NCBI GenBank assembly: GCA_013306675.1
Contig: JABLUY010000248.1
Span: forward strand, 1-54,433
Length of the DNA: 54,433 nt
Reading direction: 5' to 3'
From: Thraustochytrium sp. TN22
Taxonomy: Eukaryota; Sar; Bigyra; Thraustochytrida; Thraustochytriidae
Part shown: in pieces, positions 1-54,433 of the stretch
How positions within the stretch are numbered: the first letter of the stretch is position 1
How the letters are laid out: each line of letters opens with the position of its first letter
The notes under the pieces: model-generated
What the model was told of the DNA's origin: nothing
What the model saw: only the letters and a program-made list of their open reading frames with translations
Database searches by the model: none
Translations under genes and position numbers: made by a program

Positions 1-535
1 CATAGAGGTGTGATTGGGATATGGCTATCCTGATTAAACTCCGTCTAGGGCGATGAGATTGGGATACAGGGTGTAGGACCCGAGTTTCGCCGTGCCTGCA
101 CTGCAAAATGCGTTGCGCTCGGGCAAACTTTGCGAGGGCGGAGGCGAGCAGCTCCAGGATGGAGAGAACAAGGCAATCAAGGCCCAGAGTGCTTCGTTGT
201 GCTCGTGGGAAAGGTCTCCACAGCTCGACGTCCTCGGGTCCGGAGCGATGAAATTGCTCGAAGCAATGCTTGCAGCCCGCAACGTTACACTGGAGTCGCT
301 CTGGCGTTCTCTTGGTGGGAGGCGGCAATGGTGAGGCGGGGCGAGGCGGACTCGGAAATCGTCGAGCAAATGACTCGTTGGGGGGGATTGTCACTACTAT
401 CAATACAGGGCGTGCGTGCAGAGTCGTCGTCACGGTGCGAGTCGGTCTCGCTTGCAGTGGCGTGGCCGCCGTGGCGGGGTCCTTGCTGTTGTTGACCGAA
501 GGCAGGAAGGCAGGCACCAGGTACAGGGCCTCCCG
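1..535. other. Gene-free left edge, 3' flank of the 4-TM protein gene
   Basis: No convincing coding sequence is seen. Short open frames exist on both strands but have no recognisable domain and overlap one another, as expected by chance in GC-rich DNA. The stretch lies downstream of the minus-strand gene ending at 536, so part is probably its 3' untranslated region. The first 90 bases are visibly less GC-rich than the rest. Confidence 0.5.
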
Positions 536-1492
536 TTACGGGCCGACCTTGCGGATGGTGAACTGGCAAAAGCAGGCGCAGCAGCGGTACAGGGCGTTGC
601 GGCGCTGGTCGACGGGAACCTTGGGCGCGTAAAAGGGGGTGTCCTTGGGCACGTAGAGGTTCCATAGCGTGCCGAAGCAGCAGCCGGCGAGCCAGACGAA
701 GATAACGCAGCTGACCAAGACGACCATCTGGCCGAAGAAGATGGTCTCGCCGAAGTCATCGGCAGCCGTGTCGCAGACGCCGTAGCCGAAGGTGAGCACG
801 ATACTGAATATCAGAAAGAAGAGCACCAGGATGTTGCAGACGCGCACGGCGAAAGGCGCGTTCTTGCAGATGAAGCCCATGCAGGTCTCGACGCGCGTGA
901 GGCGGCCGAAGTCGTCCTCCCACTTGTCTGCGAAGCACGAATAGCCGATGGAGATGACGATGGAGGAAATTGCCATGAAGAGGTAAAATACCGCGAAGGC
1001 GTAGAGAACCGAAACGTAGGTGCCGCGTAGCCGCACGTTGGGGCTGTCCAGCAGCGCGCACTCGCCGTCAGGGCTGGTGGCACGGAAGCCGCGGATGGTC
1101 TCCTGCGAGCAGTCACCATAGTTGCTGCATGGCCGGTATACGGTGGGCGAGCCGCGGTCATTGCTGTTGCAAATGTAGCAGGCGCGCTCGGCGAAGAGCG
1201 CCGAGATGCGGTTGAAGCGGTCCTCCTGGTCGAAGGCCTCGAACTGCTCCTGCGACTCGAAGCCCCAGGCCGCGTACTCCTGCACGCCACCCGCCGTGCT
1301 GGCGTTCACGATCGGGTAGCAGGCGCACCCGCTATAGTTGCGCTCCGCCGAGTCGCGGATGAGCAGCGGGCACTTGACCTCGCACGTGTTCGAGTTCTGA
1401 CTCACCACCACGAACGAGGCGATCGACACGATCGAGTACACCACGCTCGCCGCGATGTAGTAGCCCATGTACCGCTGCGACCCCTCGCCCAT
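536..1492 (-). CDS. Cys-rich four-TM membrane protein, unknown family
   Basis: A 318-residue protein starting at an ATG just after a GC-rich leader. Hydrophobic segments lie at about residues 10-31, 160-184, 218-238 and 252-274, so it should cross a membrane four times. The loop between the first two segments (about 32-159) has nine cysteines, several as CxC or CxxC pairs, and NxS/T sequons (NYS, NAS), which suggests a disulfide-bonded lumenal or extracellular domain. A shorter cysteine cluster lies near the C-terminus. The layout (short N-tail, large Cys-rich first loop, three clustered C-terminal helices) is unlike a classical tetraspanin, where the large loop lies between helices 3 and 4. 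I do not recognise the family. No intron is needed. Confidence 0.75.
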   Translation of the reverse strand: MGEGSQRYMGYYIAASVVYSIVSIASFVVVSQNSNTCEVKCPLLIRDSAERNYSGCACYPIVNASTAGGVQEYAAWGFESQEQFEAFDQEDRFNRISALFAERACYICNSNDRGSPTVYRPCSNYGDCSQETIRGFRATSPDGECALLDSPNVRLRGTYVSVLYAFAVFYLFMAISSIVISIGYSCFADKWEDDFGRLTRVETCMGFICKNAPFAVRVCNILVLFFLIFSIVLTFGYGVCDTAADDFGETIFFGQMVVLVSCVIFVWLAGCCFGTLWNLYVPKDTPFYAPKVPVDQRRNALYRCCACFCQFTIRKVGP

Positions 1493-2160
1493 GGTGCTCG
1501 CCGGCGTGCGCCGCCGCCTTGTCGGCCGCGCTGGCGAGCCCGGCCGTGCCGATGGACGCGGTCGCGCCCCTGCACGGCGCCGCCTCGCCGGTCGAGCAAG
1601 CGAGCGCGGGAGCGCGAGAGCGCGCGGGCCGCGCCGTGCCGCGCGACGCGTCCGGCCTCCGCGCCCGCGCGCGCACGAGAGGGAGGGAGAGCGCGCGCGC
1701 GTGCGGGTTTGGCTCGGGCAGCGAGCGGGCTACTGTTGATGACAGAGCCCGAGACAGAGATGAGCGGGGACGCCCTCCAACGTACGCTGCAACTAGACGC
1801 TGCAACTTGAGGTTTGGAGAGGACGAGCCCTGAGGATGCTCATAACTACGCAAGGCCAGCAGCCAAGTACGTGAGCACTCCAGTTTATCAGTCATCCTTC
1901 ATCAGGCATGGCTCCTCTCCAGCAGCAATTCTCTCTTGGGCCGCGGCTGCCCGCCCGCCGGCGCCGGGTACCCTACCACCTGCGGCAGACTCGCATCGCC
2001 TGACAGTGCATCGAGATCAGCGGCGAGCAAAGCAAGAAACAGGACAGCCAGCCCGACTTGACCAACAGTAAAACTGTAGGGGCCACTGGAATCACCGCAA
2101 GTTTGCACCCTGGCAGAGCGCACTCGCAGTCAATGATCAGGGAGAACTTGGTCCACTGCA
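1493..2160. other. Intergenic: 5' leader of the 4-TM gene and 3' end of CWF19L1
   Basis: The two flanking genes are both on the minus strand, so this interval carries the promoter and leader of the downstream gene (right of 1493) and the 3' region of the CWF19L1-like gene (left of 2161). The first 240 bases are very GC-rich with GCGCGC runs; the rest is closer to average. No RNA gene or recognisable coding sequence is seen. Confidence 0.5.
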
Positions 2161-4116
2161 TCACGATGCAGCATCGGCCTTCGCGTCGGACTCGGGAGCA
2201 GAAGGAGGGGCAGCAGCCTTTCCGTCGGCCGGCCCCGGTGCGCTTCCTCCTTTCGCCTCGTCGGCCTCCTCTTCGTCCCCTTCTCCGTCCTCTTCATCAA
2301 AAGGGTCAAAGGGCTTGAAGCCGTCCTTGAAGGCGGTGGCCATGCTGGTCTCAATGTCCTGGGGCACCAGGCAGTCCTGCCAGGCGACGCGGTGCATGCA
2401 ACCCATGATGGCGCAGGCGACCTGGCGCGCGAACTGGAGCGGGAGGTTCTTGCGGGCCTCGGAGAGTCGGCGCGGCTGGTCCTCGGCCTCGTCATCCTCG
2501 GGGAGGTCCTCTTCCGGCACGAGGTGGATGCGCGGCGAAAGGACGCCGGGAACCTCAATATACATGTACTCCTGCGCGGAGTCGGCCATGTGCGCCTTGA
2601 GCTTGGCGAGGCCGTCGACGCGCGCGTCAGCAGGAAGGTCGGGCAGGTCCTGCGGCGTGAGGTCGCGGAGCTCCTCCTGGAAGGAGATCTTGCAGCGCGC
2701 AGCCTCGCGTTCGACGGTCTCGGGCAGCTGCGCCAGGCAGCTACGCGGGAGCGGAATGGCCTCGAGGAAGGCGTGGCGTTGCATGGCCTTGAGCAAGATG
2801 ACGTTGCGCTCAAAGTAGAGCGGCACGCAGTCGAAGGAGGCGTAAAAGGCCTCGATGGCGCGCTTGAACTTGAGAGCGTCGACGAGCGAGGACTCCTCGA
2901 GCGCCGCAAAGCTCTCCTCGTGGCCGATAGGCACAATCTGCACGTGCTGCGCGGACAGGCCGCCCTTGGGCAGGGAGAGGTAGACGTCCTCGGCGAGGCT
3001 CACGATGAGGTGCGTCTCACACGAAGGACTCGCAAGGCAGTACCAGCAGTCGGCGCGCGGCGCGACATTGTTGCGGCGCTTGCGCTTGCGGTCGGGCCCG
3101 CCGTCGCCGCGCCGTCGCCGCTTGCCGAAGAAGAACTGCGAGCGCTGCGCGGCGTCCTGCTCATGCAGACGGTCAATTTGCGCCTGCGTTAGCCGGCCGC
3201 TGTCGGCAGGGCCCACGGTGCTGGCACCCGGCGGCGTGGCGCCTCCGTTGGTGCGCAGGGAGGCGGCCTTGACGACGGCGCCCGGCGCGAATGGGCAGTC
3301 GCCGAGCACCTCCGGGATGGTGTCGCGACCCTCGGCGGGCTGCTGCTGCTGCTGCCACTGCGTCTGCAGCGAGAGCGCATGCAACCACTTTTTGCTTTTG
3401 TCCGTGTTGGCCGGGTCCACCGGGCCGAGCGCGATGAAGCGCGTGAAGGCGACCGCGGGCGGCGAGGTCTCGGAGGCCGACGCCGCCATCGCACGGAAGG
3501 GCGTACGCGCGTAAAAGATGCCCTCGAGGCCGACAAAGTGGTAGCGCGGCGCCGCAGCCGCGCAGAGGGCGCGCGCATGCGGCGAGGCCGCACGTTGTGG
3601 CACGCGCGGCGGCAGCTCTGTCTCATCTAGGTTGAGCAGCACGTCGGCCGGCCAGTCGCATGTGAGCAAGAGGTCCGGTTGCGTCCACGTCTCGGCCGCC
3701 TGCTCTGCCTTGCACACATTCACCAGTGCGTCCACGTCGTCCTGCGTGTACTGCCAGGCCGGGGGGGGGGCTGCATCCTGCTGCTGCTGCTCGAAAGTGC
3801 CACTCAAGAAGGCGACCTTGAGATCGTCCAGCTCCGCGATGACCTTGACGCCGCAGCGGCCCAGAAAGTGCAGGTTGCGCGCCCCCAGGCCGTCCGCATC
3901 ACTGCCGAGCGCCGCCGGCCCGTGCCGGCCCGCCACAAAGTACAGCGGCACGGGCAGCGCCTCGTCGTGGTCCAGGGCGCCATGCTCGTCGAAGAACTCG
4001 CCGGCGCACAGCACCGCGTCGAAGGGGCCGTGCTTGGACGCGTTGAGCGCGCCCACCTTGGCGGCCAGCGCCCCCAGCTGGCCGCGCACGTCGCCGGCGA
4101 ACAGCAGCTTCACCAT
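2161..4116 (-). CDS. CWF19L1: CWF19-like protein 1 (CwfJ-domain, lariat debranching/splicing factor)
   Basis: A 651-residue protein. The frame is open further upstream, but the start is placed at 4116 because the family's N-terminal motif begins there (MVKLLFAGDVRGQ). Residues 1-240 match the calcineurin-like, catalytically reduced N-terminal domain of CWF19L1. After a linker with a basic KRRRR stretch, the CwfJ C-terminal domain 1 is clear: DCWYCLASP with a following histidine, then LPKGGLSAQHVQIVPIGHEES, the HIT-like fold signature. CwfJ C-terminal domain 2 follows, including WQDCLVPQDIE and KPFDPFDEE. The tail is acidic, then Ala/Pro-rich. Known family members associate with the late spliceosome and the debranching enzyme Dbr1 in the nucleus. 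Human CWF19L1 is somewhat shorter; the extra length is linker and tail. No intron is seen. Confidence 0.93.
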   Translation of the reverse strand: MVKLLFAGDVRGQLGALAAKVGALNASKHGPFDAVLCAGEFFDEHGALDHDEALPVPLYFVAGRHGPAALGSDADGLGARNLHFLGRCGVKVIAELDDLKVAFLSGTFEQQQQDAAPPPAWQYTQDDVDALVNVCKAEQAAETWTQPDLLLTCDWPADVLLNLDETELPPRVPQRAASPHARALCAAAAPRYHFVGLEGIFYARTPFRAMAASASETSPPAVAFTRFIALGPVDPANTDKSKKWLHALSLQTQWQQQQQPAEGRDTIPEVLGDCPFAPGAVVKAASLRTNGGATPPGASTVGPADSGRLTQAQIDRLHEQDAAQRSQFFFGKRRRRGDGGPDRKRKRRNNVAPRADCWYCLASPSCETHLIVSLAEDVYLSLPKGGLSAQHVQIVPIGHEESFAALEESSLVDALKFKRAIEAFYASFDCVPLYFERNVILLKAMQRHAFLEAIPLPRSCLAQLPETVEREAARCKISFQEELRDLTPQDLPDLPADARVDGLAKLKAHMADSAQEYMYIEVPGVLSPRIHLVPEEDLPEDDEAEDQPRRLSEARKNLPLQFARQVACAIMGCMHRVAWQDCLVPQDIETSMATAFKDGFKPFDPFDEEDGEGDEEEADEAKGGSAPGPADGKAAAPPSAPESDAKADAAS

Positions 4117-4676
4117 CTCGCCGAGCGCGCTCTGCTGCAGTGGCGGCCATGGCGGCTGGCCGCGGGCCACGGCGGCCACGGGCACTTTTTTGTTGTTGAT
4201 TCGGCAGCTAAAACAGAAGCAGCGGCGCGTGAGCAACCAAAGAGCGAGCAGCAAATGCGCAGGCCTCTCGAGCGATACATTCACGTGGCAGTAGGTAACA
4301 GCCCATGACTCTGTGGCAGCCTTGTTTTTATTCTGAGGAATGGGCCTGGAGCGGATTGACGAGCTTACTTCGAAGAACCAGCAGCCACTTCGCGTGACCG
4401 TCAGCTCCCGTCGACCGCAAGACACAAGCGCTCCGCCGTCATGTGGCGAGTTGGCTGCAGAACTTGCTCCTGCCACGCATCATGATGCAGCCGCGTGCAG
4501 CGCATGGGTTCGATCGGCGTACCCAGTTGGTTTGGTGGCTGGATCCCCCGCAGACGAGGGGAACCACAATACCTCAGGAACTGGCGAGCCTGGCAAACAA
4601 ACAAACATCCAAAGGAGCGCGGGAGCGCGGCGGAGCGCGGCGGAGCGCGGCGGAGCGCGGGCGCGGCGAGCGGACG
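4117..4676. other. Divergent intergenic region between CWF19L1 and the 4677 gene
   Basis: The two genes point away from each other, so both promoters must lie in these 560 bases. The open frames that enter from both sides carry no domain and are treated as noncoding. The last 55 bases before 4677 are an imperfect GCGGAGCGCG repeat. No TATA box stands out. Confidence 0.5.
4618..4676 (+). repeat. Imperfect GCGGCGGAGC repeat directly before the ATG
   Basis: Four near-identical copies of a 10-base unit (cggagcgcgg) run into a short GCG-rich stretch ending at the ATG of the gene at 4677. It is G-rich on the sense strand, as in several other 5' leaders in the window. Confidence 0.75.
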
Positions 4677-6503
4677 ATGGACGACATTCGCATGCGAGTG
4701 ATGAAGGGGGCGAACGAGCTCCAGCTCGAGCTGGCGCAGGTGGGCAAGCAGGCGGTGCGCAAGCGCTGGCCGGTTCTGATGGGCTCGAAAGCAGGCATGA
4801 GCGACGGCACGGAGAACCAGCAGCACCTGCACAAGCCGCGCGCGAGCAAGCACCGCGCGAGCAAGCACCGCGCGAGCAAGCACCGCGCGAGCAAGCACCG
4901 CGCGAGCGCCGAAAAGGACGAGCAGCACGTGGGCACGTCGCGCTCGAGCAAGCATGGCACAGGCGAGAGAGCGAGCAAGGAGGACACGAGCTCGTCCGGC
5001 TTGAGCGAAGGAGCGAGCAAGGTTCGTCTGAGCAGGGCGTCTCGGTCGCAGCCCCGCGAAAGGGGGAGGGAGTGCTCGAGCAAGCGTCGCTCGAGCGAGC
5101 GTCGCGCGGGCGATGGAGCGCGCAAGGGGAGCTCGAGAACCTTGCGCTCAAGCAAAAGGCCCTCGGGCAAGGAGCACGAAGACGGTGGCGCTCTTGTGAT
5201 GAAAGTGACGTTCTCGGACTCCGTGCGGGTGGTGGAGCTTCCTCCCGACCCGGCGATGAGGCAAGCACGCTTGAGTGCATGCAAGCAAGTGCACAGGCCG
5301 CTCGAGGAGACGTCGATGGAGAATGCTTTTGATACGTCGTCGGACGAGGAGGACGAGGAGGAGGGTCTCTTGCTGCTGAAGCAAGGAGCTGCGGACCAAG
5401 ACGAGCAGTCTTTGGACGAATCGTCGGAAGAGGAGGAGATTGGCCAAGACGAGGAGTCCGACGCGGAGTCCGACGACGGCAGGTCCGAAGAAGAGTCCGG
5501 CGATGGCGAGTCCGAGGAGAGCGAGAGCGATGGCGGGTCCGACGAGGAGGAGTCCGGAGATGACGACGAGGACGAAGATCAGAAGCAAGATTCCGACGAG
5601 GAGGAGGGCGATGGGGCCTCATACTCGTCAGAGGTGTCGTCGGTTGCGTCTGACACATACGACTTCTACGAAATTGATTGCCGTGCTACGCCGCGGCAAA
5701 CGCTGGCTCGAGGTGCAAGGCCGCGCAACCCCCCTGCGCATTCTGTCAAAGGGTCTGCAGTGACACCCGCAAAGTGGAGTCCGCAGCAGTGGTCGGCCAG
5801 TTCGTGTGCGGAGAAGGTTTTGCGCCTTTTTGAACGCCACAGCCCGGATTACAGTTCAGACTTGGCTGCGATGGCCCTCATGAAGGAGGCCTTCTTTGAT
5901 CCTAGCTGCGACTTCGATGAGGACTACGTACGATGGACGAAGGCCGCCGCGAAGCAGCGTGTCACAGTGTATTCGGAAACACACTGTCCGCCAGATGAGA
6001 AATACGATGAGCTGGTGCTCGCAAAGCTGCTCGAACGATGCCGCCGACGCTTGCACTACAATATCGTCATTGGCACAGATTTATCAGGCGAGGCAAGCGA
6101 CAAAGCCCTCTCCTTTCTGGCTATCCTCGAGAGCAGCCTAGATTATTTAGAGGCGGCGCGACGTGCGCTCGCACGACGCATGCGCCGTGGCATGCTGCGG
6201 ACGGAACCGCCTACCTACTGGAGTAAGAGAGAGATTGACAGGGTGAAGGGAGAGGCTCAGGCGCTCTTCACGGTGACGAGGATTGTGCAGCTCCGAGCCG
6301 CGGCGCGCATGCTGGTGAGCCCTTCTCTCGCAGGTGAGCTGTTCGCCCCGGCCCCTGCGGACGAGAACTGTAACTTGGATCGACTGATCCAACTCAGCTC
6401 GACAGCGAAGGAGCACGAGATGAGTCGTGAGCTTCAGCTCACTGCCGGACGCCTGATGGTCGAGGCACGGGCTCAGCTAGCGGCATGCGAGAAGTCCCGG
6501 TGA
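4677..6503 (+). CDS. Unrecognised protein with basic repeats, an acidic tract and a helical C-terminus
   Basis: A 608-residue protein; the ATG at 4677 (MDDIRM) is chosen because the open frame upstream is low-complexity leader. Residues about 55-75 hold four tandem RASKH pentapeptides, encoded by a 15-base direct repeat. Residues up to about 200 are Arg/Ser/Lys-rich with many SSK(R/H) clusters. Residues about 215-325 are a long Asp/Glu/Ser tract with repeated SDEE and ESGD strings that are plausible casein kinase 2 sites. The C-terminal 250 residues are of normal complexity, predicted mainly helical, and are probably the conserved domain. The basic-then-acidic layout recalls nuclear or chromatin-associated proteins, but this is inference and I recognise no family. 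Codon use and open length support real coding. Confidence 0.72.
   Translation: MDDIRMRVMKGANELQLELAQVGKQAVRKRWPVLMGSKAGMSDGTENQQHLHKPRASKHRASKHRASKHRASKHRASAEKDEQHVGTSRSSKHGTGERASKEDTSSSGLSEGASKVRLSRASRSQPRERGRECSSKRRSSERRAGDGARKGSSRTLRSSKRPSGKEHEDGGALVMKVTFSDSVRVVELPPDPAMRQARLSACKQVHRPLEETSMENAFDTSSDEEDEEEGLLLLKQGAADQDEQSLDESSEEEEIGQDEESDAESDDGRSEEESGDGESEESESDGGSDEEESGDDDEDEDQKQDSDEEEGDGASYSSEVSSVASDTYDFYEIDCRATPRQTLARGARPRNPPAHSVKGSAVTPAKWSPQQWSASSCAEKVLRLFERHSPDYSSDLAAMALMKEAFFDPSCDFDEDYVRWTKAAAKQRVTVYSETHCPPDEKYDELVLAKLLERCRRRLHYNIVIGTDLSGEASDKALSFLAILESSLDYLEAARRALARRMRRGMLRTEPPTYWSKREIDRVKGEAQALFTVTRIVQLRAAARMLVSPSLAGELFAPAPADENCNLDRLIQLSSTAKEHEMSRELQLTAGRLMVEARAQLAACEKSR
4837..4908 (+). 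repeat. 15-bp tandem repeat encoding RASKH
   Basis: Four perfect copies of a 15-base unit (cgcgcgagcaagcac) plus a partial copy, inside the gene at 4677. Perfect identity suggests recent slippage expansion. The same unit on the other strand stays open as an ALVLA-type repeat, which is a shadow. Confidence 0.9.
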
Positions 6504-7161
6504 TTGGATGCGCGCTGACATATATTCTGAACAATGCTGAACAATGGACAGTGCTGTGTTCTCAAAACCATTACCAACTTACTAAGTCACATCGACATGT
6601 GCCAGCGCATGGTTCGTCACTTATCTTTGCCAGTGCTTGCTGTTGCAAAAGACACCAGCACGACATTGAACTCGTGCACGAAGTGCAGATCGCCCGCGCG
6701 ATGGCGGGTTCGCACACCGAGCCTCCGACGCACGTGAGGTGAAAGGGACGAAGACCTTGGGGCCTTGCTCAAAGTTGGATTCGACGAGGCACACTTCGTG
6801 CACGCCGACGATGGGGCGCACGACGACTTTCAGAATAAAAAAAAAGAAATGTGCTTGGCCACAAGAGAATGGAATTCAGAATCAAAAGGCAAGACGAGTA
6901 GGGACGTAACAAGCTCAGGTGACAGGGACGAAGACCTTGGGGCCTTGCTCAGAGTTGGAACCCGGAATTCGACGAGGCGCACGTCGTGCACGCCGACGAT
7001 TGGGCGCACGACGACTTTCAGAATAAAAAAGAAAGGTGCTTGGCTACAAGAGGATGAAATTCACAGACAAAAAGGCAAGACGAGTAAGGAAGTAATAAGC
7101 TCGCTAGCTAGCTAGTGGTTAGATGGGTCTCTCCCTTCTACAACTAGGCGTAGAGTCAAGC
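6504..7161. other. Intergenic between convergent genes, with tandem duplication
   Basis: The plus-strand gene ends at 6503 and the minus-strand ribosomal gene ends at 7162, so this interval holds two 3' ends. It is clearly less GC-rich than its surroundings. Most of it is the tandem duplication listed separately. No coding sequence is accepted; a 66-codon minus-strand frame (6621-6821) crosses copy 1 of the repeat but is not preserved in copy 2. Confidence 0.55.
6737..7102. repeat. Diverged ~180-bp direct tandem duplication
   Basis: Copy 1 spans about 6737-6916 and copy 2 about 6917-7102. Both share gggacgaagaccttggggcc near the start, then a run containing gtgcacgccgacga, the string gcgcacgacgactttcagaa followed by AATAAAA, then gtgcttggc, and an end in aagctc. 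They differ by substitutions and by an insertion of about 8 bases near 6962. Each copy has an AATAAA-like signal on the plus strand, which may serve as a polyadenylation signal for the gene ending at 6503. Confidence 0.9.
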
Positions 7162-8094
7162 CTACTGCTGCTGGTAGCCGGAGTAGCTGGCGTCCTGCTC
7201 CCACTGCTGCTGCTGCTGCTGCTGGGGGGCGACGGGCGGCTGCTGGGCGGCCGGGGCGGGCATGCCCTCGAAGCCGGCCTGGGCCTCAAAGCCAGCCTGC
7301 TGGGGGGGGAGGCCCTGAGCCTGCTGGCCGTCGAACTGCTGCTGCTGCATGCCGAAGCCAGCGGCCGGGTCGACATCGGCGGTGGCGTCGTACTCAGCCA
7401 TGCCGGTGGCGGCCGGGGCGGCCTGGGCAGCCTGGGCGGCGGCCTGGGCGGCGGCCTGCTCCTCGGCCTGCTTCTCGAGCTCCTCGGCGTCGCGGTAGAA
7501 GAAGAGGTCGACGCTGACGTTCCAGGCCTCGTTCTGCGAGATGGTGCCGCGCAGGCGGAGCACCTCACGGGCGAGCATCCAGTAGATGAGGCCAATGGAG
7601 TGCTTGCCGCGGTTGTTGCAGGGGATGGCAACGTCGACGAAGCGCAGGGGGGAGTCGCTGTTGCAGAGGGCGATGACCGGGATGTTGACGTAGCGGGCCT
7701 CGTTAATGGCCTGCTGGTCAAGGCGCGGGTCGGTGGCGATCAGCAGACGCGGCTCCTTGAAGTTGCGCGTCTTGGAGTTGGTGAAGGTACCCGGGGTGAA
7801 GCGCGAAGACTGGGCCTCGCAGCCGATGTACTGGGCGAGCTTGAGCACAGCGCGCTGGCCGTACGGGCGAGCGGTGACGGCGATGATGTCCGCCGGGTTC
7901 TCGATGGCCACCATGACGCGGGCAGCCAGGCTCAGCTTCTCCAGCGTGCGCTGCAGGTTGATAATGTGCACGCCGTCGCCGTTGCGGCGCCAGATGTACG
8001 GCGACATCTGGTGGTCCGAGTTGGTCGTGCCAATGTGGACCTTGGCGGCCAGCATGCGCTGGATGTCCTCCTCGCGGGGCGAAAGGGCGGCCAT
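7162..8094 (-). CDS. RPSA: 40S ribosomal protein SA (uS2 family)
   Basis: A 310-residue protein starting [10 protein letters not shown] at an ATG in good Kozak context (caccATGG). The whole uS2 domain is present in one exon: the N-terminal [10 protein letters not shown] and SPYIWRR region, the central [16 protein letters not shown] motif, and [18 protein letters not shown] near residue 180. These are nearly invariant in eukaryotic RPSA/RPS0. It is a structural component of the small cytosolic ribosomal subunit, needed for 18S rRNA maturation. After residue about 220 the tail is Ala-rich then Gln-rich (QQQQ runs, [10 protein letters not shown]), which replaces the acidic tail of the animal laminin-receptor form. 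Length is near that of human RPSA (295). No intron, which is notable because this gene carries introns in many lineages. Confidence 0.97.
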
Positions 8095-8769
8095 GGTGCT
8101 TGCGCGGGGGCGCTGCTTCTCCTCCTCCGACGGCCTGCGGCTGCTCCTCCTCGCGCAACCTCGCTTGATGCAGTCTGCCTCCGCCCGCCCCGCCGCGCCT
8201 CCGCCAAGGCTCCATCCAAGCTCCACCACCCGCGCACCCTGCCGGCGCCGCTTCGCGCCGGAAAACCGCAGCCCCGCTTCTGCCCCGCCTTCGCGCCGCG
8301 CGACAGCACAAGCCGCGCGCGGAGCACGCTCCGCGACAGCACAAGCCGCGCCCCGCGCGCGCCGCGACAGCACAAGCCGCGCGCCGGGCTGCGCCGCAGT
8401 GGCAGCTGGCGCCCGCAAGTCGCGCCTGGGCGCGGACAAGTCGGCGCCGGCAGTGGCGGCGCCGGGGGCAAGTGCGCCAAACTTGCGCCAAAGTCGACAA
8501 AGGCAGCGCGGGCACGGCGCGAGCCCGGGCTCGCCAGGCGGCAAGTGGCGCTCGGCGCGGCGCAAGTCGAACTCCGCCGCTTGCAAGTCGAACTCTACAG
8601 GCGCGATGATAACTTAGACAGCGAGCAACAGCCTGAACGAGGAACGGGCTGGAGCCGGAGCTCGCGAGCGAGCTTGGGCGCGGCGCGGCGCGGCGGCGCG
8701 CGGCGCGCGGCGCGCGGCGAGAGCGAGCGCGAGCGCGAGCACGGGCGCGAGCGCGAGGCAGGGCGCAAC
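8095..8769. other. Divergent promoter region between RPSA and the WD40 gene
   Basis: The ribosomal gene reads left and the WD40 gene reads right from this interval, so it must hold both promoters. It has several imperfect copies of a string like cgacagcacaagccgcg between about 8300 and 8390, and a GGCGCGG/GCGCGGCG repeat at about 8670-8720. The frame of the WD40 protein stays open through here and antisense through RPSA, but without a supporting ATG. Confidence 0.55.
8305..8392. repeat. Imperfect repeat of gcgacagcacaagccgcg
   Basis: Four related copies of a unit containing gacagcacaagccgcgc (with variants) lie in tandem or near-tandem about 220-290 bases upstream of the RPSA start, in the shared promoter interval. 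They could be repeated transcription-factor sites or simple slippage; the sequence alone cannot tell. Confidence 0.6.
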
Positions 8770-11700
8770 ATGCAGGGGCGGCGCGCGGCCACCGGCGCGC
8801 GCGCCAGTGAGCGGCGGTCCGGCGCGCGTCGGCCGGCAGCGGCCGCGGCGAGGCCCGTTCGGCCTGAGCGCCTCGGGGCGGCCGCTCGGACGCAGACGAG
8901 GGCGGCGCACGTTCGAGAGGAGGAGGACGGCCCTGCGCATGAGGACGGTGGCCCCGAGCACGAAGACGCCGGCGAAGAGTGTGCTGACGTCGAATGGTGT
9001 CCGCCGCTCGTGGCGCGCCGGCGCATTTCCGCCGAGAGCGAGCGCTTCATAGCCGTCGCGGAGGACAAGGATATTGCCCTGACCGCGGCCGGGACCTCGA
9101 ACTCGCTGGGCAAGCTTCGCGGCCACCGCGAAAAGGTCACGGCGCTTGCCATTTACGGCGACGAAATGGTCTCGGCGGGCAGGGACGCGAAGGTGCGCGT
9201 ATGGAGCCTCACCAGCAAGAGGGAGCTCAGGCGCTTCGAGGCGCCGTCCAGATGGATCGAAGCGGTCGGGATGAACGCGGGGTGGGTGGCAGCCGCCACG
9301 CGCGACGCGGTCCAGCCCATCAAGATCTGGAATCGCCGGTCCAGTCGCAACCCCTTCGTGGCCGGCCGCGGCGTCGGAGACTCCGCCATCCCGCTCTGCC
9401 TTGTCATGGACGAGGACATCCTCGTGGTCGGCTACTCGGACGCCAGGGTAAGGATCTTCCGTTGCCAAGGCGGCGACCTCGTCCAGACGCTGAGCGGCCC
9501 CATCGCGTCCATGGTGACCTTCGTCGCGCTCGGCGCCGAGACGGTCTTTGCCCGCGGCACGGACGACGACGTGATCGCGACCTGGGCCCGCCCCCCTGGT
9601 GACGTCTCTGGCGCGGAGGCCGGGCGCGACGTCTTCAGCTTCCGCAGGACGCAGACGAATGCTTCGACGGATCGACTCTGGCGTCAAGGGACCCTGGCTC
9701 TGGCCGCGGACCTTGGCGACACCTGGGCTACGCGGCACCCGTTGCAGAGCGTGCCCGGGCCTGTGAGCGCGCTCAGGCGCTTGTCACGGCGCGTCTCGCA
9801 GCGGATCATGGGCTCGACTTCAGCGTCGGCTTCCGTGGCGCAGCGGGGGCTCGGCAACGTTTTGGAGGAACCAGAGGACAGAGCGCATGAGCACATGTCC
9901 CAGGACGCCGAGGCGTCTGCAACGCGCACGTCGCACGAGCGGGCGTCAAATCAACAAGCCGGGTCGTCAGCAACGCGCACGTCGCACGAGCGGGCGTCGA
10001 TCCGGTCCTCCTTGTCTCGAAGCCGGCGGACGTCTCAGGACGCGTCACGGAGTCTCGCAGAGCTTAGCAAAGGGACCTTCGCGAGGAATGATAGCATTTT
10101 CGCCGCCCCCGACCGGAAAGACCACAAGAGCATCGTGGTCTACTCCTCGCGCACGGGCGAGGAGCTGGCGCGGCTCAAGGGCCACACCGAAAAGGTGCTT
10201 GCGCTTGCCGTCTACGGCAGCGTGCTGGTGTCGGCCGGCAAAGACCGGACGGTACGAGTCTGGGACCTGGATAGCAAGTCGGAGCTCAGGTGCGTGGATT
10301 CGCCTTCCGAGTGGATCATGGCAGTCGGCATCAACGCGCGTTGGGTGACGCTCGTAACAAACCACATGCGTAAGCCCGTGATGATCTGGGCGCGCGGCAG
10401 CTGGGCCGAGCACGAGGCAAAGATCGAAGACAAGGTCGGCCACCCCTCGTGTCTCGCCATGAACGAGGACACCATCGTGGTCGGCTCTGAGGACGGCATC
10501 TCCCGGATCTTCTCGTGCTGCGATGGCGCTTTTATCGGCGCGCTGCGCGAGCGCGTCGAGGGCCGCGTGGATGGGCTGGCGCTGGCAACGGCCGAGGGCG
10601 CCTCCAAGGTCTTCGTCATGGGCCGTGACCGGCGGCGGGTCAAGACCTGGTCCGCCACGGCCGATGGCACGCGGTTCGAGCTGTGCGAGCCGGACGCCGG
10701 CCCCGAGGACCACGCCGAGGTCGAGAACCTCTGGGACAGCGGGCTGGTGGCGACCGCCATGATTGGCAAGGCCACCTGGGCCTTGAGGGACGCCCAGGGG
10801 TTCAACCCGGATGGCGTCGCGGCGCATGGCGTCTCGGGCGAGCCCGCCTTCCTCCGCGCGCCCGACGACTCGTTGAGCCCGGTCCAGGGGTCCCTGCTCG
10901 CCATCGGTGGCAATAGGGTCGCAGTCGCCGGCCTCGACGCCCTAATCCGCGTGTACGACCGATCCGAGGAGTCCTGCCCTTTGGTGACTCATCTGCTGGG
11001 CCACGGCACCGAGATCACCGCCATGAGTGCCTGCCGGGACCACCTCGTCTCTGCCAGTGCCGCTGACGGCGAAGTCAGGGTCTGGGACCTCATCGAAGGC
11101 ACGGAGGTGTTCTCCCGCGACCACCACGACGCAGGCCCGCTGTGGGTGGCTATCAACTCCTTTCGCTTCGTCACGGCCGGCCAGGATGGTATCGTGCTCT
11201 TCAGCCTCGACGGCGACTTCGAGCACGTCTGCGGCTATGACCCCGAGGTCTCGCTCACGAGTCTCGCAATGGCCGAGTCCATCTTCTGCGTTGGTTTCGA
11301 GGACGGCCGCGTCGGCGTCTACCGCTGCGACGACGGCCATCAGGTTTGCTACCTGTCTGCGGGCGGCAGCGAGGAGGCAGCCATCACCGCCCTCGCGGTC
11401 TGCGACGCCTACGTGCTCACCGGCGACGAGGGCGGCAACGTCCTTCTTTGGGACCGCGAGAGCGACATGGAAGTCGCAGACTGCCCGGTCTCGCTCGGCG
11501 GTCCCGAGCCCAGACAAGAGGGCAGCGCCGTGACCGCCTTCTGCGTGGGCCAGGCGCCAGACAGTGACGAGGAATTCTCCGGTATCGTCGCCACCATTCG
11601 CGGCGCCCCGGATCCTACCTTCCGCTCCTGGAATCTCGGCTCCAGCTTCACGCCCAAGATCTTCGATGCGGCCTGCAACTCCGTCACCTCGCTCGTAGAG

Positions 11701-11883
11701 ACCACGGTGGGCGACCAGACCTCCTTCATTTGTGCCACGGCTGCGGGCGAGGTCTTCTTCACGCTGCCCATCCCGTTGACCGACGCCGCCTCGCAGATAT
11801 CGCCCAAGACGGCGGCCCAGAACTCCTCCGATCCACGAAGCCGCAACAGCGGCAGTCACAGCGGCAAATTTCTGCCCTCTTGA
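8770..11883 (+). CDS. WD40-repeat protein, paralog of the downstream NACHT-WD40 protein
   Basis: A 1037-residue protein. The frame is open back to 7123, but the only nearby ATG is at 8770; upstream is the RPSA antisense strand and promoter. After an Arg/Ala-rich and acidic N-terminus come three WD40 blocks, at residues about 88-310, 433-690 and 701-1005. They contain clear blades such as KGHTEKVLALAVYGSVLVSA followed by KDRTVRVWDL, and the recurrent phrase CLAMNEDTIVVGSEDG–RIF–C. The same phrasing recurs in the gene at 14238 (CLAMDETRFIVGFDNGEARIF), so the two are paralogs. No NACHT or TIR part is present. A Ser/Arg-rich linker (about 380-432) includes an exact duplicated 29-base stretch encoding ATRTSHERAS. 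WD40 propellers are interaction platforms; no partner can be named. Confidence 0.88.
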   Translation: MQGRRAATGARASERRSGARRPAAAAARPVRPERLGAAARTQTRAAHVREEEDGPAHEDGGPEHEDAGEECADVEWCPPLVARRRISAESERFIAVAEDKDIALTAAGTSNSLGKLRGHREKVTALAIYGDEMVSAGRDAKVRVWSLTSKRELRRFEAPSRWIEAVGMNAGWVAAATRDAVQPIKIWNRRSSRNPFVAGRGVGDSAIPLCLVMDEDILVVGYSDARVRIFRCQGGDLVQTLSGPIASMVTFVALGAETVFARGTDDDVIATWARPPGDVSGAEAGRDVFSFRRTQTNASTDRLWRQGTLALAADLGDTWATRHPLQSVPGPVSALRRLSRRVSQRIMGSTSASASVAQRGLGNVLEEPEDRAHEHMSQDAEASATRTSHERASNQQAGSSATRTSHERASIRSSLSRSRRTSQDASRSLAELSKGTFARNDSIFAAPDRKDHKSIVVYSSRTGEELARLKGHTEKVLALAVYGSVLVSAGKDRTVRVWDLDSKSELRCVDSPSEWIMAVGINARWVTLVTNHMRKPVMIWARGSWAEHEAKIEDKVGHPSCLAMNEDTIVVGSEDGISRIFSCCDGAFIGALRERVEGRVDGLALATAEGASKVFVMGRDRRRVKTWSATADGTRFELCEPDAGPEDHAEVENLWDSGLVATAMIGKATWALRDAQGFNPDGVAAHGVSGEPAFLRAPDDSLSPVQGSLLAIGGNRVAVAGLDALIRVYDRSEESCPLVTHLLGHGTEITAMSACRDHLVSASAADGEVRVWDLIEGTEVFSRDHHDAGPLWVAINSFRFVTAGQDGIVLFSLDGDFEHVCGYDPEVSLTSLAMAESIFCVGFEDGRVGVYRCDDGHQVCYLSAGGSEEAAITALAVCDAYVLTGDEGGNVLLWDRESDMEVADCPVSLGGPEPRQEGSAVTAFCVGQAPDSDEEFSGIVATIRGAPDPTFRSWNLGSSFTPKIFDAACNSVTSLVETTVGDQTSFICATAAGEVFFTLPIPLTDAASQISPKTAAQNSSDPRSRNSGSHSGKFLPS
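9919..9998 (+). repeat. 29-bp direct repeat inside the WD40 gene linker
   Basis: The string gcaacgcgcacgtcgcacga followed by gcgggcgtc occurs at 9919-9947 and again at 9970-9998, exactly 51 bases apart, so the reading frame is kept. It encodes ATRTSHERAS twice in the disordered linker between WD40 blocks. Perfect identity points to a recent duplication. Confidence 0.92.
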
Positions 11884-14237
11884 ATCCTATTGGCGTCGCC
11901 ATGTGTAAATAACTAGAGTGCCAGCAAGACTTCGTAAAGCCTTCTGTTCTTCGTCGATCGAACAAGCAGCAGTGACGGCAGCTGCTGCTGCCGCTGACCC
12001 GCCATGGCCGCTGGTAAGTACCACCGTGACCATGAACTCGGATGAGAGAGTCACGAATACAGTAACAACTAACACCACTGCCTGCCAGTGCCGCTGCTGC
12101 CGCAACCGCGACGGCGACGCAGCGTCCTCTGGCCCGGCTCGACGGAGCGAATCACCGTGGATTGGTACCCCTCTTCCCGCGCTGGCTGCGGCTGCTGCAG
12201 CCTCACATCGCTCGGCTCCGCTCGGCTCGGCTACAACGCCGCGCCCGCGCGTTGCGCTTCCCGGCGGACCCGACCGCAGCGCTCCGAGTGGACGCGACGC
12301 GGCGACTCTCACTGTCAGGGCCTGTCAGGCTGGGATGGCCGGGGCCGTCACGGCCCGGCATCATGCAAGCGCGCCAGCGGCCGGTCAAGTCCGGTTCGGG
12401 CCAGGCGCCGCAGCAGCGCAGCATGGGAGAGCGCAGGATGGGCGAGGGGGATAGCCATGCCAGGCCATGCCAGGTGCAGTGAACCGTTCTCCGGCCCGGG
12501 AGAACGCGCGGCTGGCGCGCGGCGCGCCGCGGCGCGCCCAGTGCCGCCCTGGCAGCCGGCAGCCTCTGCGTCAGGCTCTGGCAGCCCCTGGCTCAGCTGC
12601 CTGGCAGGCTGGCGCGGCTGGCGCGGCTGGCGCGGCTGGCGCGGCTGGCGCGGCTGGCGCGGCCGGCTGGCACGCCAGGCCGGACGGCGGGGGGGGGCAC
12701 GCTGGGCAGTCCGGGCACGCTGCCCGGAGGCGCCCGGACTCCGCCGTGGCAGCTCAGCTCGGCGAGCTGGTCCGGAGATAGGCAGTGGGCAAGGGCAGGC
12801 AGCTGATTGATGTGAGCAACCCTTGCTCTGTACGATTGTACGGTGCCGAGCTGCGCCGTCTGTGGCACTGTGCCCGTGGACCGTCCGCGTGCGCATCATG
12901 CGCGCGCGCCTGCCAGCTCGCCTCCGGACTCTGGAGCGGCGAGCAGCGGCGAGCCCTGCGAGGCCGGCTGGGACAGGACGGACGGCGGCGCGCGCCGCCG
13001 CGGCGCGCGCCGCGGCACGCGCTGGCCGCGGAGGCCGATCGGCATGCGCGTTGCAGGGCAGGGAGAGCGGCAGCCTGAGGCGCCGCGGTCGCGGGCTGCG
13101 GCCGGCCGCGGCTGGCCAGGCGGCGCGCGGCACTTGAAAGCCGAGGCGCGCGACGGCCCTACAGTGGCGATGGCCCCTCCCCCGCAGCAGGCGCCGTAGC
13201 GGTCAACGGCCGCCGCTGTGGCCGTCCGGCGCGCGGTCCGCGCGTCCACAGCCGGCGTGCTCCGACGCGGGTCAGGTCCCGCCGTCCACCACGCAGCGGC
13301 TCACTGGCAGTCTGTGGCAGAATGCGCGCGCGCGCGCGGTCGAGCGCAGCGCCAGCCAGCTCCGGGCCCAGCGTGCCGAGCCGACTCGAGTCGGGTTGAG
13401 AGCGCTGCACCTGATCCAGGCCGACGCTCGCTCCAGTGCGGCTGCACGTGCAAGCTGAAGGTGCACGTCGCAGCACGTGGGGCCAGGCGCGCTTTCGCGG
13501 CAGCTCCTCTTAGCAACCCATGTTGCACGGGCGGCCGGGTGGCGGCCAGCGGCGCCGCTCGTTTGCTTGCTCCCTCGCTCGCGGCCATGTCTACGTTTTT
13601 TGGGTTGTTGATCGTGAGCACTGTGGGGCCGCGTTCCGCAAACTTGCATAGCTTCACTGGCTGCCGCCGAGTCACGGTTGCAACTTGCAGCAATGACAGC
13701 GTCTCACGAGACGCTGCCGCGCGGCGCCTGCGACTGCTTACCCCGACGGCAGCTGGCAGAGCAGGCTCCACGCGCGCGCTGGGCGCGCTGGGCGCGCTGG
13801 ACACGGCCGTCGCACGGAGGGAGGTTGCTCGGTCGGTAGCTCGCTAGCAGCGCGGGCCGCTGATGAGTGGTGGCTGGTGCGAAGTGGCGAGACGAATGGC
13901 GGCAATGGCCCAGCCAGCTGCAGCCTGCAGCGGCGACTCGGAGCCTGGTAGGCCCGTCCCGTTCTCCAAGCGACGCGGCCCGACTCCCAGCTTCAGGGAC
14001 AAAACCGAGCAGCCTGTGGCGAGGGCGCCGCGTCTTCGCAGACGCCTCACAGTCAGCAGTGGCGGGAGGGCCGCCTTGGCAGTGGCCGCGAGCGCAGATC
14101 GCGGGAAGCGTCGGCGCGCGCGCGAAAACTTGACGCACCAAAACCGATTCGGGGCGCCCGAGTAGCTCGAGCCCAGCTGGGCCTGGCTGGCACAGGCGGG
14201 CGGGAGGCCCCGGCGGGGGGGGCACGCATTGGCCGCC
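11884..14237. other. 2.35-kb gene-free stretch between the two WD40 paralogs
   Basis: No supported gene. Open frames of 100-312 codons occur on both strands but are overlapping, Arg/Ala/Pro-rich and without any domain. The left 200 bases are less GC-rich and probably hold the 3' end of the WD40 gene. There is a 9-base tandem repeat near 12609-12663 and CG dinucleotide runs near 13322-13340. The right end carries the promoter and leader of the NACHT-WD40 gene, which starts in a strong Kozak context (gccgccATGG). This is the longest intergenic gap of the window apart from the right edge. Confidence 0.6.
12609..12665. repeat. 9-bp tandem repeat (ctggcgcgg)n
   Basis: About six head-to-tail copies of ctggcgcgg, in the gene-free stretch. 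Because the unit is a multiple of three, it makes artificial GWRGWRG-like open frames on both strands, which should not be taken as genes. Confidence 0.9.
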
Positions 14238-17200
14238 ATGGAGGAGGAGACTGCACTGGTCGTGGCGGCGGCGCAGGGCTGCGAGGCGCAGCAACGGGAG
14301 GTGGAGCAGGCCCTGGAGGCCAGTGGCGTGCGCGTGGTGAGAGATCCTCTGGAGGCAAGCGCCGTGGACAGGGTCGTGGTGTGCGCGAGCAGGCCGCTCC
14401 AGGCAGAGGTCCTCGACGAGGGAAGCCTGGCCGCGCAGGCGATCCGGGAGGCGAGTGAGAACGGCAACCTCAGCGCGGTCGTGGTGGACCCCGAGATGCC
14501 GCGCGAGACGACGCACTGGGCAGGCGCGATGCTGCTCGTAGGACAGCTGAACAACCTTGTATGGATGTCCGACGCCAGCGACGGCGCCACGGCCAAGGGC
14601 GACGACGAGACGGGCCACTCCCGGTCTGGCCGCACACGCCACGGCGAAAGAGCTGCGCGCGACCTCGTCGCTGCGCCACGCGACACGCGCAGCTGGGAGG
14701 AGATGCTTGAGGAGAAGAACGGAACCGAGCTGCGCGACAGTCTCCTGAGCGCCATCACTACCTGGGCGTCTTCCTCCGCCTTAGACCCCGTGTCCGGCAA
14801 GGTGGTCCTCCACCTCACAGGTCGGCCCGGCGTCGGGCTCTCGACCGTCATGGCCATGCTTGCGACGGGCCAGACGCTCCGCGACAACGGCGAAGCAGAG
14901 TGGCCTCCCGTGGCGGCCAAACACTTCTTCCACAGCCTGGCGCGGGGCCGCGACGCTCGCTCGGCGCTGCTCTCCCTTGCGGATCAGCTGAGAATCGCCA
15001 ATGCCGCCTTCGCAGAGGCGCTCCGTTTGCCGACTGTGGCGGAGGCGCAGGGCATTGGCGTAAGGGAGCTCTTTGACCTCGTCATCGCGACACCCGCAGA
15101 AGTGACAAGTCCACAGGACGACAACGTCTCGCTCGTGGTGATCGACGCGCTCCACGAGGTCGCGGACCAGGAGCAGCGCAGCGAGCTGTGGAGCGCGCTC
15201 ATGGCCTGGGCCAGCGAAGCGCACAAAGGGGCGCACCGCCCGTGGCTTCGTTTTGTGGTCTCCGGGCGCACCGACGACGAATGGATTGTCTCAGATTCTC
15301 AGAACGCTCGCCCCATCAAGGTGGATGACTTCAACTTATTCTTGGTGGACGATATGCGCGACTATCTCCAGCAAGGCCTCGAGGACGTGGTTGAGCCCGA
15401 CGGTCTTGAGGCCGTGCGCGAAGAGATGCTCAACGCGTATGTCCCCGGCGGCAGGTTTGCGGGTCGCTTCGACCATCTCATCTGCGTTGTGGGCCTCCTT
15501 AAAGCCGCAAAGCGGCGTACAGGAACCTTGTTGGACACCGATGTGGCCATGGGCGCCCTGACCACCTTCCTCCGGAACCTTTACGCGCACGTTTTCGAAA
15601 ACGTCTGGCTCGCGCTCGGTGACACGGATTTCACCGCTTACAACAGGTTTGTAGGGTGCCTACTGGCGGCCGAGGACGCACTCCCCGTGGAGCTCCTCGC
15701 CGATGCGGCCGGCGTGAGCTCGGAAAACGTGCGCGAAGCCATCCAAGCCTCAACAAAGCTGCTGCACCTCTGCAGAAGCGACGACACCGTCACATTGCGC
15801 AGCGCAGAGGCGCGGGCATGGCTGCTGACGAGTGGCTATTCCAGGGCGAGCGGCGCCAATGGGACCGGCGTCTCGCGCGGGCCGGCGGACCTCGGCCCTG
15901 GCCACGAAGCCATCAGCGGGTGGACAACAAGCGACGATCAGACCGAGTACGCCCTTTTCCACACGTTTCACCACCTCGCCAAGGCCCACGACGTCAGCAC
16001 GATCAAGTCGCTTCTGAGCAACTTCGACTGGCTCGCCGCACGCGCTCAAACCGCCGGTTCCGCGGCGCTCGCGCAAACGCTTCTCGATGCCGCGACCGTG
16101 CCGGAGTTTATCCTGGCACGCGCCAACGGGGAGCTAGGCCGCGAGGCCGAGCTGACGCTGCTCGCCCTTCAGCACAGCCTCGAGGCGCTTTGTCTGGACC
16201 CCATGGAACTCGCCGGACAGCTCCTCGCGCGGCTTCCGCACGAGCTGCCGCTCGCGCAGAGCGCGCGGACCTTCTCTGAACGGAGCTGGCTGCGCCCGCT
16301 GCGCCCATCCATGGAACCTGTCCCTAGCCTGATATCGTCGGCTCGCCCCCAGACCCAATCGGAGCCTCCCGCGCTGGTGGACGCGCCCGCCCGCCAAGTC
16401 TACCGCCGCTCCGAGCCTCGCACCCAGGGCGAGCCCGGCAGGACCTCACAGGCAGGAGTCACTCTCAGGTCGGTGCGCAGCAGCATCATGCGGACCTTCG
16501 GACCCAGGGCGGCCAGCGCCTCCAGGTCCTCCACTCCGGACCAGGATGGCACGCTTACGCTTGGCGGCATTGTGGCCATGAACGACCACGTCTTCGCCAT
16601 GCCTGCTGGTGGCAACCGCGGAGACGTCGCGGTCATCTCCCTTCACAGTCGCGAGGAGGTTCGACGCCTGCCCGCCGCAACGGAGACTGGCGCGCACGTC
16701 ACCGCGCTGGCCATGGATGGGCGCATTTTGGCCGTGGGCGCCGCTGACGGCGCCGTTCAAGTCTGCGACACAGAAACCGGCCGGCAGCTACACGTGTTCG
16801 TGGAGCACAGCCATGCCGTGCGTGCCCTGGTTCTGCGGGGTCAGTGGCTCGCCGTCATTTTTGAGAGCGAGTCTCTGGTCTCTCTGAGGGACCTGCACGC
16901 GGAGCCTGACGGCCCCTCTCCGAACGAGATCACGATTCGCCTGGGGCGCTACCTTCCGAGTTGTCTCGTCATGTGCGCCAGCGGCCTCGCCGTGGCAACC
17001 GAGGCCGGCAAGGTGCACGTCTATGAGTTGCCGAACACCCGTCTCCTTTTTACGGAGGGCGAGCCGAGCTCGGACAGATTTCAGTGCATCACCGCCATGG
17101 CTGCGCACGGCGACCTGCTGGCCCTGGGTGCCGAGTCGGGCCCCATTGTTCTCTGGAACCTGAGCACGCGCCAGAAGCTCGCCGATTTGGCCGGCCATAG

Positions 17201-20200
17201 CGACTCTGTGCAGACCCTTTTGCTCAACAGCAGGATGCTCATCTCCGGGAGCGAGGGCAGGCTGGACGAAGCGCCACTCCGAACCTGGTCTGTGTCCACC
17301 GGCTCCCCCATCGACACTCTCGCGGTCCCTGGCGGTGTCACCAGCCTCGCCAGCGACGGGACCACACTGATCTACGGCACCCGAACTGGCGACGTATGTT
17401 TCGTGCAGGTCGATGGGCTCCGGGAGCTGCCAAGCATGGTCCTTGGGAGTGGAGACCGGGACCTCGAAGACGAGGCGCCCGACGTTGCAGATGAGGCGCC
17501 CGACGAAGAACAGGCGCATGACGACGAAGAAGATCTACGAGCGCAAGAGCGTCGTCTCGCGGAGGACGCGCAGGACGAAGAGGCGTCATTCTGCTACGAG
17601 CTCAATCTCGAAGAAGCGGCACACCTCCGCGCCGAGACTGGAGGAGCGGTCACGTGGGATCACCTGTTCACAGGCGCTGCTTCTGCCGATGGAAAGCTTC
17701 ACAACGAGGATATCATCCAGACCGCAACTACTGCGCAAGTGCAGGAGCGGGAGCAAGAGCTGCTGCAGGAAGATGCAGAGGAGGACACGGAGGGTGACCT
17801 TCAAGGCGAGGACCAGATTTTGGAGGTGGCGGTGGAGAGTGAGGGCGCCCCTCTGGTTGCCATTGGCAGCGACTTCATCGCCTACGCGGGCGAGGACAAC
17901 CGCATTACGGTCACACACAGGAGCACGGACGTCCAGCTCCCTCCTCTAGAGGGGGAGCACGCCGACCGAATCAACTTTCTCGAGCTGTGTGGCAGCTACC
18001 TCGTCTCGGCAGACATGGACAGCACCATTTGTGTGTGGATGCTTGACTCCGACATCGGCAGGCTCGTGGCCTCTTTCGACAAAACCCGTCACGGGAGCAA
18101 GATCGAGAGCATTGCGGTCCGGCAGCATTCAAGCTCAGGCATCGTGCTGATTACCGTCGGCATCGGCCACTTCGCCAAGGTGACGTGGCTGGGCCCGGAC
18201 GGCGAGACGAGCAGACATTGCCTGGAATTCAAACTCGCGGACAGACCGACCTGCTGCGCCATGGGGAAGGACTGCGTCGTGTTTGGCTTCCGGAACTGTG
18301 CCGTCCTGTACGACCTCACCAAAAGGGATCCTGCCAGGCATCCCAAGACTCTGGACACTGGGAAGGCCGCAGCCACGGCCGTTGCTGTGCACAAGGGGGA
18401 GGTTGTCGTGGCTACCCACGGTGGTGCCCTGCGCACGTACAAGAGGACGTCGTCTCGAATGGTGCCAAGGGCCGACGGCGTGAGCGGCAATGTCGTGGCG
18501 CTGTGGCGCACTCGGGACCTGATCGCCGCCGCCACGACCGGCGGTCAAGTCGTCACATTTAAGCTCCTCACGAACAACGCTTGGGCTCATCAGCGTACCT
18601 CTCTGGTACCTTCCGCGGTGGGGGGTATCGTGTCCATGGCCGTCGACGCGGACGAGGAGCTCATCCTTTGCGGCACTCGTACCAACCACGTGGTGACCTT
18701 TTTCACCGCGTTCACGCCATCGCCGCCATCCACATCGTCGACGCTGCCATCGTCAACGCCGTCGCCACCGACCTCTTCGCCCCCTTCGTTGGGGCCGTCA
18801 CCGCCGTCGCTGCCGCCGCCTTTGTCGCAGCAGCCACCGCCGCTGCCGCCGCTGCCGCCGCACGCGACCAACGTGCAGCAGCGTTCGACGTCCACCTCCA
18901 AACGGCGACCTTCGCTGCGCTTCAGCGAGGTGCAGACTCAGCTCGACGCCGGGCCGGTGAAGGGCAGTCAAATTGCGCGCAGCGCAAACGCCATCGCGGT
19001 CGCAGGCAGCACGGGCGGCAAGAATCATGTCATTTACGTGCTCTCCCTTCTGAGTGGCGAGCTGCTTCCTCCACTCGCAGGGCATACCAAGGTGGTCACT
19101 GACCTTGCGATGCACGGGGACTACGTCGTCTCTGGCAGCCTGGACTGCAGCGTGCGCGTGTGGGACCTCAGGGAGGCGGCATTATCGAGGCCCAGCCCAG
19201 GCTGGCACTTCAGCTTCGAAGTGCCCAAAGGCAGCATCATCAAATGTGTCGGGCTAAACTCAAACCTGGTTGCCTGCGCAACGTGGAACCAGAAGGAGAG
19301 GCGCGGCACCGTGTACAGCTGGCGTCTCGACTCTTCGGCGCCCCACGCAGAGCAGGACTGCAAGGCAAACCCTTTGTGCATGGCCATGGACGAGGACGCC
19401 ATCGTTGTCGGCTACGAGGACAATAGCGCACGTGTCTTCCATTGCGAAACTGGCGAGCAGGTGATCAAGCTCGACGGCTTCCACGAGTCTCACGTGACGG
19501 CAGTCGCGCTCTGCCACAACCACGTGCTCACCGGCTGCCACCAAGGCTACACGTTTGCGTGGCCGCTCACCCGAACTCATGAGGGAACGCTCGAGGTCGA
19601 ATGCCCGGATCGCCTTGTGCCACGACTGGAGGACCCGATTGGTGCGCTGTGGACGGACGGCAACCAGGTGGTCGTGGCCAGCGCAGGCCAGCGAGACACG
19701 ACGATCCGCACTTGGTCGCTGTCCGAGTCCGCAAACGTGGCCATGCCCGTGCGCAAGGTCGCCTCCGTCAATGCCATCGTCACGGACGACATCGGTGACC
19801 TCATCTGCACCACGGCAGACGGCGCCGTTGTCTACGTTCCGTCTGACCGCGACTTTGCGCACAAACCGCAGATGCTGCGAAGGCACCCCAGCGGTATCTT
19901 CCACGATCTCAAACAGAGGTTCGCGCCTCGTTCCCGGACGACTGCTTCCGAGATCGACACCACTCATCAGCTCGACGTCGACGTCGACCGCGAGGAGGAC
20001 GAGAACAAGCATGAAAAGTGGGAGATGCCCGACGCGATCCACGTTCACGACCTGGATTCGGCGCTCGTCGACAGCGACGACGAGCGCGCACACGACGCCG
20101 CCGAGGACCTCGCAGCGTCCAAGCACGATCTGGACGAGGCCAAGGACCCGGCAAATGCAGCAGTGGGGCCGCTGGCTGACATCCTCCGCCCTGGGCCGAA

Positions 20201-22442
20201 CGAAGGTCTCGGCGAACACGTCGCCGCGAACGATACAGTCCTAGCGGCGAGCAACGGAACTCGCTTCGGCACGCGCGTAATCGTCGTCTACTGTCAGGTA
20301 ACTGGCGTCGAGCGCTTCCGGCTGGATGGGCATACCAGAGGCGTCACGGCACTGAGGATCTCGGGTGACCGTCTCGTGTCGGGCAGCATGAACGGCGAGG
20401 TCTTCGTATGGGACCTGTCGAACGGCGGCCTCCGCGACTGCTTCCTTATCGAGCCAAGCTCCACGAGCACGGCGGCGGCAAATGTTGTTGGAGTTGGTAT
20501 CTCCGGCTCGAGGGTCGTCGCTGCGACTACCAGCAGCGGCATTCACGTCTGGGATCTCGACCGGGCCGTGAAGATCGCCTCGCCGGGTGGCAACCTGCCA
20601 GAACGCCCGCGCTGCCTCGCAATGGACGAGACTCGTTTCATCGTCGGCTTCGACAACGGCGAAGCGCGCATTTTCAGCTGCGAAACAGGCGCCCCGGGTC
20701 CGGTGCTCTGCGGCTGTGATCCAAATGAGGTGACTGCGGTGGACATTTACCGCGATGTAGTCCTCACTGGCGGACACAAGGGGTCCATTATACTGTGGAG
20801 CGCCGACGCGTCGTTCGCGAGCCTTACGCGCGTCGTAGGTGAGCATAAAGGCAGTGTCGGTGCGCTGTGGACAGACGGGCTTCGAGTCATATCGGGAGGC
20901 AACGAGATTACGGACATGACGGTGCGGGAGTGGTCTCTGAGCCCCGCAATATCCTCCTTCCAGCATCCCGTTGACATTGGCCGGATCACGTGCGTCATCT
21001 CAACCTCCGTGACCGGCCTCATCTGCGCATCCGACCGAAGCACGGTCTCCATTGCTCAGATTCCGGACTCTGCTTCGACGATGGATCGCGCACGACGCGG
21101 CTCGCGCAGCCAAGTCCCGACACAGCCACGAGCACGACGCGAGTCACGAGCACGACGCGAATCACGCAGGCGCTCCGCGGTGCGGTCGACAGCGGCACTT
21201 GCCGAGCAAGATCCTGTGCAAGAGACTGACAGAGAGTTGAGGGGCCGCCACACCTCGCTGGCGGTCGAGGCAGGCCAAGGCCGAGGCCAAGGGCGTCCTC
21301 GCTCGCTTTCTCGGCAGTCGCGCACCTGCTCGATGGGACGCGGCTTCAATCAAGTTCAGCGCTTCTTGAGAGGGATGCGCTTCAGGTCTGTCAGCACGCC
21401 ACAGATCGCGGAGACTCCGGTCGAGGAAGTGGAGGAACCGCAGCCCGAGACCCGTCGACAGCGCAGGAGCCAAAGCTTCCAGGTCTCCCTCTTGCGCCGA
21501 GGCTCGAGCTCCGCCTTGCGCCGTGCTCTCTCTGCCTCTCGCCGTGACGCCTCCGGATTGATTGCGCAGAGCGACCTCGGCTCGTACGCCCCGGACCTCT
21601 TCGTGCAGAGCATCGTCCCTGATGGCGCCACCGTGACGGTAGCGAGCGAGACCAGCATTGAAGAGTTTCATGAGGACGGCCAAGCCCACATCCTGCACCA
21701 GTGCGCGGGCGACGCGGCCATTACCAGCATCTCGCGCACGGGAGCGAACCTCGGAATCGGCCGCGCGGATGGAGAGCTCCACATTGTCCAGCTGGAAGAT
21801 CGCAATGTCACGGCGAGCGTCAAGACCATCGATGCGCATCACGGGCCCATCAACGTCGTTACCATGGACGGGTCCTGCTCCGAGGTTCTCTCTGGAGGTC
21901 ACGACGGCGCACTGAACGTCTGGTGCGCTCGCACGGGTGCCAATCTCCTCCGCCTGCAGGGCCATGCCACGCCCGTTACGGCCGCCGTCTGGGACGCCGA
22001 GATCATCATCAGCGGCGGCCTCGATGGCCTGATCATTGTCTGGAACCGGGCCTCGGGCCAGGAACAGAAGCAGCTCCGCTGCCCTGAGGGCTGGCCGGTC
22101 CTCTTGGGCTGCGACGAGGAGAACATTTGGGTCCGCACCAGTACTGGCAAGCACCTCGCCTGGGATCGCGCCAGCGGCGGCCAGCGCAGCCGCTTGCCCA
22201 GGGGCATGGATTGCAAGCAAGGCCCATGGCTCGTCCGCACTCGCCCCCGCATCCAGGACAAGTCTATGATCTGCTTCCCCGGGCCGGCCTCATCGAGGGA
22301 TGTCGGCATTACGCTCGATTCTCCCGTGCAGTTACGGCAGGCCTTTCTCTCACGCTCGAAAAACATCATGGCGGTCAGGGACGATGGCGGCCGCGTTCAC
22401 CTCTTGCAGACCGTGCATGCCTCAGCGACACCTGACTACTAA
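14238..22442 (+). CDS. Giant TIR-like–NACHT–WD40 (NLR/STAND-type) protein
   Basis: A 2734-residue single-exon protein; the ATG at 14238 has perfect Kozak context. Residues 1-113 look like a degenerate TIR-like domain: a VVVCAS strand, a following helix, then AVVVDPEMPRETTHWAG, which resembles the 'VV–P–M–W–G' end of protist and invertebrate TIR-like domains. Residues about 185-540 are a NACHT domain: P-loop GRPGVGLST (195-203), KHFFHSLARG and LADQL as in fungal NWD proteins, Walker B LVVIDALHEV (299-308), FVVSGR (sensor-like, to 344) and a winged-helix-like region ending near 530. The P-loop lysine is leucine (L201). Five WD40 blocks follow at about 770-1060, 1195-1490, 1573-1870, 1985-2275 and 2454-2732, each near the size of a seven-bladed propeller. 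They are separated by acidic, proline-rich or Arg/Ser-rich linkers. Family knowledge: such STAND proteins sense signals and oligomerise, often in immunity or cell death. The role here is inference. Confidence 0.88.
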   Translation: MEEETALVVAAAQGCEAQQREVEQALEASGVRVVRDPLEASAVDRVVVCASRPLQAEVLDEGSLAAQAIREASENGNLSAVVVDPEMPRETTHWAGAMLLVGQLNNLVWMSDASDGATAKGDDETGHSRSGRTRHGERAARDLVAAPRDTRSWEEMLEEKNGTELRDSLLSAITTWASSSALDPVSGKVVLHLTGRPGVGLSTVMAMLATGQTLRDNGEAEWPPVAAKHFFHSLARGRDARSALLSLADQLRIANAAFAEALRLPTVAEAQGIGVRELFDLVIATPAEVTSPQDDNVSLVVIDALHEVADQEQRSELWSALMAWASEAHKGAHRPWLRFVVSGRTDDEWIVSDSQNARPIKVDDFNLFLVDDMRDYLQQGLEDVVEPDGLEAVREEMLNAYVPGGRFAGRFDHLICVVGLLKAAKRRTGTLLDTDVAMGALTTFLRNLYAHVFENVWLALGDTDFTAYNRFVGCLLAAEDALPVELLADAAGVSSENVREAIQASTKLLHLCRSDDTVTLRSAEARAWLLTSGYSRASGANGTGVSRGPADLGPGHEAISGWTTSDDQTEYALFHTFHHLAKAHDVSTIKSLLSNFDWLAARAQTAGSAALAQTLLDAATVPEFILARANGELGREAELTLLALQHSLEALCLDPMELAGQLLARLPHELPLAQSARTFSERSWLRPLRPSMEPVPSLISSARPQTQSEPPALVDAPARQVYRRSEPRTQGEPGRTSQAGVTLRSVRSSIMRTFGPRAASASRSSTPDQDGTLTLGGIVAMNDHVFAMPAGGNRGDVAVISLHSREEVRRLPAATETGAHVTALAMDGRILAVGAADGAVQVCDTETGRQLHVFVEHSHAVRALVLRGQWLAVIFESESLVSLRDLHAEPDGPSPNEITIRLGRYLPSCLVMCASGLAVATEAGKVHVYELPNTRLLFTEGEPSSDRFQCITAMAAHGDLLALGAESGPIVLWNLSTRQKLADLAGHSDSVQTLLLNSRMLISGSEGRLDEAPLRTWSVSTGSPIDTLAVPGGVTSLASDGTTLIYGTRTGDVCFVQVDGLRELPSMVLGSGDRDLEDEAPDVADEAPDEEQAHDDEEDLRAQERRLAEDAQDEEASFCYELNLEEAAHLRAETGGAVTWDHLFTGAASADGKLHNEDIIQTATTAQVQEREQELLQEDAEEDTEGDLQGEDQILEVAVESEGAPLVAIGSDFIAYAGEDNRITVTHRSTDVQLPPLEGEHADRINFLELCGSYLVSADMDSTICVWMLDSDIGRLVASFDKTRHGSKIESIAVRQHSSSGIVLITVGIGHFAKVTWLGPDGETSRHCLEFKLADRPTCCAMGKDCVVFGFRNCAVLYDLTKRDPARHPKTLDTGKAAATAVAVHKGEVVVATHGGALRTYKRTSSRMVPRADGVSGNVVALWRTRDLIAAATTGGQVVTFKLLTNNAWAHQRTSLVPSAVGGIVSMAVDADEELILCGTRTNHVVTFFTAFTPSPPSTSSTLPSSTPSPPTSSPPSLGPSPPSLPPPLSQQPPPLPPLPPHATNVQQRSTSTSKRRPSLRFSEVQTQLDAGPVKGSQIARSANAIAVAGSTGGKNHVIYVLSLLSGELLPPLAGHTKVVTDLAMHGDYVVSGSLDCSVRVWDLREAALSRPSPGWHFSFEVPKGSIIKCVGLNSNLVACATWNQKERRGTVYSWRLDSSAPHAEQDCKANPLCMAMDEDAIVVGYEDNSARVFHCETGEQVIKLDGFHESHVTAVALCHNHVLTGCHQGYTFAWPLTRTHEGTLEVECPDRLVPRLEDPIGALWTDGNQVVVASAGQRDTTIRTWSLSESANVAMPVRKVASVNAIVTDDIGDLICTTADGAVVYVPSDRDFAHKPQMLRRHPSGIFHDLKQRFAPRSRTTASEIDTTHQLDVDVDREEDENKHEKWEMPDAIHVHDLDSALVDSDDERAHDAAEDLAASKHDLDEAKDPANAAVGPLADILRPGPNEGLGEHVAANDTVLAASNGTRFGTRVIVVYCQVTGVERFRLDGHTRGVTALRISGDRLVSGSMNGEVFVWDLSNGGLRDCFLIEPSSTSTAAANVVGVGISGSRVVAATTSSGIHVWDLDRAVKIASPGGNLPERPRCLAMDETRFIVGFDNGEARIFSCETGAPGPVLCGCDPNEVTAVDIYRDVVLTGGHKGSIILWSADASFASLTRVVGEHKGSVGALWTDGLRVISGGNEITDMTVREWSLSPAISSFQHPVDIGRITCVISTSVTGLICASDRSTVSIAQIPDSASTMDRARRGSRSQVPTQPRARRESRARRESRRRSAVRSTAALAEQDPVQETDRELRGRHTSLAVEAGQGRGQGRPRSLSRQSRTCSMGRGFNQVQRFLRGMRFRSVSTPQIAETPVEEVEEPQPETRRQRRSQSFQVSLLRRGSSSALRRALSASRRDASGLIAQSDLGSYAPDLFVQSIVPDGATVTVASETSIEEFHEDGQAHILHQCAGDAAITSISRTGANLGIGRADGELHIVQLEDRNVTASVKTIDAHHGPINVVTMDGSCSEVLSGGHDGALNVWCARTGANLLRLQGHATPVTAAVWDAEIIISGGLDGLIIVWNRASGQEQKQLRCPEGWPVLLGCDEENIWVRTSTGKHLAWDRASGGQRSRLPRGMDCKQGPWLVRTRPRIQDKSMICFPGPASSRDVGITLDSPVQLRQAFLSRSKNIMAVRDDGGRVHLLQTVHASATPDY
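18715..18872 (+). repeat. Proline/serine low-complexity linker in the NACHT-WD40 gene
   Basis: Imperfect ccatcg/ccgccg repeats encode a run of Ser, Thr and Pro (PSPPSTSST, PPSLPPPL, PPLPPLPP) between the second and third WD40 blocks. It is probably a flexible spacer. PPLPP-type strings could bind SH3 or WW domains, but nothing here shows that. Confidence 0.8.
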
Positions 22443-22477
22443 GTTAATAACAAAGAAAGACAAAAGCCAACCCTGAG

Positions 22478-22862
22478 TCATTTGCGTTCTGACCTCGTTC
22501 GTGCCGTTGTCATGCGCTCCAAAGCCGCCTCCAGCGCTTCGTTTGCGCTCTGTTCGCTTGCCATCTGCAGCGCCAGCAGGCGGACCTGCTCCCGCTTGAC
22601 CCGCGCCAGCTCGCTCCGGGTCGAGCCCAGCAACTCGCGCTGCCTCTGCTGCTCCACTTCTTGCAGTCGTCTCGTGACGAGAGCACCACTCCACGTCTCG
22701 ATGTCCTCCCGGAAATCAGCCTCACGCGAGTCCTCCTCCTCCTCATATGTATCATTGCAGCAATTCTCTTCAAGGAGACTGCCACTACTGGACTCGCCCT
22801 CGATGTTGTGGTGCTGTTCCGCTTGAAGAGATGTCTTGCTCCATGTCTTTAGCGCGCGCTCA

Positions 22863-22894
<32 letters not shown>

Positions 22895-25800
22895 ATGTTG
22901 CTGCTGCTGCGGCGGCGGCATTTGCGTGCCATTGAAAAGCGACTCCTCGTGTTCAGTAGAATCTCCGTTGCCCTTTGGGTTCTGGTGCTCCTGCTCCTGC
23001 TGCAGCTGCTGCTGCTGCTGCGGTTGATGCCGTTGCCGATGCCGATGCAAGATCTGTCGAGGATGCCGTCGATGCCGCCGCGACTGCCCAGAGTCATCAT
23101 CGCTGTGACCACCCAGGTTTTCGGCCTGGTCTCGCTTCGCCGTTTCGCGTGGGCCGTGCTGCGTAACCTGCACATCCTGTTGGTGCATTTCCTGGAGCTG
23201 ATGTTCGGGAGAATGCCGTTTTGCGGGCTCCGGCTCAAGACCGCGATCGTCAGGCTGGTCCCAAGACGTATCAGAGTCATCTACGAGCGGGATGTCGTCG
23301 CGCCTTTGCCTTTGGGTCGTCGCACCGCGTTCAGAGACGGCAGCCTCGCACGGCAGGCCTCTCCTCGGCACTGGAGTGCGGGGCTCTGACATGGGCGAGC
23401 AACCTCGAGGCGCACTGATCCTGCGCAGGGGAATAGATGAAGAACGGGCGTTCGAGACACGCGCCGGAGCGTTGACTTCGCTGGCAGCGCTGGCAGTGCT
23501 CGATAGCGGAGAGCACGCTTCGATGCTCTGTGCTGCTCGAGGCAGCGGCAAGAAGGTCGCACCGGTCGTGGTTGCCGGTCGCTCAGGTGGTGCCGGGAAG
23601 CTACGCAGCCCATTGGGCGCACGAGAGTGCGCAGTCGGCAAAGGTGAGCAGGTTCGCGAAGTGTAGTGCCCTGACGCTGATGTCGGAGAGAGAGAGGGCG
23701 TTGCGTTGTTGATCATTGGCGAACGTGCCTGGGACACCTCTGCACGATCGCCGGTGGACGCCGGGAAATGCATTGGCGAACACGCTTGCGACACAAAAGA
23801 CGCTGGCAAACTCACGAGATTGTGCATTGGTGAGCAGGTCCCTACGGTGGCGACCTCAGGCGAAGCGTTTCCACGCGGAAGATCAGTAGTCACGCGGTCA
23901 GGGACGACGCTCGATACGTATGAGCCAGTCCAGGTTGACCCGGGCCCCGTCGGAGTTTCCCACTCCGTGCCGCTGTTGTTCGCGAGCCTGCTGGACGCGG
24001 AGTCTGCACATTGCTGGTCCTGGCCGCAGAGAAAAAGGGGCTCAAGTGCACTCGCGCCGGAGTACATGCCGCACAGGGCGGCGGCGTGCGTGGCGTTCTG
24101 GCGTAGAGCGTAAAAGGCGTGGAGGCAGAGGTGCTGGTAGTGCTTGCTCAGCAAAGCGGTCAGAAGCAGCGTGCCGAGGTGAATTCGGTCCGTGTCGATC
24201 GCGCGGTAGGCCTGCATGAGGTGCGTGGCAGAAGCGTCTAACTTGATCAACTTGCGCTTGTAGTTGCGGACGCCGGTGTCAGCGGCGAGCACGATGCGCA
24301 AACGGTCGAACGCGCGGCGGACGCGCAGACGGTCGAGCGCAGCGGTAAGCAACGCAAAGAGCACGGCGCCGAGCGATTGCATGCGATGCGCAGTACCAGC
24401 CATGGTACGCCAGGAGCAAAAGGCGGTCCGCACGACGGCCCGGCGCAGCACGGCCCGCCCGAGATGCAGCGCCATGTCTTGTGTGGCGAGCTTGCGTTGA
24501 GCGTGCTGGCGCCATCGCGCCATGGCAAGGCGCAGCTGCAGACGCTCGGACAGCCTGACGACACGCCGCAGGTGCCGCTGCGCCTTGACGAAGGCGCCCC
24601 AGGTCCCTATGCAAGCGCGAAGGCGAGCCCTGCGCTGGCCTCGCTCCAAAACATCAACAGTCTTGCCGCAGAGCGACTGCCTTACGACGTGCGAGCGCTG
24701 CAGCACAGTTCGTCGATGCCAGGAGTGCAGGACCAAGCGAGCACGAGAGGTCCGCAGCACCCGCAAAATGGCGCCCGCAGCATCCACGCAAGAAATGTGG
24801 GACCTCTTCCAGCGAGCAAAGGCCCTCTGCATGGACCAGCGTTTAGCGTCGATACGAGCGCGAGTATGCGCCAACGAGCCGAGCACGCGCGTCGCCTCGA
24901 TCGCGCGCGCTGCCCGCGCGTGCTCGCGCAAATGTACGAATGCCACCCGCATCCGAATGTGCGTTCTGGTACGCGCTAGAATAACAAGGCCTCGCGCGCT
25001 GGACGCCTGAGCTAGCGCGCGCACGCCGTGGGCGGCGCGGTCCATGGTGGCGTTGCGGCCCCAGAGGATGGACGCGTGCATCCATGTAAAGAACGCCCGG
25101 CGGAGCGTCTCGCGACGGAACCAGCGAAGAACGCCCGCAAGGCGCCGCTGTCGCTCAGTGCCGTGGTGCCAGCGCTGCAGCGCCACGCGTAGAGCCCAGC
25201 GGCGAATGATTTGCACGCAGACCGCCTCCAGGGCGCGAGCCCTGGTGCGCGTCCGGAAGCGCCGCAGCGCACGCCGTAAGGTCAAGCGCCGCAGGCCCGA
25301 GGCGAGCCTCGTGCGCCTCCGCCACCTGGTGAAGAGCTCGCGGCGCACGTCCCCCGACGCGAACCGAGCGAGCTGCTGGCGAAGAAAGCGCGTCTCGCGT
25401 TGATTTAGTCGTTCAGCGTTGAAGCGGAAGGCTGCCCAACCGTGCCGCAGCATGGAGGCTTCCTTGCGCACGGCCCAGCGCGCGAGGAGATGCGCTCCAC
25501 TCGTCTGCGCTCGCGCTGCGTGCTTCACGTGGCTCGACGCGACGGCTTTGGAACGTTCGTCTTCTGCGCGCTCCAGGTCCGCGGCCCAGGCGGCGCGCGC
25601 CGCGCGGCGCGACCATGCGCCAAAGGCCACCTGCACGGCGCGTCGATTTTGGCGGCGGAGGGCGCAGGAAAAGGTGGTGAGGCGCCTCGCGCAGCGCGCG
25701 TGGGCCTGCCAGACCTCGAGCGCAGCTCGGAGCTCCCGCCTACGGCCACTTCGGGCACACCTGACAAGGCTCGCTCCTCGCCGCGAGCTAGTCTGAACCT

Positions 25801-26896
25801 TGCGTAGCCAGCGAGCCCAGGCTACACGTATCATGCCGCGCTCCGTACGGCTGGACGCATGGACGAGGACATGCTTCAGGGTCGCGTGCTGGGCGGCGCG
25901 TGCGTTGGCCCGTGTATGCGCGTCCCGAAGACACATCCAAGCGGCCCGAAGTCGATGCACACGCGCGCGGCGCTCGAGACATGCCAGCGCGTCTCGCTCC
26001 GCCTGCTTCCCCGCTCGCGTAAGGGAGCGCCACGCGTGCATGGCGGCGCGCTTCTGCGCCCGATCGCCCACGGCGCGCTCCACGGCTCGCGCGAGCTTCG
26101 CGGTCGCTCGATCGTGCTGCTGCACGCGCAGCACGTTGCTGAGCTCTTCGCGATGGAATGCCGTCCGGTGTTCGAGGCGCCAGCGCTGCCATGCTTCTCT
26201 GAGCGCTCGGCTGCGCTGCCCTGCGAAGGTGCCGCGCAGAGTCACAGCGAGTGCGAGGTGGCGTGTCCGGTGGCGCTCCCGGGCAAGCACCTGCGCCTTG
26301 GCCTCCTCAATTTGCAGACTCCGAGCGGCCTGGAGCCGCTGCTCGCGTTGCGCAGAGGTTAGGAGGACCCTGTTCTCCTGCAAGCGCGCCAGCGCGTCGT
26401 GCACCTGCTGACGAGTCTCCCCCAACTCGCTCAGATAGTGAGCGCGCTGCTGCTCCGTGCGGTGCGCGATGAGCTGCTGCTGGCGCGCGTCCTGCAACGT
26501 AGGATCCCGGAGGACGACATCGCGCACGAGGTTCGGGGCGCTCTGGGCGCCCAGGTTCTCCTCGTCCTGCTGGTGCTTTGCGGGCTGGCGCTCGAGCTGC
26601 TTTTCCCTGTGCTGCTGCTGGCCCTCGCGCAGTCGTCGCTCCAGCGCGGTCCGGGCTCGAACAAGCACCGCTTCGAGCTCCTGCACACGCTGCTGCGCCT
26701 GCTCGCGCTCCAGGCCTTCCTTGCTTAGCAGGCGCGCCATGTGTCTCGCGTGGGCCTGGCCCTCGCGCACGGCGTGCTCCAGCTGCGCGCTCCTGGCCAC
26801 GGCCGCCGCCATGCCGGCCTCGCACCGGCCCACCGTGTCCTCCAGCGCCGCGCGGAGCCGCTCCACCTCGCGCTCCAGCGCGGCGCGCGACCCCAT
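22478..26896 (-). CDS. Sfi1-like centrin-binding repeat protein
   Basis: A 1472-residue protein. Residues 1-215 form a coiled coil rich in Glu/Gln/Arg. Residues about 225-900 carry many copies of a roughly 33-residue unit with the Sfi1 signature of alanine or leucine, spacer and tryptophan: LREAWQRW, MHAWRSL, VAWARWLRK, LEVWQAHA, VAFGAWSRRA, LFTRWRRR, VALQRWHHG, AFFTWMHA, AFARWKRS, ARWRQHAQ. In Sfi1 each unit binds one centrin, giving contractile or structural fibres at centrosomes, basal bodies and spindle poles. Residues about 1010-1190 are disordered with six [C/R]SP[M/L] motifs. Poly-Gln/His tracts follow, then an acidic stretch and a short C-terminal coiled coil. The stop is 35 bases from the stop of the convergent NACHT-WD40 gene. 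The Sfi1 class is confident; orthology to Sfi1 itself is not proven. Confidence 0.85.
22860..23035 (-). repeat. CAG/CAA-type poly-Gln tracts
   Basis: Two runs of glutamine codons (about 22860-22915 and 22985-23030), mixed with histidines, in the disordered C-terminal region of the Sfi1-like gene. CAG and CAA codons alternate, so it is not a pure microsatellite. Confidence 0.85.
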
Positions 26897-27265
26897 GCTG
26901 GCCCGCGCGCCGCCTCGCGCGCCCCGCGGGCGGCCGCGCCGCCGCTCAGGCTCTGCTCTGGCCGGGGCTAACGGGCACGCCGTGCAAGGGCGCGGACGGC
27001 GCGGAGGCGCGAGCGGGTCTCGTTGGGACAGGAGACCTGCGCGACGCCGAGCGCGGCGCCGGGAGCGACGCCGGGAGCGACGCCGAGCGTGGCGAGGCGA
27101 TCAGCACGCCGCCCGAGCTCCTCGCCGTCTGCAGACCAGACTGGCAGTAGTGAAAGAAAAGCACTCGACACGCACGGAGAAGACCTCAAGGTTGCCTGCC
27201 TGGAGTTGGTGGACGCCGTCGAGCTTGAGGTCCTCCCTTCGAGTTTGAGCAGGCTCCGGTCGCTC

Positions 27266-27303
27266 TAGCTAGCTAGCTAGCTAGCCAGCTAGCTACTAGC
27301 TAG
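27266..27303. repeat. (GCTA)n microsatellite
   Basis: A run of gctagctagctagctagcta followed by degenerate copies, between the divergent Sfi1-like and CAND1 genes. A shorter copy of the same tetranucleotide lies at 7101-7114 beside the ribosomal gene's 3' end. Confidence 0.9.
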
Positions 27304-27395
27304 ATCAATCATCACGTCCTCGCGATCATTGCTTACCAAGCTCTTGTCACTCGGACGTGACCGGCAAAATGATGCAGCTCGAGGCGATCGTGTAC

Positions 27396-27510
27396 GACGA
27401 GGTGGACGAGGTGGACGAGGTGGACGAGGTGGACGAGGTGGACGAGGTGGACGAGGTGGACGAGGTGGACGAGGTGGACGAGGTGGACGAGGTGGACGAG
27501 GTGGACGAGG
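27396..27510. repeat. 9-bp tandem repeat (gacgaggtg)n
   Basis: About twelve perfect copies of gacgaggtg in the CAND1 5' region. All three plus frames and the minus strand are open through it, giving (DEV)n, (RGG)n and similar translations. It ends about 350 bases before the CAND1 ATG. Confidence 0.95.
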
Positions 27511-27719
27511 ACAAGTGCGTAGACGTCCAGCGAAAGCCTCGTTTTGCGGCCGCCGCGGGTCGCGTTGCGTTGCCTCGCCTCGCCTCGCGTCGCGCAGCGC
27601 CAGGCCGGCACCGAGGCGTCGACCCCGGCGCGACCCACCGGCGCGCTCCCGAAAGATACCGGCGAGGGCGGCAGAACGCGAAAGGACTCTCGCGTGCGGC
27701 GGCGCGGGCGGCGGCGCGG

Positions 27720-27805
27720 GCGGTCCGGGGGCTCGGCGCGGCGCGGCGCGGCTCGGCGCGGCTCGGCGCGGCGCGGCGCGGCGCGGCTCGGCTCGGCACG
27801 GCGCG
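27720..27805 (+). repeat. GGCGCGG/GGCTCGG imperfect repeat in the CAND1 leader
   Basis: A run of cggcgcggcgcggctcggcgc-type units ending about 60 bases before the CAND1 ATG. It is strongly G-biased on the sense strand, like the leaders of several other genes in this window. Confidence 0.8.
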
Positions 27806-27862
27806 GCTGCGCGGCCGCGGGCGAAGCTCGGTGCGGTGCCAGTGGCGGGGTTGGCGGCGACC

Positions 27863-30800
27863 ATGGCGGGCGCGCGCGAGGTGAGCGCGCTGCTGGAGAA
27901 GACGCGCGACTACGACAAGGATGAGCGGTACATGGCGGTGAACGACCTGTGCCGCGGGCTGGAGGGCGACGTGAAGATGGACATGCAGCTGGAGCGGCGC
28001 ATCTGCTCGGCGATCCTGGAGCGGCTGGACGACAGCTCCAACGACGTGCAGACCGTGGCGGTGCGCTGCCTGGCGATTTTGGTCAAGAAGGTGGAGGAGG
28101 CGCAGGTGCGCGACATTTGCAACAAGCTGGCGAATCTGATTCTGTCCGGCAAGCCGGACCTGCGCGACATCTACGCGATTGGGCTCAAAACGTGCCTGGG
28201 GACACTCCCGACGAGCATGGGGCCCAAGATCGCCACGGACCTCTCCTCGCGGCTGCTGGGCGGCGTGGGCATGGACGAGGACGAGAGCATCAAGCTGGAG
28301 TGCCTCGACCTCTTGACGGACCTCATCAAGTTTTACGGGCACGCGCTGACGTCGGAGCACAGCAACATGTCGACGACGGCGCTCCAGCAGCTGGCCTTTC
28401 CCAAGCCGGCGGTGCGCAAGCGCGCCGCAGCCTGCCTGGGCCGGCTGGCTACGGTAGTGTCGGACGACCTGCTGGACCGCATCATCCGCACGCTCCTGGA
28501 GCAGATCGAGAACCCCAAGCCGGGCAGCGACAAGCGGATGCTGATCCAGACGATTGGCACAATCTCGCGCATGGTGGGCTACCGCCTCGGATCGCACCTG
28601 CAGCGTATCGTGCCGCTCTTTCTGGCGTCCCTCAAGTCGCCCACGGATGAGTCGATGCAGAACGAGGCGGCTGATGAGCTGCGCGAGAATGTGCTGCACG
28701 CCTTCGAGTCCTTCGTGACGCGGTGCCCGCACGAGGCGGCGCCGCACATCGCGGAGATTCTGGCGCCGACGCTGGCCTTCCTGCAGTATGACCCCAACTA
28801 CCACTACAATGATGACGAGGACGACGAGGGCGGCGACGACATGGAGGACGGCGAGGACGAAGACTACGAGGACTATGACGACGACGAGTACTCGGACGAG
28901 GATGACTCGAGCTGGAAGGTGCGGCGGGCCTCGGTCAAGGTGGTGCGGTCCGTGGTCGTCTCGCGCCCGGACATTTTGCCGGAGATCTACGCCAAGTGCG
29001 GCGACCTCGTGCTCTCGTGCTTCCGCGAGCGCGACGACAACGTGCGGCTGGACCTGGTGAGCTGCTACTCGGACCTGCTGCGCACGGTGCGCGGCGGCGC
29101 GACGGCGGCGGGCGCCGGCGCCGCCGCAGCGCGGGGGTCGAGCGACAAGGCGCCGTCCGAGTCGGCCGTGGTGGCCAACGCTGAGGTGCGCGCGCGGATT
29201 GCGCAGGACGTTCCCAAGATCGTGCGGGTGACGAGCAAGGTGCTGCGAGAGAAGAAGGTGGTCAAGACGCGCACGAGCGCCTTTGACCTGCTGCAGGAGC
29301 TTGTCCTGCTGCTGGGCGGCGGCCTCGAGGACCATCTGCCCAGCCTCGTGCCGCTTCTGGTGGACTCGTTGCGGCTGGATCGCGACTCCTCCCTCATCTT
29401 CTCGTGCCTGCAGTTCGTCGGCAAGCTCTTCGAGACGCACAAGCCGGCGCGCATCCAACCGCACCTGGGCAAGCTGCGCGACCCGATTCTGGCGTGCGCC
29501 GGTGCCGAGTGGTACAAGATCGCGGCCGAGTCGCTGCGCGTGATCGCCGTCATGGTGACGGTGTTGCGGCCGGGCGTGACGCGAGCGGCGGCCGGCAAGG
29601 ACCAGGAGGACGTGACCATGGGCGACGCGGATACGGACGCGGCGGCCAACTTTGACTGCTCGCCCTATGTTCGCCCGTGCTACGACGCCATCCTGCCGCG
29701 CCTGGAGACGCACCACATCGACCAGGAGATCAAGGAGTGCGCCATCTTTGCGGTCGGCTCACTCTTTGCGCGTTGCGGCGACATGCTCACGGCGGAGCTG
29801 CCCACCGTGCTGGCGCTGCTGCAGGAGCGTCTGCGCAACGAGATCACGCGGCTCCCGGCGCTGCGGTGCATTGAGGAGATCGCCTCGTCGCCGCTGCGCC
29901 TCGACCTGAGCGCCGTGATCGAGACCCTGGTGAACGACCTGGTGCAGTTCCTGCGCCAGCAGAGCCGCACGCTCAAGCAGAACTCGCTGTCGACGCTTCG
30001 TGAGCTGATTCGGTCCAGCCCGACCTCGGTGTCCACACCGCTGTACAAGGAGGCGCTGGAGAATGCCGCCAAGCTCATCGACGAGCGCGACCTGTATCTG
30101 AGCCAGACGGCCGTGGCGCTCTGCATCACGGTGCTGCAGGACGCGCCCGACAAGCAGGAGGTCGTTTCCATCTGCGCCGCTACCGTCATGCCGCGCTGCG
30201 TCGAGCTCATGACCTCGTCCCTCCTGCAGAGCGGCGGGTCCACGCTCGACACAGTGCTTCAATTCGCGCGCCACCTCGTGGTACTCGACATGCCGCCGCT
30301 CGGCTACGACCAGGTGCTGGGCATGGCCATGGCCCCAGCGCAGGACCCGGCCGCCAAGCTCTCCAAGAGCGCAGTCGCCTCGCTCGCCCGCTGCGTCGGC
30401 GTCGCGTGCACTTCGCAGGCGGACGCCTCGCGCCGCGACGCCACGGTCCGCCAGCTCATCGCCGACGTGAAGCGGCAGGCGCCTTCGGCGCCCAGCGGCG
30501 GCGCGGGCGCCGTCATGCTGGGTCTGCTCTCGCTCGGCGAGATCGGGCGCGACGTTGACCTCGCCGCCACGGGTGCCGACGCGCACGAGACCGTGCTGGG
30601 CTGCCTCGACAGCAAGTCGTGCTCCGAGGAGGTCAAGTCCGCCGCCGCCACGGCGCTCGGCAACCTCACGCTCGGCAACATGCCCACGTACCTGCCGCTT
30701 CTCATGCAGGCTCTCCACGAGCGCACCGAGGAGGCGCAGCAGTATCTGCTGCTCAGCTCGCTGCGCGAGGTCATCGTGCGCCACAACAGCTCCAAGGCCG

Positions 30801-31738
30801 CCGCGGCCAGCGCGCTCCCGGTCGACGACATCGTCCCGGTGCTCGAGCGCCACTGCAAGAGCTCCGAGGAGGGCGTGCGCAACATGGTGGCCGAGTGCTT
30901 CGGCAAGCTCGCCATCTTGCGCGCCGCGCAGATTGTCCCGTACCTGGCCGACTCCATCGCCAAGGCTGCCGACGAGCCCATGGCGCGCTGCACGCTCGTC
31001 ATGGCGCTCAAGTTCGCCAGCAACAGCGACGAGCCCGTGCAGGCGCTGCGCATGCACATCTCTACCTTCGCCGCGCTCCTTGACGACCAGGACCTCCACG
31101 TGCGTCGCGCCGCCATCGTCGCCTTTACGTCGCTCGCGCATCACCGCACGGCCGTCATTCACGACATTGCGCGAGACCGCATCGTGCCGGCGCTGCTCAA
31201 GGACATGAGCGTCAAAACTGAGCTCAAGCGCACCGTCGACCTCGGCCCCTTCAAGCACGTTGTCGACGACGGCCTGCCCCTGCGCAAGGCTGCCTTCTCC
31301 TGCGTGCTCACCATGTTCGAGACCATCCCGGAGACCGTCCCAGTCGGGACTTTCCTCCCGCATCTCGCCGAGGGCCTGCGCGACGTGGACGAGGTGCAGA
31401 TGCTCTGCCACCAGATCCTCGTGCAGATCTGCCAGCGCAGCCCGCACGTGCTGCTGGGCGAGATCACCTCGGTGCTCGAGGCCCTCGCGCCGACTCTCAA
31501 CAAAACCGTCAAGGAGTCCCAGGGTTCCGCCATGAATCACGCCAACAACGTCATTCGCAGTGCGCTGCGTGCCCTCGACGCCATCTCTGCCATCCCCGAG
31601 GCTCAGCAAAACCGCCAGATCAACGACCTCGTCGACATGGTTCTCCAGAAGGAGTCCACGAGGGCCATGGCCGAAGCCGACAATCTCGCCATCCTCACCC
31701 GCCACGACAAGGCGGGCGGTGTCTCCGCCGCGCCCTGA
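27863..31738 (+). CDS. CAND1: CAND1 (TIP120), cullin-associated substrate-receptor exchange factor
   Basis: A 1291-residue HEAT-repeat protein; human CAND1 is 1230. The start at 27863 sits in gaccATGG and gives MAGAREVSALLEKTRDYDKD, which aligns with the animal N-terminus (SNLLEKMTSSDKDFR). Landmarks in order: KDERYMAVNDLCRGL, DVQTVAVRCLAILVKKV, LRDIYAIGLKTCLG, the acidic insert at about 305-350 ending in SSWKVRRASVKVVR, and the C-terminal LDDQDLHVRRAAIVAF and VDLGPFKHVVDDGLPLRKAAF, the most conserved CAND1 block. CAND1 wraps around un-neddylated cullin–RBX1 and lets SCF ligases swap F-box receptors. The gene is a single open frame. Paralogue CAND2 is animal-specific, so CAND1 is the natural name. 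Confidence 0.97.
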   Translation: MAGAREVSALLEKTRDYDKDERYMAVNDLCRGLEGDVKMDMQLERRICSAILERLDDSSNDVQTVAVRCLAILVKKVEEAQVRDICNKLANLILSGKPDLRDIYAIGLKTCLGTLPTSMGPKIATDLSSRLLGGVGMDEDESIKLECLDLLTDLIKFYGHALTSEHSNMSTTALQQLAFPKPAVRKRAAACLGRLATVVSDDLLDRIIRTLLEQIENPKPGSDKRMLIQTIGTISRMVGYRLGSHLQRIVPLFLASLKSPTDESMQNEAADELRENVLHAFESFVTRCPHEAAPHIAEILAPTLAFLQYDPNYHYNDDEDDEGGDDMEDGEDEDYEDYDDDEYSDEDDSSWKVRRASVKVVRSVVVSRPDILPEIYAKCGDLVLSCFRERDDNVRLDLVSCYSDLLRTVRGGATAAGAGAAAARGSSDKAPSESAVVANAEVRARIAQDVPKIVRVTSKVLREKKVVKTRTSAFDLLQELVLLLGGGLEDHLPSLVPLLVDSLRLDRDSSLIFSCLQFVGKLFETHKPARIQPHLGKLRDPILACAGAEWYKIAAESLRVIAVMVTVLRPGVTRAAAGKDQEDVTMGDADTDAAANFDCSPYVRPCYDAILPRLETHHIDQEIKECAIFAVGSLFARCGDMLTAELPTVLALLQERLRNEITRLPALRCIEEIASSPLRLDLSAVIETLVNDLVQFLRQQSRTLKQNSLSTLRELIRSSPTSVSTPLYKEALENAAKLIDERDLYLSQTAVALCITVLQDAPDKQEVVSICAATVMPRCVELMTSSLLQSGGSTLDTVLQFARHLVVLDMPPLGYDQVLGMAMAPAQDPAAKLSKSAVASLARCVGVACTSQADASRRDATVRQLIADVKRQAPSAPSGGAGAVMLGLLSLGEIGRDVDLAATGADAHETVLGCLDSKSCSEEVKSAAATALGNLTLGNMPTYLPLLMQALHERTEEAQQYLLLSSLREVIVRHNSSKAAAASALPVDDIVPVLERHCKSSEEGVRNMVAECFGKLAILRAAQIVPYLADSIAKAADEPMARCTLVMALKFASNSDEPVQALRMHISTFAALLDDQDLHVRRAAIVAFTSLAHHRTAVIHDIARDRIVPALLKDMSVKTELKRTVDLGPFKHVVDDGLPLRKAAFSCVLTMFETIPETVPVGTFLPHLAEGLRDVDEVQMLCHQILVQICQRSPHVLLGEITSVLEALAPTLNKTVKESQGSAMNHANNVIRSALRALDAISAIPEAQQNRQINDLVDMVLQKESTRAMAEADNLAILTRHDKAGGVSAAP

Positions 31739-32842
31739 TTGACTTGTGAAGAAGACGAACAACAACAACGGACGAAAGCAAAACAGCAAGAAATGCGAGA
31801 CGCACACGCGGCGGCGGAGGGGCTGCGTGTGAGCAAGAGGGGAAAGGTGGTTGCAGCGAGACGAAAAAGGGGGCAGCAGCAGAAGAGGGAGCTTGTCAAT
31901 CTGGGCTGTAGAGTCGGAGGCAGGAGTTAGTTGATCACGTGTCCAGACCTTGAGCGAATTAGACCCTGCCAGCCGGCTTGCCCACCCACCCGCCCCACTT
32001 GATCGCTCAGGGCTTCTTAGAGGTTATTGTAAAGAGTCTCAACACATCCGTATTCAGGGGATTGACAGATTACATTCTTCTTCACTGCGACCACCACCCT
32101 CGCACCCACCCACCCACCCACCCACCCGCGGCCCCCAATTCTGATTTCAATTCTACCGCTCCATATAGTGACGCGCTGGCGCAAAGGCCTTGCGTGTCAG
32201 GCCAAAGTCGTGGCACTTCTTATCCCAACGTTTCTTGAGACGAGACTGTCAAAGCCCGCAAGCTCGAGCGCTCAATGGGTGACGTTGGATCCTGACTCGC
32301 CCGCCCGCTACACGCTCACTCTTCCGTCTCCTTCCTTCTCTTGCACGTACCGAGCATCAAGTCGTCCAGCAGCCAGCCCTTGGCAACGCCCCAGACCCCG
32401 GTCTGGACCAGCCCAGCAGGTCCTCAACGAGCGCCCTCTACGTGCTCGTCGCCGTAGTCCGCCGTTCTGCACGGACTCCCCGAGCCTGGCATCGCACGCG
32501 GCGCACAGCCCGAGCGCGGTCGCCGCGAAGCGACTGCTCTCCAGAGGGGCTGGGCTAGGTCGAAGGGGGATTGATTGGGGATTGCCTGTGGAGGCGGTGA
32601 AGCGGCCGCCAAGGTGGTTGGCTCCGCCAGCTCCGCCGCACAGCCACACGTTCGCGGCGCGCGAGCGAGCGCTCTGCGCCTGCCCGCCCGCCAGCGAGCC
32701 TGCAGCGCTCGCTCGCTCGCGCCTCAAGGCCAGGCAAAAACGGCCAAGCCAAGCGCATCAGCCGGGCCGAGTCCCAGTTTCTCTCCACGCGCGGGCGCTT
32801 GCCACGCGCTTGCGCGCGCGAGGGAGCCCGCAAGCTCGCGTG
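31739..32842. other. Intergenic between CAND1 and the CKK-domain gene
   Basis: Both flanking genes are on the plus strand. The first 450 bases are less GC-rich and probably hold the CAND1 3' end. A CCCA microsatellite lies at about 32103-32128. The frame of exon 1 of the next gene stays open upstream to 32168 but is Ser/Pro/Arg low-complexity and not accepted as coding. No RNA gene is seen. Confidence 0.5.
32103..32128. repeat. (CCCA)n microsatellite
   Basis: Six copies of the tetranucleotide cacc/ccca in a row within intergenic DNA. Confidence 0.85.
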
Positions 32843-35800
32843 ATGGACGCCAGCCCGCGCGCGCTCCTGCCTGCGCCCCGTGCGCAGCCGCGGCCGGCGC
32901 CGCGCCGCTGGCTGGGGGAGGACGACGACCATGACGGCGACCTGAGCCCAGGCGCGGCGGCGCAGGACGCGGACGCGGAGAACTGCGCGAGGAACGCTGG
33001 GCCGGAGCTCGAGGGCGCCACGCTCAAGACGCAGCCGCACTTGGAGGCGGCGCTGCTCTGCTGCCGCGCGGCCGCCGTCATTCTCGGCGGCAAGGGCGTC
33101 CTCCACGCGCGGGTACGTTTGCTCTCTCACGTCAGGCCACAACCGACGAGAACGCGGGCATGGACTGACGTAGCGGATGCGCAGACCTTACAAGAGCTCA
33201 TGCTCGATGCAAAGACGCGGGCGGGCGCGGTGCTCCAAAAGAGCGAGTCCGTTGTGGACCTCTTCTCCCGCACGGGCGACCCACACGAAACCTCGACCGT
33301 GCGTCTCGTCAAGGCACGGCACTGCCAGGTAGGTTCGCTGGAGAACAGCTCCGTACTGGGTCGGCGGCCCGTACTCACGTCGCATGCTCCCGCCTAACAG
33401 GACACGGAAGCTGTCTTGGAGACGCTGTACCGCTTCACCGGGACGCGGTATCAGAAGCTGCTGCCGGTCGCAGTCCTCTTCGCCGGAAGCCAGGGTGCGC
33501 TTCTCGTCTACTTGCCCTCGGACCACCCCAAGACGCGCAAGGCGATCGTCTTTGAGCCGTGGAGCCTTGAGGACGGCAGGCACGGCGTCACACGCTTCTC
33601 CAGCGTGCGCGCTCTCGCATCGCACCTCGGTCAGATCCTCGCGCAGGGCCGCGACGAGGACACCGCGGCGGCGCTGGCGACGGCCTTCATCCTTAAGCGG
33701 CGGTCCTCCGCGAGCGCCGCTGCGCCGGATACGGCGCGGACCAGCAAGTCGGCCTCGGCGGAGCCCGCTAGGGGCTCTCCGCTGCCCGCCGCGGCAACCG
33801 TGGACTCCCCAACGCCCGTAGCTTCCCTGCGGGACGAACGCGCCCTTTTACGCGAGCAAGAGGCGCAGAGGCATGATGAAGCGCACGCGGAGAGAGCGCT
33901 CGAGGCCGCCGAAGGCGAGAGCCGCGACGGGCCAGCGGCTATCGTCCTCGCCGCGCGGCAAGCGCGGGAAGAGCGCATCAAGGCCCGCATCCGCAGAGCG
34001 CAGGCCGCCGAGCGCCGGCGCCACAGCAGCGAAACAGACCTCGCGACCGCTCGCACCCCTCCGTCCATCACTCGCAGCCCTCTCGGGTCCTCCGAATCCA
34101 AAGCGTCAGACTCAGAGGCCAAACTCCAGGACGCTCGCGCATCGCGCGGCTCGCGCAGCCTTCCTGTGCTTGGCCCGGAGTCCAAGCTAGATCTCGCGCC
34201 TTATCGCTGGAACGGCCTCTCAGACGATATTGACGACGATCGGGATGAGCAGATGATGGACCGCGAGTGGCGTGGGGGCGAGGGCGACGATGCTCAGCCA
34301 AAAGGCCAGGTCTATGATGATGACGACGCAGATCACTTCGCCGGCGAAGACAATTCCGCCGATGAAGATGATGCGGCCAACGAAGCCAAGGAGACTCAGT
34401 ACCGTGAAGACGAGCGTCTTCGCGAACTTGAGCGTCTGCGCGAGCTGGAATGGGAGCGCCGCGACGAGGAGCTTCGTCTGGCGGAAGAGGAGGAAGCTGC
34501 GCGTCGTCAAGCTGAGGCAGCAGCCATTGCACGGCGTCGTGCTGAAGAAGAAGCTGCCTCCCGGCGTCGTGCTGAAGAAGAAGCTGCTTCCCGGCGTCGT
34601 GCTGAGCAAGAGGCTGCCGCCCGGCGTCGTGCTGAGGAGGAAGCTGTCGCTAGGCGCCGTGCTGAACAAGAGGCTGCCGCCCAGCGTCGTGCTGAGGAGG
34701 AAGCAACCGCTGCCAGGGAGCTCGCGAAGCAGCGCGCCAAGGACAGGGAGGAGGAAGGGCTACGCCAACGTCGGAAGATGGAAGAGGAGCTGCGTCGCCG
34801 TAGAGAGGAAGAGCAGGAGCGTCTTCGTCTGGCCGAAGAGGAGGAGAAGCGGCGCAAGCAGGCCGAAGAGGAGGAGAAGCGGCGCAAGCGAGTTGAAGAA
34901 GAAGAAGAAGACGCGCGGCGAATGCTGGCCGAAGAAGAAGAAGACGCGCGGCGAATACTAGCCGAAGAAGAAGAAGAGCGCCGCCGTCTTGAGTCAGTCG
35001 AAAATCTTCAAGCTGAGAACGAGGAGCGTCATGCTCAGCAAATCGAGACCGAGAAGCGCCTTGCCTCACCGCAGGTTCAAGAGAAAGCTTCGGGTCATCC
35101 CAGACCCTCGCCAGAAGGCGTGGATGCGCACCGACAGTGGGCCATGAAGCGCGTGGAGGAGCTGCGCCAGGCTCGTGAAGAGGCAGAGCGGAAATATCGC
35201 CAGGCGTTGGAGGCGCTCGACGGTGTGGTGAGCCCAGACAAAGGAGCACCCACTGCGGTGGCAAGCCCTTTGTCTTGGGCGGCCTCGGAGGCGTCCGAGC
35301 TGGGGGGCGGGGGTGAGCTGCAGCGCGAGGATGCGCGAGCGTCGCCCTTTGAGGCGTCTGAATCTGCGTCGGAGGACCTGTTGCGGGAGGCGGAGCGTGG
35401 GTACGAGAGCAAGTATATCGAGGCGAGCGCGGTCCGAGCCGGTGCTCGGGCCGAGCCAACGGTGCGCGGCCAACAGAGCGCGCCCGACCTTTTGCAGAGC
35501 GGAGCTCGGCGAACGGGTGGGGCCGCTTGGGTCGTACAAAGCGCACGCGAAGCGAGGGGCGAGAGGCACAAGGAGCGCGGAGGTCTGACGAGCAGGAGTA
35601 CGTCAGCCTTGGACCACGGGGCGCGTGATGTTGTCCTTCAGCGACTGCGCGAGGAGCGTGCGGCTATCTTGCAAGAGCATCGCGCTGAGGCGCGGCTCGC
35701 GCAAGAACGTCGAGCTCGCGTGGCGGAGATGGTTCTCAGTGAGACCTCGGCATCGGCCGGGCTGGCAGAAGCGTCGACGGCGCAGGCGGTGTCCGCACAA

Positions 35801-37018
35801 TGTATCGATGACGAGGAGTCGTGGTCCGAAGGGAGCACTTCGGTGGCGGCGCCGGAGTCCGAGGCGCCTGTGTCGCCGTTCACTATGATGAGCAATGCGA
35901 GTCCGCGCCCCACAACCACAACGCATGAGGCCCAGCAGCACCAGCACCAGCACCAGCAACAGCAGCAGCAGCAGCAGCAGCCACAGCAGCCGCAGCAGCG
36001 GCGGCTGTCGCGGGGGCGGGAGCAAGACGTACAAGCTTGGTCGGAGGTGGAGGTCAAGGAGCCTGCGGAGCCCGCGGAGAACGAGAGCGCGCCGGAGACG
36101 CCATCGGGGCTTTTCAACATTGAGATCCCGATGGACGCGGGCGACGAGGGCGACCGCCAGCGTCGTCAGCGCAAGTTCGAGGAGCTACGGCGGCGCAAGC
36201 TTGCGGAGAACGAGGAGCGCGTACGGCGGCGGGTTGCACAGCAGCATGTGGAGCGGGAGCATCTCGAGCGCGAGCGCGCGGACCTGGACCGCGTGGGCCG
36301 CCACGAGATCCCACTGTACAACGGTGCGCATTCGTGGGCGCAGCAGGGTGGGACGCCGTATTCCTCGGCGCGGGCTGGCGGGAGCCCGATGGCGCCGCCG
36401 GGCAGCGCGGCGTGGGGCGGTGACATGCCAAGTGCCGACAGCCGGGCGAGCAGGGACTCGATGGCGACGGGAATGCGGTCGCGGCCCTCCCTCGAACGAC
36501 CTTTGCAGCAGCCCACGCAGCAGCCCACGCAGCAGAGCTCGGGCCGCCAGGCGCGGTCTCGCGGGGTTTGCGAGATGCCACCGGAGATCCAGCCGACGAT
36601 CGAGATCGCGAGCAAGTCGAACCTGCGTCTCATCATGAACGCAATTACGCACGTGTGCCTGGCCGGCGCGCACCACTCGAAGCGGCGGGATAATGTGCTG
36701 CGCGGGCTGGAGGAGCGCGCGGCGAGCGGCGCGCCAGCGTTCCGCAACGCGCACTTTGTCATCTTGTTTCGCAACGAGGTGGCGCTCAAGTTCCGTGGCG
36801 TGTACGTGGTGGATCGCGACGCCGGCACGCTGCGCAAGCTGCAGGGCGCCAAGCACCTGCCGCAGCGCGTGGACGCCTCCATGATCGACTCCTTTTACAA
36901 GTACAACACGGGCCAAAAGCGCTTCGCCCGCCTCACGACCAAGTCCATCACGGGCACCACCGACGCCGTGGCTCTCAACCCTCGCTTCTTTCCGAGCCAG
37001 CAGCAGGACCTCTTTTGA
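32843..37018 (+). CDS. CAMSAP/Patronin-type protein with C-terminal CKK domain (two introns)
   Basis: Coding joins 32843-33112, 33185-33328 and 33401-37018, giving 1343 residues. Residues about 1209-1335 are a clear CKK domain: SKSNLRLIMNAITHVCLAG, FVILFRNEVALKFRGVYVVD, LRKLQG, MIDSFYKYNTGQKRFARL and SITGTTDAVAL all match the animal CAMSAP/Patronin domain. CKK domains bind microtubules and, in CAMSAPs, recognise minus ends between protofilaments. Residues about 465-705 are a charged coiled coil with repeated RRRAEEEAA units, as in MAP7-like proteins. A poly-Gln tract lies near 982-1003 and a second coil near 1060-1110. There is no calponin-homology domain at the N-terminus, unlike animal CAMSAPs. 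Instead residues about 65-220 form a compact domain I cannot name. The splice sites are strong (CGG|gtacgt, CAG|gtaggt), and intron 2 has an in-frame stop, proving it must be removed. Confidence 0.88.
33113..33184 (+). other. Intron 1 of the CKK-domain gene (72 nt)
   Basis: Begins gtacgt, ends gatgcgcag, with a ctgac branch-like motif about 20 bases before the acceptor. It is phase 0, a multiple of three, and open in frame, so retention would add 24 residues. This makes it less certain than intron 2. Confidence 0.7.
33329..33400 (+). other. Intron 2 of the CKK-domain gene (72 nt)
   Basis: Begins gtaggt and ends cctaacag, phase 0. An in-frame TAA at 33395-33397 means the upstream exon cannot continue without splicing, while the downstream frame begins with good coding sequence at 33401. 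It has the same length as intron 1. Confidence 0.88.
35931..36001 (+). repeat. CAG-rich poly-Gln/His tract
   Basis: A run of cagcaccag and cagcagcag units encoding mixed His/Gln and then Gln/Pro inside the CKK-domain gene, between the coiled coils. Confidence 0.9.
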
Positions 37019-37547
37019 GGCGCAGAAGTGAACTGTTTTTGTTTTTATCCATCTATGACAGGAGCGTGAGTCACAGTGAGCTTGCGCTGCCAGAGTCCTG
37101 CTCTGTGTTGGTTGACATGAGCAAGCCTTGCCTCACTCATGACTAAAAGCTTTCCCCAGCTCGAGTTCGCGTTCAACAGCAGCGGCAGGCCATCACGATG
37201 CGGCGCGCGTTGAAAAAATCATTGCCTGCATCAACGCGGCGCGCAGGCTGCGGTTGGTCGCGCGGGTTGCGCACGCCGCGGCGAGGAACGCGCGCCTGGC
37301 TGGGCGGCTCGCGGCGGCGGCCGCGACTCGGAGGCCTCCTCGAGGCAAAACTCCGACTCGCGGCCGAGCGCGCGCACGGCGAGCGGCAGAGCGCGCTGCC
37401 AAGCGAGCCGGCGACCCCTTGCTGCGCCCGGACCCGCATCTCTCCGGCGGGCGAGCACGCGAGCGCGCGCGAGAGGGCGAGCGCGATCTCGGAGCGGCCT
37501 GGAGCGGCAGCGAGGCAGAGCGCCGCGCGCAGGACTGCGACAGCACC
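37019..37547. other. Intergenic between the CKK gene and the HIG1 gene
   Basis: Both genes are on the plus strand. The first 180 bases are less GC-rich, with a T-rich stretch (37033-37051) fitting a 3' end. The rest is GC-rich leader ending in gcaccATGG. An open frame in phase with the HIG1 start runs back to 37254 without an ATG. Confidence 0.5.
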
Positions 37548-37838
37548 ATGGACGAGGAGGCGCGCGACAAGTTTCTCAGCAAGGTCCGCGCGGAGCCGCT
37601 GGTGCCCATCGGGTGCGCCGTGACGGCTGCCGTGCTGGTGGGCGGCATCGTGAGCTTCCGGAATGGCAACAAGCAGATGTCGCAGCACATGATGCGCGCT
37701 CGCGTGCTGGCGCAGGCCGCCACGCTCGGCGCCATCGCGTATGGCGCCTACGTGAGCGCCCAGAACAAGAAGCCTTTCGACGATAAGGGCTACCAGGGCA
37801 ACCTCTCGCCCATGCCGCAGGGCGGCGAGAGCAAGTGA
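37548..37838 (+). CDS. HIG1-domain protein (Rcf1/HIGD type), respiratory supercomplex factor
   Basis: A 96-residue protein with an ATG in good Kozak context. Residues about 15-72 are a HIG1 domain: EPLVPIG, a first hydrophobic helix (21-37), a short basic loop, then a second helix (58-72). The motif QHMMRARVLAQ at 46-56 fits the (Q/I)X3(R/H)XRX3Q pattern that marks the type 1 Rcf1/HIGD branch of the family. Members sit in the inner mitochondrial membrane and assist assembly or activity of cytochrome c oxidase and its supercomplexes. Length fits the short HIGD1/HIGD2 forms. The gene is convergent with the cyclophilin gene, only 145 bases away. Confidence 0.92.
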   Translation: MDEEARDKFLSKVRAEPLVPIGCAVTAAVLVGGIVSFRNGNKQMSQHMMRARVLAQAATLGAIAYGAYVSAQNKKPFDDKGYQGNLSPMPQGGESK

Positions 37839-37983
37839 GCGGCGCCATGAGGGCTCGAGCCGCCGCTGCCGCCGCCGACGCGCCGTCGTGCCGCGCAAAC
37901 AACCTCTCCCGCGTCCGACTGCCATTCTGCCTCATCCATCAAGACATCTTTGCGCATGTAGAAACTATGGGTGTTTTTTAGGC

Positions 37984-38726
37984 CTAGACCTTGAGAACGC
38001 CACACTCGCTGATGGTTACTCTCTGCGAGGGCCTGCCGCTGGGCGTCCCGCAGGCCTCGATCTTGCGCAGCACCTCCTTGCCTTCCGTGACGTAGCCGAA
38101 GACGACGTGGTGGTTGTCGAGCTGCGGCATGCGCGCGAAGGTGATGAAGAACTGCGATCCGTTCGAGTCCGGCCCGGCGTTCACCATGGACAGCACGCCG
38201 GGGCCAGCGTGCGTTAGCGCGAAGGACTCGTCCTGGAACGCCTCGCCAAAGGCTGACTCGCCGCCCGTGCCGTCCTCCTTGGTGAAGTCGCCGCACTGGC
38301 ACACCTCGTTCGGAACGATCCTGTGGAAGCTGCTGTGCGCGCGGTGGCGCGGTCCCGGTTCGCAGGCCAGCCTCGTTAGCCCACCTGCTGGCGCCTTGAG
38401 CGCCTCGAGCGCGCCTGCCGACTCACCAGCCTTTGTAGGTCAGCTCGAAGCCGGACGGCCCGAGTCCGCGCTCTCCCGTGCAGAGGAGCAGAAAGTTCTC
38501 CGTTGTGCGCGCGGCGAGGTCCCTGCGAAGCTGCGTCGCGGTCGTTCGTGTCAGCCTTCACCCCGGGCAGAGCGCGGCCCTCGGCTCTACTCACCTCGAA
38601 GACCAGCTGCCCGGCCGGCACGTCGCCTATGCGCACGTCCATGAAGGCGCGTGGGTTCCTGAGCGCCTTCGGCCCGTCCTCCAGCTCCTCGCCGCCCTGG
38701 CGCTTCACCAAGCTCTCCGCGTGCAT
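37984..38726 (-). CDS. Cyclophilin-type peptidyl-prolyl isomerase (two introns)
   Basis: Coding on the minus strand joins 38726-38595, 38530-38427 and 38332-37984, giving 194 residues. The start MHAESLVKRQ is chosen because NPRAFMDVRIGDVPAGQLVFE follows, matching the NPxVFFDV start of cyclophilins; an internal ATG at 38642 would cut into it. Then come ENFLLLCTGERG, LTYKGCSFHRIVPN, CQCGDFT, GTGGESAFGE, GPGVLSMVNAGPDSNGSQFFI and HHVVFG. The exon joins restore KGC|SFHR exactly. Versus human CypA, the active-site R55, Q111, F113 and H126 are kept, but F60 is Glu, G64 is Cys and W121 is Gln. Cyclophilins catalyse cis–trans isomerisation of proline bonds. There is no signal peptide, so a cytosolic or nuclear place is likely. 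Altered pocket residues may lower activity or cyclosporin binding. Confidence 0.9.
38333..38426 (-). other. Intron 2 of the cyclophilin gene (94 nt)
   Basis: On the minus strand it begins gtgagt after GGCTG and ends gcgcacag; a ctaac branch-like motif lies inside. Splicing completes the TGC codon of KGCSFHR, the expected family sequence, which strongly supports it. Confidence 0.9.
38531..38594 (-). other. Intron 1 of the cyclophilin gene (64 nt)
   Basis: On the minus strand it begins gtgagt after VFE (gag) and ends gacgcag. Splicing joins VFE to LRRDLAARTTENF, as in other cyclophilins. It is phase 0. Confidence 0.9.
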
Positions 38727-39149
38727 GGCGCCTTTCCGCTGCGCTCGCACGACATCCCCCGCCGTCGCCGCAGGCCGAGCGGTTGCGGGCCGGCGGCCGC
38801 CCGGACCAGGGCGTCGCGGTCGCGCAGAGCCCGGCTCGCTCTGCCGCCGCGTGCCAGGAGCGCGCAGCGGCCGCGCGCGCGGAGTGCCGGTGCCCACGGC
38901 CAAGGCGGCGCGCGCGTCCCAGTCCCAGGGGAGAAACCGCCGCCTCGAGTAGTAGTTAGAGCTAGCTCCAAAGCACGCGCGGCAGAGCCCGAAGCGAGCG
39001 GCGCGGCGCGGCGGCGACGACGGCGGGCGGGCAAGCAGGCCGGCGGCGGCGGCAGCGGCGGCGGCGGCGGCGGCGGCGTTCGCCGGCGGTGCAGCGAGCG
39101 GACGGGCGACGCTTGTGAGACGCGGCGTTCCGAGGACAGACAGACCGGG
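38727..39149. other. Divergent promoter between the cyclophilin and the 39150 gene
   Basis: The cyclophilin reads left and the small gene reads right. A GGC/GGCGGC microsatellite lies at about 39036-39082, in the leader of the plus-strand gene. The region includes a TAGTTAGAGCTAGCTC stretch near 38955. No other gene is supported. Confidence 0.5.
39036..39082 (+). repeat. (GGC)n microsatellite in a 5' leader
   Basis: A run of ggcggcggc with two interruptions about 70-110 bases upstream of the ATG at 39150. It is G-rich on the sense strand and could form a G-quadruplex-like or slippage-prone leader. Confidence 0.85.
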
Positions 39150-39509
39150 ATGGCGACCCCTGCGATGGACGAGGCCGCCGAGGAGCTGCAGCGGCGCATC
39201 GGCAGGATCGCGCAGGAGGCGAAGATGCGCAACCCGAACGGGTACTCGCTGACGCCGCCGCGGCTCCCCGTGTCTGCGGAGCGCCGCGCGCAGATGACGC
39301 GTAGCGCGTCGGCGGCGCTCAACAAGCCCAGGTACGCGCCCTTCACGACGCAGAGCGGCCAGCGCGTCATGTTCCATGCGGATGCGGTCAACGTGCCGGC
39401 AGAGTGCTATCTAATGGACGACGACCGCTACATGCCCCGCGCGTTTGCGCCGCCCTCGCCGCAGGCGCTGGCCTTTGGCGTGCTGAGCAGTGCTCGCAGC
39501 CTGGCATGA
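39150..39509 (+). CDS. Small unrecognised protein (119 aa)
   Basis: A 119-residue frame starting at an ATG (MATPAMDEAAEELQRRIGRI). The N-terminal 25 residues form an amphipathic acidic/basic helix. They are followed by NPNGYSLTPPRLPVSAERRAQMTRSASAAL, then a PFTTQSGQRVMFHADAVNVPAECYLMDDDRYMP segment of normal complexity, which argues for real coding. No membrane segment or signal peptide is seen. I recognise no family. The final codons (LAFGVLSSARSLA) lie in a sequence that is duplicated just downstream of the stop. Confidence 0.65.
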   Translation: MATPAMDEAAEELQRRIGRIAQEAKMRNPNGYSLTPPRLPVSAERRAQMTRSASAALNKPRYAPFTTQSGQRVMFHADAVNVPAECYLMDDDRYMPRAFAPPSPQALAFGVLSSARSLA

Positions 39510-39572
39510 TGCGTCATCCCTGCCATGCCCTTTGGCGTGCTGAGCAGCGGTTGCATTGTAGCCTGGCATGAT
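39472..39572 (+). repeat. Direct repeat spanning the stop codon of the 39150 gene
   Basis: The string ctttggcgtgctgagcag occurs at 39473-39490 and again at 39531-39548, and agcctggcatgat occurs at 39498-39510 and 39560-39572. The two copies are about 60 bases apart and differ mainly by a short insertion. The first copy encodes the last residues and stop; the second is in the 3' region. Confidence 0.9.
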
Positions 39573-40298
39573 TATTGCCCTGCTGCGCTGCGTGCTGATT
39601 AGACCAGCGGCCGCGACCTGCCATGCATGAGTCTTGCCTGCTGCCTGGCCCAACTCGATTGCAGCAGCGAGCTCTGTAGTAGACGGCACTCGCCCGGTTG
39701 CCGAATCGAAGCCGGCGCCTCGTGAGTCCCTCTGTGTATCGAAAGTGAACTTCGTTTTTTGCGACCATGGCGGCTGCTCTCGTTCGCAGGCCAATTCGTC
39801 AGCCGCTGAGGTGAGGTCCCTTTCGGCTGCAGAGGCTGACGCCGTACCTGTTGAGAATGAAGAAGCACACCGCGTGGTGCACTTGATTTGCTTGGCGTCC
39901 CTTCAAGTTGATGCACAGGGATCGGCGCCGCCGCTTGTCGTCGCTCAATTGTAGTTCTCTCTCTGCCAGAGCTCTGCAGGCCTCGTTGAGAGCTCCCTCT
40001 CTAGTCTGGTCCTTTTCACGCATAGCTAGTACTCTGCCTGGTACTCCGACGCTTCACGCTCCACCTGGACTCCGCCGGGTGGTGGCACCGGCCCGCCGCC
40101 CCGCACGCGTCCCTGCGAAGGCGCCTCTTCGCGACGCGGCGCGGAGAATCGGCGAAACCGGGGCAACTGGAGGGCGTGGCTGGCTGGCTGGCGGCGCGGG
40201 GGATCATTCCGCGGGCGGCGCGGCGCGCGCGGCGGCGGCAGAGTTCTTGTGGGCGCGGCGCGGGCGAGTGCGGCAGCGGCGGCGCGGCGGGCGGCAGC
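39510..40298. other. Intergenic between two small plus-strand genes
   Basis: The first 500 bases are less GC-rich and hold the repeat above. Short frames on both strands show no domain. From about 40080 the DNA becomes GC-rich, ending in a GGCGGC-rich leader to the ATG at 40299. A two-exon structure cannot be excluded but no convincing splice pair with coding on both sides was found. Confidence 0.45.
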
Positions 40299-40529
40299 AT
40301 GTTCCTGTTCAACGACACGCAGAAGGCGGAGAGCGCGGACGTCCTGACGCCGCCCGGCGAGGATGCGGGCGTGCTGGAGCTCATGAGCTACAACTACCGC
40401 CGCCTGCTCAAGGAGTACCTGGGCGAGGGCGAGCAGCGCGCGCTCAACGTGAAGCTGCTCAAGAACGCTACCTTCTTCTTCGTCTCGGTGGCTGCCATGC
40501 ACCAGTCTGGCCACCGCCTCGCCGTCTAG
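40299..40529 (+). CDS. Small unrecognised protein, possible tail-anchored (76 aa)
   Basis: A 76-residue frame with ATG after a GGCGGC-rich leader. Residues 20-50 (GVLELMSYNYRRLLKEYLGE then EQRALNVKLLKN) look like a helical, charged segment. Residues 53-63 (ATFFFVSVAAM) are a short hydrophobic stretch near the C-terminus. This layout is like small mitochondrial outer-membrane or complex subunits, but the hydrophobic part is short and I recognise no family. Amino acid usage is balanced compared with the shadow frames, which supports coding. Confidence 0.55.
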   Translation: MFLFNDTQKAESADVLTPPGEDAGVLELMSYNYRRLLKEYLGEGEQRALNVKLLKNATFFFVSVAAMHQSGHRLAV

Positions 40530-40667
40530 ACTGCCTAGCGCGACCTGAACGCCGTGCGCTTCGACGTGGCGTTGCGTTGCGTTGCGTGGCGTGGCGTGAC
40601 GTGACGCGACGTGATGGGGGCGAGGCAAGCTGAGGCGAGCGAGGCGAGGTGCGCCAGGCGCCCGGCC

Positions 40668-40712
40668 GGCAGGGACGCGTCCGGCAGGGACGTGTCCGGC
40701 AGGGACGCGTCC
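40668..40712. repeat. 15-bp tandem repeat (ggcagggacgcgtcc)x3
   Basis: Three copies of a ggcagggacgcgtcc unit in a row, the middle one with a single change (cgtgtcc). Confidence 0.9.
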
Positions 40713-40810
40713 GCTTGGGGCCTTCTGGATTGCAAGCTAGCAGCTATGAAGCCGTCGCGCTGGCTCATCGTAAAAAGAAAACAAATGCTTTCCTCTGCTG
40801 CTTCTGATTG

Positions 40811-41002
40811 CGCTGCTGCTGCTGCTGATGATGATGATGATGCTGCTTTTGATGATGATGATGCTGATGATGCTGATGATGTTGCTGATGCTGATGATGA
40901 TGCTGATGATGCTGATGATGCTGATGATGCTGCTGCTGATGGTGATGATGCTGATGCTGATTATGCTGACGATGATGATGATTGTGGTGATGATGATGAA
41001 GA
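40811..41002. repeat. Long GAT/GCT trinucleotide microsatellite
   Basis: About 190 bases of mixed gat, gct and gtt triplets, largely arranged as gatgatgct nonamers. It is the largest simple repeat of the window. Every forward frame and the reverse strand stay open, producing poly-Asp/Ala or poly-Ile/Ser translations that are artefacts. Confidence 0.95.
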
Positions 41003-41391
41003 AGGACATGGCAAATCGTGCATTGGCTGCAAGCGGTCAAAGTGTACCTTTCACTCTGTCAGGCTCTTTTCTGTTCATCGTGAGAGCGCTTGGCTTTGCC
41101 GTCTCAGAAAGTGCAAGCTTCATTCCGACAGGCCTTATTCTGCTCATGGTCTTACGATCTTCCATCTCTTGCTCTTGCGAAGGCATATCATAGCTACCAT
41201 GGTAGCGATGCTTTCCGTTTTTGCCTGCCGCTACTCGTCTTCATTTCAGTCTGTTTGCTCGGCAGCTGCTTCTTCACAGTCAGTAATGAAAGAATCCTCG
41301 CTTGTCATGTGTGTTACGTGCGGGTATACTACGACGGGCCCGCCTGATAGCAGGTCTCCGGCTCGGTCCTCCGGCTCGGTCTCTGATGCAT

Positions 41392-42933
41392 TTAGACAAC
41401 GAGGGGGGCCGTCTTCGCGGCAGGGCCCTCAGCGAGCGGGGCGTAGTCCGTCTCGTCGACGCTGCGCTGCGAGCGGCGGTAGCTGCGGTAGCGGCGGCAG
41501 CCAGCAAAGGTGGCGAGGCTGAGAAGACCGGCGACGAGAGCGAAGCCGAAGACGCAGCCCTGGTGGTGGTGGCCACCGAGGTGGTTGTGGTTGTGGTGCA
41601 CGAAGGTGGACTGGCTGTGGTAGTGGTGGTGCTCGTGGCGGTGCCAGGCTTGGTTGCAGGGGGGCTCGCCGACGTTGGTCGCCAGAGCGGGCTCGGGGAC
41701 GAGCAGGACATCGATCGCGAGATCGACGATGGTCTCGGCGTCGTTGGACTTGAGCTTGGCGATGCCGACGCTCTGGTCCCCCCAGTCGAACTTGACGTAG
41801 TACTTGCGCATGAAAACATCGCCAAGGATCCAGAGCGGGCCCGCGGGCGCCGGGATGGAGATGCCAATCATGCCGAGGATGCAGGTGCCCTTGCCGGTGT
41901 CGATGATGTAGTCCTCGAAGGAGAGCGAAAACTTCTTGCCGTTGAGCTCAACGTCGATGTCCGGGCCGTTGGCGTTGCAGTCGATCATGTACTCGCCGAC
42001 AGGGAGCGCGGCAGCGCCGAGCTGCTCGGCAATCTTGCGCACCTCCTCGACGGGGCCGGCAAGGAGCGAGGTGCCACTGTCAACGATGGCCTTCTTGGTC
42101 TGGGAGACGAGCTCGCCGTCCACGTAGAGACCACCGAGCTCGACGGCCCAGTACGTCTCCGAGGTGAGCGGGACCTTGTGGAAGTCGCCCTCGTAGTGGT
42201 TCGGGTCGGTGCCGCCGATGACGAGTTCGCCGTCCGAGCCAGAGGTGCTGGACAGGTAAAAGGCAAAGACGGGCTCGGCCAGCTGGCCCGAGTTGATGAG
42301 CTGCTGGAAGGGCGCCGGGCCGCCGCCCTGGCGCAGCGCGCTAAAGCCGAGGCCGAGAATGCCGTCGAACTTGGCAATGTACCAAGCCATGCCGAAGCCG
42401 GACATGTCGTTGCACGAGCCGAAGCTCTGGCCCGTCACGCTGAAGGGGCCGATGCGCCAGACGTCGCTCACGAAGTGGCCCGAGACGGCGCCCGAGCCAT
42501 AGTGCAGCTCAAACTTGGTGCCGTTGGGCTTGTAGGTGGTGGACTTCTCCGGCTTGTACAGCTTGTGGAACTGCAGGAACTTGTTCTTGGACGCGGCCCA
42601 CAGGTTCGAGGACCCGGTGTCCGGGATCACCGTCACGCTCTGCGGCGGCGTGCCAATGGACATGTCCACGTAGTACTGCGCGTTCATGTAGTCGTGCACG
42701 GAGATGTCACCCTCCTCCTTGCCGAGGCTGTTGGCGGCGAACTTGCCCGCGTACAGCGCCTGCAGCGCCTCCTCCGCCTCGTCCTCGGGCATGCCTGTCT
42801 CGAAGAGGAACTTGCGCGGCTCCTTGCGCAGCGGCACGCGCATCACGCCGCCGTTCGCCGCTTCGCCCGCGCCCGCCAGCGCCAGGCCCACCACCGCCAG
42901 CAGCGCCGGCGCCAGCCGCGCCATGCCCGCCAT
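41392..42933 (-). CDS. Pepsin-like aspartic protease with His-rich stalk and C-terminal TM anchor
   Basis: A 513-residue protein. The start at 42933 gives a clean signal peptide (MAGMARLAPALLAVVGLALAGAGEA). A propeptide follows to about residue 78. The two catalytic aspartates are D105 (VIPDTGSSN) and D285 (AIVDSGTSL), with the flap tyrosine Y145 in HYGSG and the C-terminal LWILGDVFMRKYYVKFD. This is a complete bilobal A1 protease. Residues 431-457 hold 12 histidines in 27 positions, followed by a hydrophobic helix (460-478) and a basic cytoplasmic tail with a YAPL-type sorting-like motif. So the enzyme is probably a type I membrane protein on the secretory/vacuolar route or plasma membrane. 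The first-lobe disulfide cysteine after WAAS is missing. Similar membrane-anchored forms exist among yapsins and plasmepsins; the His stalk is unusual. Confidence 0.95.
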   Translation of the reverse strand: MAGMARLAPALLAVVGLALAGAGEAANGGVMRVPLRKEPRKFLFETGMPEDEAEEALQALYAGKFAANSLGKEEGDISVHDYMNAQYYVDMSIGTPPQSVTVIPDTGSSNLWAASKNKFLQFHKLYKPEKSTTYKPNGTKFELHYGSGAVSGHFVSDVWRIGPFSVTGQSFGSCNDMSGFGMAWYIAKFDGILGLGFSALRQGGGPAPFQQLINSGQLAEPVFAFYLSSTSGSDGELVIGGTDPNHYEGDFHKVPLTSETYWAVELGGLYVDGELVSQTKKAIVDSGTSLLAGPVEEVRKIAEQLGAAALPVGEYMIDCNANGPDIDVELNGKKFSLSFEDYIIDTGKGTCILGMIGISIPAPAGPLWILGDVFMRKYYVKFDWGDQSVGIAKLKSNDAETIVDLAIDVLLVPEPALATNVGEPPCNQAWHRHEHHHYHSQSTFVHHNHNHLGGHHHQGCVFGFALVAGLLSLATFAGCRRYRSYRRSQRSVDETDYAPLAEGPAAKTAPLVV

Positions 42934-43433
42934 CCTCGCGCTCCGCTCCTCGCTCGCCGCCCTCGCGCTCGCCGCCGCGCCCTCGATCCGGCTTTGCCGC
43001 GCTTTGACTTCGCCCCGATTCGCTCCGCCTGGATCCGGCCCGCCGCGATCGAGCGCGCAGAGGCGGCGGGGGCGCGGAACTCTCCCGCCGCCCGCGCCGG
43101 CCCCCCTGCGCCCACTGGCGTGTGCCTCGCCCGGCGCGGGGGGGGCGCCGCTGCCACCGGCGGGGCCAGTGGGCCAGGGGGGGCGTATCCTGGGGCGGGA
43201 GGGACTGCCCGCGCCCGCGGGGGGCAGGGGGCGCTCCCTCGGCCGCACTGGGCCCGGGGTCCCGGTCGTGGGACGGACGAGCAGCATGGGACGCGCCGCT
43301 CTCACTGTCACCATCAGTGTCAGGGCGTCTCAGGCTCGCTCTGGCCAGCAGCCGCAGGCAGCAGGCAGAGCTCCTGGGCAGCGCCGTCGCCGCGGCGGCG
43401 GGGGGCGTGGAGCGCAAGCAGCTATCGCTAGCT

Positions 43434-43466
<33 letters not shown>

Positions 43467-43892
43467 AGAAGGGACCAAAACAGCGAGGAGAACCGAACGC
43501 GGCCTGATGATGGAGTGCATTTTGGGGTTCAACAGGCATCTCAGGCTTGGCCGGCCGGGCTTGAAGGAAGGCCAAGGCCCACTGCACAGGCAGCAGAGCA
43601 ACTTCAAGGTGGAGGTTGGGCTACAGGTCTGAGCGTGACCGTGAATCTTTGGATCGTCGCCACTTGGGCCTCGTAGCTCCCCACGCCACCGTCGCTCGCA
43701 GACACAGCGCGCGAGGTGCAAAGGCTGGTGAGCAAAATTCTGTAAGGTGTCATGATGGGTGTTGTGACCAAGGTTTTGAGAGAAGTATCACAGGTCGCTG
43801 CACGGCGTAGATGAGTGAGGCCATGCAGTGCTGGACGTCTGCTTGGACTCGTAAAGCAAGTCATGCTGCCGGACGGACAGGCGCTCAACGAG
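42934..43892. other. Intergenic between the protease and the phosphatase genes
   Basis: Both genes are on the minus strand. The part near 42934-43300 is GC-rich leader and promoter of the protease. A TGGC microsatellite lies at 43437-43467. The part near 43600-43892 is less GC-rich and likely holds the 3' end of the phosphatase gene. No gene is supported in it; the 640-codon frame that continues upstream of the protease start lacks a signal or domain. Confidence 0.55.
43437..43467. repeat. (GGCT)n microsatellite
   Basis: About seven copies of ggct/tggc in a row, in the interval upstream of the protease gene. Confidence 0.9.
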
Positions 43893-44777
43893 TCAGACGC
43901 GGCGGCGGGCGAGTGAGAGCGCCTCGCGGACCATGGCGGCGACCTCAGAGCCCTGGGTCCAGTTCCGTACGCGCGCCGAGACCGGGCGCGTGTCCTTGTG
44001 CGCGCGGATGCGCTTGGAGAGGCCAAGCGCGGAAGGATAGGCCTCGTCCTGGCGCACGAGAAGCCAGTCGTGCGAGCGCAAGCGCAGGCCCGGGCAAAAG
44101 TCGCCGCCGCCGTCGCCAACGTAGACGATGCGGGCGTCCGGCGCGACGAGCCCGAGGCGGTCGAGCACGCGGCCCTTGCACAGGTTTTTGGGGCAGAGGT
44201 CGCAGGAGTGCGGGTCGTCCGGGCCGTCGTGCGGCGCCACGCGCAGGCGGCCGTCGTCGTCGCGAAAGGACCTGTTCGTGTGCACGGAGTCGACACTGGA
44301 GGCCAAGCCGTGCTTCTCCAAGAAGACGCCAATGAAGAAGTCATTCGCGTCGGACACCACGTGCACGGCGGCGCTGTCGCTGGCGGCGGCCTCGCGCACG
44401 GCGTCCAGCATCTCGTCGAGCACCGGGATGTTGGCTAGGCAGGTCCCGATGGCGTCCGGGTTCGCAGCGCCGCTGTCCTGGGCGCGCACAAGCGCCTCGT
44501 CCACAACAGCGGTCCAGTCCCCGGGCCGCGACCGCGAGGCGTCCTTGAGCCAAGCATACGCCTCGGGCGCCAGCTCCTTGAACACGTAGGTGTCCGAGTT
44601 CTCATTCACCAGGCTCCAGTCGTAGTCGAAGACCACCACGACGCGCGCCGGGGCCTCCTCGCCCTCTTCGGGCGCCAGCGGGCTGGCCACCGGCTCGCCG
44701 CCCGCCGCCGAGGTCGCCGCCGCGGCTGCTGCGGCGCCCGCCGCGGCCGCCGCCGCCGCCGCCGCCAGCTCCGCCAT
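43893..44777 (-). CDS. PHOSPHO-type HAD phosphatase
   Basis: A 294-residue protein with a poly-Ala N-terminus (residues 5-24). HAD motif I is VVVFDYDWSLVNENSDTYV with nucleophile D51 and acid/base D53, the form found in the PHOSPHO1/PHOSPHO2 family, where the following NSD is also conserved. HVVSDANDFFIGVFLE is motif II. CPKNLCKGRVLDRL is the family hallmark cysteine-lysine block, and IVYVGDGGGDFCPGLRL is motif IV with the acidic metal ligands. Relatives dephosphorylate phosphoethanolamine, phosphocholine or pyridoxal 5'-phosphate. The sequence does not fix the substrate. No targeting signal is evident. It is divergent from the GTPase gene. Confidence 0.92.
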   Translation of the reverse strand: MAELAAAAAAAAAGAAAAAAATSAAGGEPVASPLAPEEGEEAPARVVVVFDYDWSLVNENSDTYVFKELAPEAYAWLKDASRSRPGDWTAVVDEALVRAQDSGAANPDAIGTCLANIPVLDEMLDAVREAAASDSAAVHVVSDANDFFIGVFLEKHGLASSVDSVHTNRSFRDDDGRLRVAPHDGPDDPHSCDLCPKNLCKGRVLDRLGLVAPDARIVYVGDGGGDFCPGLRLRSHDWLLVRQDEAYPSALGLSKRIRAHKDTRPVSARVRNWTQGSEVAAMVREALSLARRRV

Positions 44778-44847
44778 GCTGAGCTGACCGCGACCCGGCT
44801 GGCGCTCGCAGGAGGAGCGGCGTGGCCGCGAGGCTTGCTCCGTGCGC

Positions 44848-44876
44848 GCCGCGCCGCGCCGCGCCGCGCCGCGCCA
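44848..44876 (-). repeat. (CGCGC)n run in the phosphatase leader
   Basis: Six head-to-tail cgcgccg/cgccg units about 75 bases upstream of the phosphatase ATG. Confidence 0.85.
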
Positions 44877-45087
44877 CGCTGCTTCGCGCGCGCGAGGCGG
44901 AGGACTCGGACTCGGACTCGGACTCGGAGGGAGAGAGGCCTCGGTACTGGCTGACGTGGATGCTGCAAGTTCGAAAACGAGCCCAACTTGACAGCAGGGA
45001 AGGCGACTGCGCGCGCGCTCGCGGGCAGGGCAGACCGCCAACGCCTGCCCGCGCGCGCCCGGCCGCCTGCCCGCGCGCGCGCGCTCG

Positions 45088-45165
45088 CGGCGGCGACCTG
45101 CGGCGGCGACCTGCGGCGGCGGCGCTGGCGGCGGCGACCTGTGGCGGCGGCGGCGGCTTGCGGCG
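45088..45165 (+). repeat. GGCGGCGACCTGC imperfect repeat in the GTPase leader
   Basis: Three copies of gcggcggcgacctg plus GGC triplets directly before the ATG at 45168. Confidence 0.8.
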
Positions 45166-45167
45166 GC

Positions 45168-45395
45168 ATGGACGCGGCCAGCGGCGACCGCGTGTATCGG
45201 CTCAAGGTGGCCGTGCTGGGCGAGCAGGCCGTGGGCAAGACAAGCGCGGTTCGAGCTTTCAGTGGCCTCCCGTTCGAAGTCGCGTACCACGAGAGCGGCG
45301 ATGTGCGAATCTGGGACGCGCTACTGCCGCCGGCCGCGCAGCTGGCAGCGCTGAACGACCTGCACGAGGAGGTGGACGACGAGGAGGATGAGGAG

Positions 45396-45436
<41 letters not shown>

Positions 45437-48400
45437 AAAGGGCAACGGGTTGGCTGCCCCCCGAGCAAGCCGCGGCCGCGGTGGACGCGACACGTATGTG
45501 AGCACGGCCGCGGGCGAGCATGAGCCGCGTATGCGCGCTCAGTTCTGGGACTGCGGGGCGCGGTCGATGAACGACCGCCGTCTGGAGCGCATGTTGGACG
45601 GCGCAGTGTGCGCGCTTCTCTTGTACGACGTCACTGACTACCGCAGCTACGATCGGGCGACCTCGGCCTGGCTGTCTGCGGTGCGTACCGTGGCGCCGGA
45701 CTGCTTTGTGGTGCTGGTGGGCTGCAAGGTGGACCAGTCGTCCGTGCGCGCCGTCCAGGTGGAGGACGTGGAAGACTTCGCACGGCGCGAGGGGCTCATG
45801 TTCATGGAGATGAGCTCTCGTACGCGCGAGAATGTCGACCTCACGCTCTCGCTGCTCCGTATCCGGGCGCAGCACATGGTGAATGCTGACGTGCACCTCG
45901 CAGCCTTCGAGGACGACCTGGACGGCGAGGGCGAGGAGGCATGGGACCACACGCCGGACCAAGACCGCTACAGCTCACAGCGCTTTGGTATCGGAAATGG
46001 CTCGCTGCCAACATCCCGATACTCGGGCGAAGAAGAAGAAGAAGACGACAGAGATGGCGGCGTCGGCGTCGGCGGCGACGACGATGTCGAGGAGGAGGAG
46101 GAGGAGGAGGAGGAGGGGGAGGGGGGGAATCTGGAGGAAGGACGTGGCGCGTTGGAGGGCGGGTTGTGGGGACCGCGCAGCTCCCGTCGCGAACGAGCGG
46201 GCTGGAGGATGGATGGGTCCATGAACGCAGGAAATCGCGCCGCCAAGACACGCCCGTACGGGAGTTTCGCGGCCGAGAGCCTGGCAAGCGATCGCCCACT
46301 CTCGACGTGCGCCATCGAGAACGAGGGTGGGCTCAGCGGTGCCTCGTTGCCGGAGTCGGGCTGGGCCTGGGGCCCGCCGGTGCCTGGTGCAGGACTGCCC
46401 CGAGGCCGACGCCACCGCGGCCACGGCGTTCCGGCCTCTGGTGCGGGGTCTGCACAGTCGAGGCCGTCGGGCTCGGCATCGAGCTTGGCCATGACTGCCG
46501 CCCCGGAGGCCGCGCACGGGGACAAGGAGGAGCCTATGACAATCAGCGCGATCCTGGGCCGGCCGGCGCAGGCCTCGCAGGTCTCCGCGCTCGGCGCGGA
46601 TGGACCTTCTTCCTCCGTAGCGGCGGACCGGAGCCACCGCGGCGCGCTAGCGCGCGATATTCAGAGCTTGAACGTGAACTCACGGCTCGTGGGTTACGGC
46701 GGCGATGCTGGCTTGCGGGGCGCGGCGAGCAACGGGACGTACGCAGACAAGTACCAGGAGGAGACGCAGGCGCCGTCGCGGCGAGCGCCGGAGAGCGGAG
46801 CGCCCCAGCGAGCGGACGAGGGCCCCGTGTTTGCCTCGCCCACGTCGGAGTGGCGGAGCACGGCGGGTCGGCCGCTCATGAACCCTCAGGAGGCCAAGCA
46901 GGAGTTGCAGCGCATGACCGGACTCGTTCGCGGCGCGCTCCAGCCGGAGCCCGGCGGGATAGCCCCAGTGAGGCAGATCCGCCTCGGGAGCGAGGCTGAC
47001 AGCGACGAAGAGGAGGTCCCTCCCGCGCATGTCCCGGAGGAGGACGAGGATGTGCACGAGGATGACGGCGACGATGGCCGCGGGCGCGAGTCGAGCCAGG
47101 AAAACCTGCGCAACGCCCGCAATGCGGAGCCCCGATGGAGTGGACGGCCCAAGGCAGGGGCGGCCAAGGTCCCGAGCCATGCGGCCCGTCGGTCGTCGCG
47201 CGCAAATAGCCTTGCGAGCGTGGCGTCGGCGCCCGCCGCGGATCGGCGGTACCTGCGTCCGGAGGACATGACTCTACACAAGCGGCCGACGCGGTCATTT
47301 TCGCGCAAGGTACGACAGGACGAGGCTGAAGACGCCGGGGAGCGGGCAGGCGCGGCGCGCTCCCAGCACCAGCACCAGCACCAGCACCAGCACCAGCGGC
47401 GGCCGTCGCAGGCCCGTTCGCGCGCCGCGAGCACAGAGTCTGTGGTGGCGGAGATGTATGTCGATGTGAACATGGACGGGCGACTGGTGGGGACGATTGG
47501 CGTTCGACGCGGCGACGACCCGGCGGCGCTAGCCTCGTCCTTCGTCGCGTCTCACCGCCTGGAGCGATCGATGCAGTCCAAGCTGCGGAGGATGCTGCAG
47601 GATCGCATGATCGAATTCTACGGGTCGGAGACGCCATCGGTAGCGGGCGGGCGAGGCGGCGTTCCTTCGCAAGCTGGGAGCGTGGTGAGTGGGACCTCGT
47701 CGCGAGCGCGGCGCAAGAAGACGTGGTCTCGCGCGTTGGCGCGGAGCGAGCGCCCGACGCTCGGCCCGGTGATTGGGACCCTGCACGTCAAGGTGGGGCC
47801 GGGGCGGATTGGCAAGCTTGTGGTGCGTGAGGGCGATGACCCGTCGCGACTTGTGGCCGGGTTTGCCAAGACGTATGGCCTGCGCGCGCGTCAGGCGGCC
47901 GAGATTGAGGAACGCGTCGCCTTGCAACTTCGCCTGCACAGCAACGGCAGCAACGGCAGCAGCAGCAACCACGAGGCGGCGGACACTGCCAACCTCGGCG
48001 AGCGCGAGGCCGACGGGGACGAGCATGGGGGAGTGTCGCCTCTCGGGTCTGCGTCGCAGGTTGGAGGGCTTACACTGGAGGCGGTGCGTGGGCTGCAGAG
48101 TCCATACAGCGACGGGAGCCAGGGCGGCGGGGGTGTGAGCCCCGCCGTAGCGTCCGCGCCAGCGGCAGGGGCCGCCGGCACGGGTTCGCCAGCGTTCAGT
48201 CCCGGTGGGCTTGGTTTCTCGCACGAGAAGCTGCCGTCACCGCTGCGCTACCCATCGGTCTTGACGCAGCGTCAGCGCGAGCTATTGCACGCGACGCTGG
48301 GGTGGCAAGCTGAGCACGACCGCATGAGGGGTGGCAGCGGTGATGAGGCGCGCCAGTATGTCAAGGGCGCCACGCTTCGCGCGAATGGAAATGCCGATGA

Positions 48401-48695
48401 GGGATGGCGCGAGCAGCTGCAGGCGCAAGAGCAAGAGCACCGAGAGGACGACGACGAGGAGGAGGAGGAGGAGGAGGAGGAGGAGGAGGAGGGTGATGAT
48501 ACGCAGCCGCTCTTCCACTTGGACGTAAACATTGGCAAAGGTCGGGTGGAGCGCATCTCGGTGTTTGAGGACGACGACATTGCGATGCTCGCACAAAGTT
48601 TCGTGGAGCGTCACGGGCTGGCTTTGAGCAAGGTCCCACAAATGACGTTTCTCCTGGAGGAGAAGCTGCTCATGCACCGTCGTGAGAACGCATAA
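45168..48695 (+). CDS. Divergent Ras-like GTPase with three copies of a novel C-terminal module
   Basis: A 1175-residue protein. Residues 10-240 look like a Ras/Rab-type G domain: G1 is intact (GEQAVGKTS, 18-26), G3 is altered (WDCGARS in place of WDTAGQ), G4 is CKVD (186-189) in place of NKxD, and G5 is MSSRT in place of SAK. An insert at about 69-100 between G1 and G3 contains a run of aspartates. Residues about 245-740 are low-complexity: acidic, Gly and Ser tracts. Three copies of a ~57-residue module follow: residues about 759-815, 865-922 and 1114-1171. They share L-x-V-x-V-x-x-G-R, then (G/D)DD–L–x-x-x-F and a following GL or RL (e.g. LHVKVGPGRIGKLVVREGDD). I recognise the pattern as repeated but can name no family. 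The C-terminus has no prenylation CAAX box. It is likely a regulatory or scaffold GTPase-like protein. Confidence 0.8.
45385..45436 (+). repeat. (GAC)n microsatellite, poly-Asp insert
   Basis: A pure gac run encoding about thirteen aspartates between the G1 and G3 motifs of the GTPase. Its length is probably polymorphic. Confidence 0.9.
46089..46128 (+). repeat. (GAG)n microsatellite, poly-Glu
   Basis: A gaggag run encoding about ten glutamates and Gly in the linker of the GTPase gene. A second gag run lies at 48457-48491 in the same gene. Confidence 0.9.
48457..48491 (+). repeat. (GAG)n microsatellite, poly-Glu
   Basis: A pure gag/gac run encoding about twelve acidic residues just before the third C-terminal module of the GTPase gene. 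Confidence 0.9.
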
Positions 48696-49040
48696 CGAGA
48701 AGCGAGCAAGTAGGCCTAGCTAGCCTACAGACAGCGATAAAAACAAAGAAACACATCGTGAAGGAAGGGATTATGCACGCAGCAAGACCAGCCCAGGCAA
48801 ATGGGCGTGGTGCGCGAAAAGGCAGGGCAGCTGGCCGCATGCGCCCACAGGATGACGAAGAGAGAGAAAAAAGGGTGGTGGCGGGAAAAAGGAAAAAGGG
48901 GCCACGCACGAAGGGGACAACGGGACCAGGTCGGGCAGGGCAGTGCAGGGCAGGGCAGGGCCAGGGCAATGCGCAGGGCTCGGCTCGCATGACACAGAGG
49001 TGAGCTCGGTGAGGACTCAGCGCTCAACTCGCTTGGTTCG
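48696..49040. other. Convergent 3' intergenic region
   Basis: The GTPase gene ends to the left and the large membrane-protein gene ends to the right, so this holds two 3' ends. It is less GC-rich, with A-rich strings (gataaaaacaaagaaacac near 48735) and a GCAGG/GGGCA pentamer run (48938-48965). No gene is supported. Confidence 0.6.
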
Positions 49041-52000
49041 TTAGAGCTCGCAGATGCGGTCCGCGTCGAAGGCGAGGTTCTCGCGAAGAACGAGGAGGAT
49101 GGTAAACCATGGGACGACAATGAGGACGCCAAAGATGGTGATGAGCAGGCCGCGGCGCTCAAAGGCGCGGATGGCAATTCGGAGCTGCTTGACGATAACC
49201 TTGCGAAAGGACTCGCCCTTCTCGGTGACGTCCTCCGGGTAGATGAGCGTGCCATCCTCGCGGCAGGAGGCGAGAACGGCGAACTTGTGAGAGGACAGAT
49301 GGCGCCATGAGATCTTGACGAGACCGTTCATGAAGATGAGGCGCGCCAGATTGGTGGTGATGTAGCCGAGGAGGGCGCAGAAGAAGGTGAGCATCTCGGC
49401 GTGCGCGTACCACTCGGTGGTGCAGGAGGTGTCAAAGGCGACGCCTCGCAGGATACGCTCACTGGGACCCGTGCACTCAAAGTTGCAGTCCGAGATCCGG
49501 TCGCAGTCGTAGAGGCGGGTCTTGGATACGACGTTGAGAGTGACGGAATCGAGGAACTCCTCAAAAGTAGGCCAGCTGCGAGTGCAGACGGCAGGGTCGG
49601 CCGTGGTAGGCAGGAGAAGGTCGCTGTAGGTGTAACCGGTGCCGGACCCGAGCGTCTCGAGGTCGACGCACGCGCGAAGGTACTCGATCTTGGGTATGAG
49701 ATCGATGGCGCGCGTGTTGTAGTACTCAAGACGGTCGTCCTGGTTGAGCTGCGTCTGAATGGAATCAATGGTGTAGTCTCGGCAGGAGAGTTCCATGTTG
49801 ACGCCGATGCTGTCGATTTCGGTGTTGGCAACGTAGTCGCCATCGCTGAAAGCGTACTGCTCAGCGATGGCGTAGGAGTTGCGGTAGATCATGGTGCCAT
49901 TCGCGGTGGTGTTGTAGACGAGGTTGCCGTAATCGTCGGCGATGGTATTGCGGATCTCTTGGTAGCACTTGTTGACGCAGTTGGATGTGTACTCTTCGTA
50001 GATGGGGCTGTAGGAGTAGTAGAACGCAGTGCCAAAGAGCCAGAGGAAGAGTAGAATGATGGCAACGTTGAGAAAGGGGTTGGTAAGGATGCTGGCGACC
50101 TTCTGCGCGATGTTTCTCTTCGCCTTGAAGGTACCGGCGGCGATGCCACGCTTGGTGCGCACGTCGGCCGGAGGCGTGTTAATGGCGGAGATGTTCCAGT
50201 ACTTGCGGATGAGCATCAAGGAGCGAATGACGCGGTAGGCGTAATCAAAGGCGAGTGCGAGGTCGTTGACGTTGACCAGACCATCGTAGAACTGCTCGAA
50301 GACATCATCGCCGTAGCTGAAAAAGTCAGACCACTCGCGCGGGTCGGCCTTGTCGAGGAGCGCGGCGGCGACCTGCGAGACGTTGAGCTGGGCTTCATCG
50401 ACGAACGCCTCGAGCGAACTTGTGCCGTTCTCCTGGGTGGTCACAGAGCTAAGCTCGTGGGCGACTTTGCCGACGATGGAGGAGGACTCGCTCTGCTGCT
50501 CGTTGTAAAGGGTCTCATTCACGTAGGGCGGGTCGTAGTCGTCGAAGAACGAGCTGTTGAGAAGGGAGACATTCCCAAGGTAGAGGCTATTGGCGGTAGA
50601 GATGGCCTCCACCTCAGCTTGGATTTCGTCGTTGAGGTCGGAAAGCTGGGCCACGAGGTCTTCGTAAATTTCAGTGGGCCCTTCGACGAGATAGTCTGCC
50701 AGACTGTCGACACCGAGAAGACCACTCAGAGAGTCGGTAAAATCGAGGCCGATGGCGGAGAGATAGAAGATGGAGGCATCCCAGCCGCTGGCGGTGAAAA
50801 TGTTGGAGATTTCGAGGACCCAGTCGTACAGTTCGCGGTAGCGCGCCATGCGGGACTCGATGGCCGCGCGATAGGACTTGGCCTCGGCCAACAGGGAGTC
50901 ATACTCGCTCTTCATGGAGTTAAACTGCGCGCGCGCCTTGCCAAAGATGGTGCTGTCGTCGCAGGTCATGACTTGCCCGTCGAGCGTTTGGTAGGTAGCG
51001 GTCTCGGAGAAGCAAGCCATGGTTTTGGAGACCTCCTCATCAACGGCGGCGATGACCTCTTCCGGGTCGGCGAAGGTCCCATTGAGCTGGTCGACGACAG
51101 AGCTGAGGAAACCGCCCGTCTTGGTGTCGATGTAGTTGTAGTCGTACTCGTAGCGGGCGATGAGCTGGGCGTAGAGGGTGTTGACGGATGCGTCGGCGGC
51201 ACCCTGGTAGGTCTCCAGGTCCGAAACGGCGGAGGCGGCCAGATTCTCTGTGGAGATGAAGGTGGAGAAGTCGTACTCGGAGCAAATGGCCGGGGCGGAG
51301 GTGCCTGTGAGCACGTAGGTGGCCGGGGTTGGGTTCTGCTCCTGCAGATCGTTGGTTGCGTTCAGAAAGGCGTAGCTGCACATGACGACCTCGTCCTTGA
51401 TTTTCTCCAGCTCCTCCTCGATGGCCGCCTGAACGACGGCGACGCGCGTCAACTCGGCCGCCTCGTCGCGCTCGAAGTCGATTTGGCACACGCTGGCGAC
51501 CTCAGTGGCGCAATCCTTGTAGGCCGACCGCTGCGCCTTGGTGATGTCCCACAGGCGCTCCGTGGAGTTCTCCACCGTCTCGAAGGTCGGCGTAGGGATG
51601 AAGAGCTGCGTCACCTCCTTGGCCACCACGAGCGAGGTCAGCCACAGCAGACTCACGGCCAGCGCGCACATGCACGCGCGCTCGCAGGCGTGCTTCTTCC
51701 GGATCTGCTTGTGCACCTTGGCGCCCATGCGCTTCACAATGTTGCCCTTCTTCGTGCCGTCGCCCTCGTCCTTGATCTTGTGCGCCCACGGCTCCAGGTC
51801 ATCATCGTCGTCTTCATCGAACCCGTGGCGCGCCGCCATCTTGAGGCGCTCCTCCTCGAGGATATCGTCCGGATGCGCGGCCGACGGCGGCCGCGCGGCA
51901 AACTTCTTGCTCAGCCGCCCCTTGACTCTGGCCGAGAACGAGGTCGTGGGCGGGCCCACGCTCGGCGGCCGCGCCACGAATCGCCGCAGCCCCACCGGCG

Positions 52001-52190
52001 TCTGCTCATCCTCCATCTGCTGGTCGAAGACATCCCCGACGGACTCCTTGCCCACCGACGGCGGCCGCGTCGAGGGCGGCCGTGCCCGAAAGAACCTCCT
52101 GATCCCTGCCGGCGCCACCTCCTCGAACTCGTCCGTGGACTCGTTGCCCACCGACGGCGGCCTGTGCTTGGGCGGCCTCGGCCGAAACAT
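49041..52190 (-). CDS. Large glycosylated multi-TM protein with RPPS motifs, unknown family
   Basis: A 1049-residue protein; the start at 52190 (MFRPRPPKHR) is the first ATG after the leader repeats. Residues 1-170 are a basic, disordered head with five RPPS motifs at about 10, 37, 42, 74 and 100, and an acidic patch (126-131). Membrane segments lie at about 172-190, 697-720, 930-952 and 1010-1033. The 500-residue region between the first two has many NxS/T sequons (NST, NAT, NGT, NVS, NSS, NET) and long helices, so it is probably lumenal or extracellular. The region 720-930 has eight or more cysteines and further sequons (NTT, NGT), which also look lumenal, so one extra membrane pass or re-entrant helix may have been missed. 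The layout loosely recalls prominin-like proteins, but I see no diagnostic motif and do not assign it. Confidence 0.8.
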   Translation of the reverse strand: MFRPRPPKHRPPSVGNESTDEFEEVAPAGIRRFFRARPPSTRPPSVGKESVGDVFDQQMEDEQTPVGLRRFVARPPSVGPPTTSFSARVKGRLSKKFAARPPSAAHPDDILEEERLKMAARHGFDEDDDDDLEPWAHKIKDEGDGTKKGNIVKRMGAKVHKQIRKKHACERACMCALAVSLLWLTSLVVAKEVTQLFIPTPTFETVENSTERLWDITKAQRSAYKDCATEVASVCQIDFERDEAAELTRVAVVQAAIEEELEKIKDEVVMCSYAFLNATNDLQEQNPTPATYVLTGTSAPAICSEYDFSTFISTENLAASAVSDLETYQGAADASVNTLYAQLIARYEYDYNYIDTKTGGFLSSVVDQLNGTFADPEEVIAAVDEEVSKTMACFSETATYQTLDGQVMTCDDSTIFGKARAQFNSMKSEYDSLLAEAKSYRAAIESRMARYRELYDWVLEISNIFTASGWDASIFYLSAIGLDFTDSLSGLLGVDSLADYLVEGPTEIYEDLVAQLSDLNDEIQAEVEAISTANSLYLGNVSLLNSSFFDDYDPPYVNETLYNEQQSESSSIVGKVAHELSSVTTQENGTSSLEAFVDEAQLNVSQVAAALLDKADPREWSDFFSYGDDVFEQFYDGLVNVNDLALAFDYAYRVIRSLMLIRKYWNISAINTPPADVRTKRGIAAGTFKAKRNIAQKVASILTNPFLNVAIILLFLWLFGTAFYYSYSPIYEEYTSNCVNKCYQEIRNTIADDYGNLVYNTTANGTMIYRNSYAIAEQYAFSDGDYVANTEIDSIGVNMELSCRDYTIDSIQTQLNQDDRLEYYNTRAIDLIPKIEYLRACVDLETLGSGTGYTYSDLLLPTTADPAVCTRSWPTFEEFLDSVTLNVVSKTRLYDCDRISDCNFECTGPSERILRGVAFDTSCTTEWYAHAEMLTFFCALLGYITTNLARLIFMNGLVKISWRHLSSHKFAVLASCREDGTLIYPEDVTEKGESFRKVIVKQLRIAIRAFERRGLLITIFGVLIVVPWFTILLVLRENLAFDADRICEL

Positions 52191-52364
52191 CCTTCGACCC
52201 TGCGGCTGCGCCCCTGCTTCCACGCGCCCTCCTCGCCTCCCTCGTACGCGCGCTGCCTGCTCTGCGCCTGCTCCGCGCCCGCGTGCGCGTGCGCGTGCAC
52301 GTGCTCGCGCCGCCCTGCCGCCGCCCTGCCTCGCCTCGCCGCGCACGCGCGCCGCGCTTCGCCT

Positions 52365-52418
52365 CGCCGCGCCGCGCCTCGCCGCGCCTCGCCGCGCCTC
52401 GCCGCGCCTGCCTCGCCC
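52365..52418 (-). repeat. 10-bp tandem repeat (gccgcgcctc)n
   Basis: About five copies of cgccgcgcct/gccgcgcctc, roughly 180-230 bases upstream of the ATG at 52190. On the sense strand of that gene it reads as G-rich gaggcgcggc. Confidence 0.9.
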
Positions 52419-52505
52419 GCCGCGCTCCGCGCGCCTGCCCGGCCGCGCCGGCGCCCGACTCTGCCGCGCCGCGAGGCCGGCGCCGCCTCCCTCCTCCCTC
52501 CTCCT

Positions 52506-52536
52506 GCCTGCCCTGCCCTGCCCTGCCCTGCCCTGC
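52506..52536. repeat. (CCTGC)n pentanucleotide repeat
   Basis: About six copies of cctgc in a row, upstream of the large membrane-protein gene. Confidence 0.9.
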
Positions 52537-54433
52537 CGCGGCGTTAAACGTTAGTGCGCGGGCGCCCAGCGCGCGCTTGCGCCCGCGCGAGCGCCACTTG
52601 CGCCCGCGATAGCCTACTTGCGCGCGCCGCCGCGCGCCGCCCGCGCGCGCCGTGCCCCCCTCGACTGCACGTGCGGCCTCTGCGCTGGCCCTCTCCCGGG
52701 GGGCGCCGGGCGCGTCCTTGCGGGGGCGGGCTGGGACTTGCAAACTCCCGCCACGCGTGCTGCCCCTCGGCCGCACTGGCGAGCGGTGCGACCCTGGGCG
52801 CGCCAGTGGGGCCCGGGGGGAGGGCAGGTGCGTTCCGGCGAGGGCGGCGCGAATGCGTGCAGCGCTGCGCGTTTTCCTGGAGTCTAGCGAGCGCGCGGAA
52901 AGTGGGGGTCCGGTCGAGTGCGTGTTTGTGCGTGTTGGCGCCGGGGAGGAATCCGCGCGGCAGGACGCGCACGGTGCCCCTCCGCCCGCCCCGGCCACCT
53001 CGTCGAATCGACACGAAACTCGGAAGAGGCGCGCACAACTTGTACATCCAGCCTGAGCCGGCCAGGCTCAGCCAAGTAGTCAGACTCAGAGACTGACAGA
53101 GAGAGAGGCCGCAGCCTCAGCCTGCCCGGCGAGCAAGGAGCCAAGCAAGGCAGTGTCACGCGCAAGCTCACCCAGGCTGTTACCTCCGCGGTTTCTGCCG
53201 CCTTGGTTCCATCCCTCGCTCGCTCGGAGTCGTCATCGCCGCCTGATTCGCCTCCTCCGTGGCGGCGCTGGCCGACGGCGAGCAGCTTGTCAGCTTGTGC
53301 AGTGGCAGGCTCTGGCAGGCGCGCGGCGCGAGGTGGTAGCTCTGCAGCGCTGGCCGGCCGCCCGCCAGTCTAAATCCATCCATGATCCATCCATCATGGC
53401 ATCTAAAAAGTTAGCGTGGTCGCTTTTGGCAAGCAAGGCAAGAAGCCGCAAGATCGATTCGACGTCCAGCGCGCGCTGGACGGCACGCCGGCCGCTCGGC
53501 CTCGGGCCTGGCTCGATTTCCGGGGTCGCAGCTTGACGTCAGGCTGCCTGCGCGAGGCCGCGCCACGGCTCGGCGCAGCCTTCGCGGTTTTTGGCGGCGT
53601 CTCTCAGGCTCGGCCAGAAACCTTGGACGCGGCCGCGCGCTCCAAGTTGCCGACGCAGCAGAAGCAGCCCAGCGAGCACGAGCAGTCTGACAGCCAAGCC
53701 AGACAGAAGCGACAGAAAGAAGAAAAGCCAGGAGGTGCTCGTGCGTGCTGGCACTTGCCATTGCGCGCTTCAACTCAACTTCCTTCCTTCCCGCCGTGGC
53801 GCGCGAGGGCGAGGCGACTCAGCGAGGGCGACGGCGCCCGGCGCGCGCCGCGCTGCTCCCTCTCTCAGAGTCAGGCGGCAGGCTGCCTGCCAGTGCGTGC
53901 GGCCGCAGTGCGTGGCAGGAGCGAAGCCGCGGCGCGCGAGCAAGCCAGCCAGCCGCCGGCCGGTGGCTGGGTCCGTACGGCGGCAGCGAGGCTCGGCGCT
54001 CCGACTCGGCCTCAGGCCGGGCCAGCCAGCCCCAGCCAGACCTGGAGCGCGAGCAGTCAGGCCAGGCCAGCTGGGCGGCCGGGCGCTTCGCTCCGCTTCG
54101 CCTGCACTGCAGCAGTGCAGCGCTGCCGCGCCGCGCCGCGCCGTCGCAGCGTCGCATCGTCGCAGCGCTGCCGAGGATTGGATTCCGTTCAGGCGGCCGC
54201 GGCCAGCGCGTGCAGCTGGCGCCGGGCTCCCACGCGCAGCCGCTGTTCGCCTGCCTGCCCGCCTGCCACTGCGGCACTGCACTGCCTGCCGCCTGCACAC
54301 GCCGCGCTGGCCGCCGAGGCGCGCCCGCGCGCTCGCGCTCGCGCTCGCGCTCGCCCGCCCGCCCGCTCGCTCGGCGCGCAGCCGGCCGGCGGCGGCCAGC
54401 CGCTCGCTCGCCCGCTAGCGCGAGCCGCGCTCG

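Follow-up and report, generated by a model that had tools for sequence, protein, structure and literature searches.

A strongly diverged member of a TIR–NPHP3_N(NACHT)–WD40 gene family in Thraustochytrium sp. TN22, probably with a disabled nucleotide switch

The window analyzed here (the whole stretch of 54,433 nt of contig JABLUY010000248.1 from Thraustochytrium sp. TN22) contains a very long reading frame that a first-pass annotation had described as an NLR-type receptor layout: a degenerate TIR-like N-terminus, a fungal-style NACHT domain and five WD40 blocks. The locus raises the question of whether its product could work as such a receptor and, if not, what kind of protein it has become. 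The features assigned to the locus were the following.

14238..22442, + strand: whole gene, 2734 aa, for which an intron-free reading suffices (frame and composition)
14238..14582, + strand: putative decayed TIR-like domain, residues 1–115 (profile comparison; nearest to the first TIR-like domain of relatives L027 and L049)
14793..15215, + strand: STAND/NACHT-class NTPase core, residues 186–326 (Pfam; NPHP3_N, PF24883)
14820..14846, + strand: Walker A, residues 195–203, GRPGVGLST, family Lys replaced by Leu at residue 201, codon CTC (alignment)
15132..15161, + strand: Walker B-like stretch LVVIDALHEV, residues 299–308, family DALDE replaced by DALHE (alignment)
15660..15752, + strand: weak helix-turn-helix-like stretch past the NTPase, residues 475–505 (HTH_15 and GntR matches below cut-off)
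15936..16082, + strand: weak APAF-1 helical domain, residues 567–615 (Pfam match under cut-off)
16545..17582, + strand: propeller block B1, residues 770–1115 (WD40 models, block alignment)
17805..18812, + strand: propeller block B2, residues 1190–1525, preceded by an acidic linker (WD40 models, block alignment, composition)
18930..19877, + strand: propeller block B3, residues 1565–1880, preceded by a Pro/Ser-rich linker (WD40 models, block alignment, composition)
20130..21107, + strand: propeller block B4, residues 1965–2290 (block alignment)
21525..22439, + strand: propeller block B5, residues 2430–2734, preceded by an Arg/Ser-rich linker (WD40 models, block alignment, composition)
8767..11883, + strand: neighboring WD40-only gene, within the frame 7123–11883 (start of this part set by eye)

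The frame runs uninterrupted from the ATG at 14238 to the TAA at 22442, and the single chain of 2734 residues was thus confirmed. With independent bases at 66.4% GC, 2734 open codons have a probability of approximately 1e-28, and a reading of the frame as an artifact was dropped on these odds. The GC content of the three codon positions (0.59–0.73, 0.44–0.56 and 0.70–0.82, respectively) was of the coding type in all seven slices of at most 1.2 kb each. The GC3 of the gene was 0.77, with values of 0.87–0.90 in two conserved neighbors and 0.74 in another. The frame is real, and its open codons and coding composition throughout mean that it is not an obvious pseudogene. The genome searched comprised 37.9 Mb in 453 contigs (the contig of the gene being labeled C164); given this size and the eukaryotic genes next to the frame, a bacterial-contaminant reading was dropped as well. 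On contig C124, a 3044-aa PfaA-type PUFA synthase frame adjoins a frame of 2083 aa that runs divergently from it and gives PfaA-type matches, an arrangement that we take to be the OrfA/OrfB pair of thraustochytrids.

Residues 1–790 retrieved 26 rows from the genome, namely the gene itself and 25 others (best E 1.3e-25), 17 of which spanned residue 193–225 to at least residue 659 at 26–30% identity; L021 and L030 are a single locus. In the opposite direction, a query made of the NTPase and helical parts of the canonical relative L016 gave 51 segments in 43 loci (fragments and the 2734-aa gene included, loci not being necessarily genes and near-identical copies being possibly haplotypes) and recovered the 2734-aa gene at E 3.3e-15. 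At least 22 of the 43 loci had TIR_2 in the same open frame as the NTPase, a count taken from 24 of 123 TIR_2 rows chosen by contig, with the locus of L016 itself missing from the TIR_2 list. TIR_2 alone had 123 matches in the genome at E ≤ 0.001, of which 114 were above the cut-off.

The family alignment consisted of the 2734-aa protein and 19 relatives. Omitted were near-duplicate L048 and L021, each of which contains stretches of N, as well as the partial or other rows L020, L030–L034, L036 and L037; longer versions of some omitted loci stood in for partial rows, and the frame of L036 starts past the P-loop. Among the 20 aligned rows, Pfam at E ≤ 1 found NPHP3_N in 19 (best 2.1e-18) and TIR_2 in 17 (best 2.4e-14). 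The TIRs of L029 and L038 were shortened, and both of these relatives have GK[ST]. Judged from its sequence, the 2734-aa gene is shown to be a strongly diverged member of the TIR–NPHP3_N(NACHT)–WD40 family of this genome: its NTPase and helical core matched in both directions and are followed by WD40. Neither this membership nor the missing P-loop lysine described below had been remarked on in the first-pass annotation. The genome also encodes other STAND NTPases (NWD1-like, NACHT–TPR, NACHT–Ank and TCAD9–NACHT), which differ from the family in having DUF4062 or TCAD9/APH N-termini where these are named and mostly different repeat types, WD40 being present in two of them, L042 and L046. No relatives were confirmed on viral contigs with the family alignment or the bacterial protein L052 (described below) as query.

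The NACHT-class domain proposed earlier was borne out by NPHP3_N. When fragments were used, residues 186–326 matched this model at E 7.5e-9 to 1.7e-8 (36.4 bits vs. a cut-off of 24.8), so that the suggested profile check of residues 185–540 against NACHT/STAND was significant; in the whole-protein scan, NPHP3_N was not among the best 25 of 44 families, and PF05729, NACHT itself, had no match to the protein in the Pfam profile search. The Walker A pattern GxxxxGK[ST] is absent from the 2734-aa protein (GRPGVGLS), whereas GK[S/T] is present in all 19 aligned relatives. All three bases of the CTC codon at residue 201 are unlike either lysine codon, and a single sequencing error is therefore no explanation for the loss of the lysine. 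In the Walker B-like DALHE, the first D and the last E are retained and the middle D is gone (D306 is H). Overall, G195, G198, G200, D303, E307 and R344 are retained in the NTPase, and K201 and D306 are changed to L and H, respectively.

The columns counted were those conserved in 17 or more of 18 relatives, with L035 set aside as divergent. By this definition, the 2734-aa protein keeps 28 of 46 NTPase columns, 20 of 33 helical columns and one of eight TIR columns; L035, which retains the P-loop lysine, keeps 26, 20 and four, respectively. As aligned, the NTPase/helical core of the 2734-aa protein is preserved about as well as that of L035, and its P-loop lysine and most of its TIR motifs are lost. 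HTH_TANC1 was matched by seven of the 20 aligned members, the 2734-aa protein not being among them. A phmmer search of the PDB with residues 140–790 gave chance matches only (best E 0.039), and the PADLOC and NCBIfam profiles gave nothing at E ≤ 0.01 against the whole protein. The predicted structure of residues 1–706, made from a two-sequence alignment (the 2734-aa protein and L052), had a pLDDT of 37.6 and was rejected.

The N-terminus was less clear. Pfam listed no TIR or TIR_2 match for residues 1–140 at E ≤ 10 or for residues 1–706 at E ≤ 1, with HMMER filters that discard most weak matches, and the profile check of residues 1–115 against TIR/TIR_2 that had been suggested thus gave no Pfam match; residues 1–140 had no Pfam match to a HET domain either. 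In hhalign, the TIR profile of all 19 relatives matched residues 1–140 at 39% (E 3.1e-4). By comparison, 100 shuffles gave at most 9% (E 3.5e-3), and 35 further 140-residue segments taken from elsewhere in the protein gave at most 0.4%. Without L029 and L038, the match fell to 10% (E 3.1e-3) and still beat all 60 shuffles. Two relatives, L027 and L049, carry tandem TIR-like domains of which the first is degenerate (87% and 91%, respectively, against the TIR profile in hhalign), and a two-sequence profile of these first domains matched the N-terminus of the 2734-aa protein at 58% (E 1e-4), with no shuffle of 60 as good. These E-values are for a single comparison, and the first two comparisons used columns from an alignment that had contained the 2734-aa protein. 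Most economically, the N-terminus can be read as the sole TIR of the protein, decayed and of the L027/L049 first-domain type. Of the TIR-like N-terminus claimed at first, a weak likeness at the profile level therefore stands, and a TIR detectable by Pfam does not.

The only TIR column kept is E71, which aligns with a glutamate found in every row; gaps adjoin this column. Total loss of TIR function is, from this alignment, not proven. Folded as a single sequence, residues 1–120 showed alternating strands and helices at low confidence (pLDDT 55), and with this model Foldseek gave no match at E ≤ 0.001 among 761 and no TIR among the best 50. Matches of residues 1–140 to TraT (E 0.18) and Toprim (E 0.088) were rejected as chance; TraT was also the top Foldseek match (E 0.023, not significant). 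The TIR profile of the relatives (14 rows, including L052) matched solved SEFIR and TIR proteins, including Cat1, TIR-1/SARM1 and RPS4, at E 1.1e-5 to 0.04, in a comparison with 25 rows of which the last four were unrelated. In Cat1, the residue opposite the conserved TIR glutamate of the relatives is the glutamate of WCxxE, presumably the NADase glutamate.

In the C-terminal part, WD40/propeller Pfam models cover residues approximately 813 to 2643 among the best 25 of 44 families, and all 10 pairs of blocks B1 to B5 aligned with scores above the best of 50 shuffles (B2–B5 barely, 48 vs. 45), in agreement with the five WD40 blocks described at first. The composition of the linkers was also as described: acidic at 1068–1193 (33% D/E) and 1895–1985, Pro/Ser-rich at 1506–1560 and Arg/Ser-rich at 2288–2430. 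B3 and B4 were 34% identical over 288 residues (score 319 vs. a shuffle maximum of 51) and are, on this alignment, a duplicated propeller. Among the 61 of 131 candidates that were scored, the best match in the genome for the B3–B4 propellers was the co-directional neighbor (35–42% identity, E 5e-17 to 3e-15), followed by C54 (E 2.7e-12); the family arrays were not the best. The neighboring gene had WD40-type matches only, among its best 25 of 30 families. The first part of its frame (approximately 7.1–8.7 kb) deviates in its GC by codon position and is possibly noncoding when read in that frame.

The divergence of the gene is large. In the NTPase tree, its branch was 4.31, eleven-fold the median end branch of 0.39 (L035, 4.2; L052, 3.29), and its position is that of a long branch in an open fork, its junction with L038 being possibly a long-branch effect. 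The nearest aligned relative was 27% identical. We consider the 2734-aa protein to be probably an unusual family relative with a disabled switch, and the first explanation to be weighed is that it is a former receptor that has taken up a structural or trafficking role in the cell, in which the five propellers would form a platform for binding and would have no part in immunity. That length of branch, the three kinds of long linker and the divergent, nonhomogenized WD repeats (mean pair identity of 0.35 among the repeats found) would all suit such a housekeeping scaffold, as would the top Pfam propeller matches, which among the best 25 of 44 families were to scaffold-type WD40 families. However, these Pfam names reflect only a generic WD40 likeness, much of the NTPase/helical core remains conserved, and the closest relatives in sequence are receptor-like genes. 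We regard this explanation as unlikely.

The repeats of the relatives are of a different kind. Their mean repeat pair identity ranged from 0.32 to 0.92, and 15 of the 20 relatives examined were at 0.50 or above, the exceptions being L049, L017, L029, L035 and L038 (0.32–0.43, with L017 lowest at 0.32). WD arrays with a 40-residue period reached mean identities of 0.92 (L011), 0.91 (L019), 0.89 (L018), 0.82 (L048) and 0.73 (L026), and L011, L018 and L019 each contained 15–16 pairs of repeats identical in DNA. The column analysis used 15 arrays with 145 repeats and 651 pairs, a repeat being kept if the next one lay exactly 40 residues on. The columns with the most nonsynonymous change, of 40, were 8, 24, 10, 7 and 26 (pN 0.605 to 0.439), the next being at 0.299. 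At columns 8, 10, 24 and 26, pN/pS was 0.534/0.462 vs. 0.163/0.333 elsewhere; at column 24 singly, pN was lower than pS. When the near-duplicates L011 and L015 were dropped, the four most variable columns in the remaining 13 arrays were exactly 8, 10, 24 and 26, with V9 and D25 little variable (0.184 and 0.014, respectively). Within single arrays, the top six columns included all four of these in five arrays and three of them in eight. The repeats compared all come from one genome, so that the comparison does not amount to a population-level test for selection.

This is close to the pattern in the hnwd genes of Podospora anserina, where, in the available portions of the reports, diversifying selection acts on codons 7, 9, 25 and 27, which lie on either side of codons 8 and 26, themselves under purifying selection (PMC2873952, PMC1805685). 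Mapped around the conserved V and D, hnwd codons 7, 9, 25 and 27 correspond to columns 8, 10, 24 and 26; this mapping relied on the layout in those papers and on a HET-E repeat, and it was drawn up once the variable columns were known. Highly conserved repeats are also described in fungal NLRs in the accessible part of PMC4986451. The sequences thus suggest a strong likeness of the family arrays to those of the fungal self/non-self receptors, through homology of the module or through convergence. Like the HNWD proteins (HET–NACHT–WD40; het-d, het-e and het-r), the relatives combine a NACHT-class NTPase with WD repeats in arrays highly conserved internally and most variable at the positions named above. 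Unlike them, the family has a TIR (TIR_2 in the relatives) or a decayed TIR in place of HET, its repeats are of 40 residues, and an incompatibility role is known for none of its members. The 2734-aa gene itself differs from HNWD in having neither a conserved array nor the P-loop lysine. The description "fungal-style" is therefore apt for the relatives, in a sense that had not been stated, and not for the gene to which it was applied.

Other layouts have the same set of domains. According to the parts available of PMC7145615, 23 of 58 NB-WD40 proteins of the red alga Chondrus crispus have a TIR, and TIR–NB-ARC–WD40 proteins are reported from amphioxus in the excerpt of PMC2575513. As described there, both share with the family a TIR, a nucleotide-binding STAND module and WD40; they differ in that the module is termed NB or NB-ARC and not NPHP3_N, and the 2734-aa gene differs further in being degenerate and having five propeller blocks. 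By eye, a protein from a Burkholderiales MAG (L052) has the TIR–NPHP3_N–WD40 layout, with a TIR-like start, a GKS P-loop and WD-type repeats, and it is 32% identical to the canonical L016 over L016 residues 256–582. However, it lies on a short MAG contig, its gene end is missing, and it is 26% identical to the 2734-aa protein (two-sequence alignment). No paper on TIR–NACHT–WD40 receptors of thraustochytrids or labyrinthulomycetes was found in a literature search that covered titles and the beginnings of abstracts, with most subscription journals outside its scope; the portions available of PMC4986451 and PMC10732462, which name stramenopiles beside NACHT and TIR, describe no such thraustochytrid receptors. 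Within the literature so covered, the TIR–NB–WD40 layout is already known from a red alga and amphioxus, and its occurrence in a thraustochytrid was not found.

By the families to which their domains belong, the canonical relatives would be STAND receptors, in which the WD40 array would bind a ligand or partner, the NACHT module would exchange ADP and ATP and so permit oligomerization, and the clustered TIRs would cleave NAD+ or signal, leading to cell death or defense. The reading put forward at first, that the 2734-aa protein does all of this in one chain, from ligand binding by the propellers through the nucleotide switch to TIR-type signaling, agrees with the domain order of the family and with the retention of D303 and E307 of Walker B, of R344 and of E71 opposite the TIR glutamate. 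It is at odds with the leucine that stands in Walker A against lysine in 19 of 19 aligned relatives, with the lack of a TIR match at E ≤ 1 vs. 17 of 20 aligned rows that have one, and with the single TIR column retained of eight. In human NLRP3, the K232A change of the Walker A lysine lowers ATP turnover approximately 3-fold, leaving about a third, and abolishes ASC specks (available part of PMC9633759). Because turnover is retained in that mutant, loss of K201 need not abolish nucleotide binding; a normal switch in the 2734-aa protein nevertheless seems unlikely, and we judge a complete receptor improbable. An NLR-type layout is thus well founded for the gene family, but a working receptor is doubtful for this protein, given also its divergent repeats.

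The lost lysine and the NLRP3 precedent therefore favor a diverged family member that serves as a sensor or scaffold without switching, or as a dampener, together with intact relatives, and this is the reading that we adopt, tentatively and at somewhat under an even chance. The protein would be unable to run the normal nucleotide cycle and would offer five binding surfaces, using the NACHT/helical core that it has kept to pair with catalytically intact relatives; the neighboring WD40-only gene may share a module with it. Plant sensor/executor pairs, as presented in the excerpt of PMC8813719, are a precedent for a receptor that works through a partner. This reading is consistent with the family membership, with a core that was kept while the active sites were lost, and with the presence of the best-matching propellers in a co-directional neighbor; against it, neither divergent repeats (five of 20 relatives) nor TIR wear (L029 and L038) is unique to this gene. 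That the gene is in decay, with selection relaxed after duplication and the frame open through chance or recency, is distinctly improbable, since its long branch, lost catalytic residues, GC3 below that of two conserved neighbors (though above that of another) and the existence of one broken family copy (C3 fragments with stops) are set against 8.2 kb without a stop at 27% identity to the nearest aligned relative, which fits neutral drift poorly, coding-like codon-position GC in every slice, and NTPase/helical columns kept about as in L035, which has the P-loop lysine.

A wider and bolder version of the non-switching reading, which we consider unlikely, is that this unicellular stramenopile has a hypervariable, concertedly evolving TIR–NACHT–WD40 system that matches HET-D/HET-E position for position. 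The 2734-aa gene would be its specialized non-signaling arm, P-loop-dead, TIR-dead and with five propellers, sensing or dampening in trans beside a WD40-only companion. Thraustochytrids are grown for DHA, and cultures and transformation methods therefore exist. If the family works as its sequences suggest, recognition by hypervariable propellers would extend beyond fungi, plants and animals to a single-celled heterotroph and would rely on the same four positions of contact in each blade, and an independent origin would become testable against spread by bacterial STAND genes. The 2734-aa gene would then be a natural case in which the nucleotide switch was lost and the recognition surface was kept and multiplied.

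Among the candidates scored (61 of 131), the best match in the genome to the propellers of the 2734-residue protein was its WD40-only neighbor, a tandem, co-directional gene. Neither a TIR domain nor an NTPase was among the Pfam families listed for this neighbor (25 of 30). The positions of this gene and of three ordinary eukaryotic neighbors in the window are as follows.

7123-11883 (coding part about 8767-11883), + strand, WD40-only gene
27329-31738, + strand, CAND1-like protein
33416-37018, + strand, CAMSAP CKK-domain protein
41392-43314, - strand, aspartyl protease protein

In four TIR–NPHP3_N–WD40 relatives from the same genome (L011, L018, L019, and L026), repeats within each WD40 array were highly alike, and the four variable columns were the same as those in the repeats of the fungal HET–NACHT–WD40 (HNWD) proteins. 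Two other relatives, L027 and L049, were sisters in the tree (99/95), and each began with a tandem pair of TIR-like domains, the first of which was degenerate. A fragmented copy of the family with in-frame stops (C3:4209-5388) is likely a pseudogene of these receptors. A frame with a similar TIR–NPHP3_N–WD40-like layout was found in a Burkholderiales MAG contig (L052), its NTPase being 32% identical to that of the protist family; this contig is possibly a bacterial source, or a contaminant.

Other STAND layouts were present in the genome. NACHT was fused to TCAD9 (Pfam, "Ternary complex associated domain 9") and APH-type matches in L039 and L043, the latter also with ankyrin repeats; TCAD9 is typical of bacterial conflict systems. 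Additional layouts (L036, L041, L042, and L044 to L046) included NACHT–TPR, NACHT–ankyrin, DUF4062–NACHT–WD40 (L042), and a frame starting inside the NTPase core and continuing into leucine-rich repeats (L036). Adjoining the NACHT–TPR gene was a single frame combining a ubiquitin fold with TIR_2, as follows.

L041:7189-9387, - strand, ubiquitin-fold plus TIR_2 protein

The profile search of the whole genome returned 123 TIR_2 matches (114 above the cut-off), approximately 99 of them outside NACHT–WD40 loci, and several formed clusters on contigs C288, C160, C407, and C447. The TIR repertoire of this thraustochytrid is very large.
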